DNA of 52,199 bases. Origin: Paracoccaceae bacterium. GTDB taxonomy: Bacteria; Pseudomonadota; Alphaproteobacteria; Rhodobacterales; Rhodobacteraceae. Positions 1 to 52,199 of this stretch are shown piece after piece. The stretch spans positions 1 through 52,199 of the forward strand of contig CACKSH010000011.1 in NCBI GenBank assembly GCA_902602765.1, given 5' to 3'. Position 1 is the stretch's first letter, and each line of letters starts with the position of its first letter. Under the pieces are notes generated by a model. The model did not search any database. It was not told where the DNA came from and saw only the letters and a program-made list of their open reading frames with translations. The translations under genes were made by a program, and so were the position numbers.

Positions 1-742
1 CTACTTCATCTCTGTCTTTAATTGCACCTATGCGCCTTATATCAAGCCGAACAGAACTATAAAATTTAAGAGCATTACCACCCGTTGTAGTTTCAGGGCT
101 ACCAAACATTACACCAATTTTCATACGAATTTGGTTAATAAAAATTACCATGCAATTTGATCTACTTATTGATCCAGTTAACTTCCTCATAGCCTGGCTC
201 ATGAGACGTGCTTGCACACCGACATTATGATCCCCCATGTCGCCCTCAAGCTCTGACTTGGGCGTAAGGGCAGCAACAGAGTCAACAACCACCATGCTAA
301 CTGCTCCAGATCGCACTAGTGTGTCTGTAATTTCAAGAGCTTGCTCACCGGTATCTGGTTGCGAAATTAGTAACTCATCTAAGTCCACTCCCAACTTTTT
401 TGCATACTGCGGATCAAGAGCATGCTCTGCATCTACAAATGCACATACTCCACCCTTTTTCTGCTCTTCTGCAACACAATGTAATGTAAGGGTTGTTTTA
501 CCAGAGCTTTCAGGGCCATAAACTTCTACAATACGCCCCTTTGGCAAACCACCTATGCCTAATGCTATATCAAGGCCTAACGAACCTGTTGATGTCGCCT
601 CAATTTCTTGAATAGCGTTTTCATCGCCAAGCTTCATAATTGAACCTTTGCCAAACTGTCGTTCAATTTGGCTTAAAGCACTTTCTAATGCCTTTTGTCT
701 GTCGTCGTCTTTTTTGTCGCTCATTGATAAAAGCTCTGCCAT
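1..742 (-). CDS. recA: RecA recombinase, 3' end beyond window
   Basis: RecA forms filaments on single-stranded DNA, drives strand exchange and triggers LexA self-cleavage. About 247 N-terminal codons are present and the C-terminus lies outside the window. Translating the minus strand from the ATG at 742 shows Walker [10 protein letters not shown] at about residues 76-84, the VDAEHALDP segment after it, the VDSVAAL Walker B region, and the FINQIR and [11 protein letters not shown] segments of the core and DNA-binding loop 2. The start is supported by AGAGG seven bases upstream. A GTTC-N7-GTTC box lies about 50 bases upstream, so LexA control is likely. It lies downstream of guaB and the RsmB-type gene on the same strand, but the 100-base gap with its own SOS box argues for a separate promoter. 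Confidence 0.97.
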
Positions 743-792
743 GTTAATACCTCTTTATTTCATAGTGAATACTAAACAGCAATCACTCGTTT

Positions 793-807
793 GTTCTTAT
801 AATGTTC
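793..807 (-). promoter_or_regulatory. LexA/SOS box of recA (GTTC-N7-GTTC)
   Basis: The bases read GTTC TTATAAT GTTC, an exact match to the direct-repeat SOS box known for LexA of Alphaproteobacteria. It is centred about 58 bases upstream of the recA ATG, where a promoter operator is expected. The motif is seen directly; LexA binding is inferred. Confidence 0.8.
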
Positions 808-844
808 TCTTATGAAGGTAAAACAAGAACATTTCAAGAAGATT

Positions 845-2017
845 TTATTTTTTTTTCAAATATCCATAGAAAAAACCATCTCCTAGATCCGAAGGTAAGA
901 ACTGGTGAGCTTTTTTAATTTTAAATTCCGGATTTATTGAGCAAAATTTTTCGAGCTGCTTATAATTCTCACTAAGCAACACAGAGCATGTCGCATAAAT
1001 TAAAATACCATCTGTTTTTAAAAGTTTTTTAGCCTCATTAAGAACCTCAATTTGTGTGTTTAAAAGATTCTGCCAGCTGTTCTCATTTAGTTTCCATTTT
1101 CCATCCGGATCTCTTCGCCATGATCCACTTCCAGAGCATGGAACATCGCAAAATATTACATCAAACATTTCTTTTATTGGCTTACTAATCTTTGTAATTT
1201 GTGCATTTGATCTTTCTGCTCTGGTTTTTAAGTTAAAAGATCTATCCGGAAAAATATCGTAAGCAAAGATTTTTCCTTCCGTCCATGCTTCTAAAGCAAG
1301 TGATTTGCCGCCAGAGCCACAACAATAATCTAAAATTTTTAGATTACTGTCTTGTGGTAAGTCGATAACACTAGCTTGGCTAGATGCATCCTGAATTTCA
1401 ACAAAGCCATCTTTATAAGCCATACAGTTTTTTATTTTATTTTGACCCTCGGTGACCCTTAAAGCCGTTATTATTGAAGGATGCTTTACAGTCTGAATGC
1501 CGTCTCCACTCAATATATTCTGCGCTTTTTCGATGGTGGTTTTTCGAATATTTACTCTAAGAAATGCAGGAGCTCGCTTACATAATGTCTTCGCCACAGT
1601 CACCGCCTCATCACCTAGGTCTGCCATCCATATCGGCCAAAGAAAAGCTGGTACATTCAATTCTACGTCAGGTGGACTTATATATTCTTTAGCCTTTTGT
1701 ATCGCAAACTGCTCTTTATCCGTTAAGCGAGGGCTTGCATAAGTTTCATCGTTGAAATATTTTTCCAAATCCTCATTTAACTCTAGAAGAACCCCCACTG
1801 CCCAGTTTCTACCAGAGTGTGGTGCCTTTATTTTAGAAAGAGCGCTACGCTTTATTCTTAAACTATCGTAAACAAAGTCTCTTATTGCATGCCTATCTTT
1901 TGAACCTGCATATCTGTTGGTTTTACTCCATTGCTGAAGCGCAGACTTAGCCCTTTTACCGTCAAGGATTTCTTGCAAAATTTGACTAGCTGAAAAAACT
2001 TGTGCTGCAGGGGTCAT
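845..2017 (-). CDS. RsmB/NOP-family rRNA (cytosine-C5) methyltransferase
   Basis: SAM-dependent RNA m5C methyltransferase of the RsmB/Nol1/Nop2/Sun family, probably acting on 16S rRNA; 390 residues. The SAM-binding motif DYCCGSGGKS is at about 230-239. Motif IV, DVPCSGSGS, at 291-299 carries the Cys that releases product (C294). Motif VI, ATCSV, carries the nucleophilic Cys (C344). An N-terminal NusB/RsmB-like helical part (about 1-120) precedes the catalytic domain. The ATG lies two bases after the guaB stop codon, so it is probably co-transcribed and translationally coupled with guaB. Family assignment is firm. The exact target (C967 as in E. coli RsmB) is inferred, and alphaproteobacteria often carry a second paralogue. 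Confidence 0.9.
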   Translation of the reverse strand: MTPAAQVFSASQILQEILDGKRAKSALQQWSKTNRYAGSKDRHAIRDFVYDSLRIKRSALSKIKAPHSGRNWAVGVLLELNEDLEKYFNDETYASPRLTDKEQFAIQKAKEYISPPDVELNVPAFLWPIWMADLGDEAVTVAKTLCKRAPAFLRVNIRKTTIEKAQNILSGDGIQTVKHPSIITALRVTEGQNKIKNCMAYKDGFVEIQDASSQASVIDLPQDSNLKILDYCCGSGGKSLALEAWTEGKIFAYDIFPDRSFNLKTRAERSNAQITKISKPIKEMFDVIFCDVPCSGSGSWRRDPDGKWKLNENSWQNLLNTQIEVLNEAKKLLKTDGILIYATCSVLLSENYKQLEKFCSINPEFKIKKAHQFLPSDLGDGFFYGYLKKK

Positions 2018-2019
2018 AC

Positions 2020-3715
<1,696 letters not shown>

Positions 3716-5755
3716 ATGAAGCATTTGGTAGTATTCACTCCATCTGGAAAACGGGGGCAATTTGAGACTGGAACACCCGTATTGGAGGCCGCTCAAAAAC
3801 TTGGGGTAGATTTAGATAGTGTTTGCGGCGGAAGAGGAATTTGCAGTAAATGCCAAGTCACACCTTCATTTGGAGATTTTCCAAAACATGGTGTTTCAGT
3901 AGATCAAAGTGCAGTTTCAACTTGGAATGCAATCGAGCAGCGATATCACGATAAACGAGGTTTAAAACCTAACCGCAGATTGGGATGTCAATTAAAAATT
4001 CAAGGTGATTTGGTCGTGGACGTACCCGCCGAAAGTCAGGTCCATAAGCAAGTAATCAGAAAAGCCGCCAGCTCCCGAAATATCGAAATGAATCCTGCAA
4101 CAAAATTGTATTATGTTGAGGTTCTCGAACCCGACATGCACGAACCGAAGGGTGACCTAGAACGTTTAAAAACAGCTTTGTCAGAACAATGGAAGATAGA
4201 TCAACTAGACGCTGGTCTCTCAACTGTAAAAAAACTCCAAAGCATTCTTCGCAAGGGTGAATGGAGTGTCACTGTGGCAGTTAATTCGATACCAAGCGAA
4301 AATATTTCAAGAATTATAAATATTTGGCCAGGTTACCATGATGCCAGCATTTATGGGTTAGCGATAGATTTGGGATCAACTACTATCGCAGCGCATTTAA
4401 CCGATTTAAGTTCAGGAAAAGTAGTTGAAAGTTCTGGCGTTATGAATCCACAAATCAGGTTTGGTGAGGATTTGATGAGTCGTGTCAGTTATGCGATGAT
4501 AAATGCAGGCGGAGCAGAGGCAATGACCGTCGAAGTCAGAAAAGCAATTGATAAATTAGTCATAGATCTGGCAGAAAGTGCAAGTATCAATAAAGAGAAT
4601 ATACTTGAGGCTGTTTTTGTCTGTAATCCAGTTATGCACCACTTGTTGCTTGGAATTGATCCGATAGAGCTGGGTCAGGCCCCCTTTGCTTTAGCAACTT
4701 CAGAATCAATATATCTAAATGCTAAAGATTTAAATTTGTTGTCATTGATTGATGATGCGCGAATATATCTATTACCATGTATTGCTGGTCATGTTGGAGC
4801 AGATGCCGCTGCTGTAGCTTTATCTGAACAACCAAATAAATCTGAAGATTTAGTATTGATTGTTGATGTTGGCACTAATGCAGAAATATTGTTGGGAAAT
4901 ACAGAAAGGGTACTAGCTTGTTCATCCCCAACTGGCCCAGCCTTTGAAGGTGCACAGATCAGCTCAGGACAGAGGGCTGCACCTGGTGCAATAGAAAGAG
5001 TGGAGATTGACCCAATTTCCAAAGAGCCCCGGTTCAAGGTAATTGGATCTGAGCTATGGTCAGACGAGATTGGCTTTGACGATAGTACAAAAAAAATTGG
5101 CATAACGGGAATATGTGGCTCCGGAATAATTGAAGCCGTGGCAGAAATGCGAGTTGCCGGACTTCTCGATGAAAGTGGGTTGATTGGAAGCCCTGAGGCA
5201 ACTGGCACGCCAAGATCAAAACCTGATGGAAGAACTTACTCTTACCAACTGCACACTAGCAACGATGCGTCTCAAACTGCAATTCAAGTTACTCAAGGAG
5301 ACATCAGGGCCATACAACTCGCGAAATCCGCATTATATGCTGGGGCAAAGCTCTTAATGGATGAAATGGGCGTTGATAGTATTGACAAAGTTGTTTTAGC
5401 AGGAGCTTTTGGGGCGCATATTTCGTCTAAACATGCAATGATTTTGGGTATGATACCTGATGTCTCACTTGAAAATGTCACCTCGGCCGGAAATGCTGCC
5501 GGCACTGGTGCCAGAATTGCTCTTTGCAACATAAACGCAAGGGCTAGTATCGAAGAAATAGTAGGTAAAATTACAAAAGTAGAAACCGCTGTAGAACCGA
5601 AATTCCAAGAGCATTTTGTAGCTGCCAACGCCATACCTCATAAGACTGACCCATTTACAGAACTAAATAAATTGGTGCAAATTCCTAACCATTCTTTTAA
5701 CGCTTTATCCGAAAAAAACGGAAAAATGGGCCGGCGACGACGAAGACGGGCTTAG
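3716..5755 (+). CDS. Ferredoxin-ASKHA protein, corrinoid reductive-activator type (DUF4445)
   Basis: Belongs to the RamA/RACo-like group, which uses ATP and an iron-sulfur centre to reduce inactive Co(II) corrinoid proteins back to Co(I) for methyl transfer. The protein is 679 residues. The N-terminus is a [2Fe-2S] ferredoxin domain with C37-x5-C43-x2-C46 and a fourth Cys at about 91. A linker follows, then an ASKHA ATPase fold with AIDLGSTT as phosphate loop 1, VDVGTNAEI as phosphate loop 2 and VLAGAFGAH as the adenosine motif. It ends in a striking basic tail (GRRRRRRA). A TTG five codons upstream is possible, but the ATG has GGGA seven bases before it. The likely partners, a corrinoid protein and methyltransferase, are not adjacent; an MttB-family gene lies at 43-44.6 kb. 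The role is inferred from the family. Confidence 0.82.
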   Translation: MKHLVVFTPSGKRGQFETGTPVLEAAQKLGVDLDSVCGGRGICSKCQVTPSFGDFPKHGVSVDQSAVSTWNAIEQRYHDKRGLKPNRRLGCQLKIQGDLVVDVPAESQVHKQVIRKAASSRNIEMNPATKLYYVEVLEPDMHEPKGDLERLKTALSEQWKIDQLDAGLSTVKKLQSILRKGEWSVTVAVNSIPSENISRIINIWPGYHDASIYGLAIDLGSTTIAAHLTDLSSGKVVESSGVMNPQIRFGEDLMSRVSYAMINAGGAEAMTVEVRKAIDKLVIDLAESASINKENILEAVFVCNPVMHHLLLGIDPIELGQAPFALATSESIYLNAKDLNLLSLIDDARIYLLPCIAGHVGADAAAVALSEQPNKSEDLVLIVDVGTNAEILLGNTERVLACSSPTGPAFEGAQISSGQRAAPGAIERVEIDPISKEPRFKVIGSELWSDEIGFDDSTKKIGITGICGSGIIEAVAEMRVAGLLDESGLIGSPEATGTPRSKPDGRTYSYQLHTSNDASQTAIQVTQGDIRAIQLAKSALYAGAKLLMDEMGVDSIDKVVLAGAFGAHISSKHAMILGMIPDVSLENVTSAGNAAGTGARIALCNINARASIEEIVGKITKVETAVEPKFQEHFVAANAIPHKTDPFTELNKLVQIPNHSFNALSEKNGKMGRRRRRRA

Positions 5756-5795
5756 GTTTCTAATACTAGCTAAGTCTGTCCAAACTTCTTAACTT

Positions 5796-5807
5796 TGTTC
5801 TAGAACA
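5796..5807. promoter_or_regulatory. 12-base perfect palindrome TGTTCTAGAACA
   Basis: A perfect inverted repeat followed by GTTTTTG, between the ends of two convergent genes. It could be a weak terminator for the plus-strand gene (4-5 bp stem) or a protein site. The stem is too short for a confident terminator call. Confidence 0.25.
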
Positions 5808-5846
5808 GTTTTTGTGCGATATTTAATTATTTAAAATCGTTGGAGT

Positions 5847-6152
5847 TTACTTAGACTTTAGTTTCCCGTCAATTTTAGCACCCTTCTGAGTTGCAATAGA
5901 TTGATACGTAACGTCTGCGCTCACCTTGCCAGTGGAGTTTACTGCCAGGTCTTGCACCGATATCTTACCAGACACATTACCATCAATATTTATCGAAGTG
6001 CCAGAAATACTGCCATCCACGGAGCCGGAAGACAGGACAGAAATCTCCTCACCAGATAGGTTTCCTTTAACTTTGCCATCGACTTCTATATCGCCTTGGC
6101 TGGATATATCTCCTTCTACGGACATATCTGAACTTATAAATGTTTTAGACAC
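5847..6152 (-). CDS. Bactofilin (polymer-forming cytoskeletal protein, DUF583)
   Basis: Bactofilins self-assemble without nucleotide into filaments that place cell-wall enzymes or shape structures. This 101-residue protein is almost entirely one right-handed beta-helix, seen as repeated hydrophobic-x-G turns (VEGDI, VDGKVKGNL, VDGSISG, IDGNVSGKI, IDGKLKSK), with only a short N-terminal tail. The start is a GTG at 6152, with AAAAGG eight bases upstream. A GTG three codons earlier (6161) overlaps that ribosome binding site and is less likely. Bactofilin genes often sit beside an M23 peptidase gene; none is here, so it stands alone between two plus-strand genes. Confidence 0.88.
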   Translation of the reverse strand: MSKTFISSDMSVEGDISSQGDIEVDGKVKGNLSGEEISVLSSGSVDGSISGTSINIDGNVSGKISVQDLAVNSTGKVSADVTYQSIATQKGAKIDGKLKSK

Positions 6153-6358
6153 ACTAAACACCTTTTAACGATTTAAAACCAAATCACACATGACAGATTT
6201 GGGATAGAATTCAAGTTTAACTTAAAAATTTTGATCACACAATCTGAATAGCAGAATAGTTACAAGATATTTAACTAAGCGCCATTATGTTTATTTAATT
6301 CATATAAATATTACATTTGCCTTGCTATAAAAGTTATTAATTATAGATTAAAAGAACT
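6153..6358. promoter_or_regulatory. Divergent intergenic region bactofilin / moaA
   Basis: About 200 very AT-rich bases that should hold promoters for both flanking genes. I see no molybdenum-cofactor riboswitch fold, no convincing promoter boxes and no small gene. Confidence 0.3.
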
Positions 6359-7363
6359 ATGCAAAAACTTATAGATCCATTTAACCGCTCCATAAATTAT
6401 TTGCGGGTTTCAGTGACAGATCGCTGCGACTTCAGGTGCTTATATTGCATGACAGAAAACATGAAATTTCTCCCCAAAAAAGAACTTCTTACTTTGGAAG
6501 AATTAGATTTTCTCTGCTCTTCGTTTATTAATATGGGTGTAGAGAAAATCCGTATTACTGGTGGGGAGCCACTTGTAAGACGGAATATTATGAGTTTTTT
6601 TCAATCGGTTTCTCGTCATTTGAACGACCAAAAGCTCAAGGAACTCACCCTAACTACAAATGGATCGCAACTTAAAAAATATGCTAACCAACTATTTCAA
6701 GTGGGGGTGCGTCGGGTAAACATATCTTTAGATACCTTGGACGACGAAAAGTTTGCGAAAGTAACCCGCTGGGGTCGATTATCCCAAGTTCTAGAAGGAA
6801 TAGAAGCTGCCCAAGTAGCCGGGCTTCGAGTAAAAATAAATACTGTTGCTTTAAAGGGTTTTAATGAAGATGAGCTATTTAGAATTATTTCTTGGTGCAA
6901 TGAGCTAGGAATGGACCTAACCTGGATAGAGGTTATGCCCATGGGTGACTTAGAGTCAGAGCAACGGTTAGGGCAATATTGGTCATTGAATGAGTTACGA
7001 CAAACGTTGGCGCAAGAATACACGCTCACGGACATGGCCGAACGTACTGGCGGACCGGCCAGATATGTGAAGATTAACGAAACTGGTCAAAAAATAGGGT
7101 TTATTACTCCTATGTCACATAATTTTTGTGAAAGTTGTAATAGAGTTCGGTTGACTTGTACTGGGGAACTTTACATGTGCCTAGGACAGGAAGATAAAGT
7201 GGATTTACGGCGTCCAATAAGAGAAAGACCAAACGATGAGGATCATCTCCGAATTGCAATTCAGTCTGCCATTGCTAAAAAACCAAGAGGTCACGACTTC
7301 GATTACACTCGAAAACAGGTTCATGGGCAGATGACTCGCCATATGAGCCATACTGGTGGATGA
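6359..7363 (+). CDS. moaA: GTP 3',8-cyclase (molybdenum cofactor biosynthesis MoaA)
   Basis: Radical-SAM enzyme for the first step of molybdopterin synthesis, GTP to 3',8-cyclo-GTP. The 334-residue protein has the N-terminal [4Fe-4S] motif C23-x3-C27-x2-C30, the TGGEPL SAM motif, a second cluster motif C257-x2-C260-x13-C274, and the C-terminal double glycine (HTGG) needed for activity. The start ATG is followed directly by the family's N-terminal sequence; the ribosome binding site is weak (AAAAGAA). No other moa gene is next to it. Its presence implies molybdoenzymes elsewhere in the genome. Confidence 0.97.
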
Positions 7364-7400
7364 AATAGAAAGACCAACTTTCTAAATACTTTGGCTGTTC

Positions 7401-8564
7401 CTAGCTTAATGGCATTCTTCTTTCAATTATTTCGGCCCACCAACTGCAACCAATTGATATTGCTTCGTCATTAAAATTATAGTTGGGATTGTGTACCGGG
7501 GCACTATCTCCATTTCCGATGAGAATATATGCACCAGGCCTCTCAATCGCCATATAAGAAAAGTCTTCACCCCCCATAACAAGAGGCGCATCTTCACAAT
7601 TACCACTAACAGACTTTGCAACAGAGGCAGCAAATTCAGTTTGCTCAACAGAATTTGTCATAACCGGATAACCTCGAGTATAGATAGGATTTACATCAGC
7701 CCCAAAGACATCGCCCGTCTTAGCTGAAATTTCGACTAATCTTTTCTCAGCAAGATCCCTCGTTGCAACAGACAGCGTCCTTACAGTTCCCCTAAGCACA
7801 ACAGTTTGGGGAATTACATTAAAAGCTTTCGAAGATGTCTCAAACGAGGTAACCGAAACGACAATTTGGTCAGTAGGATCAGCATTTCGACTGACAATTG
7901 ATTGTAATGCAATCACAATGTGCGATCCCACAACTGTCGGATCAACTGCTATTTGCGGCTTTGCCGCATGCCCGCCCAGTCCATTTATTGTAATTTCAAA
8001 AAAATCTGAAGCTGCAAAAAAAGGCCCTGATCTTATAGCAAATTTTCCAATTTCCAAATCGGGCCAGTTATGCATACCGTATACTTCTTGTATACCAAAA
8101 CGCTCCATTAACCCGTCTTCACACATTTCACGACCGCCGCCGCCGCCTTCTTCCGCTGGTTGAAAAATCACTACTGCAGTACCGTCAAAATTACGTGTTT
8201 CAGCTAGGTACTTGGCTGCGCCAAGAAGCATTGCTGTATGTCCATCGTGACCACACGCATGCATTGCCCCATCAACTGTTGAAGCATAAGATAATCCTGT
8301 TGTTTCTTCAATTGGCAGAGCATCCATATCAGCACGAAGTCCAATTACATTCTTGTTGGTATTTTCTCTTCCATGAATTACACCAACTACGCCTGTTCGC
8401 CCTAATCCAAAAACAACACTATCACATCCAAATGACTTAAGTTTTTGCTCCACAATTTTAGAAGTTCTATGGGTTTCAAATAATATTTCAGGATTGGCGT
8501 GAAAATCATGACGCCATTCAGTAATCTCCTCCTGCAATTCTGCAAAGCGGTTTTTTACAGGCAT
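7401..8564 (-). CDS. M20-family amidohydrolase (aminoacylase/hippurate hydrolase type)
   Basis: Zinc/manganese peptidase-fold amidohydrolase that cleaves N-acyl amino acids or related amides. The 387 residues include the metal-ligand motif MHACGHDGH (C104, H106), the PAEEGGGG segment with E138 and E139, a later MHNW His (about 165) and GGEDFSY near the C-terminus. The family dimerisation domain lies between. The ATG has AAAGGA about eight bases before it. It begins 21 bases after the double-ATPase gene on the same strand, and both face the substrate-binding protein and permeases. This suggests it hydrolyses what the transporter imports. The natural substrate is unknown; amino-acid amides, acylated amino acids and modified dipeptides are all possible. 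Confidence 0.92.
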   Translation of the reverse strand: MPVKNRFAELQEEITEWRHDFHANPEILFETHRTSKIVEQKLKSFGCDSVVFGLGRTGVVGVIHGRENTNKNVIGLRADMDALPIEETTGLSYASTVDGAMHACGHDGHTAMLLGAAKYLAETRNFDGTAVVIFQPAEEGGGGGREMCEDGLMERFGIQEVYGMHNWPDLEIGKFAIRSGPFFAASDFFEITINGLGGHAAKPQIAVDPTVVGSHIVIALQSIVSRNADPTDQIVVSVTSFETSSKAFNVIPQTVVLRGTVRTLSVATRDLAEKRLVEISAKTGDVFGADVNPIYTRGYPVMTNSVEQTEFAASVAKSVSGNCEDAPLVMGGEDFSYMAIERPGAYILIGNGDSAPVHNPNYNFNDEAISIGCSWWAEIIERRMPLS

Positions 8565-8585
8565 AAAATAATCCTTTTAATTAAC

Positions 8586-10415
8586 TTAATAGCCACAATC
8601 TGAAGTCAGAACGAAATGCCCCTCAGACACTTGTTTGTATTCTGGGCTTTCAGGTTCATAACCGAGCGGATGGATTGGTGATGGTATTTGCTTAAATTTC
8701 AAATCACCTTCAAGCACTCTTTTGGACGGATCAACTATTGGGACGGCACTCATAAGAGCTTTTGTATAAGCATGCTGAGGGTTGCTAAATACCGCCTGCC
8801 GTGAACCAATCTCTACTAGCCGACCAAGATACATCACTCCAACCTCATGGCTAACACGCTCTACGACGGCCATATCATGGCTTATAAATAAGAAACTTAG
8901 CTCCAACTCCGATTGAAGTTCCATCATTAGATTAAGCACTTGGGCTTGGACCGATACATCTAATGCACTTACGGCTTCGTCAGCAATTATTAATTTTGGA
9001 TTTAAAGCCAGAGCTCTTGCTATTGCTACGCGTTGTCTCTGACCACCAGAGAGTTCATGGGGATAGCGGCGCAAAAAACTTTTTGGTAATTCAACACGCT
9101 CAAAAAGGCTCTCGACCCTTGCCTCGATGGAGCTTTCTGACATAGTTGAAAAGTTTCGCATTGGCTCAGCCACTTGATCAAGAAGCAGCATTTGCGGATC
9201 AAGTGACGCAAAAGGATCTTGAAAAACCATTTGCATATCACTCCTGATGTTACGAAGCTCATCTTTGGAAAGTTTAAGTACATCTTTTCCAGACATACCT
9301 ACCTCACCAGAGACAGGTTCAACAAGACGTAAAAGCGATCTACCAACTGTTGACTTCCCACACCCCGACTCCCCCACAAGTGCCAAAGTGCAACCACGTT
9401 TTATCGAAAATGAGACATTTTCCACGGCATGAACTTGAGCAACTGTTCGCCGAAGAAGTCCCCCTGCGACAGGAAAGCGAGTCACCAAATTTTTTACCTC
9501 TAGCAACACGTCATCAGTACCAATTAATGGCTTAGAACTTTTTTTGCTCTCACCAATTAGCTTCATTGGTTCAGGATATTTTTTTCCCAACATTTCTCCA
9601 AGTTTTGGAACCGCGGAAAGTAAGGACTTTGTATAATCATGTTGAGGATTCTCAAAAACGTCTATCACATTGCCTTCTTCAACCTTGTTTCCTCGGTACA
9701 TCACAACAACTCGATCCGCCATTTGCGCGACAACAGCCATATCGTGCGTGATAAACATAACCGCAGTTCCTGTTTCTCGCTTTAAACGATCAATTAATGC
9801 GAGAATTTCTGCTTGAATTGTTACATCAAGAGCTGTTGTAGGTTCGTCCGCAATAAGAAGTCTCGGCTCACATGCCAATGCCATAGCGATTACAACTCGC
9901 TGACGCATTCCCCCTGACAGCTCATGAGGATATTGTTTTAATCTTTTTTTAGGCTCTGGTATCCTAACCTGATCCAGAAGTTCGATTGCTTTTAATCTTG
10001 CTTGCTGGTTAGATAACTTCTTATGCAATCGAAGCCCCTCAGTAAGCTGCCTGCCAATTGTGAAGACGGGGTTTAATGCAGTCATTGGCTCTTGAAAGAT
10101 CATTCCAATCTCATTGCCTCTCGTGTGTCGCATAGACTTTTGGGTTGCATCAGCTAAGTCAATTGAACCATCAACCTGTTTTTCAAAATTGAGCTTCCCT
10201 CCCGCAATTTTACCTCCACCAAATTCGACAAGCCGCATCATGGACAAGGATGACACAGACTTTCCAGAACCGGATTCACCAACAACACAAACGGTCTCAC
10301 CAGGGTAAATGGAAAAAGAAACATCCTCTACCCCCGTAACAGTTCCATCTTTGGTCTCAAATACAACTTTTAGATTTTTAAATTCCGCAATTGGCGTTTT
10401 GTCATCATCTAACAT
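8586..10415 (-). CDS. Fused double ATPase of a peptide/amide ABC importer (DppD-DppF fusion)
   Basis: Supplies both ATP-hydrolysing halves of a Dpp/Opp-type importer in one 609-residue polypeptide. The N-terminal domain has Walker A GESGSGKS, signature LSGGMRQR and Walker B LLIADEPTTALD. The C-terminal domain has GESGCGKST, LSGGQRQR and LIIADEAVSALD. Each domain ends with the oligopeptide-transporter C-terminal extension (HDYTKSLLSAVP and HAYTKALMSAVP). The frame is open 19 codons further upstream, but the ATG at 10415 has AGGA six bases before it and the typical N-terminus follows. It is co-directional with the M20 hydrolase and divergent from the binding protein and permeases at 10.7-14.4 kb, which I take as its partners. 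Confidence 0.93.
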   Translation of the reverse strand: MLDDDKTPIAEFKNLKVVFETKDGTVTGVEDVSFSIYPGETVCVVGESGSGKSVSSLSMMRLVEFGGGKIAGGKLNFEKQVDGSIDLADATQKSMRHTRGNEIGMIFQEPMTALNPVFTIGRQLTEGLRLHKKLSNQQARLKAIELLDQVRIPEPKKRLKQYPHELSGGMRQRVVIAMALACEPRLLIADEPTTALDVTIQAEILALIDRLKRETGTAVMFITHDMAVVAQMADRVVVMYRGNKVEEGNVIDVFENPQHDYTKSLLSAVPKLGEMLGKKYPEPMKLIGESKKSSKPLIGTDDVLLEVKNLVTRFPVAGGLLRRTVAQVHAVENVSFSIKRGCTLALVGESGCGKSTVGRSLLRLVEPVSGEVGMSGKDVLKLSKDELRNIRSDMQMVFQDPFASLDPQMLLLDQVAEPMRNFSTMSESSIEARVESLFERVELPKSFLRRYPHELSGGQRQRVAIARALALNPKLIIADEAVSALDVSVQAQVLNLMMELQSELELSFLFISHDMAVVERVSHEVGVMYLGRLVEIGSRQAVFSNPQHAYTKALMSAVPIVDPSKRVLEGDLKFKQIPSPIHPLGYEPESPEYKQVSEGHFVLTSDCGY

Positions 10416-10739
10416 TTTCATTCCTAACCAGACCAAATTAGGGTCGCTCAAATAAGCTATTAATGTCAACATGAATTATGTTATCAAAAATGCACAAATT
10501 CTCTGCTTTTTTTGATAAGTTTCACAATTCAGGAGGAGAATGGGAAATTCAAACTTAAAAAGTGTAAAAAAAATGCCCAAATTTTAAGCTTTTGCTTGCA
10601 TTTTTTGAAAACTCTGTTTCCATTATGACTTCGGGGGGAGTTTTAAAAAAAAATTTAGTCTCCCTATGTTATTGGATGTTGGTTTTTTTGAATAATTAAA
10701 CTGAGTTCGTAATTGTAGATAAAACATAAGGAGAATCTA
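10416..10739. promoter_or_regulatory. 324-base divergent control region of the transporter locus
   Basis: This gap must hold promoters for the ATPase gene (minus) and the binding-protein gene (plus). Three things stand out: a 15-codon mini-ORF at 10540-10587 preceded by AGGAGG; a G-run at 10633-10638, where GGGAG (10636-10640) could pair with CTCCC (10659-10663) in the leader; and AAGGAG at 10728-10733, six bases before the binding-protein ATG. I could not fix the promoter boxes with confidence. Confidence 0.4.
10540..10587 (+). CDS. Possible 15-residue leader peptide
   Basis: ATG at 10540 to TAA at 10585-10587 encodes about 15 residues (MGNSNLKSVKKMPKF). AGGAGG lies at 10531-10536, only three bases from the ATG, which is closer than usual. 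It is Lys-rich. It sits 152 bases upstream of the binding-protein gene, in a leader that can also form a G-run/CTCCC hairpin. It could be a regulatory upstream ORF or chance; there is no sequence family to support it. Confidence 0.25.
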   Translation: MGNSNLKSVKKMPKF

Positions 10740-12437
10740 ATGAAAATTAAGTCTTTAGCACTGGGGATTGTCGGCGCTATTGCTTTGGGGTCCTCAGCAG
10801 TCGCTGACAGGGGGTCCGATGGCAATGTCGGCATCATATATTGGCAGGCCCCGTCAATCTTGAATCCATACCTTTCCGGAGGAACAAAAGATATCGAATC
10901 TTCAAGTATGGTAATTGAGGCACTTGCTGGTTATGACAATAATGGCGCAATGTTCCCTAGACTAGCTACCGAAGTTCCAACTGTGGGTAACGGCGGTATC
11001 AGTTCAGATCTAAAATCAATTACTTGGAATATAAAGCCTGGCATTCTTTGGTCAGACGGCAGTCCGTTCACATCCGCTGATGTTCTATTCACATATGACT
11101 ATTGCATGGGAGAAGCTGGGTGCTACCAGGAAGCGAAGTTCGAAGGTGTCACCACCGTAGAAGCTTTAGACAATCTAACTGTAAAGATCTCTTTTGCAGA
11201 CCCAATGCCCAACCCCTACGGACCGTTTGTTGGGTCCCAAACACCAATTTTGCAAAAAGCTCAATTTGAAAACTGTACGGGTACTCGTCGCCAAGAATGT
11301 ACCGAAGAAAATTTTGGTCCAATCGGTACTGGACCCTTTGTTGTTACGGAATTCAAACCTAATGATGTTATACAGCTGAAAGCAAACGATAACTATAGAG
11401 ATGCTAGCAAACCAGCTTTTGCGACTATGGTTTTCAAAGGTGGAGGAGATGCCGCTGCTGCAGGTAGAGCAGTTATGGAAACTGGTGAATATGATTATGG
11501 CTGGAACTTACAGCTAGCTCCAGAAGTGATCAATCAAATGGCTTCTGCAGGAAAAGGTCAACCACTTGCTGCTTTCGGTACTGCAGTTGAGCGATTAGAA
11601 ATGAATATGACTGATCCATCATCAAGTTTAGATGCTGACACTCGATCAACAAGAAAAGCTTTACACCCATTCCTTAGCGATATTAACGTTAGAAAAGCGC
11701 TTTCAATGGCAATAGACCGCACTCTTCTAACAGAGATAGGCTATGGGGTAGCAGGTAAACCAACTTGTAACCTTGTACCTGGTCCGGAACTATATGCGTC
11801 AGATAACACAGGGTGTTTGACACAGGATATCGAAGGCGCAAAAGCACTACTCGAGGGCGCTGGCTGGAAAGCTGGGGCAGATGGTGTGAGAACAAAAGAT
11901 GGAATGAGACTTTCTGTGCTTTATCAAACTTCAACTAACGCTGTACGTCAAGATTATCAGGCCCTGATCAAAGAATGGTGGGGACAGATTGGAGTTGAAA
12001 CTGAGCTGAGAAACCTCAATGCATCTGTGTTCTTCGGAGGTGATCCAGCTTCACCTGACACATATCAAAAATTCTATGCAGACATTGAAATGTATACAAA
12101 TATTTTTGATGGTACAGATCCTCAAGCTTATCTTTCAGCATATAGATGTGGGAACGAACCAAGCCCCGAAAATGGATGGGCTGGGGAAAATATCAATAGA
12201 TATTGCGATCCTGCATATGACAAATTATTGGATGAGTTAAAGATGACAGCTGATCTCGAAAAAAGAGGCGAAATCGGCAGAAAACTCAATGATATGCTTA
12301 CCAAAGATAGCTATACAATCGTTCCACTGACATGGCGTGGCCGAGTTTCTGCACGTTCTAATTCGCTTGGTGGAGTAGTCCTTAATACATGGGATACCGA
12401 GTTATGGAACGTCGAAGACTGGTATCGAATTGACTAA
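10740..12437 (+). CDS. Periplasmic substrate-binding protein of a peptide/nickel-type ABC importer (SBP family 5)
   Basis: Captures the solute in the periplasm and delivers it to the permeases. The 565-residue protein has a Sec signal peptide (KIK, then a hydrophobic stretch, with likely cleavage after AVA at about residue 22). The family-5 pattern follows: an N-terminal lobe with LNPYLSGG, the WSDGSPFTSADVLFTYDY segment typical of DppA/OppA, NVRKALSMAIDR in the middle, and a C-terminal aromatic-rich lobe. An excellent ribosome binding site, AAGGAG, is six bases upstream. It heads the plus-strand half of the locus and is followed by a strong hairpin before the permease genes. Substrate cannot be deduced; the nearby M20 amidohydrolase suggests a peptide or amide. 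Confidence 0.93.
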   Translation: MKIKSLALGIVGAIALGSSAVADRGSDGNVGIIYWQAPSILNPYLSGGTKDIESSSMVIEALAGYDNNGAMFPRLATEVPTVGNGGISSDLKSITWNIKPGILWSDGSPFTSADVLFTYDYCMGEAGCYQEAKFEGVTTVEALDNLTVKISFADPMPNPYGPFVGSQTPILQKAQFENCTGTRRQECTEENFGPIGTGPFVVTEFKPNDVIQLKANDNYRDASKPAFATMVFKGGGDAAAAGRAVMETGEYDYGWNLQLAPEVINQMASAGKGQPLAAFGTAVERLEMNMTDPSSSLDADTRSTRKALHPFLSDINVRKALSMAIDRTLLTEIGYGVAGKPTCNLVPGPELYASDNTGCLTQDIEGAKALLEGAGWKAGADGVRTKDGMRLSVLYQTSTNAVRQDYQALIKEWWGQIGVETELRNLNASVFFGGDPASPDTYQKFYADIEMYTNIFDGTDPQAYLSAYRCGNEPSPENGWAGENINRYCDPAYDKLLDELKMTADLEKRGEIGRKLNDMLTKDSYTIVPLTWRGRVSARSNSLGGVVLNTWDTELWNVEDWYRID

Positions 12438-12446
12438 GTAATAATG

Positions 12447-12472
12447 GCGCCGGCGCGAACTTGCGCCGGCGC
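12447..12472 (+). terminator. Strong GC hairpin between binding-protein and permease genes
   Basis: A perfect 10-bp stem, GCGCCGGCGC, with loop GAACTT and then a short ACTTTTAG. It begins nine bases after the binding-protein stop. Such hairpins commonly stabilise the upstream message or partly terminate, giving far more binding protein than permease. The T-tract is short, so partial termination or 3'-end protection is more likely than full termination. Confidence 0.75.
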
Positions 12473-12493
12473 ACTTTTAGAAAGACCCCTCAA

Positions 12494-13501
12494 ATGTTAA
12501 CCTACATTGTTCGGCGTTTGCTTTTAGCAATACCAACGTTGCTGTTCATCGCGGCATGTATTTTTTTGTTATTAAATTTGGCACCGAATGATCCGATGGC
12601 CCAAGTGCCAATGACTATACCTCCTGACGTCAAAGAAAAAATGCGAGAGGCTTTAGGGCTCGGCCAACCATTACATGTCCAATTTTTAAAATGGGTTATA
12701 CAATTTTTTTGGGTAGAGCCCCAAGTGTTTGTTGATTACCTCTTCAATACCTCATTTTCGGAGGGGAAGCAGCGAATATTTAGTTGGCAAACTAGAAGTC
12801 CGGTCATGGATATTGTAGTCCAGCGATTACCTCAAACACTTTGGGTTGTAGGTATGTCTTATATTGTAGGTATTTTAATAGCCCTGCCAATCGGAATTTA
12901 CTCAGCCTATCGTCAGTATTCAGTATTCGATCAAGTTGGAACTTTTGTTACAATGGTAGGTTATTCTGTACCACCTTTTTTTAGTGGTGTTTTTGTTATT
13001 GTTCTTTTTTCTGTACAACTAGGCTGGCTTCCGTCTGTCTACGATACGTTGCATGAGGTAGTAGACTGGGAGACATTCAAGTATCAATTTCGCCAAATGA
13101 TTATGCCAGTAATGGTACTTGCACTTCAAACCACAGCCCAAATAAGTCGCTTTATGAGGTCTTCGATGCTCGACAACTTGAACCAAGACTATGTAAGGAC
13201 TGCAAGAGCCAAAGGATTAAGCGAGTGGACCGTAGTTACCATTCATGTATTAAGAAACTCTATGATCCCCGTTGTGACCGTAATTGCTCTAGGAATCCCT
13301 AGTATTTTTGGTGGGGCAATAATTACGGAGCAAGTATTTAAAGTAAACGGAATCGGTCAGCAGTTAATTAATGCAATATACGCCAACGACTTGCCTACCG
13401 TACAAACAATTACTTTTATGTTCGCTGTTCTGATAGTAATTTTTAATCTGATTGCGGATATTCTTTATGGAATTTTAGATCCGAGGATCCGATATGACTG
13501 A
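12494..13501 (+). CDS. ABC importer permease, DppB type
   Basis: First inner-membrane permease of the peptide-type importer; 335 residues from the chosen start. The N-terminus MLTYIVRRLLLAIPTLL is characteristic of DppB/OppB. Multiple hydrophobic segments follow, and the EAA coupling loop with RTARAKGLSEW lies in the second half. The protein closes with the family ending DPRIRYD. The longer frame from a TTG inside the GC hairpin is rejected because it would begin within the stem. The ribosome binding site is weak (AGAAAGA). Its stop overlaps the start of the DppC-type gene by eight bases, so the two are translationally coupled. Confidence 0.93.
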   Translation: MLTYIVRRLLLAIPTLLFIAACIFLLLNLAPNDPMAQVPMTIPPDVKEKMREALGLGQPLHVQFLKWVIQFFWVEPQVFVDYLFNTSFSEGKQRIFSWQTRSPVMDIVVQRLPQTLWVVGMSYIVGILIALPIGIYSAYRQYSVFDQVGTFVTMVGYSVPPFFSGVFVIVLFSVQLGWLPSVYDTLHEVVDWETFKYQFRQMIMPVMVLALQTTAQISRFMRSSMLDNLNQDYVRTARAKGLSEWTVVTIHVLRNSMIPVVTVIALGIPSIFGGAIITEQVFKVNGIGQQLINAIYANDLPTVQTITFMFAVLIVIFNLIADILYGILDPRIRYD

Positions 13502-14405
13502 TAACGTCCAAGTTAGTGCGTTGAACAAAACCAATAATAAATGGTTAGATGTCTGGAATGAGTTTAAAAACCACAAAGGTGCACTTGCCGGTGCTATTAT
13601 TTTTGCGCTCATTGTAATTCTAGTACTCCTCGGGCCTTTTATTTGGCCGTACGAAGCGAACGGCATTAACATAAGAATTAGAAATCAAGGTCCAAGTCTA
13701 GCACATCCTCTCGGGACTGATCAATTAGGTCGAGATACACTTGCTAGAATCATGGCAGGGGGACGAACATCAATTACCGTTGGCCTAACAGCAATGTTGC
13801 TGTCATTATTTTTGGGTACTTTAATTGGAGTAGTAGCAGGTTATTTTAAAAAGCTGGATAGCGTTCTAATGCGGTTCACAGACCTATTTTTATCTCTACC
13901 TCTTCTTCCACTACTTTTGGTTATGATGCTTCTTTTCAGGGAGCCATTAAGCACATCATTTGGACCAGAAAAGGGAATGTTTATTTTGATAGTTGTCTCA
14001 ATTGGGATTACTAGCTGGATGCCGACTGCCCGCATTGTAAGGGGCGACGTTTTAGCGATCAAAGAACGAGAATTCATATTAGCAGCTCGCTCTATTGGTG
14101 GAACTGACACCAAAATTATTTTCCGACACATCCTTCCAAATGTGCTTTCTCCGATTATGGTTTCTGCCACACTGGGAATTGCAAATGCTATAATAACAGA
14201 AAGTGCCTTATCATTTCTTGGACTAGGCTTTCCTCCCGATTTTCCTACTTGGGGAAGGCTTTTAAATGACGCCGTTGATTATTTACAGCAATTTCCTGAA
14301 CGTGTTTTCTGGCCTGGACTTGCTATTTCTCTCACTGTGTTAAGCATTAACTACTTAGGCGACGGCTTAAGGGATGCATTAGACCCAAGAATTCGAGGAA
14401 GATAG
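13494..14405 (+). CDS. ABC importer permease, DppC type
   Basis: Second permease, pairing with the DppB-type protein to form the channel. The 303 residues have a hydrophilic N-terminus and a first membrane segment at about 30-50. The HPLGTDQLGRD motif typical of DppC/OppC follows, then further membrane segments and the EAA loop with ARSIGGTDTKIIFRH. It ends with DPRIRGR. The ATG overlaps the upstream stop (ATGACTGA). It is the last gene of the plus-strand half of the locus, and the fused ATPase at 8.6-10.4 kb would energise it. Confidence 0.94.
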   Translation: MTDNVQVSALNKTNNKWLDVWNEFKNHKGALAGAIIFALIVILVLLGPFIWPYEANGINIRIRNQGPSLAHPLGTDQLGRDTLARIMAGGRTSITVGLTAMLLSLFLGTLIGVVAGYFKKLDSVLMRFTDLFLSLPLLPLLLVMMLLFREPLSTSFGPEKGMFILIVVSIGITSWMPTARIVRGDVLAIKEREFILAARSIGGTDTKIIFRHILPNVLSPIMVSATLGIANAIITESALSFLGLGFPPDFPTWGRLLNDAVDYLQQFPERVFWPGLAISLTVLSINYLGDGLRDALDPRIRGR

Positions 14406-14568
14406 GGGAAAGTTTCATACAAAACCATATGCCGACACTTTTTTTTGGATTATAGTATCAAGCCTGATACCAGCAAATTTTAACCTTGCTTAGTTGGTGA
14501 ATACCAACAATTAAAACAAATGAGTTAAGCACGTTTGATACACTTAAAACAATTTAGCCGTATAATGA
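14406..14568. other. Convergent intergenic region with two small hairpins
   Basis: Lies between the 3' ends of the permease gene (plus) and pntB (minus). Two inverted repeats are visible: GTATCA-AGCC-TGATAC at 14455-14470 and GTTGGT-GAAT-ACCAAC at 14493-14508. Either could help end transcription from one side, but neither is followed by a clean T-run. No gene is seen. Confidence 0.35.
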
Positions 14569-16005
14569 TTAGTCTATCATTGCCAAAAGCTTATTTAAAC
14601 TGTCTTTTGCATCTCCATAAAACATTCGTGTGTTTTCTTTGAAGAAAAGTGGATTTTCGATACCCGAATAGCCGGTTCCTTGCCCACGTTTAGAGACAAA
14701 TACCTGTTTTGCTTTCCAGCACTCCAGCACAGGCATACCTGCAATTGGACTATTAGGATCTTCTTGAGCGGCAGGGTTAACAATGTCATTGGAACCTATA
14801 ACGATTGCAACGTCAGTATCTAGAAAATCATCATTTATTTCATCCATTTCAAGCACAATATCGTACGGAACTTTCGCCTCTGCCAACAACACATTCATGT
14901 GTCCTGGTAATCTTCCCGCGACTGGATGAATAGCAAATCTAACATTTTTACCTTTTGCTCTTAATCTTTTAGTTAGCTCGGAAACTGCTTGTTGGGCTTG
15001 AGCAACCGCAAGACCATATCCTGGAATTATTATGACGCTATCAGCATCATTTAAGGCAGAAGCAACCCCGTCGGCATCTATTGCAACTTGTTCACCCTCT
15101 ACTTCCATAGCCGGACCTGACGTACCACCAAACCCGCCAAGTATAACTGAGACAAATGATCTATTCATCGCTTTACACATTATGTAACTAAGGATCGCAC
15201 CAGAGGAACCAACAAGCGCTCCCACAACAATCAACAGGTCATTTCCTAAACTAAAACCAATCGCTGCCGCAGCCCAACCAGAATAACTGTTGAGCATTGA
15301 TACGACAACTGGCATATCAGCCCCGCCAATCCCCATTATCAAATGGAAACCTATGAAAAATGCTAAAATAGTCATTAAAAGAAGTGGTAAAATCCCACCT
15401 GATTGTAGGTACCAAACTAAGCATAATACGGAACCAATAGCGGCTGCAGCATTTAAAAAATGCCCACCAGGCAGTTTCAAAGCAGCAGAAGTAACGCGAC
15501 CTGATAATTTACCATAAGCAATTATAGACCCAGTGAAGGTAATAGCACCAATAAACACACCTAAAAATAGCTCTACTCTCAATATATTTATTTCCACAGC
15601 AGATTTTTTAGCAACCAACGCAGCGAAGCCCGTTAAATCTTTTACAGTTTCTGCGGTTATAGCCGAAGATACATTTTTGATTTCCAAATCAGCATTAAAA
15701 CCTACAAAAACGGCCGCCAGTCCTACTAAAGCGTGCATACCTGCCACAAGCTCAGGCATTTGCGTCATTTCAACTCGGGCTGCTAGAAAATATCCAATCA
15801 CACCACCGGCTGCAATAAGAACAATCGACAATGCCCATAAGCCAGAACCTGGACCAATTAATGTTGCAAATACGGCTAGGGCCATCCCAACGATTCCATA
15901 CCACACGGCACGCTTTGCACTTTCCTGACCAGACAATCCACCCAAAGAGAGTATAAATAAAACGGCAGCTACAACATATGCGGCAGTAGTAAATCCTAAT
16001 TCCAT
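14569..16005 (-). CDS. pntB: NAD(P) transhydrogenase subunit beta
   Basis: Membrane subunit of the proton-translocating transhydrogenase, which makes NADPH from NADH using the proton gradient. The 478 residues have about eight to nine membrane helices in the first 300. A C-terminal NADP-binding domain follows, with [42 protein letters not shown] and the [16 protein letters not shown] segment. Length matches the family (about 460-480). It starts 12 bases after the pntA stop on the same strand and forms an operon with it. Confidence 0.97.
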
Positions 16006-16017
16006 AATTCTAACCCC

Positions 16018-17589
16018 TTAAGATTTCTGGAACATAGCGAGCATTCGCCTAGTAACGAGAAACCCACCAAAAATATTTATACCAGCCATAAAAACCGATA
16101 ATGCTGCAAGTAAGATCACTAAGAATGAGCCTGAACCTATTTGCATTAACGCACCAAGAATAATGATAGAAGATATTGCATTAGTAACAGCCATTAGCGG
16201 AGTGTGAAGTGCATGGCTGACGTTCCATATCACTTGAAACCCGACAAAGACTGCAAGGACAAAAACGATAAAATGCTGCATGAAACTCGCCGGAGCAACC
16301 AGCCCAACACCTAATGTAACTGCACCACCAACCGCTAACATGATAACCTGTTGGCGCGTTTTAGCATTGAAGTCTTCTCGTTCTTTCTCTCGTAACTCCT
16401 CGGGAGAAAGCTCCTTCGGCTTTTCCTGCGTTTTTGCTGCAATGGCATTTATTTTTGGTGGTGGCGGTGGATAAGTTATTTCTCCCTCAAAAGCAACCGT
16501 TGATCCCCTAATCACATCATCTTCCATATTATGATTTAATTCTCCATTTTTATCTGGAGTTAGATCACTAATCATGTGCCTAATATTAGTTGCGTATAAA
16601 TTTGAGGCCTGCGCAGCCATCCTGCTTGGAAAATCCGAATATCCAATGATAGTAACGCCATTATCTGTGACTACTTTTTCATCCAGCACGGTTTGCTTGC
16701 AGTTACCACCTTTTTCAGCGGCTAAATCAACTATAACCGAACCTGGTTTCATTGATTTGACCATATCAGAGGTCCATAATTCTGGAGCATCACGATTTGG
16801 GATAAGTGCCGTGGTAATAACAATATCAACCTCGGATGCTAACTCTCTAAACTTAGCAAGTTGAGCCTCTCTAAACTCTGGCGATGAAACTGAAGCATAC
16901 CCACCAGTTTTAGCACCATCTTGCTGTTGCTCTTCAAAATCAAGATACACGAATTCAGCACCCATCGACTCTACTTGCTCTGCCACTTCTGGCCTTACGT
17001 CAAAAGCATAAGTGATAGCTCCTAAAGAAGTAGCTGTTCCAATTGCAGCAAGACCAGCAACACCGGCTCCAATTATGAGTACTTTCGCAGGGGGTACTTT
17101 GCCCGCTGCAGTCACCTGACCAGTAAAAAACCTTCCAAAATTATTACTCGCTTCAATAACGGCTCTATAGCCAGCTATGTTAGCCATCGATGAAAGCGCA
17201 TCCATCTTTTGAGCACGGCTAATTCTTGGAACCATTTCCATCGCTATGATATTTGCTTTTTTAGTTTTAGCCAGGTCTAAACCCTGTTCATTTGCAGCTG
17301 GATTGAAAAACGAAATCAACGTTTGGCCAGCAGACAATCTTTTAAGCTCGGCGGCAGAGGGTTGGCGAACCTTAGTAACTATTTCAGAGTCTTTCCATAA
17401 AGCAGCTGCCGTTTTGACAATCTTTACACCAGCCTCTTTATAAACTTTGTCCGAATACCCTGCAGCGCTTCCCGCGCCACTTTCAATCAAACACTCATAA
17501 CCTAACTTCTGGAGTTGAAGAGCACTGTCAGGGGTAAGAGCAACCCTATTTTCGCCCTCAAAAATTTCTTTGGGAGTACCGATTTTCAA
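16018..17589 (-). CDS. pntA: NAD(P) transhydrogenase subunit alpha (fused form)
   Basis: Carries the NAD(H)-binding domain of the transhydrogenase plus the alpha membrane helices. The 523 residues begin with the family's [20 protein letters not shown]. The nucleotide-binding motif [14 protein letters not shown] is in the second half of the soluble domain, and the last roughly 115 residues hold about four hydrophobic helices. Alpha1 and alpha2 are therefore one polypeptide, as in E. coli, not split into pntAA and pntAB as in Rhodospirillum rubrum. The start is TTG at 17589, supported by GAGGA seven bases upstream and by the canonical N-terminus. It is first in the pntA-pntB operon. Confidence 0.97.
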
Positions 17590-17793
17590 AGTCTTATCCT
17601 CATTTAAATATACTTAGAGACACATCTGAGGTGCTTCCTATACGCAACATTATTAAAGATCAATGTGCTTGGAGTTAAAAATTATGTCGCAAGGCAATTT
17701 AATCAATATGCGCAATTTTTAAATATGGTAAATGCTCCAACGCTATCAAAGTGGAAGTACAGTAATCCTATCAACACCATGCCGAAGATTTTA
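17590..17793. promoter_or_regulatory. Upstream region of pntAB
   Basis: About 200 bases between the pntA start and the end of the next minus-strand gene. It should hold the pntAB promoter and the terminator of the upstream gene. I see the pntA ribosome binding site (GAGGA) but no convincing promoter boxes, RNA gene or small ORF. Confidence 0.3.
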
Positions 17794-18744
17794 TTATTCC
17801 CATTCCATTTCTTCAAAAACCCTGCCAGCATTTTTCTTGGCTAATTCTTCAAAAGTGTCTAAATTTTTCCATTTGTTTTGATCGACATAATAAGCCGAGG
17901 CTAAATCACCTCCGGCATCAATATGACTTTTAATCTTTTCCCTAAGATCCAACAAATATCCAATCGTATATTTTTCGACCTGAGGTAAATTTGTGGGATG
18001 CCCATGCCCAGGAATTACATATCGCGGATTAAGAGGCGCAAAAGCATCTTTCCAAGTTTCTATCCAACAGCTTGTGCAGGTATTTTCAAAAATTGGAAGC
18101 ATTCGTTCATGAAATGCTATATCACCAGCAATCATCAAAGACCATTCAGGGATCCAGACCTGAGTATCACCTGGACCATGAGCATCCCCAAGATGTAAAA
18201 TCTGGAAATCTACACCTCCTAAAGTAAAAAAATAAGTATCAGAAAAAGAAATATTAGCAGGCACTACCCTCGTGCCGTCTGCCTTCTCTCTATTGTAGCG
18301 CTTCATTTGCTCTAGAATTTGATGGGCATTATCTTTAACCTCAAGTATTGCCTCTTCATGAGCTACTATATCAATACCAAGGTCCGACCAATACGAATTA
18401 CCTAACATTGCATGCCCCTGACCATTTTCGTTAATTACAAGCTTAACTGGCAGATCAGTAACTTCTTTGATCTCACGGTGTATTGCCTCTGCCAATAGAA
18501 ATGATGCACCAGAATTTATAACTACAACACCATTTGAAGTTACCACAAAAGATAAATTATTATTGTGACCAGAGTTTTCGTAAGTAGGTGGTGCAGTAGC
18601 ACCAATGGCGGAAAATACTCCCGGTATGAATTCTGAGGGTTTCGAATATAAAACTGATTGGGGATATTGATCAGGAATATTTTCATTCGCGAGAATGTAA
18701 TCGAATATAAATATCAAAAAGAAAAAATATCTCAAAAGTTTCAT
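17794..18744 (-). CDS. Exported metallo-beta-lactamase-fold protein with degraded metal site
   Basis: MBL-fold hydrolase-like protein of 316 residues. The chosen ATG (18744) has GAGG seven bases upstream and opens a signal peptide (MKLLRYFFFLIFIFDYILA), so it is probably exported; a 12-codon upstream extension is unlikely. The usual metal motif HxHxDH is replaced by ENGQGH at 106-111, keeping only the last His. The later ligands are retained: His189 (GDAHGPGD), Asp208 (AGDIAF) and His247 (PGHGHP). There is a CTSC pair at 223-226. It may bind one metal, or have lost hydrolase activity. Some exported MBL proteins occur in quinoprotein systems, but no such gene is seen here. Function unknown. 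Confidence 0.8.
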   Translation of the reverse strand: MKLLRYFFFLIFIFDYILANENIPDQYPQSVLYSKPSEFIPGVFSAIGATAPPTYENSGHNNNLSFVVTSNGVVVINSGASFLLAEAIHREIKEVTDLPVKLVINENGQGHAMLGNSYWSDLGIDIVAHEEAILEVKDNAHQILEQMKRYNREKADGTRVVPANISFSDTYFFTLGGVDFQILHLGDAHGPGDTQVWIPEWSLMIAGDIAFHERMLPIFENTCTSCWIETWKDAFAPLNPRYVIPGHGHPTNLPQVEKYTIGYLLDLREKIKSHIDAGGDLASAYYVDQNKWKNLDTFEELAKKNAGRVFEEMEWE

Positions 18745-18867
18745 ATAAACCTCGTAAAACTCATAAAATTTTTGAAACAAAAAATATCAATTGTGTTTCA
18801 TGTCACATTGCTGTTGTAAGTACAAGAACTTAGTAAGCCAGCTAATAGTAAAAGTGTTATCGGCCAA

Positions 18868-20061
18868 ATGACAAATTTTGAAGAGACAAAAAAGCAATTT
18901 ATACTTCCAGAGGGCGTTGTTTATTTAGATGGCAACTCATTAGGCCCCATGCCTAAAAATGTCTCAGATAAACTTGGAAACGTACTTAATGACGAATGGT
19001 CGAAAATGCTTATAAATGGCTGGAACGATGCAGAATGGATGTTTCAACCTGAATACCTGGGTAACAAAATATCAAGAATTATTGGGGCTGAAGAGAATTC
19101 AGTAGTTGTTGGAGAAACTTTATCTGTTCGAGTTTATCAAGCATTAGGTAGTGCAATTCGAGATACAAATAAAAGGAAAATTATACTTACTGACAGCGGT
19201 AATTTTCCGTCCGATTTGTATATGGCGCAAGGGCTCTTAGAGCTATTAAATGGTCAATTTGAGCTTCGCGTTTGCGAACCAAGCGAAATATTAAAAAATT
19301 TAAATGAAGAGATAGCAATCTTGATGCTGACGGACGTCGACTACCGCACCGGAAGAAGGCATGATATTGCAGAAATCAATAAAAATGCAAAAGACAATGG
19401 GATTATCACGATTTGGGATCTAGCTCACTCTGCTGGAGCATTAAATTTAAAATTAAAAGATTGGAACGTCGACTATGCAATCGGTTGTACGTACAAGTTC
19501 CTTAACGGAGGACCAGGTTCTCCCGCATTTATCTATGTTAACCCTAAAATAATTGATATGATTAAACCCTCGTTAATGGGTTGGTTGGGTCATAAAACGC
19601 CATTTGATTTTTCACATACATATGTACCTGGAACCGGTATAAACAGAATGAAAATAGGAACTCCACCAGTTCTAGCTAATGCTGCTCTTACAGCGTCTCT
19701 TGAAATTTGGGATACGATCGACATGGCTGATCTTCGTTCAAAATCGATCGAACTTTCTGAAAGATTAATAAAAGGGTTGAAAAATACTTGCCCCAACCTG
19801 AAATTAGCATCGCCAGCAGTTGCCGAAGATAGGGGTTCACAGGTTTCATTTTATTTCGAACATGGTTATCCAGCTGTTCAAGCATTAATAGACAGGGGAG
19901 TTATCGGAGATTTTAGATCACCGAATATCATGCGGTTTGGAATTACACCCTTGTATATATCAGAAAAAGATATAGACCTTGCGATTGATGTTATTTCGAC
20001 AGTTACAAAAAACTCTTTATGGGACAAACCTAAATACAAAAAAAGAAAATTTGTTACTTAA
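18868..20061 (+). CDS. kynU: Kynureninase
   Basis: PLP enzyme hydrolysing L-kynurenine (or 3-hydroxykynurenine) to anthranilate (or 3-hydroxyanthranilate) and alanine, in tryptophan catabolism or NAD synthesis. The 397 residues show YLDGNSLGPMP near the N-terminus, the PLP-interacting WDLAHSAGA (Asp184), the Schiff-base lysine in CTYKFLNGGPGSP (Lys210) and a GWLGH segment. Length fits bacterial KynU (about 400-415). Tryptophan dioxygenase and kynurenine formamidase genes are not adjacent. It converges with the PuuD-like gene, only 14 bases apart. Confidence 0.93.
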   Translation: MTNFEETKKQFILPEGVVYLDGNSLGPMPKNVSDKLGNVLNDEWSKMLINGWNDAEWMFQPEYLGNKISRIIGAEENSVVVGETLSVRVYQALGSAIRDTNKRKIILTDSGNFPSDLYMAQGLLELLNGQFELRVCEPSEILKNLNEEIAILMLTDVDYRTGRRHDIAEINKNAKDNGIITIWDLAHSAGALNLKLKDWNVDYAIGCTYKFLNGGPGSPAFIYVNPKIIDMIKPSLMGWLGHKTPFDFSHTYVPGTGINRMKIGTPPVLANAALTASLEIWDTIDMADLRSKSIELSERLIKGLKNTCPNLKLASPAVAEDRGSQVSFYFEHGYPAVQALIDRGVIGDFRSPNIMRFGITPLYISEKDIDLAIDVISTVTKNSLWDKPKYKKRKFVT

Positions 20062-20075
20062 CGAATGAAGATTAT

Positions 20076-20828
20076 TTATCTTGCATTCCCGTAATCACGC
20101 ACCGCTTGTCCAAAAGCCTTAAAAAGGCATCTGGAAACTGGATCATTTTCTGCATTCCATTCTGGATGCCATTGAACAGAGTTGGTGTAACCCGGTGCAT
20201 CTTTCACATAGAGTGCCTCCGGTGTTCCATCGCTAGCCCAGCCATCAATTACTAATCTATCGCCAGCCTCTGCTATTCCTTGACCATGTAGAGTATTTGT
20301 TTCAACTCGCTCCGAACCTAAAATTTTATTAAAATTGCCACCCGGTCTAAAGTTCACTTCGTGCCGAATAGCAAACTTTTCTTCAAGTGTCCCGTCCGGT
20401 GGCATTCGATGGTTCATTCTACCATCTAACTCACGGATTTCCGGGTGGAGGGTTGCCCCCATCGCTACAGCAACTTCTTGAAATCCTCTGCATACACCAA
20501 AAATAGGGACGCCGATTGACACAGCTCTTTTTATCAATGGAAGTGTCAATGCATCACGATCACGATCGAAATCTCCATGCGCCTCAGTTTCTTCTACCCC
20601 ATAATTACTGGGATGTACGTTAGGCCGACCTCCAGTGAACAAAAACCCGTCACATATTGAAATAAGTTCCTCGACAGTAGCAAATTCTAGGCTGGAAGGT
20701 AATATAGTTGGAATAACGTTAGACACCTTAGAAAGTGCCTCACAATTCATCTTACCGGCTGCGTAAACCGGATACTCATCATTAATTAAGTTGAAGTTCC
20801 CAACAATTCCAACCACGAAACGTCGCAT
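20076..20828 (-). CDS. PuuD-like gamma-glutamyl hydrolase (class I glutamine amidotransferase fold)
   Basis: Member of the peptidase C26 group that includes gamma-glutamyl-gamma-aminobutyrate hydrolase. The 250 residues have the nucleophile elbow GVCRGFQE (Cys113) and the WHPEW motif giving His221 and Glu223 of the triad. The start ATG has AAAGGA six bases upstream. The other putrescine-pathway genes (puuA/B/C) are not nearby, so the exact gamma-glutamyl substrate is open. It lies just downstream of malate synthase G on the same strand, with a gap of about 70 bases. Confidence 0.87.
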   Translation of the reverse strand: MRRFVVGIVGNFNLINDEYPVYAAGKMNCEALSKVSNVIPTILPSSLEFATVEELISICDGFLFTGGRPNVHPSNYGVEETEAHGDFDRDRDALTLPLIKRAVSIGVPIFGVCRGFQEVAVAMGATLHPEIRELDGRMNHRMPPDGTLEEKFAIRHEVNFRPGGNFNKILGSERVETNTLHGQGIAEAGDRLVIDGWASDGTPEALYVKDAPGYTNSVQWHPEWNAENDPVSRCLFKAFGQAVRDYGNAR

Positions 20829-20901
20829 TTTTTTCCTTTAATTCTAAATTCAAAAAGTGATATTTATTCTGTAATTTATTAAATGACTATTCACCATATT
20901 T

Positions 20902-23043
20902 CTAAGCTAGATTTTTCAATTCTAAGCGTGCTCTATGTAAAATTGGCTCAGTGTACCCTGATGGCTGATTTTTACCCTCAAAGATTAAATTATAGGCAGC
21001 CTTAAATGCTAGACCATCAAAACCAGGGCTCATCGGTTTATAGTCTGGATCACAACTATTTTGCTCATCGACTACTTTTGCCATAGATTTAAGAGCTTTA
21101 AAAACCTCTTCTTTACTTACAACTTCATGATGTAACCAATTAGCAAGCGCCTGACTAGATATTCTGCAGGTAGCGCGATCTTCCATCAACCCGACATTAT
21201 TAATGTCTGGAACTTTTGAACAGCCAACACCATGATCGACCCAACGCACAACGTAACCAAGGATTCCTTGTGCATTATTTTCGACTTCACGTATTACTTG
21301 GTCATTGGACCATTTTCGATAAGCAGCCAGGGGAATGTCAAGAAGTGTATCAACATAGGCTCGTCGACCGTTTTCTTTTAACTTTCTTTGAACTGAAAAG
21401 ACGTCAACTTGGTGATAGTGTAGAGCATGAAGTGTGGCAGCGGTCGGCGATGGTACCCAGGCACAATTTGCTCCTGATTTCGGGTGCTCTATCTTTTGCT
21501 CCAACATGGCAGACATTAGGTCTGGCATAGCCCACATACCTTTTCCAATCTGAGCCCGTCCAGACAGCCCGCATTCTAATCCAATATCAACATTTTGATT
21601 TTCATATCCCACTATCCAAGATTTTCTTTTAATGAAATCTTTCCGACTAAACGGACCTGCCTCCATACTAGTATGAATTTCATCTCCAGTCCGATCCAGG
21701 AACCCAGTATTTATAAAAGCCACCCGTCCTTTTGCAGCACGGATACACTCTTTAAGGTTTACAGAAGTTCGACGTTCCTCATCCATTATTCCCAATTTCA
21801 CTGAATATTTTTTTAGACCAAGAAAAGTCTCTACCGCTGAAAACATTTTATCTGCAAAGGCTACCTCGGCAGGACCATGCATCTTGGGCTTCACAATGTA
21901 TATTGACCCATGTCTCGAATTACCATCAGCCTTCTTTAAATCATGGATACCAATCATCGTGGTCACCATAGCATCCAGAAGCCCCTCATAAACCTCGTCA
22001 CCATTTGCATCAATTACGGCGGGTGTAGTCATTAAATGACCAACATTTCGAATCCAAAGCAGCGCTTTAGACTTAACGCTAAAATCGTCTCCATCTGGAG
22101 AAATGAAAGATACATCAGAGTTAAGAGACCTATTAATTTTCTTACCATTTTTTTCAAACTCAGAAGTAAGGTCACCTTTCATTAAACCGAGCCATGAAGC
22201 GTAAGCACTAACCTTATCTGCTCCATCAACACATGCAACGGAGTCCTCTAGATCAATTATTGCTGATAATGCGCTCTCTAGCCGAACATCTGCCAAACCA
22301 GCCTGATCTCTGCTACCGATAACATGAGCCCGATCGAAGACAAGTTCTACACAAAGACCATTATTTTTTAGTAGAACTGAACTTGGAGCTTTTGGGTTTC
22401 CAGTGTAGCCAATAAATTTTTCTGGTGAAGCAAGGGGAAAGTCATCAATAAAAAGTTGCTTTTCACTCACATAATACCGCTTTACATCTGCATGACTTGC
22501 ACCAATTATCGGAAAGGCCTCATCGAGAAATACTCTTGAGCGAGCTACAACTCGGGCTCCTCTGCCTCGATCGTAACCCTCTGCTGGGTCAAATACACCC
22601 ATTGCGTCAGTACCGTATAGGCAGTCATACAAACTTCCCCATCTAGCATTTGCTGCATTTAAAGCGTACCTGGCGTTGGTTGATGGTACCACGAGTTGTG
22701 GTCCAGCTATCTTTGATATTTCAGGATCAACATTTTCTGTTTCAACAAAAAAATTTTCTCTTTCTTCGACCAGATAGCCAATCTCTTTTAGATAACTTTT
22801 GTAAGCTTCATGATCATGTGGCACATTTTTTCTAGTCTTATGCCAGCTATCAATTTTTGATTGAAGTTCTTCTCTTTTTATCAAAAGGTCTCTATTCTCT
22901 GGAGTTAGCTGCTCAACCAAAGACGATAGGCCATGCCAAAATTTATCTTCTGAAATTCCAGTACCAGGCAAGGCTAAATTCTCGATGAAGTCTACCAAAC
23001 TTCTTTCGACGCTCAGATTGTATCGTAGTAAGCGTTTTTCCAT
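20902..23043 (-). CDS. glcB: Malate synthase G
   Basis: Condenses glyoxylate with acetyl-CoA to give malate. The 713 residues match the large monomeric isoform G (about 720), not isoform A. Visible signatures are GTDAMGVFDPAEGYDRGRGA in the N-terminal half, IDLEDSVACVDGADK, FINTGFLDRTGDEIHTSMEAG in the barrel, and MEDRATCRISSQ near the C-terminus, whose Asp (about 622) is the expected catalytic base. The glycolate-oxidase genes that accompany glcB in E. coli are absent here. It would absorb glyoxylate from catabolism of C2 or nitrogen compounds. Confidence 0.97.
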   Translation of the reverse strand: MEKRLLRYNLSVERSLVDFIENLALPGTGISEDKFWHGLSSLVEQLTPENRDLLIKREELQSKIDSWHKTRKNVPHDHEAYKSYLKEIGYLVEERENFFVETENVDPEISKIAGPQLVVPSTNARYALNAANARWGSLYDCLYGTDAMGVFDPAEGYDRGRGARVVARSRVFLDEAFPIIGASHADVKRYYVSEKQLFIDDFPLASPEKFIGYTGNPKAPSSVLLKNNGLCVELVFDRAHVIGSRDQAGLADVRLESALSAIIDLEDSVACVDGADKVSAYASWLGLMKGDLTSEFEKNGKKINRSLNSDVSFISPDGDDFSVKSKALLWIRNVGHLMTTPAVIDANGDEVYEGLLDAMVTTMIGIHDLKKADGNSRHGSIYIVKPKMHGPAEVAFADKMFSAVETFLGLKKYSVKLGIMDEERRTSVNLKECIRAAKGRVAFINTGFLDRTGDEIHTSMEAGPFSRKDFIKRKSWIVGYENQNVDIGLECGLSGRAQIGKGMWAMPDLMSAMLEQKIEHPKSGANCAWVPSPTAATLHALHYHQVDVFSVQRKLKENGRRAYVDTLLDIPLAAYRKWSNDQVIREVENNAQGILGYVVRWVDHGVGCSKVPDINNVGLMEDRATCRISSQALANWLHHEVVSKEEVFKALKSMAKVVDEQNSCDPDYKPMSPGFDGLAFKAAYNLIFEGKNQPSGYTEPILHRARLELKNLA

Positions 23044-23228
23044 TATCTAACCCCCAACATTTCTCAAAATTTAATTGGTATCCTATTGAAAGCCAGCCAA
23101 AAATGTTATTTTTTATAACAAGGAGTTACCTATTTTTTGATATTAACTGATATAGATACTACCTAAACATAGCATCGTCTATTAGCGAATTAGTTTCAAC
23201 ACCCAAATCCAAGCAACGCGGAGTAATA

Positions 23229-25781
23229 ATGGCGAAAAAAAGTAATAGGGAAATTTTTTTAAATGACTATCAAGCCCCTGCTTATCTAATTGACTCAGTA
23301 GAACTTGATTTTCAATTAAATCCCAAGAAAACCAAAGTTTACTCAAAAATTAAATTCCGTAAAAATCCCAATCCAAATTCTGCAGACAAATTTTTCTTAA
23401 ATGGCGAAAAATTAAATTTGATTAGTGCTAACATCGATGGAAAAGTTGTAAAGCCCGAGCTCCTAGAAAATGGCTTGGAATGTGATGTTCCTGACGAACC
23501 TTTTATATGGGAGTCTTTAGTAGAAATAGATCCCTCCAGCAACACTTCTCTAGAGGGTCTTTACATATCAAATGATATGTATTGCACTCAATGTGAAGCA
23601 GAGGGATTTAGGAAAATTTGTTATTATCCAGATCGTCCCGACGTATTGGCTCCATTTGTTGTTACTATTCGAGGGAGTTCACCAGTCTTACTTTCGAATG
23701 GTAATCCCATTTCCATTAATGACGGATATGCCAAATGGACGGACCCTTGGCCAAAGCCTGCTTATCTTTTCGCATTAGTTGCTGGGGATCTACTGAAAGT
23801 TTCAGACAAATTTAAAACAAAAACTGGCGATTATATCGATCTTAATATTTACGTTAGAAAAGGCGATGAAGATAAATGCGATTTCGCAATATCCTCTTTA
23901 AAACAGGCCATGCAATGGGATGAAGAGCGTTACGGACGAGTTTACGACCTTGAGGTTTTCAATATTGTTGCTGTCGATGATTTTAATATGGGCGCAATGG
24001 AGAATAAAGGTCTTAATATTTTTAACTCAAAATGTGTTCTTACCCACCCCAGAAAAAGTACCGATACCGACTTTGAGTATGTTGAGGGTATAATCGCGCA
24101 TGAATATTTTCATAATTGGACGGGAAATCGTGTAACATGCAGAGACTGGTTCCAACTTTGTTTAAAAGAGGGTTTAACAGTTTTTAGAGACGCCCAGTTT
24201 ACCGCCGATTTACGAGATCCATCTGTAAAAAGAATTCAAGATGCAAAGATAATTAAAGGCCCTCAGTTCCGCGAAGATGCTAGCCCCCTTGCCCACCCAG
24301 TGAGGCCCCAGAGTTTTGTTGAAATAAATAACTTTTATACTTTGACAGTTTATGAAAAGGGTGCGGAATTGATCGGCATGCTTAAATTATTGGTCGGCGA
24401 CAAAGATTATTACTCGGCGCTAGAGCTATACTTCAAACGGCATGATGGTCAGGCTGCAACGATTGAAGACTGGATTAAGGTATTCGAGGACGTGACAAAT
24501 CGAGACCTGACTCAATTTAAACTATGGTACTCACAAGCAGGGACACCAAAAGTTAAGTTTAATGAGCGATACAGCGGAGAAACCCTGAAGTTAGATTTTG
24601 AGCAGGTGCCTTCCAATGAGCAAAAAGAAAAATTAAAACCAATGGTCATTCCAATATCGATTGGCCTTTTGGACGAAAATGGGAAAGATCTCATAAAAAC
24701 AACTGTGTTTGAGCTTAACAAACCTAAGGACACAATTACATTTAACGGAATATACAAAAAACCGACAGTGTCCCTTCTCAGAAACTTTTCGGCTCCTGTA
24801 ATAATAGAGAGAGTACTATCAGAGAAAGATAGATTGATCCTACTCGAAAAAGATAGTGATCCATATAACCGATGGGATTCTGCCCAGCAGCTAATGCTCA
24901 CAAGTTTTGAAAAAATTGCGATTGAGCAAAGGGAACCATCAAATGATCTTTTAGAAGCTTTTTGCAATGTCATGCAGGATAAAAAGTTAATGCCAGCCTT
25001 TCGCGCTCAATTGCTATCTCAACCCTCAATATCAGAAATTATAACACATTTTTTTGAAAAAAATTTGGAGATAGACCCTCTAGAAATTTATGGAGCAAAA
25101 AAATTATTTACAAAAAAATTAGCAGAGGCTTCTAATTCGTTTTTGGAGCAATTATTTCACTCTTGCGCCCAAAATTTTAAATATGAACCATCTGCAAATC
25201 AGTCGGGAGAACGCTCACTTAAAAACATTTTATTGGGTCTGCTAACAAGGTTGGATAATGGTGAAAGTGCAAAAAAACAATATTCTGAGGCGGATAACAT
25301 GACCGACGAAGTTGCAGCACTGAGTATCCTAATTCAAAATGATATGGCCGTAAAAGAAATAGAAAATTTTTATGTTAAATGGTCTGATGACCGGCTAGTA
25401 ATTGACAAATGGTTCTCGCTACAAACTTCATTTAGTCAGCCATCTAAATCATTAAAAATTGCAAAAACCTTAACAAGCCACTGTGACTTTAACGAAAAAA
25501 ATCCAAATCGTTTTCGAGCCGCCATCGGTGGATTTAGTCAGAATTTAACAGCATTTCATGCGAAGGACGGGGCAGGCTACAAATTTGTAACTGATTGGAT
25601 AAAAAAAATTGATGCCTTAAATCCGCAATTGGCAGCAAGAACCTGCACAGCTTTTCAAAACTGGAAGCAATTTGATGACTTGCGTCAAGAAAAAATATCA
25701 TTTGAGCTTACAAAAATACTTAAAGTCGACACGTTAAGTAAAGATACAACAGAGATGATTACGCGAATGCTCGATAAATGA
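23229..25781 (+). CDS. pepN: Aminopeptidase N (M1 family)
   Basis: Zinc aminopeptidase that removes N-terminal residues from peptides in the cytoplasm. The 850 residues are of typical bacterial PepN length (about 870). The GAMEN exopeptidase motif is at 255-259, the zinc site is HEYFH (His291, Glu292, His295), and Glu314 completes HExxH-x18-E. The ERAP-like C-terminal helical region fills the second half. GGAG six bases before the ATG supports the start. It stands alone, divergent from malate synthase G. Confidence 0.97.
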   Translation: MAKKSNREIFLNDYQAPAYLIDSVELDFQLNPKKTKVYSKIKFRKNPNPNSADKFFLNGEKLNLISANIDGKVVKPELLENGLECDVPDEPFIWESLVEIDPSSNTSLEGLYISNDMYCTQCEAEGFRKICYYPDRPDVLAPFVVTIRGSSPVLLSNGNPISINDGYAKWTDPWPKPAYLFALVAGDLLKVSDKFKTKTGDYIDLNIYVRKGDEDKCDFAISSLKQAMQWDEERYGRVYDLEVFNIVAVDDFNMGAMENKGLNIFNSKCVLTHPRKSTDTDFEYVEGIIAHEYFHNWTGNRVTCRDWFQLCLKEGLTVFRDAQFTADLRDPSVKRIQDAKIIKGPQFREDASPLAHPVRPQSFVEINNFYTLTVYEKGAELIGMLKLLVGDKDYYSALELYFKRHDGQAATIEDWIKVFEDVTNRDLTQFKLWYSQAGTPKVKFNERYSGETLKLDFEQVPSNEQKEKLKPMVIPISIGLLDENGKDLIKTTVFELNKPKDTITFNGIYKKPTVSLLRNFSAPVIIERVLSEKDRLILLEKDSDPYNRWDSAQQLMLTSFEKIAIEQREPSNDLLEAFCNVMQDKKLMPAFRAQLLSQPSISEIITHFFEKNLEIDPLEIYGAKKLFTKKLAEASNSFLEQLFHSCAQNFKYEPSANQSGERSLKNILLGLLTRLDNGESAKKQYSEADNMTDEVAALSILIQNDMAVKEIENFYVKWSDDRLVIDKWFSLQTSFSQPSKSLKIAKTLTSHCDFNEKNPNRFRAAIGGFSQNLTAFHAKDGAGYKFVTDWIKKIDALNPQLAARTCTAFQNWKQFDDLRQEKISFELTKILKVDTLSKDTTEMITRMLDK

Positions 25782-25902
25782 GAAGTGTGATTACAAAAAA
25801 CAACACAGATGCTCACTAAATTTAAACAAATAGCAGTAAATCTGGATTGAAAGATTTCTCAATGTTAGGTAATGAGCCTCTAAGTTAAATTGGAAAAAAT
25901 AA

Positions 25903-27387
25903 ATGCTGGACACAAACTATACATCTCCAACACCAACCAAAATACCTGGTGCAAAGCATGATTGGGAATTAGTTATTGGCATGGAAGTGCATGCGCAAGT
26001 TTCGTCACAGTCAAAATTATTTTCAGGTGCATCAACCCAGTTTGGTAATGAACCTAACTCAAATGTCTCATTTGTAGATGCTGCTATGCCGGGCATGCTA
26101 CCTGTAATCAATGAATACTGTGTCGAACAAGCTGTAAGAACAGGTCTAGGATTGAGGGCAAAAATAAATATGTGGAGTGCCTTTGATCGTAAAAACTATT
26201 TTTACCCAGACCTACCGCAGGGTTATCAAATTAGTCAATTATACCATCCAATCGTTGGTGAAGGTGAAGTTCTAGTAAATATGGAGCCTGGGATTGCAAG
26301 AAGAGTTAGGATTGAGCGCATTCACATGGAGCAGGATGCAGGGAAATCGATCCATGATATGGATCCTGATATGTCTTTTGTAGATCTTAATCGAACCGGG
26401 GTTTGCCTCATGGAAATAGTTAGCAGACCAGACATTCGTGGCCCAGAAGAAGCGGCTGCTTATGTTGGTAAACTAAGACAAATAATGCGTTATCTTGGCA
26501 CCTGTGATGGTAACATGCAAAATGGAAATTTACGCGCAGACGTAAATGTCTCTGTATGCCGCGCCGGTATTTTTGAGAAATTTATGGAAACCAGTGACTT
26601 TAGCGTTTTGGGCACTCGCTGTGAGATAAAAAATATGAATTCAATGCGCTTCATACAACAAGCCATCGAGGTAGAAGCAAAACGACAAATTAAGATTTTG
26701 GAAAGTGGTGGAGAAATAGATCAGGAGACACGACTTTATGATCCTGAAAAAAGTGAAACTCGGTCAATGCGATCAAAAGAAGAAGCCCACGATTATCGTT
26801 ATTTTCCCGACCCAGACTTACTACCGTTAGAATTAGAACAAAACTGGGTCGACGAAATTGCTTCATCCCTACCAGAACTTCCTGATGATAAAAAAGCTCG
26901 GTTCATTTCATCTTTTGGATTAAGCGAATATGACGCCAGTGTTCTAACAGCAGAAGTAGAAGCAGCGAACTATTTTGAAGCAGTTGCTACTGGTCGAGAT
27001 GGTAAGATAGCGGCGAATTGGGTTATAAACGAGTTATTTGGTCGATTAAAAAAAGATGATTTAGATATAACCAGGTCGCCTGTAAGTCCAGCACAACTTG
27101 GGGAAATAATTGATCTGATTAAAGATGGTGATATTAATGGGAAAATAGCAAAGGAATTATTCGAAATTGTTTATATCGACGGAGGGCAACCGTCCGATAT
27201 AGTAAACGAGCGGGGAATGAAGCAGGTCACTGACACAGGTGCAATCGAAAAAGCAGTTATAGAAATAATAGCGGCAAATCCTGACCAGGTTGAAAAAGCG
27301 AAGGTTAATCCAAAGTTAGTTGGGTGGTTCGTTGGTCAGGTAATGAAAGCGACTGGTGGCAAAGCAAATCCAAAAAAAAGTCAATGA
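25903..27387 (+). CDS. gatB: Asp-tRNA(Asn)/Glu-tRNA(Gln) amidotransferase subunit B
   Basis: Subunit of GatCAB, which amidates mischarged Glu-tRNA(Gln) and/or Asp-tRNA(Asn). The 494 residues open with a short variable tail and then [12 protein letters not shown], followed by the zinc/kinase-type core with [27 protein letters not shown] and the YRYFPDPDL segment. A YqeY-like tail domain closes the protein. The gatC/gatA genes are not adjacent, which is common in alphaproteobacteria. It converges with bolA. Confidence 0.97.
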
Positions 27388-27470
27388 GCTTGTCTCAGCT
27401 AAGCTGAATTCCTAAATCGAAGGGCTCTTTATTCATTTTTTTAAATTATTTTTTTTAGGTTTTTGCAAAA

Positions 27471-27737
27471 TTAGGTAGACTTTAAGTCGAGGGCGATTGC
27501 ATGAATGTTATTTAATAAGTCTTTGCCCAGCGCTTCGTGTACAGCTCGGTGTCTGGCAATTAGGGACATACCCTCAAAACCTTGCCAAACAATTTTTATT
27601 TGAAAATGGCTCTCACCGCCTTCTGAAAAGCCTGCATGACCACGATGACTTTCACTGTCGTCAATAACAGATATTTGTGAGTCTTTGAATGAAGTCTCTA
27701 AAGCTAGATTTATTCTATCCGTTTTAGTCATTTTCAA
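27471..27737 (-). CDS. BolA-family protein
   Basis: Small BolA-fold protein, a partner of monothiol glutaredoxins in iron-sulfur or redox regulation. The 88 residues carry SHRGHAGF, then GESHFQIKIVW and RHRAVHEALG, the conserved core with its invariant His. The best ribosome binding site (GAGG) is six bases from a TTG at 27737 but twelve from the ATG at 27731; either start changes only two residues. It is divergent from the J-domain gene, the neighbour usual for this pair in alphaproteobacteria. Confidence 0.93.
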   Translation of the reverse strand: MKMTKTDRINLALETSFKDSQISVIDDSESHRGHAGFSEGGESHFQIKIVWQGFEGMSLIARHRAVHEALGKDLLNNIHAIALDLKST

Positions 27738-27804
27738 TAATTACCTCTTCAATTTACTTTTAATTATTGTATGATTTAATGCTTGAGTCGAAAAGGTGGA
27801 ATTA

Positions 27805-28440
27805 ATGACCGAAAAACCGGATCCATTTGGATTTGATATATCTGTTTCTTCGGCAAAGAAGAATAAACCGCGCACCAGGCGTGGGATGTCAGGTGAAAGT
27901 GAGACTTCAAGGAGGCTTTGCGACCACGAGGGTTGCCAAAATGCTGGAAAATTTCGCGCACCAAAAGCACCAGACGTCTTAGACGATTTTTATTGGTTCT
28001 GTAAAGATCACGTACGCGAGTACAACCAAAAGTGGAACTTTTTTCAGAACCAAACAGAGGCTGAACTTAATGCACAAATGTCAAAAGATAAAGTTTGGGA
28101 AAGAGAAACCAAATCTTGGAGAGATCCTGAGTCTCGAGCTTGGGCTAGGCTTGGAATAGAAGATCCACACCAAGTTTTAGGTGAAAATGCTACAAAAAAT
28201 CCTGGTCGGGCAGGAACCAGTGCTGGACACACCAGACGCTTACCAGCGACCGAAAGAAAAGCCATAGAGATACTTGAGGCAAAGGATACCTGGGCGAAGT
28301 CAGAAATTCGTAAAGCTTACAAGGCGTTAATAAAAATTCTTCATCCCGATATGAATGGCGGGGATAGAAGTCAAGAAGAGCAGCTCCAGCAGGTTATGTG
28401 GGCATGGGATCAAATAAAGGACAGTAGAAACTTCAAATAA
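27805..28440 (+). CDS. J-domain (DnaJ-like) protein
   Basis: Co-chaperone-like protein of 211 residues with its J domain at the C-terminus, starting near residue 150. The HPD tripeptide occurs in KILHPDMNGG, which would stimulate a DnaK partner. The N-terminal half has Cys/His pairs (CDHEGCQNAG, WFCKDH) that could bind zinc. The ATG at 27805 is preceded by AAAGGTGG; a GTG three codons earlier overlaps that site. It lies between bolA and the cobS region, the order usual in alphaproteobacteria. The client is unknown. Confidence 0.9.
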   Translation: MTEKPDPFGFDISVSSAKKNKPRTRRGMSGESETSRRLCDHEGCQNAGKFRAPKAPDVLDDFYWFCKDHVREYNQKWNFFQNQTEAELNAQMSKDKVWERETKSWRDPESRAWARLGIEDPHQVLGENATKNPGRAGTSAGHTRRLPATERKAIEILEAKDTWAKSEIRKAYKALIKILHPDMNGGDRSQEEQLQQVMWAWDQIKDSRNFK

Positions 28441-28447
28441 TTAAAGG

Positions 28448-28921
28448 CTAAGCTTTGTAAAAGACCAAGCTAACACCATTGATACAATGCCTTTTCCCAG
28501 TTGGCTGAGGCCCGTCATCGAATATATGACCCAAATGTGACCCACAATTACTACAATGGCACTCTGTTCGGATCATAAAAAATTTTCTATCTTTTCTTGT
28601 GCCAATCGCACCATCGATTTCTTTCCAAAAACTGGGCCATCCAGTTCCCGAGTCGAATTTATGCAAAGACCGATAGAGTTCTTGATTACAGCCTTTACAG
28701 TGATACGTACCATTTTCATAGTTAGAGTTTAACGGAGATGTAAAAGCACGCTCAGTAGCTTCTTCTCTCATTACAGCGAATTCAAGCGGCGTAAGTCTGG
28801 CTTTCCATTCATTTTTGCTTAACTGAAATGGAAATTCCGAAGCCTTTTCTTTCGCCGCAATTGGCTGTGAATGTGCAACCAAACCAGCTATACCTAGTTT
28901 AAATAACGTACGTCTATTCAT
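28448..28921 (-). CDS. msrB: Exported peptide-methionine (R)-S-oxide reductase
   Basis: Repairs methionine-R-sulfoxide in proteins. The 157 residues have a zinc site of two CxxC pairs (C75/C78 and C123/C126), the GTGWPSFW substrate motif and the catalytic selenocysteine-equivalent Cys146 in KRHCINGVSL. Unlike cytosolic MsrB, it begins with NRRTLFKLG and a short hydrophobic stretch, a twin-arginine-type signal, so a periplasmic location is likely. It converges with the J-domain gene, eight bases apart. Confidence 0.93.
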   Translation of the reverse strand: MNRRTLFKLGIAGLVAHSQPIAAKEKASEFPFQLSKNEWKARLTPLEFAVMREEATERAFTSPLNSNYENGTYHCKGCNQELYRSLHKFDSGTGWPSFWKEIDGAIGTRKDRKFFMIRTECHCSNCGSHLGHIFDDGPQPTGKRHCINGVSLVFYKA

Positions 28922-29115
28922 AAGTAATCACTTGCCCTGCCTCTCGAAGAATATATCTGGATCAATAATGGGAGATTTCAACTCTGAACGTTGAGTTACT
29001 CTTTAAAAAAGGATATTGGTTAGTTAAAATTTCAAAAAATAACTGTCGCACTCTTGAACCGCCGCAATTATTAGTGCACGAGTTAAATTCATAAGCCGAA
29101 TATGAGGAAAAAATT
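28922..29115. promoter_or_regulatory. Divergent region msrB / cobS
   Basis: About 190 bases holding promoters for two divergent genes. Only the cobS ribosome binding site (GAGG, eight bases before the ATG) is clear. I see no cobalamin riboswitch and no small gene. Confidence 0.3.
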
Positions 29116-30102
29116 ATGGCCGATGGCTCTAAAATCATGGAAGGTAATCCAACTGAAGACATTTCCGTCAGGAAAGTTTTTGGTATTGATACAGATATGA
29201 TAGTAAAAGGCTTCTCAGAACGCGCTGCTCGAGTTCCTGAGGTTGATGAAACCTACAAATTTGATCCCGATACAACATTAGCCATTTTGGCAGGATTTTC
29301 CCACAATCGGCGGGTAATGATCCAGGGTTATCACGGGACTGGTAAATCAACGCATATTGAACAGGTTGCAGCAAGATTAAATTGGCCAGCAGTAAGAGTT
29401 AATCTGGACAGCCATATTAGCAGGATAGATCTTATCGGCAAGGATGCTATTAAGCTTAAGGATGGGAAACAAGTCACTGAATTTCATGAAGGAATTTTAC
29501 CATGGGCCTTAAGGAATCCAGTTGCAATTGTTTTTGATGAATATGATGCCGGTAGAGCAGACGTCATGTTCGTAATTCAGCGTGTGCTGGAACATGACGG
29601 GAAATTAACACTTTTAGACCAAAACGAGATAATAACACCACACAGTAATTTTAGACTGTTTGCTACTTCAAACACCGTAGGTTTAGGTGACACCACTGGC
29701 CTATATCATGGAACTCAGCAAATTAACCAAGCTCAGATGGACCGTTGGTCTTTGGTCGCAACTCTAAATTATTTGTCTATGGATGTAGAGAGCGCGATAG
29801 TTCTGTCCAAATCACCAAACTACAATACAGAAGATGGCAAAAGAATAATTAAACAGATGGTTACAGTAGCTGATCTTACCAGAACCGCATTTATGAATGG
29901 AGATTTATCCACCGTGATGAGCCCTAGAACTGTAATAAATTGGGCAAGTAATACGGAAATTTTCAACGATGTTGGGTATGCTTTTCGTCTAACCTTTTTA
30001 AATAAATGTGATGAGCTTGAGCGACAAATAGTTGCTGAATTTTTTCAACGTTGTTTTGATGAGGAGTTGCCAGAAAGTGCGGCAAGTGTCAGTGTGGAAT
30101 AG
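29116..30102 (+). CDS. cobS: Cobaltochelatase AAA+ subunit CobS
   Basis: AAA+ ATPase that, with CobT and CobN, inserts cobalt into hydrogenobyrinic acid a,c-diamide in the aerobic B12 pathway. The 328 residues contain Walker [10 protein letters not shown] (71-79), Walker [10 protein letters not shown], and the CobS-specific N-terminal [11 protein letters not shown]. The start ATG follows GAGGAAAAAATT. cobT begins 85 bases downstream on the same strand. CobN is not in the window. Note the older naming, in which E. coli CobS is an unrelated cobalamin synthase. Confidence 0.96.
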
Positions 30103-30187
30103 ATGAAGTTAACTATTGCCTACACTTAGTTACCATCTATCCGTAAATTAGTTGACCGGCAAAGCCTGAACCTTTCTCGAGTTTAAT

Positions 30188-32059
30188 ATGGTTTCAAAAT
30201 CAGATAATCCCGCTGATCCATTCAAAAAGGCCTTAGCTGAGGCGACGAAGGTTCTGGCGGATAATCCAGAGCTTTCTATTAACTACTCAATTGATCCATC
30301 GGGGCTCTCTGGTGATAATATCAGACTTCCCCAAGTCAGTAGGCGCATGACCAAAGACGAGGTGCTCCTAGCTCGAGGCACAGCTGACGCTCTCGCCATG
30401 CATCACAAATATCATGACTCTGAATTGCATTCACGATTTGCTCCTGACGGCCCAATTGCAAGAGAGCTATATGAAGCGATGGAAACTGCCAGATGTGAGG
30501 CCGTCGGCGCAAAGGATATGCCAGGCACAACCGGAAATATTAATGCAAAAATTGGTGTTGAAGCAAAACGAAAAGGTTTCGACAAGCTGACGGATCGAAC
30601 GGATGCCCCACTTTCGGATGCTGCAGGTTACTTAATCCGATCTTTAACTACCCACAAGGATCTTCCTCCATCAGCAAAGAACGTTTTAGATTTGTGGCGA
30701 GATTTTATTTTAGACCAGGCTGGAGCTACTTTAGAAAATCTAACTAACAACCTAGATAATCAAGAAAATTTTGCAAAGTTTTCTCGTCAAATAATTACTG
30801 ACTTGGGTTATGGTGATCAATTAGGTGACGATCCTGAGGCTGAGGACGATAACAATCAGGAAAACGAAGATGAAGATAATGAGCAATCCAATGATCCAGA
30901 AAGTTCAGGTACAGATGAGGATAATGACGATAATTTAGATGCAGACGATCAACAGAGCCAAGAAGAGCAACAGGATTCAGCACAGGCACAAATGAGTAGT
31001 GAAGACAGTGCCGATGAAGACCTTGAAGACCAGGAGTTGCCCGATGGAGAAGCACCCCTGGAGCCACCACCGCCGCAACCTATCTCTGATGCAGATCCAA
31101 ATTATAAAGTTTTTGAGATAAATTTTGACGAAGAGATTAAAGCTGAAGACCTTGCTGAACAAATTGAATTAGAAAGATTACGAGCATATTTAGATCAACA
31201 ACTTGAACCACTTAAAGGAGCCGTCAGTAGGCTTGCAAACAAGTTGCAAAGGAGACTTCAAGCACAGCAAAATCGTAGCTGGTTATTTGACCTTGAGGAA
31301 GGAATTCTTGATGCTGGCAGACTCGCTAGAGTTATAACTAATCCAACGACCTCTCTTAGTTTTAAAATAGAAAAGGATACTGAATTTAGAGATACGGTGG
31401 TGACATTACTTTTGGATAACTCTGGTTCAATGCGTGGCAGACCGATATCGATCGCAGCTATTTGCGCAGACGTACTAGCACGTACTTTGGAGCGTTGTAA
31501 TGTTAAAGTTGAGATTTTAGGATTTACTACGCGTGCTTGGAAAGGCGGTCAATCTCGGGAATCCTGGTTAAATCAGGATCGCCCACAACAGCCTGGCCGT
31601 TTAAATGATTTACGTCACATTATTTATAAAGGAGCTGACGCCCCTTGGCGCCGCGCACGTGCCAATCTTGGCTTGATGATGAAGGAAGGCTTGCTTAAGG
31701 AAAATATTGATGGAGAGGCTTTAGAATGGGCGCATAGACGCATGACAGCTCGCCCGGAAGCTAGAAAGATTTTGATGGTAATTTCCGATGGAGCTCCCGT
31801 AGACGATAGTACTTTATCAGTAAACCCAGCAAATTATCTCGAAAAACACTTACGAGATGTTATATCGATGGTAGAAAAAATTAAAAACGTTGAACTTTTA
31901 GCGATTGGTATTGGTCATGACGTGACGCGTTATTACGACCGTGCGGTTACTATAACAGATGTTGAGCAACTAGCCGGTGCAATGACTGAGCAGCTCGCTG
32001 CCCTATTTGATAGTGACCCCAAAGCTAGAGCTAGAGTTAATCAACTAAAAAGAGGCTAA
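30188..32059 (+). CDS. cobT: Cobaltochelatase VWA subunit CobT
   Basis: Partner of CobS in the aerobic cobalt chelatase. The 623 residues comprise an N-terminal domain (about 1-210), a very acidic Asp/Glu/Gln-rich linker at about 212-290, and a C-terminal von Willebrand A domain whose metal site is DNSGS (Asp410, Ser412, Ser414). This domain order is diagnostic for CobT and parallels magnesium chelatase BchD/ChlD. It lies 85 bases after cobS and six bases before the M24 peptidase gene, so the three may be co-transcribed. Confidence 0.96.
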
Positions 32060-32065
32060 CACTCT

Positions 32066-33883
32066 ATGCAGGAAGAGAAAATTTGTAAATTTCAATCTTT
32101 CGCTTCAATTGGAAGTCCAGAATTAGGTCCTGAAAGACTAGCTGCCTTACAGAACGAAATTACTAAGAGAGGACTAGATGGCTTTCTTATACCACGATCA
32201 GATGCTTACAGAGGCGAGTATGTAGCCGAAAAAGATCAGCGTTTGAGATGGTTGACGGGGTTTGAAGGTTCTGCAGGGATCTGTGTTTTAGTTAAACAAC
32301 GAATAGGTATTTTTGTAGATGGACGCTATACTGTTCAGGCAAAAAATCAAACTTGTCCACCAATAGAAATTATTAATTGGCCAAAAATAAAAGTCACAGA
32401 CTGGATAATGGAAGTTACTAATCATGGGAAAATAGGTTTCGACCCGTGGTTGCACTCAGTAGATGAAATTGAACAGTATAATCGGTCAATGGAGAACACT
32501 GAAATTATTTTGCAAACGACGCAGAACCTTGTCGACATAATTTGGAAGGATCAACCTAGCTCACCAACTGCAAAAGCTTTTCAATATGAAGACAAGTTTG
32601 CGGGGGTGACACAATCTCATAAAAGAAAAACATTATCCAAAGAATTGAAAGAAAAGGGAAATTCAGCTGCCGTAATTACACTACCAGAGGGAATTGCCTG
32701 GTTGTTAAACATGAGAGGCGGTGATGTCGAACATTTGCCAATAGTCCAGGCTTTTGCAATTTTGCATTCAAATAATGAAGTGGATATTTTTGTAGATAAA
32801 ACGAAGGTAGAAAATTTAGCAACGCACTTTGGTCAGGGTATTAACATTTACAATGAAAATGAGTTTCTTCAGCGCCTTAAAGAACTTACGGGTAGTGTTT
32901 GCATAGATAAATCTACCTTGCCGTTTGCCGCTTATCAGAGTCTAATCGACTCAAAAGCGAATTTAGATCCGAGAGGCGACATAACGGCATTACCTAAAGC
33001 TTGTAAAAATGAGATTGAGTTAAGCAGAGCGCGAGATGCCCATTTGATTGACGCAATCGCAATGTGCAAATTTTTGAACTGGCTGAATTCACAGAAGTTA
33101 GGAATGTTAACAGAAATTGATTTAGTAATAAAATTGGAGTCGTTTAGATCAGCTAATCCAGAGTTCTACGACATAAGCTTTGAAACAATATGCGCAAGTG
33201 GACCAAATGCGGCCCTTCCACATTATCGAGTAAATTATGAAAGTAATCGCACGATCAAGAATGGTGACGTGATCCTAGTTGATAGTGGTGGGCAGTATAA
33301 AAGTGGGACAACTGACATTACTAGAACTACTGCCTTGGGCCAGGTTTCCAGCGAGATAAAGAGAGCTTTTACGCTTGTTCTTAAAGGAATGATTTCAATA
33401 TCTAAGTTAAGGTTTCCTAAAGGGATGGCAGGGTGTGATTTAGATGCATTTGCTCGAGTATTCCTATGGTCGGAGGGACTAGACTTTGCTCATGGCACAG
33501 GTCATGGAGTTGGACAATTTCTTTCTGTTCACGAAGGCCCTCAGAGATTAAGTAGGACTTCAAATATTCCTTTCAAAGCAGGAATGATTATATCAAATGA
33601 ACCAGGTTTCTATAAAGAGGGACATTTTGGGATAAGAATTGAAAATCTACTGGCCATAACAAAAGCTCCGAAATTGGAAAACTCAGTTATTGACGAGATG
33701 TTCGTTTTTGAAACACTTAATTTTGTCCCAATTGATAAATCATTAATAGAAAAAGGTTTGATGTCAGCAGATGAAATTGCTTGGCTAAATGAGTATCATT
33801 CAGAATGCCGTCAAAAAATCAGAGAGTATTTAGAACCAGACGAAAAAATTTGGTTAGACCAAGCAACCGAAGAAATTAAGTAA
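32066..33883 (+). CDS. Xaa-Pro aminopeptidase (M24B family)
   Basis: Cleaves N-terminal residues that precede proline. The 605 residues are the long form, with two creatinase-like N-terminal domains (about 1-300) and a pita-bread catalytic domain. The dimetal ligands are visible in LVDSGGQYKSGTTDITRT (two Asp), GHGVG within HGTGHGVG (His), SNEPGFY (Glu) and GIRIENL (Glu). It starts six bases after cobT, with GAGG overlapping the cobT end. It converges with recN, ten bases apart. Nothing links it to B12 beyond position. Confidence 0.93.
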   Translation: MQEEKICKFQSFASIGSPELGPERLAALQNEITKRGLDGFLIPRSDAYRGEYVAEKDQRLRWLTGFEGSAGICVLVKQRIGIFVDGRYTVQAKNQTCPPIEIINWPKIKVTDWIMEVTNHGKIGFDPWLHSVDEIEQYNRSMENTEIILQTTQNLVDIIWKDQPSSPTAKAFQYEDKFAGVTQSHKRKTLSKELKEKGNSAAVITLPEGIAWLLNMRGGDVEHLPIVQAFAILHSNNEVDIFVDKTKVENLATHFGQGINIYNENEFLQRLKELTGSVCIDKSTLPFAAYQSLIDSKANLDPRGDITALPKACKNEIELSRARDAHLIDAIAMCKFLNWLNSQKLGMLTEIDLVIKLESFRSANPEFYDISFETICASGPNAALPHYRVNYESNRTIKNGDVILVDSGGQYKSGTTDITRTTALGQVSSEIKRAFTLVLKGMISISKLRFPKGMAGCDLDAFARVFLWSEGLDFAHGTGHGVGQFLSVHEGPQRLSRTSNIPFKAGMIISNEPGFYKEGHFGIRIENLLAITKAPKLENSVIDEMFVFETLNFVPIDKSLIEKGLMSADEIAWLNEYHSECRQKIREYLEPDEKIWLDQATEEIK

Positions 33884-33893
33884 TTTATCTAGT

Positions 33894-35546
33894 TTAGCGC
33901 CCGTCCACTAAGGTAGCCGCGGCATTAATTGCAGCATTAGTTATTTTGTCACCCGAGATCATGCGAGCAATTTCCTCAATTCTCTCATTTCCATCAAGCG
34001 AGTTCACTTTTGTAAGGGTTTCAGTGGAAGTTATGGATTTTACAACCTGAAAATGCGCGTCACCAAGAGCGGCGACCTGCGGAGAATGCGTAACTATCAA
34101 AACCTGTGCATTTTTTGAAAGTCTAACCAGTCTTCTTCCAACCGCATCAGCAGTTGCCCCACCAATCCCACGGTCAATTTCATCAAAAATCATCGCAACA
34201 GAGGTATAACCTTTTGTCAGACATACTTTTAGTGCCAATAGAAAACGACTTAATTCACCCCCCGATGCTATTTTACCAATTCGACCCTTTGCAGAACCTT
34301 TATTTGTTGAAACTACAAACGAAACGTCATCGGATCCATTGGCTGATCTTTGTGCAGGTATAATGTTAGTCTCAAAGATAGCATTTTCCATTTTCAGAAA
34401 TGGTAATTCCTCTCTTACTAATTTGTCTAATTTGGCACCAGCAGTTAGTCTGGATTTATTCAGTTTTGAAGCAGCAACGTTATATTCGTTGTCACATACT
34501 CTAATCTTATCTTCTAATGAGGATAAGGTTTCAGCACCAAATGAAAATTCTGCTACTTTATCCTCAAGCTCAGCCTTAAATTTATATAGTTGATCTGAGG
34601 GAATTTTATGTTTTCTTGCTAAACCACGGATTTCAAATAGCCGCTCCTCGAGCATTTCAAGCTCATGCGCATCAAAATCCAATGTACCAACAAGCCCATC
34701 TATTATACCGCTTGCCTCACCCAACTCAGTTGAAGCCCGTGACAATGAAGCTAAAGCATCATCAAATGGTCCGTCACTTTTTCCAGATGCTGTTTCAATC
34801 CATCTCATTGCATCCAAAATCAAACTTTCTGCACCATTCACTCCAACGGCATTTTGGGCCTTTAAGATATCATCCTTTATTTTTTCCGCTGATTGCATCA
34901 TGCGTCTTTTTGCGTCTAACTCCTGTTCTTCTCCTTCTTTTGGATTGACTCTTATCAGTTCATCTAATGAATACCGCAAAAACGACTCTTCGGCCTCAAA
35001 GGCAGAAAATTTTTTTTGTTCATCCTGCAATTCTTTTTCCGCTTTTTTGAGCTTTTTCCAAGCTTCCTTAACTAACTCTCGTTGGGAATTGTTGGCCGCA
35101 AACATATCGAGTAGATGTATATGTGACCGTTGATCTAGCAAACCCTTATCATCATGCTGACCATGAATTTCAATTAGCAGCGGCGATAACTGAATTAATA
35201 ATTCTCTTGGAACTCTTCGTCCGTTAATCCATGCTGTCTTCCGCCCATCAGCACTAATAACTCGTCGAATTAATAATTCTTCTTCCCAGGGAATATTATT
35301 TTCATCAAGGATTTTTTTTACTGGGTGGTCTACATCGACTTCAAACCAAACGCTAACTTCTCCAAAATCAGCACCCGGGCGCACTATTTCAGTCTTACCG
35401 CGCCAGCCTAGAACAAACCCTAAACTATCCAAGAGTATCGATTTACCTGCCCCGGTCTCGCCTGTCAAAACATTTAATCCGCTGGTGAATATTATCTCCG
35501 CGTGGTCAATAATTAAAATATCGCGTATGTCTAATCCAACAAGCAT
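33894..35546 (-). CDS. recN: DNA repair protein RecN
   Basis: SMC-like ATPase acting in double-strand-break repair. The 550 residues show Walker A GETGAGKS (29-36), the central coiled-coil arms, the signature SGGELSRF, and Walker B MIFDEIDRGIGG. The HGQHDDKGLLDQ segment is also typical. It begins 17 bases after bamD on the same strand, the order usual in alphaproteobacteria. I see no SOS box immediately upstream. Confidence 0.97.
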   Translation of the reverse strand: MLVGLDIRDILIIDHAEIIFTSGLNVLTGETGAGKSILLDSLGFVLGWRGKTEIVRPGADFGEVSVWFEVDVDHPVKKILDENNIPWEEELLIRRVISADGRKTAWINGRRVPRELLIQLSPLLIEIHGQHDDKGLLDQRSHIHLLDMFAANNSQRELVKEAWKKLKKAEKELQDEQKKFSAFEAEESFLRYSLDELIRVNPKEGEEQELDAKRRMMQSAEKIKDDILKAQNAVGVNGAESLILDAMRWIETASGKSDGPFDDALASLSRASTELGEASGIIDGLVGTLDFDAHELEMLEERLFEIRGLARKHKIPSDQLYKFKAELEDKVAEFSFGAETLSSLEDKIRVCDNEYNVAASKLNKSRLTAGAKLDKLVREELPFLKMENAIFETNIIPAQRSANGSDDVSFVVSTNKGSAKGRIGKIASGGELSRFLLALKVCLTKGYTSVAMIFDEIDRGIGGATADAVGRRLVRLSKNAQVLIVTHSPQVAALGDAHFQVVKSITSTETLTKVNSLDGNERIEEIARMISGDKITNAAINAAATLVDGR

Positions 35547-35563
35547 TTCATATAATCAACAAG

Positions 35564-36406
35564 TTAGAGCCATCGGCCTTTTAGAACCTGTCTATGAATT
35601 TTTCGAAGCCATCCTGTACCTTTTGCTGCTGGACTAAGATTTTCATTCTTCAATAGACTGTAGGTTCGTTGATACCAAGCTGTAGCTTGATAATTGTAAC
35701 CAAGTATTGCACCGGCAGACTGTGCCTCTTCGACCAATCCCATAGACAAATACGCTTCCACAAGTCTGTGTAACGCTTCAGCTGTATAAGAAGACGTCTG
35801 ATACTCCTCTACAACAATACGAAATCTGTTTATTGCAGCGGGAAATTGTTGCCGTTTTAAATAATATCTACCTACTTCCATCTCCTTACCTGCTAAATGA
35901 TCAAAGGCTAGATCAAACTTTAATTCAGCAGCTTTAACATATTCACTGTTAGGATAATTTACCATTAGTGTCTTAAAAGCTTCCAATGCCTTCGCAGTGA
36001 CTTGTTGATCCCGGCCAACATCTTCAATCTGGTCGTAATAACTTAAAGCTATTATATACTGCGCATATGCGGAGTCTTCATCAGATGGATAATATTCAAT
36101 ATATCTTTCAGCTGCATCCCGAGCCTCTTCATACTGCTTAGCTTTGTGGTTTGCAAAAGCTTGCATAATCACAGACCTTTTTGCCCATTCTGAATATGGG
36201 TACAACCTCTCTACATCGGAAAAAAAGGCTATTGCATCCATCGGTTTTGACCTAGCCATTTCGAATTCTGCTCTATCAAAAATTTGTTTTGCAGAATAAT
36301 TCTCAATTTCATCTGAACCTACTTCTGCTGTATTACTGCAACCAACGAGCGGCCCGAGCACGACCAGAATGACCCCTATCAAATAGATTGATCTATTTAA
36401 AATCAT
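35564..36406 (-). CDS. bamD: Outer-membrane assembly lipoprotein BamD
   Basis: Essential lipoprotein of the BAM complex, which folds beta-barrel proteins into the outer membrane. The 280 residues begin with a lipoprotein signal peptide ending in LVGC, so lipidation is expected at Cys23. TPR-like helical repeats follow (SDVERLYPYSEWA, AERYIEYYPSDED and similar), the YfiO pattern. Length is slightly above E. coli BamD (245), as is common in alphaproteobacteria. recN follows in the same direction. Confidence 0.95.
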   Translation of the reverse strand: MILNRSIYLIGVILVVLGPLVGCSNTAEVGSDEIENYSAKQIFDRAEFEMARSKPMDAIAFFSDVERLYPYSEWAKRSVIMQAFANHKAKQYEEARDAAERYIEYYPSDEDSAYAQYIIALSYYDQIEDVGRDQQVTAKALEAFKTLMVNYPNSEYVKAAELKFDLAFDHLAGKEMEVGRYYLKRQQFPAAINRFRIVVEEYQTSSYTAEALHRLVEAYLSMGLVEEAQSAGAILGYNYQATAWYQRTYSLLKNENLSPAAKGTGWLRKIHRQVLKGRWL

Positions 36407-36527
36407 GAGTGACCTTTATTAAGTAATAACGTAATTATACTTAATAACTTTTTTTGAATTTAAAGTACATCAGGACAATCTAGATTATTTAAAAAATATA
36501 TATATATCTGAATTAAACTAATTTGGA

Positions 36528-37646
36528 TTATCCCATTTGAATTGAACTCTTATGAATTAAGTTCATCTGTTTTATAAGATTTAAAGTTTCATCCTTTATT
36601 TGAGACAGCACTGTCTCATCTCTTAGATGAGACAGTAATGAGGAGTTAACTTTTTCATTACGAAACCAGCTTAAGGATTTTATCAGTCGCTTTGCTTCAT
36701 CCGTGTAACCAGAAGGTGGATCTATGTCATTGATTATGGCCCAAAACCCAGTCCAGAGCCTCGAAACAGACCACGGATTATATCCACCTCCAGTCGTTAA
36801 AAGGACTTTTGGTGCCAAAAGAGTAAGCCTTGAAAGAATAGTCCATAAGCAACTATTTGTGATCTCCAGACGCGACAGTGGATCGTCCTTTAACATGTCT
36901 GCCCCTGCTTGAATAATCAATGCCTCTGGTGCGAAATTTTCTAACGCAGGGAAAAACACATATTTAAATAGTGCTTCTAAATCAACGTCCTTCGAACCTT
37001 TTATAATTGGTGCAAATAAATTTTTATCTGGATAATTTTCATCTAATTTTCCTTGAAATGGCCATCGGTTTGACTCATGCACCGAGACTAACATTACATC
37101 TGGATCTTCAGAAAAAGCAGATGCTACGCCGTCACAAAAATGAGCATCTAAATCTACGTAAGCAATCCGACGAATTCCAAATTCTCTGAATCTTAAGACT
37201 GCAAATACCAAATCATTCAAATAACAAAATCCATTTGCTCTATTTGCTAAACCATGGTGCAAACCCCCTCCCAAATTAAAAGCCCTACCGTACAAAAATG
37301 CATATTCTGCCCCTACAACTGCCCCACCAACTGAGGTCGCTGGACGCTTATACATTCCTTTAAAAACCGGGTTAGACGGCGTACCTAAATTATATTTTTT
37401 TGACCAATATTCATCAATTTTCTGCTTTTCATCAACTTCTTGAAGGACATTGATATAATCCTTCGAATGAAATTTTTCCAATAAACTTGGCTTAGCAATG
37501 GGTGCATTAACAAAGCTCGCGTCACTATACCAAGACATGGCTTTAATAAGATCGAGAGTGGGCCCTACCCTTGGTATATTTAAAGGATGTTTTCCTCCAT
37601 AATGCGTAGTGCGGTAGATATCTGAAGAAATAAGAAAAGCCGTCAT
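36528..37646 (-). CDS. AcuC-like deacetylase (histone deacetylase superfamily)
   Basis: Zinc deacetylase of the arginase/deacetylase fold. The 372 residues have the active-site His pair in GGGLHHGLA, the metal ligands in YVDLDAHFCDGV (Asp and His of DxH) and a third Asp in QAGADMLKDDP. The position that is normally HHG after DxDxH reads HFC here, a modest departure. Related bacterial enzymes deacetylate acetyl-CoA synthetase (AcuC), acetylpolyamines or acetoin-pathway proteins. No such gene is adjacent, so the substrate is open. It is divergent from hisB. Confidence 0.88.
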   Translation of the reverse strand: MTAFLISSDIYRTTHYGGKHPLNIPRVGPTLDLIKAMSWYSDASFVNAPIAKPSLLEKFHSKDYINVLQEVDEKQKIDEYWSKKYNLGTPSNPVFKGMYKRPATSVGGAVVGAEYAFLYGRAFNLGGGLHHGLANRANGFCYLNDLVFAVLRFREFGIRRIAYVDLDAHFCDGVASAFSEDPDVMLVSVHESNRWPFQGKLDENYPDKNLFAPIIKGSKDVDLEALFKYVFFPALENFAPEALIIQAGADMLKDDPLSRLEITNSCLWTILSRLTLLAPKVLLTTGGGYNPWSVSRLWTGFWAIINDIDPPSGYTDEAKRLIKSLSWFRNEKVNSSLLSHLRDETVLSQIKDETLNLIKQMNLIHKSSIQMG

Positions 37647-37763
37647 AGTTAAAAACTAGCGCTGTGGCAGGAAATAAACAGCATATTTCTAGAAAAATTC
37701 TTAGGGTTTTAGAAATTATCTTGCACAGTTATAAGCCTACCACCAGTGATGAGGAAAAGACCG

Positions 37764-38351
37764 ATGCGCAAAAGTAAAATTACACGCGAAACTAACGAAA
37801 CTAAGGTCTCAGTCTCTATTAATGTCGATGGAACTGGCAAGTATTCAAACGACACCAATGTTGGGTTTTTTGATCACATGTTGGACCAATTATCGCGCCA
37901 CTCTCTGATTGACTTAGAAATAAAGACAATTGGGGATACCGAAATTGATGACCACCACACTGTAGAAGATACGGGCATAGCACTCGGACAGGCTTTAAAG
38001 AATGCAATGGGAGATAAACAAGGAATAGTAAGATATGGCTCATGTAATTTGCCGATGGATGATGCACAAATTAGAAGTGCATTAGATTTTTCTGCCAGGC
38101 CTTTCTTTATCTGGAATGTCAGTTTTTCAACAAATAAAATTGGAAATTTTGATGTAGAACTCGTGCGTGAATTCTTTCAAGCTTTTTCAACACACGCGGG
38201 ATTAACATTACACATAGATATGGTGCATGGGATAAACGGTCATCATATCGCTGAGGCAATATTTAAATCTGTAGCAAGAGCCTTAAGACAGGCCATAGAA
38301 ATAGACCCTCGAATGGAAGAAAGTTTACCAAGTACCAAAGGAACACTCTAA
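37764..38351 (+). CDS. hisB: Imidazoleglycerol-phosphate dehydratase
   Basis: Dehydrates imidazole glycerol phosphate to imidazole acetol phosphate in histidine synthesis. The 195-residue single-function form has the manganese ligand motifs [10 protein letters not shown] and [10 protein letters not shown], each with paired His and a Glu. The ATG at 37764 has GAGG nine bases upstream and gives the usual family length; the frame is open six codons further. It begins a his run with hisH five bases downstream. Confidence 0.97.
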
Positions 38352-38356
38352 AAATA

Positions 38357-38992
38357 ATGCTTACAGCGCTTATCGATTATGAGAGTGGCAATTTACACTC
38401 TGCTCTTAAAGCATTTGAGATAATTTCAACTAAGAATTCGCTTGGATCTGTCAAAATAACAGGTGATCCTGATATCATTAGCAAGGCTGATAGACTAGTT
38501 TTGCCAGGTGATGGGGCTTTTCCAGCATGTAAGCAAGCGCTTGAAAGATCAGAAATCTTTGAAGCATTAAAATACGCTGTCTTTGCCAAGGGCACGCCAT
38601 TTCTTGGAATTTGTGTTGGAATGCAACTAATGGCAAACAAAGGTTTTGAATTTGAACAAACAAATGGTTTTGGCTGGATAAACGGCGAGGTGGAAAAAAT
38701 AACATTATCTGACCCCGATTTAAAAATACCGCACATGGGTTGGAATGAAATAATAATAGAAAACGACCATCCAATTTTAAACGAGATTAAAAATGGAGAT
38801 CACTTCTACTTCATACACTCATACCAAATGAAAGTTTTAAGTCAGGAACAACGACTGGCCCACGTCAGGTATGGGGGTGATATCACCGCCATCGTAGCAA
38901 AAGATAATATGGTTGGGTTACAATTTCATCCAGAGAAGAGTTCCCTCTCTGGAATGAAAATTATACAAAATTTTCTAGAATGGCAGCCGTAA
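38357..38992 (+). CDS. hisH: Imidazole glycerol phosphate synthase, glutaminase subunit
   Basis: Supplies ammonia to HisF by hydrolysing glutamine. The 211 residues carry the class I amidotransferase nucleophile in GICVGMQLMA and the His-Glu pair in QFHPEKS. It follows hisB closely and precedes a DUF2147 gene on the opposite strand, after which hisA resumes the run. Confidence 0.97.
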   Translation: MLTALIDYESGNLHSALKAFEIISTKNSLGSVKITGDPDIISKADRLVLPGDGAFPACKQALERSEIFEALKYAVFAKGTPFLGICVGMQLMANKGFEFEQTNGFGWINGEVEKITLSDPDLKIPHMGWNEIIIENDHPILNEIKNGDHFYFIHSYQMKVLSQEQRLAHVRYGGDITAIVAKDNMVGLQFHPEKSSLSGMKIIQNFLEWQP

Positions 38993-39007
38993 ATGATAGT
39001 CAAACGT

Positions 39008-39403
39008 TTAGTCAATCCGAGTCCAAGTACCACCATCACGACATAAAATCAAAACACACCCTGATATTTTTAACTGATTATTTCCCTCTAAAACCATTTT
39101 AGAGCTGTAAACCTTATCGCGATCTGGGCTCCAGATTTTTCCACCACCATATTTTCCATCACCCTTGTTTTTCATAGCCCATATAATCTTCTTACCAATA
39201 TTGTCAGACTCATATGATGCACCAGTGGAATTAAATGACTTGACAAGAGTACCACAAATTTCGCCATCGCACTCTTCTACGTTTATGTGGCCAAAATTTC
39301 CATTATCATCCGGAGTAGTTTGCCATACACCAAGTACTGGGTCCGCTAAAGCTGCCCCAGTCAGAAAGCATAAAGCGACAGCTATCTTAAAAATATTCTT
39401 CAT
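39008..39403 (-). CDS. Secreted DUF2147 protein
   Basis: Small exported protein of 131 residues with a clear signal peptide (MKNIFKIAVALCFLTGAALA, cleavage near residue 20). The DUF2147 pattern follows: GVWQTTPDD, a CDGEICGTLV segment with two Cys, IWSPDRDKVYSSKM, and a closing GTWTRID. A second Cys pair lies near the C-terminus (SGCVLILC). Function is unknown for the family; a lipocalin-like fold is possible. It is transcribed against the his genes that flank it. Confidence 0.85.
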   Translation of the reverse strand: MKNIFKIAVALCFLTGAALADPVLGVWQTTPDDNGNFGHINVEECDGEICGTLVKSFNSTGASYESDNIGKKIIWAMKNKGDGKYGGGKIWSPDRDKVYSSKMVLEGNNQLKISGCVLILCRDGGTWTRID

Positions 39404-39528
39404 TGTAATCTCCCATCTTTATAACAGTGTGCAACCAAACTTGATTCAGGGCAAGTACTAGAAGAGATGAAGTTGCATTATTCAATTGAGCATGCTTTAC
39501 GGATTTTCGAAACTGAAGGTTAGGCAAA

Positions 39529-40245
39529 ATGATATTATATCCAGCTATTGATTTAAAAGATGGTAACGCAGTTAGGTTGCTTAGAGGAGATATGAACAAA
39601 TCTACCGTATTCAATAAAAACCCAAGCGATCAAGCCATCGAATTTGAACGTGCCGGCTGCCATTGGCTACACTTGGTTGACTTAAATGGCGCTTTTGCTG
39701 GCGAACCCGTTAACTCCTCAGCTGTTGAAGAAATATTATCTCAAATTACAATTCCTGCTCAGCTTGGAGGAGGCATCCGCAGCCTCAAGACGATAGAAAA
39801 TTGGATACAAAAAGGCTTATCTCGGATAATTCTTGGAACTGTGGCCGTAGAAAACCCTCTAATAGTAAAGGAGGCTGCAAAGGAATTCCCTGGGAAAATA
39901 GCGGTCGGAGTTGATGCAAGAGATGGGCTAGTAGCAACTGACGGATGGGCTAAATCTACAAATATTAAGGCCACAGAGCTAGCAAAATCTTTTGAGGATT
40001 ATGGCGTCTGTTCAATAATTTATACTGACATAAATAGAGATGGAGCGATGCAAGGACCTAATGTGAGGGCTACCGCGAAGTTGGCTAACGAGGTGTCAAT
40101 CCCAATAATCGCATCAGGGGGGGTATCAAAGCTCGATGATCTTATTGCATTGAAAAGCTGTGGTGCTAAGCTGAACGGAGTAATTTCTGGAAGAGCATTG
40201 TATGACGGAGCCATTAATTTGCAAAAAGCTTTGGAAATTCTTTGA
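39529..40245 (+). CDS. hisA: Phosphoribosyl-formimino-AICAR phosphate isomerase
   Basis: Amadori isomerase of histidine synthesis, a TIM barrel. The 238 residues have the catalytic Asp of [14 protein letters not shown], the phosphate-binding GGGIRSL and IASGGVSKL, and the second catalytic Asp in YTDINRDGA. Its stop overlaps the hisF start as TGATG, so the two are coupled. Confidence 0.97.
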
Positions 40246-41003
40246 TGCTTAAAACTCGCATTATCCCATGCCTAGATGTAGCCGACGGAAGGGTCGTGAA
40301 GGGTATAAATTTTGTAAATTTAAAAGATGCAGGCGACCCAGTAGAAGCCGCCTATCGTTACGATCAAGCGGGGGCCGATGAAATATGTTTTCTCGACATA
40401 AACGCGACGTACAAAAGTAGAAATACTACATACGATATGGTTAGAAAAACTGCAGAAAAATGCTTCATACCTTTAACTGTTGGGGGTGGAGTTAGAACTG
40501 TAGAAGATGTTCGGAAACTTTTGCTCGCAGGAGCTGATAAAGTTTCATTTAATTCAGCAGCAGTTGCTAATCCAGAAATTATAACCGCGGCTGCCAATCA
40601 ATTTGGAAGTCAGTGTATAGTTTGTGCAATAGATGCAAAAACTGTCGGCACTAAAAAATGGGAATTATTTACTCATGGTGGAAGACAGGAGACTGGCATT
40701 GACGCTGTCGAGTTTGCAAAAAAGATTGCTGATATGGGAGCTGGGGAGATATTACTGACATCGATGGATAAAGACGGCACCAAATCAGGTTTTAACATAG
40801 AGTTAACAAAAAAAATCTCGTCAGCTTTGCAAATACCAGTTATCGCATCTGGAGGGGTTGGAAATCTCTCTCATCTTGTTGACGGAATAAAATTAGGAGG
40901 TGCCTCTGCTGTTTTAGCAGCATCAATATTCCATTTTGGTGAGTACACAATTGAAGAGGCAAAGAGGTATTTGGCATCAGCGGGAATACCAGTAAGGATT
41001 TAA
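40245..41003 (+). CDS. hisF: Imidazole glycerol phosphate synthase, cyclase subunit
   Basis: Uses ammonia from HisH to make imidazole glycerol phosphate and AICAR. The 252-residue TIM barrel has [16 protein letters not shown] with the catalytic Asp, [11 protein letters not shown] with the second, and the phosphate-binding GGGVRTV and ASGGVGNL. The ATG at 40245 overlaps the hisA stop; a TTG one codon earlier is unlikely. Confidence 0.97.
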
Positions 41004-41006
41004 TTT

Positions 41007-41318
41007 ATGAAAATTGATGATTTATTTGAAATTATTCAAGCTCGTGCGCAAAGCGATCCAGAATTTAGTTGGACAGCCAAACTATTATCACAAGGACCAG
41101 ACAAATGCGCTGAGAAATTTGGGGAAGAAGCTATCGAGAGCATAATAGCTGCAACCAAAAAAAATAAAAGTGAGCTAATACATGAAACTGCAGATTTATT
41201 ATACCATCTTATTGTTATGCTTCATGCAAATGGGGTGACGCTTACCGAGATAACAGATGAGCTTAAGAGACGTAAAAATATATCTGGAATTGAAGAGAAA
41301 AAATCCCGCGGCACCTGA
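41007..41318 (+). CDS. hisE: Phosphoribosyl-ATP pyrophosphohydrolase
   Basis: Hydrolyses phosphoribosyl-ATP to phosphoribosyl-AMP in histidine synthesis. The 103 residues show the all-helical MazG-like core with GEEAIESIIAA and ETADLLYHLIV, whose acidic residues bind magnesium. It starts three bases after hisF and ends the his run. The next step's enzyme (hisI) is not in the window. Confidence 0.95.
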   Translation: MKIDDLFEIIQARAQSDPEFSWTAKLLSQGPDKCAEKFGEEAIESIIAATKKNKSELIHETADLLYHLIVMLHANGVTLTEITDELKRRKNISGIEEKKSRGT

Positions 41319-41335
41319 TAATAATTTATGATTAA

Positions 41336-42178
41336 TCAAATATAATTTTTTAAACTACCTACTTTATTTACATGAATTTCTAAATCGTCTCCAGCCTTTA
41401 GGAAGCGTTTTGGGCTAAAACTTGCCCCTGTTCCATCTGGAGAGCCAGTTGCTATAACATCTCCTGGATTTAAGGTCATGATACTGGAGATATAGGAGAT
41501 TTGTTCCTGTATACTGAAAATCATATCATTACTCGTAGCTTTCTGCACAACCTCCCCATTTAGAATTACAGTTAATTCTAGATCTCTCAGATCGGATAAA
41601 TCTTCCAAAGGCGTTATCCATGGGCCCCAAGACCCAGAACCAGAAAAGTTTTTGCCAGCATATATTGAATGCGACTGCCAATCGCGTACTGAACCATCGT
41701 TAAAGGCTGAGAACCCAAATATAAAGTTGTCTGCGGTAGAAACAGATACGTTTCGCGCTTGAGCTCCAATAACTACCGCTATTTCGCCCTCATAATCAAA
41801 GCTCTCAGAAGCATCTCCAGCAGGAATTTCTAGAGTTTCGTTGTGAGCCAGCAGCGCCTCACTATTTTTACCAAACAAAATTATATTTTCTGGATTGCTA
41901 AAACTTTTTCCGTCAACTGGATACGGTTTACGGTAATTCATGCCAATACACATAATTTTAGTTGGGTTAACAATCGGGGGCAAAAACTTTATTTTATTAT
42001 ACTTTAGCTTCGGCGTGCCCAATGCATTTTCATACATAAGTGGTATAGATTTTCTCTCAATTACTTCTCTTAGACTTCTGTATTCTCTAATGAAATCATC
42101 CGTAACGGATTGTGCCCAATCATCAAAAAATATTCCATAAGTTTCTTTTTCGTTTGTTACAAAGGATCCAATATTCAT
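41336..42178 (-). CDS. FAH-family hydrolase/isomerase
   Basis: Member of the fumarylacetoacetate hydrolase superfamily, whose members hydrolyse, decarboxylate or isomerise 2-oxo acids from ring-cleavage pathways. The 280 residues show the metal triad Glu130 and Glu132 (DYEGE) and Asp161 (FNDGS). IMCIGMNYRKP and ATGSPDGTG, typical of the FAHD1/ureidoglycolate-lyase-like group, are also seen. Its ATG overlaps the stop of the upstream reductase gene by one base (TAATG), so it is translationally coupled and the last gene of the six-gene minus-strand run. The partner genes suggest a catabolic acylpyruvate-type or lactone substrate. Specific activity unknown. Confidence 0.88.
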   Translation of the reverse strand: MNIGSFVTNEKETYGIFFDDWAQSVTDDFIREYRSLREVIERKSIPLMYENALGTPKLKYNKIKFLPPIVNPTKIMCIGMNYRKPYPVDGKSFSNPENIILFGKNSEALLAHNETLEIPAGDASESFDYEGEIAVVIGAQARNVSVSTADNFIFGFSAFNDGSVRDWQSHSIYAGKNFSGSGSWGPWITPLEDLSDLRDLELTVILNGEVVQKATSNDMIFSIQEQISYISSIMTLNPGDVIATGSPDGTGASFSPKRFLKAGDDLEIHVNKVGSLKNYI

Positions 42179-43110
42179 TATATCATATCAACAAATTGAT
42201 TTTCTCTATTAAGAATTAAAGCAGTCAAAGTTGCATTAAACGGTGTGGGAACTCCTACTTCCCTTCCAAGATTTGGAACTCTGCCATTTATAAACATAAT
42301 TTCTGAGCGTTTATTTGCCAGGTGATCTAAAAACATAGATGGACGAGCATTGCGAAGGTTAGCTCCAAATTTAGAAACATATTCAACCGGATCATTAAAG
42401 CTGAAGTCAATTTTTTTTGCTACTCCAATTTTATATGCTTCATACATTGCGCCCAATGCGATAGGCCATGCACTGGGATCATCCATCAGCTCACCGACGG
42501 TCTTTTCAAAAACCGTGCATGGTGCACTAAAAGTGACATTACATAAAAATTTTTCCCAAATCAGTTTTTGTATATCATGATAGGATTGGACATTGAACCC
42601 GGCCTTGACCCAATCGCTAGTGATTTTTTGAAGCCTTTCTGTGATTTCACCGGTAAGCTCACCAAGTCGTATAAGCTTCATCGCATTATGGTGAACATAA
42701 CCTGGATGTTTAACTGAGGCCCCAAAACCATCAGCCACACCTAAAACAATATGCTCACGCCCAATGAATTTTTCTAATTTTTCTTCTGCACCTAATCCAT
42801 TTTGGATTGTAACCACAGTGGTATTTGGCCCTAAAAATGGAGATATTTTTCTTGCAGCAGACTCGACGCCAGATGCTTTTGTGGCGATAATATAAAAACT
42901 ACAATCATCATGTGCTTTAAAAATACTGGAGGCTTTAATATTTTTTACAATGTAACATCCATCTGGATTTTCAATTAAAAGGCCATTTTCGTTGATCGCA
43001 TTGATGTGCTCAACCCATGGATCGTATGCAATCACTTCAAAACCAGAGGTGGCAAATAAAGCAGCATATATCGACCCCATTGCACCTAATCCAATAATAG
43101 CGACTTTCAT
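42178..43110 (-). CDS. Ketopantoate-reductase-like (PanE/ApbA) dehydrogenase
   Basis: NAD(P)-dependent 2-oxoacid or related reductase of the PanE/ApbA family; 310 residues. The dinucleotide motif is GLGAMG (7-12). The family's catalytic lysine region reads KLIWEKFLCNVTFS. The location inside a catabolic run, overlapping the FAH gene by one base and starting 12 bases after the MttB-family gene, argues for a dedicated dehydrogenase step rather than pantothenate synthesis. The true substrate is unknown. Confidence 0.85.
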   Translation of the reverse strand: MKVAIIGLGAMGSIYAALFATSGFEVIAYDPWVEHINAINENGLLIENPDGCYIVKNIKASSIFKAHDDCSFYIIATKASGVESAARKISPFLGPNTTVVTIQNGLGAEEKLEKFIGREHIVLGVADGFGASVKHPGYVHHNAMKLIRLGELTGEITERLQKITSDWVKAGFNVQSYHDIQKLIWEKFLCNVTFSAPCTVFEKTVGELMDDPSAWPIALGAMYEAYKIGVAKKIDFSFNDPVEYVSKFGANLRNARPSMFLDHLANKRSEIMFINGRVPNLGREVGVPTPFNATLTALILNRENQFVDMI

Positions 43111-43122
43111 AATATTTCCTGT

Positions 43123-44622
43123 CTAAATGCTAATCATTATGTCGAATTGTTTTCGAATTTGCGTATCAAAATCATTTGGAATGTAGTTAGGCCTATGTAC
43201 TTTCAACAGTTCTTCAACTTTTATTTTCGCGTTTGTATTTATATTTGGCTCTCCATTGGCTACCCAAGCCTCGTAAGCTTGTCTGTCGGCATTTTCCGGA
43301 TATACAAAATCTGTGCTCATTCTTTTAAAAGTCTCAGATTGTCCCAGAAAATGCCCCTCACCCTCCACTACGTTTTTAATTGTGTTCAAAGACATTGTAT
43401 CTTCACTTACTTCGATCTGTTTTCCAGAACTAAGGATCGCACCCAACATTTCATTATCGACCACGTAAGCCTCGAATGATGTTGCCATAAGACCAGCTTG
43501 GGTCCCAGCTGCTTGAGTAATAAGATTAGCTCCAGTTTGAACCGCCAGTGTTAAATTGAGAGCTTTCTCATAACCAGCCTGATTATCCGGAAGTTTGCTA
43601 TCGGTAGCCCCAGAAATTGTAGAATTAGCAAAATTATAATACTTCGCGAGTTGCACTGACGCTGCTGTCAACAAAGATTGCTCCCCACTTCCCCCAGCCA
43701 TACCACCTGTTCTCAAATCTGTAATCATTGGGCGTGCACCATATATGGCATTTACATCGTTATTTGCTAACCACGCCAAAATCATACCAGCCAAAGTTTC
43801 AGCATTCGTTTGAACCAAGCAACCAGCTATTGTTACGGGGCTCGAGGCACCCATTTGACCGAATGTATTTACCATAACCGGAAACCCAAGCCTCGATGCT
43901 TCAATTAAAACTTTGCATGACTCTGTATCAAATCTTAATGGCGGAACGACATGATTTATATTCAAGGACAAGAATGGTCTCTCATAAAAGTTTTCATTAG
44001 ACCCAGCAATGATTAAACATAATTCGTGCACCGTTTTGACATTGGCCGCATCACTAACGCTACTTATTACATGTTTCGAAGTTCCGACTAACGCAGCATA
44101 GGCGGTGTTAACGTCCAACATTAAACTTGATTTCATATCATTGGCCACCATAGGTCGCGCAAAAAAATGAATATTATCTAATTTATCAATCAAACGAGAT
44201 GCATCATATAAATCACTCAAGATTGATCGCCGAAAACTATGCGTAGACATGTCAACGATCATAGGTGATGCGCCCCCAGTGCCTGTATGAACTTTGCATC
44301 CGGATACATCTAAGTTTTGATCGTTATCCCGAGCGTACAAACTAAAGCTTTTCCTCAGATCAGATATTGCTTTATTCACTAATTTCTGGGGAAAAGTTAA
44401 CCGGCCGCTATCAGTCAACCTGCCCCCGTTGTCACAAACTAGCTTAATTGCTTCTTCTGGGGCGTCACTAAGACCTATCGTCTCCAAAATTTGCAAAGAT
44501 GCATCGTGTATTGAACACAACTGGGCCTCAGAAAAAAATTTCAGCCTACCAGTATTTGGTATTATCTTTTCTGCCGACTGGGAAACTCTTTTCTGCCGTC
44601 GCCTACGAGATTGATTAGACAA
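43123..44622 (-). CDS. MttB-family (COG5598) methyltransferase, no pyrrolysine
   Basis: Relatives move a methyl group from trimethylamine (MttB) or quaternary amines such as glycine betaine (MtgB) to a corrinoid protein. The 499 residues begin with a basic tail (SRRRRQKR) typical of alphaproteobacterial members. They continue with the family barrel (HTGTGGASPMIVDM, GGSGEQSLLTAASVQLAKYY, ISGATDSKLPDNQAGYEK). There is no in-frame amber codon, so it is not pyrrolysine-dependent MttB; it belongs with the non-Pyl group. The next gene upstream in the run is a DmdA-like folate methyltransferase. No corrinoid carrier gene is adjacent, which is unusual. Substrate unknown. Confidence 0.87.
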   Translation of the reverse strand: MSNQSRRRRQKRVSQSAEKIIPNTGRLKFFSEAQLCSIHDASLQILETIGLSDAPEEAIKLVCDNGGRLTDSGRLTFPQKLVNKAISDLRKSFSLYARDNDQNLDVSGCKVHTGTGGASPMIVDMSTHSFRRSILSDLYDASRLIDKLDNIHFFARPMVANDMKSSLMLDVNTAYAALVGTSKHVISSVSDAANVKTVHELCLIIAGSNENFYERPFLSLNINHVVPPLRFDTESCKVLIEASRLGFPVMVNTFGQMGASSPVTIAGCLVQTNAETLAGMILAWLANNDVNAIYGARPMITDLRTGGMAGGSGEQSLLTAASVQLAKYYNFANSTISGATDSKLPDNQAGYEKALNLTLAVQTGANLITQAAGTQAGLMATSFEAYVVDNEMLGAILSSGKQIEVSEDTMSLNTIKNVVEGEGHFLGQSETFKRMSTDFVYPENADRQAYEAWVANGEPNINTNAKIKVEELLKVHRPNYIPNDFDTQIRKQFDIMISI

Positions 44623-44694
44623 CTTAACTTCCTTTTTATAAACTATTTTTAATTTTAAACCTATTTGTTTGAATTTTGCGGGTGAAAATTTGGG

Positions 44695-45801
44695 TCAAAG
44701 AGGAAAATCTTTTATAGTGCCAATCATTTCAGAGCCATCCTGAACTTCAATTTTGACATTCTGACCTATGTTCCAATAATCTTTATTTACCATGCCTTGT
44801 GCTACATTTGCTTTTAGGCGGGGTGACCAAATTGCTGAAGTAATATTTCCGACGGCTTTCCCATTTGCATAGACACGCCAGGGTTTGGAGCAGGTTGGAC
44901 AAGGGGTTTCACCAAATACAAATCCTCTAATAATCTTTTGCACACCATTTTTGTAAATATCCAGCAATTTACTTTTTCCAATATACTCAATCGGTCCATC
45001 CAAATCACAAAATTTTTCCAAACCAATTTCAAATGGATTATTTGCAATTGTCATTTCATTTCCGTAAGAAAAAAGGCCTCCTTCAATTCGCTCAATTAGA
45101 TTTGGACAACCTGGCGCTATTTGATATGATTGTCCTTTTTTCCAAATTTTATCCCATAGAAAATTTGCATGAGCTTTACCCTTTAAATAAATTTCAAAAC
45201 CACCCTGACGCGAATAACCAGACCGAGCGATTAACTGACTGGACCCATTAACATCTATCCAATCAAACTTGAAAAACTCAATATTTTTTACATGCGCCCC
45301 AAAAATCTCAGTTAATAGTTTTTCCGCTTTCGGACCTTGCACAGCTAGCGGGTATACATCTGGCTCACTGACCTTAACATCAAGATTTCTACCAAAAGCG
45401 AGGCCTTTCGCGTAAAGTAGTACATCGCTGTCCGCAACTGATAACCAATATTTATCTTCAGAAAGTTTCAATAACACCGGATCATTAATTAACCCAGCAT
45501 TTTCGTCTATTAATGGAATATATAAACAATCACCAATCGCAGCATCGCCGATATTTCTTGGTGTCATCAATTGTATCAATCTCTGGGCATCTGGACCTTG
45601 GATTTCTACTTGTCGCTGGCAAGAAACATCCCAAATTTGAACGTGCTTCCTCAAATGCCAGTAATCCTCTTCAAGGGTCGACTGGAACGCTTTGGGTAAA
45701 AGCATATGATTAACGATAGAGAAACCAGAAACGCCTAATTTTTCTATCCGATCAGTATACGGCGTTCTTCGAAGCCTAATAGACATATTTAGACCATTCA
45801 T
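44695..45801 (-). CDS. DmdA-like GcvT-family tetrahydrofolate methyltransferase/demethylase
   Basis: GcvT-fold protein of 368 residues, resembling DMSP demethylase DmdA more than glycine-cleavage GcvT. From memory of the family, shared segments include VNHMLLP, HVQIWDVSCQRQVEI, LAVQGPKAEKLL, RSGYSRQGGFEIY and SYGNEMT. DmdA moves a methyl from dimethylsulfoniopropionate to tetrahydrofolate; related proteins demethylate N-methyl compounds. A CPTC pair near residue 295 is distinctive. The ATG at 45801 overlaps the upstream stop (TAATG), matching other junctions in the run; an ATG at 45786 is also plausible. DmdB/C/D genes are absent, so a true DMSP role is unproven. Confidence 0.82.
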   Translation of the reverse strand: MNGLNMSIRLRRTPYTDRIEKLGVSGFSIVNHMLLPKAFQSTLEEDYWHLRKHVQIWDVSCQRQVEIQGPDAQRLIQLMTPRNIGDAAIGDCLYIPLIDENAGLINDPVLLKLSEDKYWLSVADSDVLLYAKGLAFGRNLDVKVSEPDVYPLAVQGPKAEKLLTEIFGAHVKNIEFFKFDWIDVNGSSQLIARSGYSRQGGFEIYLKGKAHANFLWDKIWKKGQSYQIAPGCPNLIERIEGGLFSYGNEMTIANNPFEIGLEKFCDLDGPIEYIGKSKLLDIYKNGVQKIIRGFVFGETPCPTCSKPWRVYANGKAVGNITSAIWSPRLKANVAQGMVNKDYWNIGQNVKIEVQDGSEMIGTIKDFPL

Positions 45802-46136
45802 TAACGCGAGATCCATGTAGAATAGGAATAAGGGTTTATTATCACAGGAAGGTGATAAGAATTTTCTGCTTCACTTATTGAAAACCTTACGGCAATTTCG
45901 GCAATACCCCCGATTATGTTTTTCAATTTCCAGTACTCCGTCAACGAAAATACTAATTCACATGCCATTGAAGGATAAATATCTTCGGGTTTAATTTTCA
46001 AAGATAATCGCCCACCATCATCAGTTTCACCACTAACCAAAATCTTTTGCGACTTTAATTCCACAAGTCTGGCCGGGATTTTCCTAGCATGGGTTCCATC
46101 AGTACCATTTAGAATATGAGAGGTAATACTTGCCAT
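45801..46136 (-). CDS. Transthyretin-like/5-hydroxyisourate-hydrolase-like protein
   Basis: Small 111-residue protein with the HIU-hydrolase pattern. The N-terminal TSHILNG has His7, GGRLS has Arg43, and the C-terminal SYHLPVIINPYSYST has His95, matching three residues known to be catalytic in HIU hydrolases. The family's invariant C-terminal YRGS is here WISR, so the active site is altered at its end. HIU hydrolase opens the ring of 5-hydroxyisourate in urate breakdown. No urate oxidase or OHCU decarboxylase is nearby. It overlaps the ThDP enzyme gene by one base (TAATG) and touches the DmdA-like gene. I infer a related cyclic-amide hydrolase, but this is uncertain. Confidence 0.78.
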   Translation of the reverse strand: MASITSHILNGTDGTHARKIPARLVELKSQKILVSGETDDGGRLSLKIKPEDIYPSMACELVFSLTEYWKLKNIIGGIAEIAVRFSISEAENSYHLPVIINPYSYSTWISR

Positions 46137-47866
46137 TACTCAATCGAAGCCTTGTCCCTTTTATCTGAAGTTGCCGCTACAATCGGGCTGATGACTCCCC
46201 TACACTTTACATTGATACAAGCGGTCTTTCGACTTTTATAAGCTCTTTGAAAAGCGCCTGAAAGCTGCTCACGTTTTGTAACGAGCTCGCCAAATCCACC
46301 AAGACCTTCAAACATTTTATGAAAAGGAATATCACGAAAATCGGTTGCATAATGTTGACCACTTTCAAAAAGTCGTTCCTGTTGCTGACTAATGCAATCT
46401 AGACCCCCATTGTTATCAATTACAACAATTATTGGGGTAGACTCTTGAAAACAGGTCTCAACCGACAAGCCACCTGACAGAAATGCTCCATCACCTGTTA
46501 CCAAAACTACGTTAGTGTTTGGATGGACTCGTTTTGCAGAAAGCGCAAACGAAACTCCCACACCCAACAGACTATAGTTTCCTGGATGGAGTATGCCACC
46601 GAGCTTTCGTCCGCCAGCGGCGGCAATATTAGTAGCAATTTCATTCCAAAAATGCGTATTACCTCCATCAAAAACTAACCAGTCATCATCAGACATCATG
46701 GACTGAACATCCAACGCTAATTGCAAGGGATGCATTTTTCGATCAAGTTTTAGATCATTTTCGGTTTCTTTCTCAATATGTTCAGCCCAGTGAGCGACCC
46801 AGTTGGCTCTACGTTGTTTTTGCAAAACAAACCAGTCATCCCATGTCCTCTCAATTTTTATAAGCTCATTAAAAAAGGCTCCAGGATCTGATAATAACTG
46901 AATATCTGCACCAATATTATAGGCTAGCTCTTCGTGGCTTCCATTTACACAAACGAGTTTAGTATCTTTACTAATAAATGGTGGATTCCCAAAATTCATC
47001 TGGTTATCAAGCTTACATCCGACCATCAAAATAACATCCGCTTCTTGAATAGCTTCTTTAGAAGGGTGATATTGATGAAAATCTGCGAGACCCATCATGG
47101 CGCTGCAATCTTCTCCCAGTAACTTTGTGTGGTATGGAACGTTAAAGATTGGTATTTTTAATTTAGTTGCTGCCGAAGCTAGTGCTTGTTCTGTTTGCGA
47201 CCACCAAACTCCATGGCCACCAATTATCACTGGCCTATCACTTTCTCTTACCAAAGATAAAATGTTTGATAAATCAACCGGATTAGGCCAGGCTTTTAAT
47301 ACCGCCTTATCAGAACGATCAAAGGGACGCTCATTAAGTCCAGCATTTTTTTCAAATGAGGAAAACATTATATCGACCGGTAGTGAAATATGAACTGGTC
47401 CTGGATATCCATTAGTAGCAGTATGCCAAGCCCTATCTACAAATTCACTTATCCTTGACCCATCTGTAATTTGAACCGAGTATTTCGTTAATGGTTTAGC
47501 AATCGCAACATCATCTATTTCTTTAAAACCTCCAGCGCCTTGACGTTTAAGTGTCGATGATCCAGTTATGAAAATTACTGGTGATCGCTCCCCCCAAGCT
47601 TCCAGCATAGCTGGCACCGCGTTAGCGAAACCCTCCGGACCAACAAGACAAACCGTTGGTTTACGTGAAATTCTCGTGTGACCATCAGCAAGATGACCTG
47701 CTACTTGCTCGTGTGGACAATTTATAACAGGCATTTGGCATTCCATAAATCCTTCTAAAGCCGGATTACAAAACCCACCTGCCAACGTGAAAACATGGTC
47801 AACACCTTTTTCTCTAAAAGCTCTAGCCAAAATAGCGCCGCCACGAAGATGTGTTTTTTCTACCAT
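46136..47866 (-). CDS. Thiamine-diphosphate enzyme, acetolactate-synthase-like
   Basis: ThDP-dependent decarboxylase or carboligase of the AHAS/oxalyl-CoA decarboxylase superfamily; 576 residues. The activating glutamate is Glu53 in CPHEQVAGH. The ThDP-magnesium motif runs from GDG (458-460) to NN (485-486). Three domains are recognisable: PYR (about 1-180), a central domain (about 195-335) and PP (about 380-560). The retained Glu argues against glyoxylate carboligase, which has Val there. No small regulatory subunit is present. It heads the six-gene minus-strand run, with AGGAG about ten bases upstream of the ATG. A 2-oxo-acid substrate is likely; which one is unknown. Confidence 0.88.
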   Translation of the reverse strand: MVEKTHLRGGAILARAFREKGVDHVFTLAGGFCNPALEGFMECQMPVINCPHEQVAGHLADGHTRISRKPTVCLVGPEGFANAVPAMLEAWGERSPVIFITGSSTLKRQGAGGFKEIDDVAIAKPLTKYSVQITDGSRISEFVDRAWHTATNGYPGPVHISLPVDIMFSSFEKNAGLNERPFDRSDKAVLKAWPNPVDLSNILSLVRESDRPVIIGGHGVWWSQTEQALASAATKLKIPIFNVPYHTKLLGEDCSAMMGLADFHQYHPSKEAIQEADVILMVGCKLDNQMNFGNPPFISKDTKLVCVNGSHEELAYNIGADIQLLSDPGAFFNELIKIERTWDDWFVLQKQRRANWVAHWAEHIEKETENDLKLDRKMHPLQLALDVQSMMSDDDWLVFDGGNTHFWNEIATNIAAAGGRKLGGILHPGNYSLLGVGVSFALSAKRVHPNTNVVLVTGDGAFLSGGLSVETCFQESTPIIVVIDNNGGLDCISQQQERLFESGQHYATDFRDIPFHKMFEGLGGFGELVTKREQLSGAFQRAYKSRKTACINVKCRGVISPIVAATSDKRDKASIE

Positions 47867-48102
47867 AATTATCTAGCTCCTATTCTTTTACTTTGGCGAC
47901 AAACCAACCATCCGCTATTTTCTTACCAATGCAATAAAAATTATTCGTAAAGATTCTTTGCAATTCAGTTACCAAACGTAACTTTCGTACCACATATAAT
48001 TGACATCACAATAAATCCCGTGTTCCATCGAACAAAAATATTTGAAGTTAGTTTAATTTTTCTTCCATAGGTTAAAAGAAAGCCCATAATTAGGAGGTTT
48101 TT
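47867..48102. promoter_or_regulatory. Divergent control region between the two catabolic runs
   Basis: About 236 AT-rich bases from which the six-gene minus run and the SBP56 plus run diverge. It contains TATAAT at 47996-48001 and TTGACA at 48001-48006, which overlap and so cannot form one plus-strand promoter. AGGAGG lies five bases before the SBP56 ATG. Both operons probably share a regulator here, but no clear operator is seen and no regulator gene is adjacent. Confidence 0.4.
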
Positions 48103-49458
48103 ATGAACAATTTATGTTGCGGACCAGGTTACGCATCACCTACCGATGCCATAAATGCTCCGAGTGAAAAACTTCTCTATACCATAGCAATATATACCGG
48201 TACAGGGATCCAGAAACCAGATTATCTGGCAACTGTAGACGTCGACCCCGATAGTCATACCTACAGCCAGGTTATTCATAGGCTTGAAATGCCCGGAATT
48301 GGTGATGAGCTTCACCATATGGGCTGGAATGCGTGCTCTTCATGCCATGACGATAACTCAATGTCTCGAAAATATTTAATTCTTCCAGGAGTGCGCTCGA
48401 ATAATCTTCATATTGTTGATACAGCAACAGATCCTAAAGCTCCAAAACTCTATAAAGTTATTGAGGGAGCAGAAATTAAGTCAAAAGTTGATTTGTCCGG
48501 CCCTCATACTGTACACTGTCTTGGATCCGAAATAATTATTTCATTCCTTGGTGATGCCAAAGGTGAAGCACCGGGGGGTTATCTCCATTTAGATAAAGAT
48601 TTCAATATAATTGGTCGCTGGGAGAATTCCATGGGCGATATCAAGTTTGGATATGATTTCTGGTATCAACCACGTCACAATATCATGGTAAGTTCCGAGT
48701 GGGCTGCACCAAATACTTTTATGCCTGGTTTCGATCTGGAAGAAGTGGGTCACCTTAAGTATGGACGTGAATTACACTTTTGGGATTTTGAGAAACGAAA
48801 ACCAATAGAAAGTTTTTATTTGGGCGAAGACGGATTGGTCCCTTTAGAAGTGAAATTTCACCATAACCCGGATAGTACTCATGGGTTTTGTGGAGCTGCA
48901 CTTTCCACAAATGTTATACATTGGTGGAAAGATAATGATGAAAAATGGCAGTGGGAAAAGGTAATTGATATAGAAAATGAGATGCATCCAGAATGGCCAA
49001 TTCCACTCCCTGGCGTTATGTCAGCAATACTCGTTTCGATGGACGACAAGTACTTATATCTTAACAATTGGCTACACGGAGATATGAGACAGTACGATAT
49101 CACCGATCCTCATAAACCCGTACTTACAGGTCAAGTTTTTCTGGGTGGACTCTTAGGTAAAGCTCCAAAAGTCAATGGAGTTGAGGTTGCTGGTGGTCCA
49201 CAAATGTTCCAACTAAGCTTGGATGGGAAAAGGCTGTACGTAACGACATCTCTATTTTCAACATGGGACAATCAGTTCTACCCTGAAATACGAGAAAAAG
49301 GCGGTGTTATGATTCAGATTGATTGCGATCCAGTGAATGGTGGAATGAAAGTAAACCCAAATTTTATGGTAAACTTTGGTCAAGAACCAAATGGACCTAG
49401 CAGATGCCATGAAGCCCGCTACCCAGGTGGTGATTGCACAAGCGATATATGGTTATGA
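48103..49458 (+). CDS. SBP56 / methanethiol oxidase family protein
   Basis: Member of the selenium-binding-protein family, which includes bacterial copper methanethiol oxidase (MtoX: methanethiol to formaldehyde, sulfide and peroxide) and human SELENBP1. The 451 residues contain DELHHMGWNACSSC (His71, His72, Cys78, Cys81), SGPHTVHC, FHHNPDSTHGFCG and a closing RCHEARYPGGDC. These are the conserved His/Cys set thought to bind copper. There is no signal peptide, whereas characterised Hyphomicrobium MtoX is exported, so this copy may be cytoplasmic. A very strong ribosome binding site (TAGGAGG) suggests high expression. Its stop overlaps the ferredoxin start (ATGA). Confidence 0.9.
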   Translation: MNNLCCGPGYASPTDAINAPSEKLLYTIAIYTGTGIQKPDYLATVDVDPDSHTYSQVIHRLEMPGIGDELHHMGWNACSSCHDDNSMSRKYLILPGVRSNNLHIVDTATDPKAPKLYKVIEGAEIKSKVDLSGPHTVHCLGSEIIISFLGDAKGEAPGGYLHLDKDFNIIGRWENSMGDIKFGYDFWYQPRHNIMVSSEWAAPNTFMPGFDLEEVGHLKYGRELHFWDFEKRKPIESFYLGEDGLVPLEVKFHHNPDSTHGFCGAALSTNVIHWWKDNDEKWQWEKVIDIENEMHPEWPIPLPGVMSAILVSMDDKYLYLNNWLHGDMRQYDITDPHKPVLTGQVFLGGLLGKAPKVNGVEVAGGPQMFQLSLDGKRLYVTTSLFSTWDNQFYPEIREKGGVMIQIDCDPVNGGMKVNPNFMVNFGQEPNGPSRCHEARYPGGDCTSDIWL

Positions 49459-49820
49459 CAAAATATAAGGTTAAAATTTCAAACCGCGGGAATACGGAAT
49501 ATGAGGTGGATGACAAGCGACCAATATTAGATGAACTACGAAAGCATGGTGTGGACCTTCCTTACGGTTGCAAATACGGTGGATGCATAACTTGCGCCGC
49601 AAAGTTAACCGCGGGAAATATAGACCAGAGAAGACAAGTTGCTCTTAATAATTGGCAACTGGATAACGGCTACGTTATTTTATGTGTTGCGAGGGCAAGG
49701 TCGGACATTACATTAGAAATAGGTACCGAAAGTCATGACAAATTGTATCGCAATCCATTTTTAGAACCATTAAAATCATACCAGCTTAAGGCTGATATTG
49801 CGTCTAAGGAGGATACCTAA
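49455..49820 (+). CDS. [2Fe-2S] ferredoxin
   Basis: Plant-type ferredoxin of 121 residues with C39-x4-C44-x2-C47 and C77, the classical cluster ligands, and the DELRKHGVDLPYGC segment. It would carry single electrons. The ATG overlaps the SBP56 stop by four bases, so the two are translationally coupled. A longer frame inside SBP56 is rejected on that ground. About 25 residues follow the ferredoxin fold (PFLEPLKSYQ). Its redox partner is unknown; no reductase gene is adjacent. Confidence 0.93.
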   Translation: MTKYKVKISNRGNTEYEVDDKRPILDELRKHGVDLPYGCKYGGCITCAAKLTAGNIDQRRQVALNNWQLDNGYVILCVARARSDITLEIGTESHDKLYRNPFLEPLKSYQLKADIASKEDT

Positions 49821-50285
49821 TTGCCAGAAGCAGAAATAGATCGCATTTATGATTACGACCCAAGTTACCTCGCTGACATTCTAAAATCAGTAAAAACGAT
49901 TGCGATGGTGGGTGCTAGCGGCGACAAAACAAAATTTAGCTATGGAGTTTTACGACAACTAAGCGAAATAGGTTATGACATACTTCCTATAAACCCAAAC
50001 CCAGCAATTAAAGAAATACGTGGGCTTCGAGTTTACCGCTCACTTAAAGAAATTGAGAAACAAATTGATATGGTAGAAGTGTTTCGACCTGCAAACGAAC
50101 TCTATGGAATAGCTGAACAAGCTATAGAGGTTGGAGCAAAGGTCCTATGGGGGCAAATAGGTGTATATGACGACCGGGCTGCCGACTTGGCCGAGGCTGC
50201 AGGATTGAAAGTTGTTATGAACAGGTGTCCAAAGATCGAATTGTTTAGGCCCTTCTGGAAACCAAGGCTAGATCTCAAAATATAG
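49821..50285 (+). CDS. CoA-binding protein (CoA_binding_2, YccU-like)
   Basis: Rossmann-fold CoA-binding domain protein of 154 residues, resembling the N-terminal domain of acyl-CoA synthetases. Seen features are VGASGDKTKFSYGVLR, ILPINPN, VEVFRPANE and the conserved Cys in MNRCPKIE. It starts at TTG immediately after the ferredoxin stop, with AAGGAGG eight bases upstream, a good case for a true TTG start. Function of the family is unclear. In this operon it could recognise a CoA thioester produced or consumed by the pathway. Confidence 0.88.
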   Translation: MPEAEIDRIYDYDPSYLADILKSVKTIAMVGASGDKTKFSYGVLRQLSEIGYDILPINPNPAIKEIRGLRVYRSLKEIEKQIDMVEVFRPANELYGIAEQAIEVGAKVLWGQIGVYDDRAADLAEAAGLKVVMNRCPKIELFRPFWKPRLDLKI

Positions 50286-50364
50286 TATTGAAATGACTTC
50301 GGATTGGGAACTAAATACCCATAAAAAAAGCTTAAAGATATACACCAATAAAAAAAGGTACCAA

Positions 50365-50760
50365 ATGGGTCAAATTATAAGTTCGAGTGTAAAAAAAATT
50401 GTGAAAGAAGCTCTGGCTTCAGTGGACTCAATTTCAGTTCAGGAGGCTAAATCATTAATCGAGAACGAAAGATATCAATTTGTAGACGTTAGGGAATTAT
50501 CTGAACAACAAAATGTAGGAGTCATTCCAGGAGCTATTTTATCATCAAGAGGTATGATCGAATTCCATATTGATCCAGATAGTCCTTTACACAATTCTGA
50601 ATTTGCTCAAGAAAAAACTTATATATTTTATTGTGCTTCTGGCGCACGCTCAGCCCTAGCAGCCGTGGCAGCAAAAGATATGGGACTGAAGCCAGTTGTA
50701 AATATGGCCGGTGGAATTACAGAGTGGATAAAAAACAGCGGTTCAATTACGGATAGATAA
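50365..50760 (+). CDS. Rhodanese-domain sulfurtransferase
   Basis: Single-domain rhodanese of 131 residues with the DVREL entry motif and the active-site loop CASGARS, where Cys90 forms the persulfide. The ATG at 50365 has AAGG six bases upstream; an upstream ATG at 50293 lacks a ribosome binding site and would add 24 residues. Beside a methanethiol-oxidase-type protein it may handle sulfide-derived sulfur. It ends one base before the thiolase start. Confidence 0.88.
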   Translation: MGQIISSSVKKIVKEALASVDSISVQEAKSLIENERYQFVDVRELSEQQNVGVIPGAILSSRGMIEFHIDPDSPLHNSEFAQEKTYIFYCASGARSALAAVAAKDMGLKPVVNMAGGITEWIKNSGSITDR

Positions 50761-50761
50761 A

Positions 50762-51940
50762 ATGACCGATATATTTATCTCTTCGGCGGTAAGAACTGCC
50801 ATAGGATCTTTCGGCGGATCTCTTTCGAGCGTACCACTAATCGAACTTGCAACCCATGTGGGAAAGGAAGCGATTAAAAGGGCAGAAATAACTCCAGATA
50901 AAATCCAACAAACGGTGTTTGGAAATGTCATTCACACCGAACCTAGAGATATGTATTTATCGAGAGTAGCTGCTATCAACTCTGGAGTACCTCAAGAAGC
51001 ACCAGCTTTGACGTTAAATCGTCTCTGCGGTAGTGGTTTACAGGCTGTGATTACAGCATTTGAGCAAATCCTATTGGGCCGTTCAAACGTAAATTTGGCC
51101 GGAGGTGCGGAATCCATGAGCCGCGTGGGCCATAATTTGCAGTCAGCTCGATTTGGTCAGAAAATGGGACATGTGAAAGCAGTTGATATGATGACAGGAG
51201 CACTTACGGATCCGTTTGGGAACGGTCACATGGGAATTACTGCCGAAAATGTGGCAAAAAAAATGAGTATAACGCGACAAAGACAAGATGAACTTGCCTA
51301 TAATAGTCATCTGCGAGCTAGTAAAGCAATTAACGCCGGTTATTTTAAAGAACAAATTTTGCCTGTAGTAATCCAAACAGGTAAAAAACAAGAAGTTTTT
51401 GACACAGATGAGCACTTGCGAAAACAGGTAAACCTACAGGATTTAAGTAAACTTAAACCTGCGTTTGACCGCGACGGAACGGTCACCGCCGGCAATTCAT
51501 CGGGAATAAATGATGGAGCTTCTGCGTTAGTCCTTGCGAACAAATCTGCAATATCAAAGTACTCCATGCCTGTTATGGCTAAAATTATATCATGTGGGGT
51601 TGGAGGAGTGGCTCCGAATTTGATGGGTCTCGGGCCGATACCAGCGACAAGGGAGGCACTATCTAGTGCTGGACTAAACATTTCACAAATTGACTGTATC
51701 GAGTCAAATGAAGCATTTGCAGCGCAAGCTTGCGCTGTAGCAGACGAATTAGATTTTGATCCAGCCAAAACTAATCCAAATGGTGGAGCAATAGCTCTAG
51801 GGCATCCCGTGGGAGCGTCGGGAGCCATAATTTTGACCAAACTAGTTTACGAATTAAAGCGTCAAAATGGAAAATATGGTTTAGCGACAATGTGCATTGG
51901 CGGCGGCCAAGGCATCGCGATGATTATAGAGAATGTGTAG
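50762..51940 (+). CDS. Acetyl-CoA acetyltransferase (thiolase)
   Basis: Biosynthetic-type thiolase condensing or cleaving acyl-CoAs; 392 residues. Cys89 (LNRLCGSGLQAV), His348 (ALGHPVGASG) and Cys378 (TMCIGGGQG) match the three catalytic residues of bacterial thiolases. It begins one base after the rhodanese stop, the last gene of the plus-strand run before valS. It may feed acetyl-CoA from the catabolic products. Chain-length preference cannot be read from the sequence, so I give no specific symbol. Confidence 0.93.
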   Translation: MTDIFISSAVRTAIGSFGGSLSSVPLIELATHVGKEAIKRAEITPDKIQQTVFGNVIHTEPRDMYLSRVAAINSGVPQEAPALTLNRLCGSGLQAVITAFEQILLGRSNVNLAGGAESMSRVGHNLQSARFGQKMGHVKAVDMMTGALTDPFGNGHMGITAENVAKKMSITRQRQDELAYNSHLRASKAINAGYFKEQILPVVIQTGKKQEVFDTDEHLRKQVNLQDLSKLKPAFDRDGTVTAGNSSGINDGASALVLANKSAISKYSMPVMAKIISCGVGGVAPNLMGLGPIPATREALSSAGLNISQIDCIESNEAFAAQACAVADELDFDPAKTNPNGGAIALGHPVGASGAIILTKLVYELKRQNGKYGLATMCIGGGQGIAMIIENV

Positions 51941-51979
51941 ATAATTTTTGCAAACAAAACTAAATTCGCCGTGCTAATT

Positions 51980-52007
51980 TTGAAACTTAATTTTGACGAG
52001 ATATTAT
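51980..52007 (+). promoter_or_regulatory. Candidate sigma-70-type promoter of valS
   Basis: TTGAAA at 51980-51985, a 16-base spacer and TATTAT at 52002-52007 each match five of six consensus bases. They lie about 70 bases before the valS ATG. Unproven by sequence alone. Confidence 0.35.
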
Positions 52008-52076
52008 TACTTGTGCCTTTTAATTTCATTCTAGAAAAGGTATCTGCAGATTAATCGAGGAAACGGCGAGAAATTT

Positions 52077-52199
52077 ATGGCACTGGAAAAAACCTTCTAC
52101 GCTAAATCAGCAGAAAAAAGGATTTATGAAAAATGGGAAAAAGAAAATTGCTTTAGAGCAGGCGCAAATGCTTCCAGAGAGGCCACATTTTCTATAATG
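52077..52199 (+). CDS. valS: Valyl-tRNA synthetase, N-terminal fragment at window edge
   Basis: Charges tRNA(Val) with valine. Only 41 codons are present. The pattern [20 protein letters not shown], followed by CFRAGAN and ATFSIM, matches the ValS N-terminus just before the HIGH-containing domain. GGCGAG six bases before the ATG supports the start. The rest lies beyond the window. Confidence 0.85.

Follow-up and report, generated by a model that had tools for sequence, protein, structure and literature searches.

What compound is broken down by an operon that places two types of methyltransferase beside a ThDP-dependent enzyme, a HIUase-like protein, a reductase and a FAH-superfamily hydrolase? 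The question is raised by a locus of a Paracoccaceae bacterium, which lies in a stretch of 52,199 nucleotides from contig CACKSH010000011.1, here called the window. An initial annotation had described a catabolic set joining folate-type and corrinoid-type demethylases with the other four proteins, and this description is supported by the present analysis.

Six open frames, all on the minus strand, are present at 41336..47866 in the open-frame reading of the window. Three of them encode the ThDP-dependent enzyme (576 aa; 46136..47866), a small protein of HIUase/transthyretin fold (111 aa; 45801..46136; PF00576, 63.6 bits) and a DmdA-like predicted folate-dependent demethylase (44695..45816). 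The DmdA-like protein comprises 373 aa from 45816, or 368 aa if its start is placed at 45801. The other three encode an MttB-family corrinoid methyltransferase (43123..44622; PF06253), an ApbA/PanE-family 2-oxoacid reductase or 2-hydroxyacid dehydrogenase (42178..43110; TIGR00745) and the FAH-superfamily hydrolase (41336..42178; PF01557, 194.6 bits). One-base TAATG overlaps join the ThDP and HIUase-like genes as well as the ApbA and FAH genes. The HIUase-like/DmdA-like junction is a further TAATG with a start at 45801, or a 16-base overlap with a start at 45816. Gaps of 72 bases lie between the DmdA-like gene and the MttB gene, and of 12 bases between the MttB and ApbA genes. The MttB gene starts with TTG, preceded by an AAGGA-type ribosome-binding site. 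Frames, overlaps and gaps are thus as first annotated, and Pfam searches agree with the six family names.

The arrangement is more than chance. Three further genomes of the same genus carry the six genes in the same order, with 77-97% protein identity and, as far as their contigs extend, the same flanking genes. For the six-gene set, conservation of gene order beyond this genome had been named as a test. It is indeed kept beyond this genome, but the intact order occurs only in part of one genus, namely in the genome itself and these three, and is therefore narrow by that test. Instead, the entity conserved across genomes is a two-unit system, whose core is found again in further marine bacteria, and the six-gene operon is a fusion of its units A and B. 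Unit A consists of the ThDP enzyme, the HIUase-like protein and the DmdA-like protein, usually with an FMN-dependent 2-hydroxyacid dehydrogenase in front. Unit B comprises the MttB, ApbA and FAH genes and lies beside unit A in additional genera too.

The unit-A set comprises 33 genomes, of which 26 were found by the ThDP gene and seven by the HIUase-like gene; a named isolate carrying the gene set is Planktotalea frisia SH6-1. The ThDP and HIUase-like genes are adjacent in all 33 (26/26 among the ThDP-found genomes, the window's own included), and the DmdA-like gene follows in 31. The FMN dehydrogenase gene (PF01070, 410 bits in locus L011) lies upstream in 25 of the 32 assessable genomes. It is not found at the locus of the window lineage, where the ApbA-type enzyme may act as its stand-in. 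The ThDP-HIUase-like pair also occurs without either the DmdA-like protein or the FMN enzyme (G629, G575 and the named loci L024, L026 and L028), and so its reaction need not involve methyl groups. Locus L025 contains SBP56 and the FMN gene and has no DmdA-like gene.

The nearest solved relatives of the ThDP enzyme are 2-hydroxyacyl-CoA lyase/oxalyl-CoA decarboxylase and benzaldehyde lyase. Its mean column identity over 20 relatives is 81%, with invariant residues at the C-terminus. A curated equivalog of known reaction was sought for it as a ThDP 2-oxoacid decarboxylase or acetolactate synthase, and among the best 25 of 51 NCBIfam models listed none exceeded its cut-off. The gene order of unit A resembles the mandelate pathway, in which an FMN mandelate dehydrogenase acts together with a ThDP benzoylformate decarboxylase, as here the FMN 2-hydroxyacid dehydrogenase lies directly upstream of the ThDP enzyme. 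However, the ThDP subfamily is a different one, and it is followed by a HIUase-like protein and a demethylase rather than an aldehyde dehydrogenase. In unit B, the ApbA protein exceeds the cut-off of TIGR00745, a 2-dehydropantoate 2-reductase subfamily (216 versus 141), and no NCBIfam equivalog scored above cut-off for the FAH protein.

The HIUase-like protein has the fold of 5-hydroxyisourate hydrolase, and His7, Arg43 and His95, which we take to be the catalytic set of that enzyme, are invariant in 20 of 20 aligned sequences. This set agrees with the earlier proposal that a methylated N-heterocycle or cyclic amide is opened by the HIUase-like protein, with which agmatinase-like (G164 and G136), HutF-like (G090) and peptidase S51 genes near some loci would also agree; Dpp-type ABC genes are a further nitrogen-type neighbour. 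The C-terminus differs, as the YRGS presumably typical of 5-hydroxyisourate hydrolases is replaced by W-x-S (W108 and S110 invariant, 20/20), an additional invariant DGTHA segment is present, and the score remains below the HIUase cut-off of TIGR02962 (65.8 versus 87.45). Furthermore, no ring-opening enzyme was found among the annotated neighbour clusters shared by at least three loci, whereas sulfur-linked clusters recur there, and uric acid genes are absent from the annotated neighbours, which form a part of all neighbours. Ring opening is accordingly considered improbable.

The DmdA-like protein passes the NCBIfam equivalog model for DMSP demethylase, NF009133, with 534.8 versus 410 bits. 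Because the standard model accepts it, it could be miscounted as DMSP demethylation in metagenomes. It is related to DMSP demethylase and not to the dimethylglycine enzymes. In the tree, the DmdA-like proteins form their own 32-row clade (support 100/96) and do not group with characterised DmdA. The adjoining roseobacter DmdA proteins form a separate 11-row clade, and both clades fall together with P. ubique DmdA into a 46-row group (99/96), in which the fork joining them is open. Clade-specific substitutions separate the two types: at position 32 of P. ubique DmdA, Tyr is present in 13 of 13 DmdA rows, versus Val in all 31 module rows with a letter there. The DmdA-like protein might still be just a second DMSP demethylase among unrelated passengers, as its NF009133 score and its occurrence among DMSP-type genes in some genomes would allow. 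Its separate clade, the residue at position 32, a further gene of the DmdA clade elsewhere in the genome and the constancy with which it follows the ThDP-HIUase-like pair make this very improbable.

The MttB protein clearly belongs to PF06253 (360.9 versus 25 bits). It carries Ala339 (GCT) at the pyrrolysine site in one uninterrupted frame and falls below the cut-off of TIGR02369 (359.5 versus 525); neither this score nor the lack of an in-frame amber codon fits trimethylamine methyltransferase proper, which contains pyrrolysine. The window subfamily forms a 17-row clade of 14 distinct proteins (100/100) and shares at most 41% identity with the remaining MttB paralogues that these genomes encode. 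It is encoded in 21 of 33 unit-A genomes versus 3 of 33 phylogenetically unmatched controls (p 6.5e-6), or 13/22 versus 3/29 with one genome per genus (p 5e-4). Twelve of the 33 genomes encode the subfamily close to unit A, and 12 lack it at the threshold used. As a likely accessory, a RACo/RamA-like reductive activator of corrinoid proteins is encoded on the plus strand at 3701..5755 (PF14574, 289.5 bits; PF17651 and PF17650). A stand-alone corrinoid protein is present in the genome (G000:C1; PF02607 and PF02310), below the cut-off of TIGR02370 (172.7 versus 215.3). The genome therefore encodes the corrinoid protein and the reductive activator expected of a cobalamin-dependent demethylation system, and cobS and cobT of aerobic cobalamin synthesis (29116..32059, plus strand) could supply the cofactor.

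Roseobacters use the MttB-family protein MtgB with shared MtgC and MtgD, and often have several MttB-domain genes of unknown substrate (PMC12478193). The R. pomeroyi system for glycine betaine demethylation is similar in its pyrrolysine-free methyltransferase, and the stand-alone corrinoid protein and RACo have counterparts here, but the window MttB belongs to a separate subfamily linked to the ThDP unit. The function-assigned MttB-family proteins named in PMC12478193 demethylate quaternary amines, and the MttB protein therefore does not speak for sulfur. The substrate is perhaps a quaternary ammonium compound instead of a sulfonium compound. It could resemble carnitine or be a betaine that contains a hydroxy- or oxo-acid moiety; the DmdA-like and MttB proteins would then remove N-methyl groups from it, with the sulfur genes as bystanders. 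In G172, BKACE and an over-cut-off carnitine 3-dehydrogenase follow the ThDP-HIUase-like-DmdA genes, and beside the G371 cluster lies a gene nearest to betaine-aldehyde dehydrogenase, though under cut-off. Such a substrate appears rather unlikely in view of the DmdA-like protein's kinship and of the sulfur-linked genes described below.

Divergent from the operon, the window encodes an SBP56 protein of the methanethiol-oxidase family (48103..49458, plus strand; Pfam SBP56, 686 bits), which is below the MtoX cut-off of NF052453 (152 versus 650). On the same strand follow a 2Fe-2S ferredoxin directly behind it (49434..49820), a CoA-binding domain protein (49821..50285), a rhodanese domain protein as candidate sulfane-sulfur handler (50293..50760), all three from family searches, and a thiolase-like protein named by eye (50762..51940), whose cluster also lies near unit A in L119, L121, L124 and L126. 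Window-type SBP56 occurs in 24 of 33 unit-A genomes versus 2 of 33 controls without unit A (p 2.5e-8), and in 16/22 versus 2/29 with one genome of at least 90% completeness per genus (p 1.1e-6); these controls are likewise unmatched, and shared ancestry may lie behind part of the co-occurrence. The four window-type genomes have SBP56 close to unit A, as do G745, G764 and Nitratireductor; nine of the 33 genomes lack a full window-type copy.

Other neighbours of unit A include a DddQ-like lyase (PF16867), a second DmdA over cut-off at L020, together with an acyl-CoA synthetase that misses the methylthiopropionyl-CoA ligase cut-off (302 versus 822), and a homocysteine S-methyltransferase in G371, where an extra GcvT-family protein remains below the DmdA cut-off (179 versus 410). 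Enoyl-CoA hydratase and acyl-CoA dehydrogenase genes are neighbours elsewhere, and in P. frisia (L127) both adjoin SBP56; the 388-aa acyl-CoA dehydrogenase type, searched with its relative in L044, matched no DmdC-named model. SBP56, the DddQ-like lyase, the DmdA kinship, the homocysteine methyltransferase, the dehydrogenase and the hydratase shift the weight towards a sulfonium. This is a shift rather than a reversal, because S-compounds and DMSP loci were among the options first listed; the stress on N-heterocycles and ring opening is not upheld, as the neighbourhood evidence mostly favours a sulfonium, although some loci have nitrogen-type neighbours.

With a probability of about 0.5, the operon serves to degrade an osmolyte-like substrate, namely a small zwitterionic 2-hydroxy acid with a methylated onium group. 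The most likely candidate is a dimethylsulfonium relative of DMSP other than DMSP itself. By chemical fit, 4-dimethylsulfonio-2-hydroxybutyrate (DMSHB) is the best-fitting known metabolite. Gene content, conservation, co-occurrence, phylogeny and the corrinoid-machinery genes form the observed basis of the pathway, for which we propose the following substrate, order of steps and reactions of the ThDP, HIUase-like and FAH proteins. Oxidation of the 2-hydroxy acid to a 2-oxo acid would fall to the FMN dehydrogenase in most lineages, and the window lineage would use its ApbA-type enzyme for this step. The ThDP enzyme would then decarboxylate the 2-oxo acid to an aldehyde or acyl product, which the HIUase-like protein may hydrolyse or relay. 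Subsequently, the DmdA-like protein would transfer an S-methyl group to tetrahydrofolate, and the MttB-like protein a further onium methyl group to the stand-alone corrinoid protein, which would be reactivated by the RACo-like protein and pass the methyl group to folate. A 2-oxo or 2,4-dioxo intermediate would be processed by the FAH protein. Methanethiol released downstream could be oxidised by SBP56, with rhodanese and ferredoxin handling the sulfur.

The initial annotation knew of no named pathway with this gene set, and none of the papers listed in literature searches describes such a set or pathway in its title or abstract opening. It would be a new pathway built from known enzyme families. 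With DMSP demethylation/demethiolation (DmdA, DmdB, DmdC, DmdD and methanethiol oxidase) it shares a DmdA-family folate demethylase, an adjacent SBP56 and, in P. frisia, the dehydrogenase and hydratase genes. It differs in the clade of its demethylase and in the added ThDP, HIUase-like, 2-hydroxyacid dehydrogenase, MttB and FAH proteins. DsyD, the DMSHB decarboxylase of DMSP synthesis, consists of a PF04115 domain that is joined with a methyltransferase in one fusion protein (PMC11306096). With DMSHB as the substrate, DsyD and the proposed pathway would have this metabolite in common, but none of the six operon proteins contains PF04115.

Phytoplankton produce sulfonium zwitterions besides DMSP, and the pathways through which marine bacteria consume DMSA and gonyol have been described as unrecognised (PMC7221440). 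The present analysis offers a concrete candidate gene set, which the named isolate P. frisia SH6-1 also carries, and suggests functions that can be tested for an MttB subfamily and for a HIUase-like family whose function is unknown. The DmdA-like clade is diagnostic for telling this gene set from true dmdA in metagenomes. More tentatively, bacteria may possess a pathway devoted to DMSHB or to a comparable sulfonium 2-hydroxy/2-oxo acid. It would lead through oxidation, ThDP decarboxylation aided by a HIUase in a new role, and the removal of methyl groups by a new DmdA clade and its partner MttB subfamily to methanethiol. Outside DsyGD, the DMSHB decarboxylation step has been described as lacking so far (PMC11306096). 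If such a pathway exists, its oxidation-decarboxylation pair could perform a DMSHB-to-DMSP-type conversion, for which the enzyme is unknown in most organisms, and marine organosulfur cycling would have a branch that had so far gone unrecognised.

The window is contig C11 of a genome of 1.85 Mb that is 82% complete and whose close relatives are classed under Rhodobacteraceae. The six genes named in the initial annotation are present on the minus strand from 47866 to 41336, and their families were confirmed by Pfam: a ThDP enzyme, an HIUase-like protein, a DmdA-like protein, an MttB-family methyltransferase, an ApbA reductase, and an FAH hydrolase. The ThDP/HIUase-like and ApbA/FAH junctions were read directly as one-base TAATG overlaps. 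The DmdA-like gene starts at a further TAATG at 45801 or, alternatively, at 45816 with a 16-base overlap; 72 bases separate it from MttB, and 12 bases lie between MttB and ApbA. The six-gene order is kept in three more members of the genus (G200, G203, and G208), with proteins that are 77-97% identical. The divergent group encoding SBP56 (methanethiol-oxidase family), ferredoxin, a CoA-binding protein, rhodanese, and thiolase is also kept there up to the contig limits.

The HIUase-like gene occurs in nine of the 16 genomes of the genus examined, as part of the six-gene form in four of them. In the remaining five (G164, G198, G199, G207, and G210), there is a ThDP-HIUase-like-DmdA-like block without attached MttB-ApbA-FAH genes in the stretch read, the contigs of G199 and G207 ending upstream of the block and within the DmdA-like gene, respectively. 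In four of the five, an FMN-dependent 2-hydroxyacid dehydrogenase precedes the block. Given this distribution, the exact six-gene operon looks like a local fusion. The annotated set stands as regards its real, conserved parts, but its six-gene form is the fused form, found in one genus, of a wider system. This system consists of unit A (the FMN dehydrogenase where present, ThDP enzyme, HIUase-like, and DmdA-like proteins) and unit B (MttB, ApbA, and FAH). It is real, conserved, made of known enzyme families and, as far as searched, undescribed. No plasmid-borne annotated relatives were found at E 1e-100.

Unit A extends well beyond the genus. A search with the ThDP protein at E 1e-200 or better matched 21 of 394 genomes of the family, six of 385 of the class, and two of 398 of the phylum, the window's own genome being counted in each. 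The unit-A set comprises 33 genomes, own genome included, 26 found via the ThDP protein and seven members of the genus via the HIUase-like protein. The HIUase-like gene adjoins the ThDP gene in 33/33 (26/26 of those found via ThDP), and the DmdA-like gene follows it in 31/33, being absent there in G575 and G629. The FMN dehydrogenase, assigned to PF01070 in the one member tested, lies directly upstream of the ThDP gene in 25 of 32 genomes, G199 being set aside because its contig ends; the seven without it are the four genomes with the six-gene form ("window-type"), G172, G575, and G629. Presence and place in 32 genome loci were taken from tblastn, and HIUase-like presence from a separate search at E 1e-6 or better. 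The tblastn queries for the HIUase-like protein and for some FMN, DmdA, MttB, Ldh2, and DddQ proteins included same-locus proteins, so that 100% identities are self-matches; presence and place were used, identities were not. The ORF caller had missed short or overlapped frames: the HIUase-like gene in L010, L012, L013, L025, L026, L028, L029, L042, L045, L120, L121, L126, and L131, and the DmdA-like gene in L046 and L063, truncated by the contig end in the latter.

A further 25 named loci were chosen by their HIUase-like gene; they partly overlap the 33 genomes and were kept out of those counts. The ThDP gene lies alongside in 25/25, the DmdA-like gene in 21/25 (not in L024, L025, L026, and L028), and the FMN gene, as viewed by the ORF caller, in 17/25. 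Carriers include SAR116 and Planktotalea frisia SH6-1. Three closely similar stretches, L020, L022, and L023, come from bins labelled Neomarinimicrobiota, Sulfurimonas, and proteobacterium, and for this contig one or more of these assignments are probably incorrect.

The ThDP protein is conserved to its last residue, with a mean column identity of 81%, compared to 60% for the HIUase-like protein. Its nearest PDB entries are 2-hydroxyacyl-CoA lyase/oxalyl-CoA decarboxylase and benzaldehyde lyase. As no curated model among the best matches listed names its reaction, we infer decarboxylation of a 2-oxo acid from the FMN dehydrogenase partner. In 20/20 aligned sequences, the HIUase-like protein retains the HIUase residues His, Arg, and His, which we take to be catalytic. 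It scores below the HIUase model cut-off, and its tail carries W-x-S in place of YRGS. Breakdown of uric acid or methylxanthines, prompted by the HIUase fold, was rejected on this changed tail motif and on the absence of uricase, OHCU decarboxylase, and allantoin genes among the part of the neighbours given family searches.

The DmdA-like protein passes the DMSP-demethylase model, and its nearest solved structure is P. ubique DmdA. In a 49-row tree, which predates the last batch of unit-A loci and leaves those out, it falls in a 32-row clade (support 100/96) beside an 11-row clade of roseobacter copies that are predicted to be DmdA by model scores of up to 691 bits. The own genome holds a fragment of this second clade at a contig end. 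P. ubique DmdA, a long branch, joins at an unresolved fork. At the site numbered 32 in P. ubique DmdA, Tyr stands in 13/13 DmdA rows (P. ubique itself, the 11-row clade, and two further copies grouped by the author, one row lacking the site) and Val in 31/31 DmdA-like clade rows with a letter. Trp197 was dropped as a diagnostic residue, as Tyr also occurs there in several roseobacter DmdA rows.

The complete MttB-ApbA-FAH trio of unit B is present in the four window-type genomes, G001, G136, and G764. In G001 it is convergent with unit A and accompanied by an Ldh2 gene, while G597 has MttB and ApbA, FAH not being found at the threshold used. A relative of the window's MttB (51-100% identity) is present in 11 of 13 genomes searched and lies near unit A in 10 of these, the exception being G164; paralogues in those genomes show 41% or less and are sited away from unit A. 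The MttB subfamily forms a 17-row clade (14 distinct proteins, support 100/100), whose single unlinked row is that of G164. It was drawn from the tree and searches, as single-linkage clustering at 33% would merge paralogues. At E 1e-125 or better, it was found in 21/33 unit-A genomes vs 3/33 without unit A (p 6.5e-6), or 13/22 vs 3/29 with one genome per genus at >= 90% completeness (p 5e-4), and 12 of the 33 have it close to unit A.

The window's MttB lacks pyrrolysine, having Ala339 at the site and one open frame. An Rfam PYLIS_3 match at 43509-43606 of the window, minus strand (41.2 vs a gathering cut-off of 38), lies in this gene without an amber codon and looks like MttB-homologue coding sequence triggering the model. 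The own genome encodes a stand-alone corrinoid protein and CobS/CobT, and a RACo/RamA-type corrinoid activator is located in the window at 3701-5755 on the plus strand, about 37 kb from the MttB gene. Together, these proteins cover many of the requirements of a corrinoid methyltransferase. The MttB and corrinoid machinery match the MtgBCD system of R. pomeroyi as presented in PMC12478193. Its authors also report that bacteria of this kind carry as many as seven MttB-domain genes, and they suggest further methylated substrates.

The window-type loci lack the FMN dehydrogenase and have ApbA in the operon. The best FMN homologue of the own genome (42%; L179, contig C7, 93473-94543) has another gene context, adjoining two small ThDP-enzyme-like halves that appear by eye to be a sulfopyruvate decarboxylase pair. 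It was therefore not counted as a unit-A partner located elsewhere, although it may still act as one, and L179 is perhaps a second hydroxy-acid/ThDP cluster. ApbA may replace the FMN dehydrogenase in window-type genomes. As NCBIfam files this ApbA in a 2-dehydropantoate 2-reductase subfamily, a pantoate role is also compatible with its sequence.

As to the substrate, a sulfonium compound is the main reading, with a probability of about one half. Window-type SBP56 (over 700 bits) occurs in 24/33 unit-A genomes vs 2/33 controls (p 2.5e-8; 1.8e-7 when a third control with a broken copy is counted), where the controls are the first unit-A-negative same-family genomes in the list, unmatched by phylogeny, and nine of the positives belong to one genus and five to other families. 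With one genome per genus at >= 90% completeness, the counts are 16/22 vs 2/29. SBP56 is absent from G575 and G629, which also lack the DmdA-like gene, while G024, G142, G198, G210, G371, G597 (fragment), and G708 (fragment) lack a full SBP56 despite having the DmdA-like gene. SBP56 is found close to unit A in all four window-type genomes as well as in G745, G764, and the Nitratireductor locus L025, which contains no DmdA-like gene. In G764, SBP56 comes last in a row after acyl-CoA dehydrogenase and enoyl-CoA hydratase; in DMSP demethylation, enzymes of these kinds release methanethiol and oxidise it. Next to unit A in L010-L013 and L127 is a DddQ-like lyase (PF16867 in L011, the others by clustering). 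In L020, unit A adjoins a second DmdA over the cut-off and an acyl-CoA synthetase that scores below the methylthiopropionyl-CoA ligase cut-off (302 vs 822). The G371 row (L116, 6163-14013) comprises homocysteine S-methyltransferase, a GcvT-family protein below the DmdA cut-off, FMN dehydrogenase, ThDP, HIUase-like, DmdA-like, OsmC, and a gene of the enoyl-CoA-hydratase cluster. L116 holds several methyltransferase types in a single cluster.

Two side observations concern SBP56. A second SBP56 of the own genome (contig C2, 39654-41006) is 45% identical and of a type also present in several unit-A-negative Rhodobacteraceae. In G036, which is rated 100% complete and showed no ThDP unit at the threshold, there are nevertheless an MttB of 60% and a window-type SBP56 of 89% identity; loss of unit A, or use of both genes without it, is possible.

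Several observations count against the sulfur reading. The window's SBP56 falls below the MtoX cut-off, MttB-family members of known function prefer amines according to PMC12478193, and some loci have nitrogen-type neighbours (agmatinase-like, carnitine dehydrogenase with BKACE, and HutF). The agmatinase-like and HutF genes would also suit arginine or histidine derivatives as substrate, a rival that is retained, but they occur in few loci. In L049 (G090), a PhyH-type dioxygenase and formimidoylglutamate deiminase (HutF) lie directly downstream of the DmdA-like gene (4765-7124). In L047 (G172), BKACE and a carnitine 3-dehydrogenase with a thioesterase domain closely follow the ThDP-HIUase-like-DmdA-like genes (4963-8493), which suggests a connection with carnitine or with a sulfonium counterpart.

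For the sulfonium reading, the enzyme types of the operon suit a methyl-onium 2-hydroxy acid as substrate. The FMN dehydrogenase would convert the 2-hydroxy acid to a 2-oxo acid, and ThDP-dependent decarboxylation would follow. One known acid of the sulfonium 2-hydroxy type is 4-dimethylsulfonio-2-hydroxybutyrate (DMSHB). Enzyme knowledge of DMSHB decarboxylation is still lacking outside DsyGD, according to PMC11306096. DMSA and gonyol were degraded by the bacteria tested in PMC7221440, with methanethiol formed in some, and DMSA is reported there not to be used by DmdA. Proximity of a mandelate-racemase gene to dddQ found no confirmation in the literature searched.

The initial annotation knew of no named pathway with the six-gene set. 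None was announced in a title or abstract opening among the matches listed in the literature searched, which covered few subscription journals or bioRxiv preprints, and no work naming at least two of HIUase, MttB, and FAH together was found in the open literature searched.
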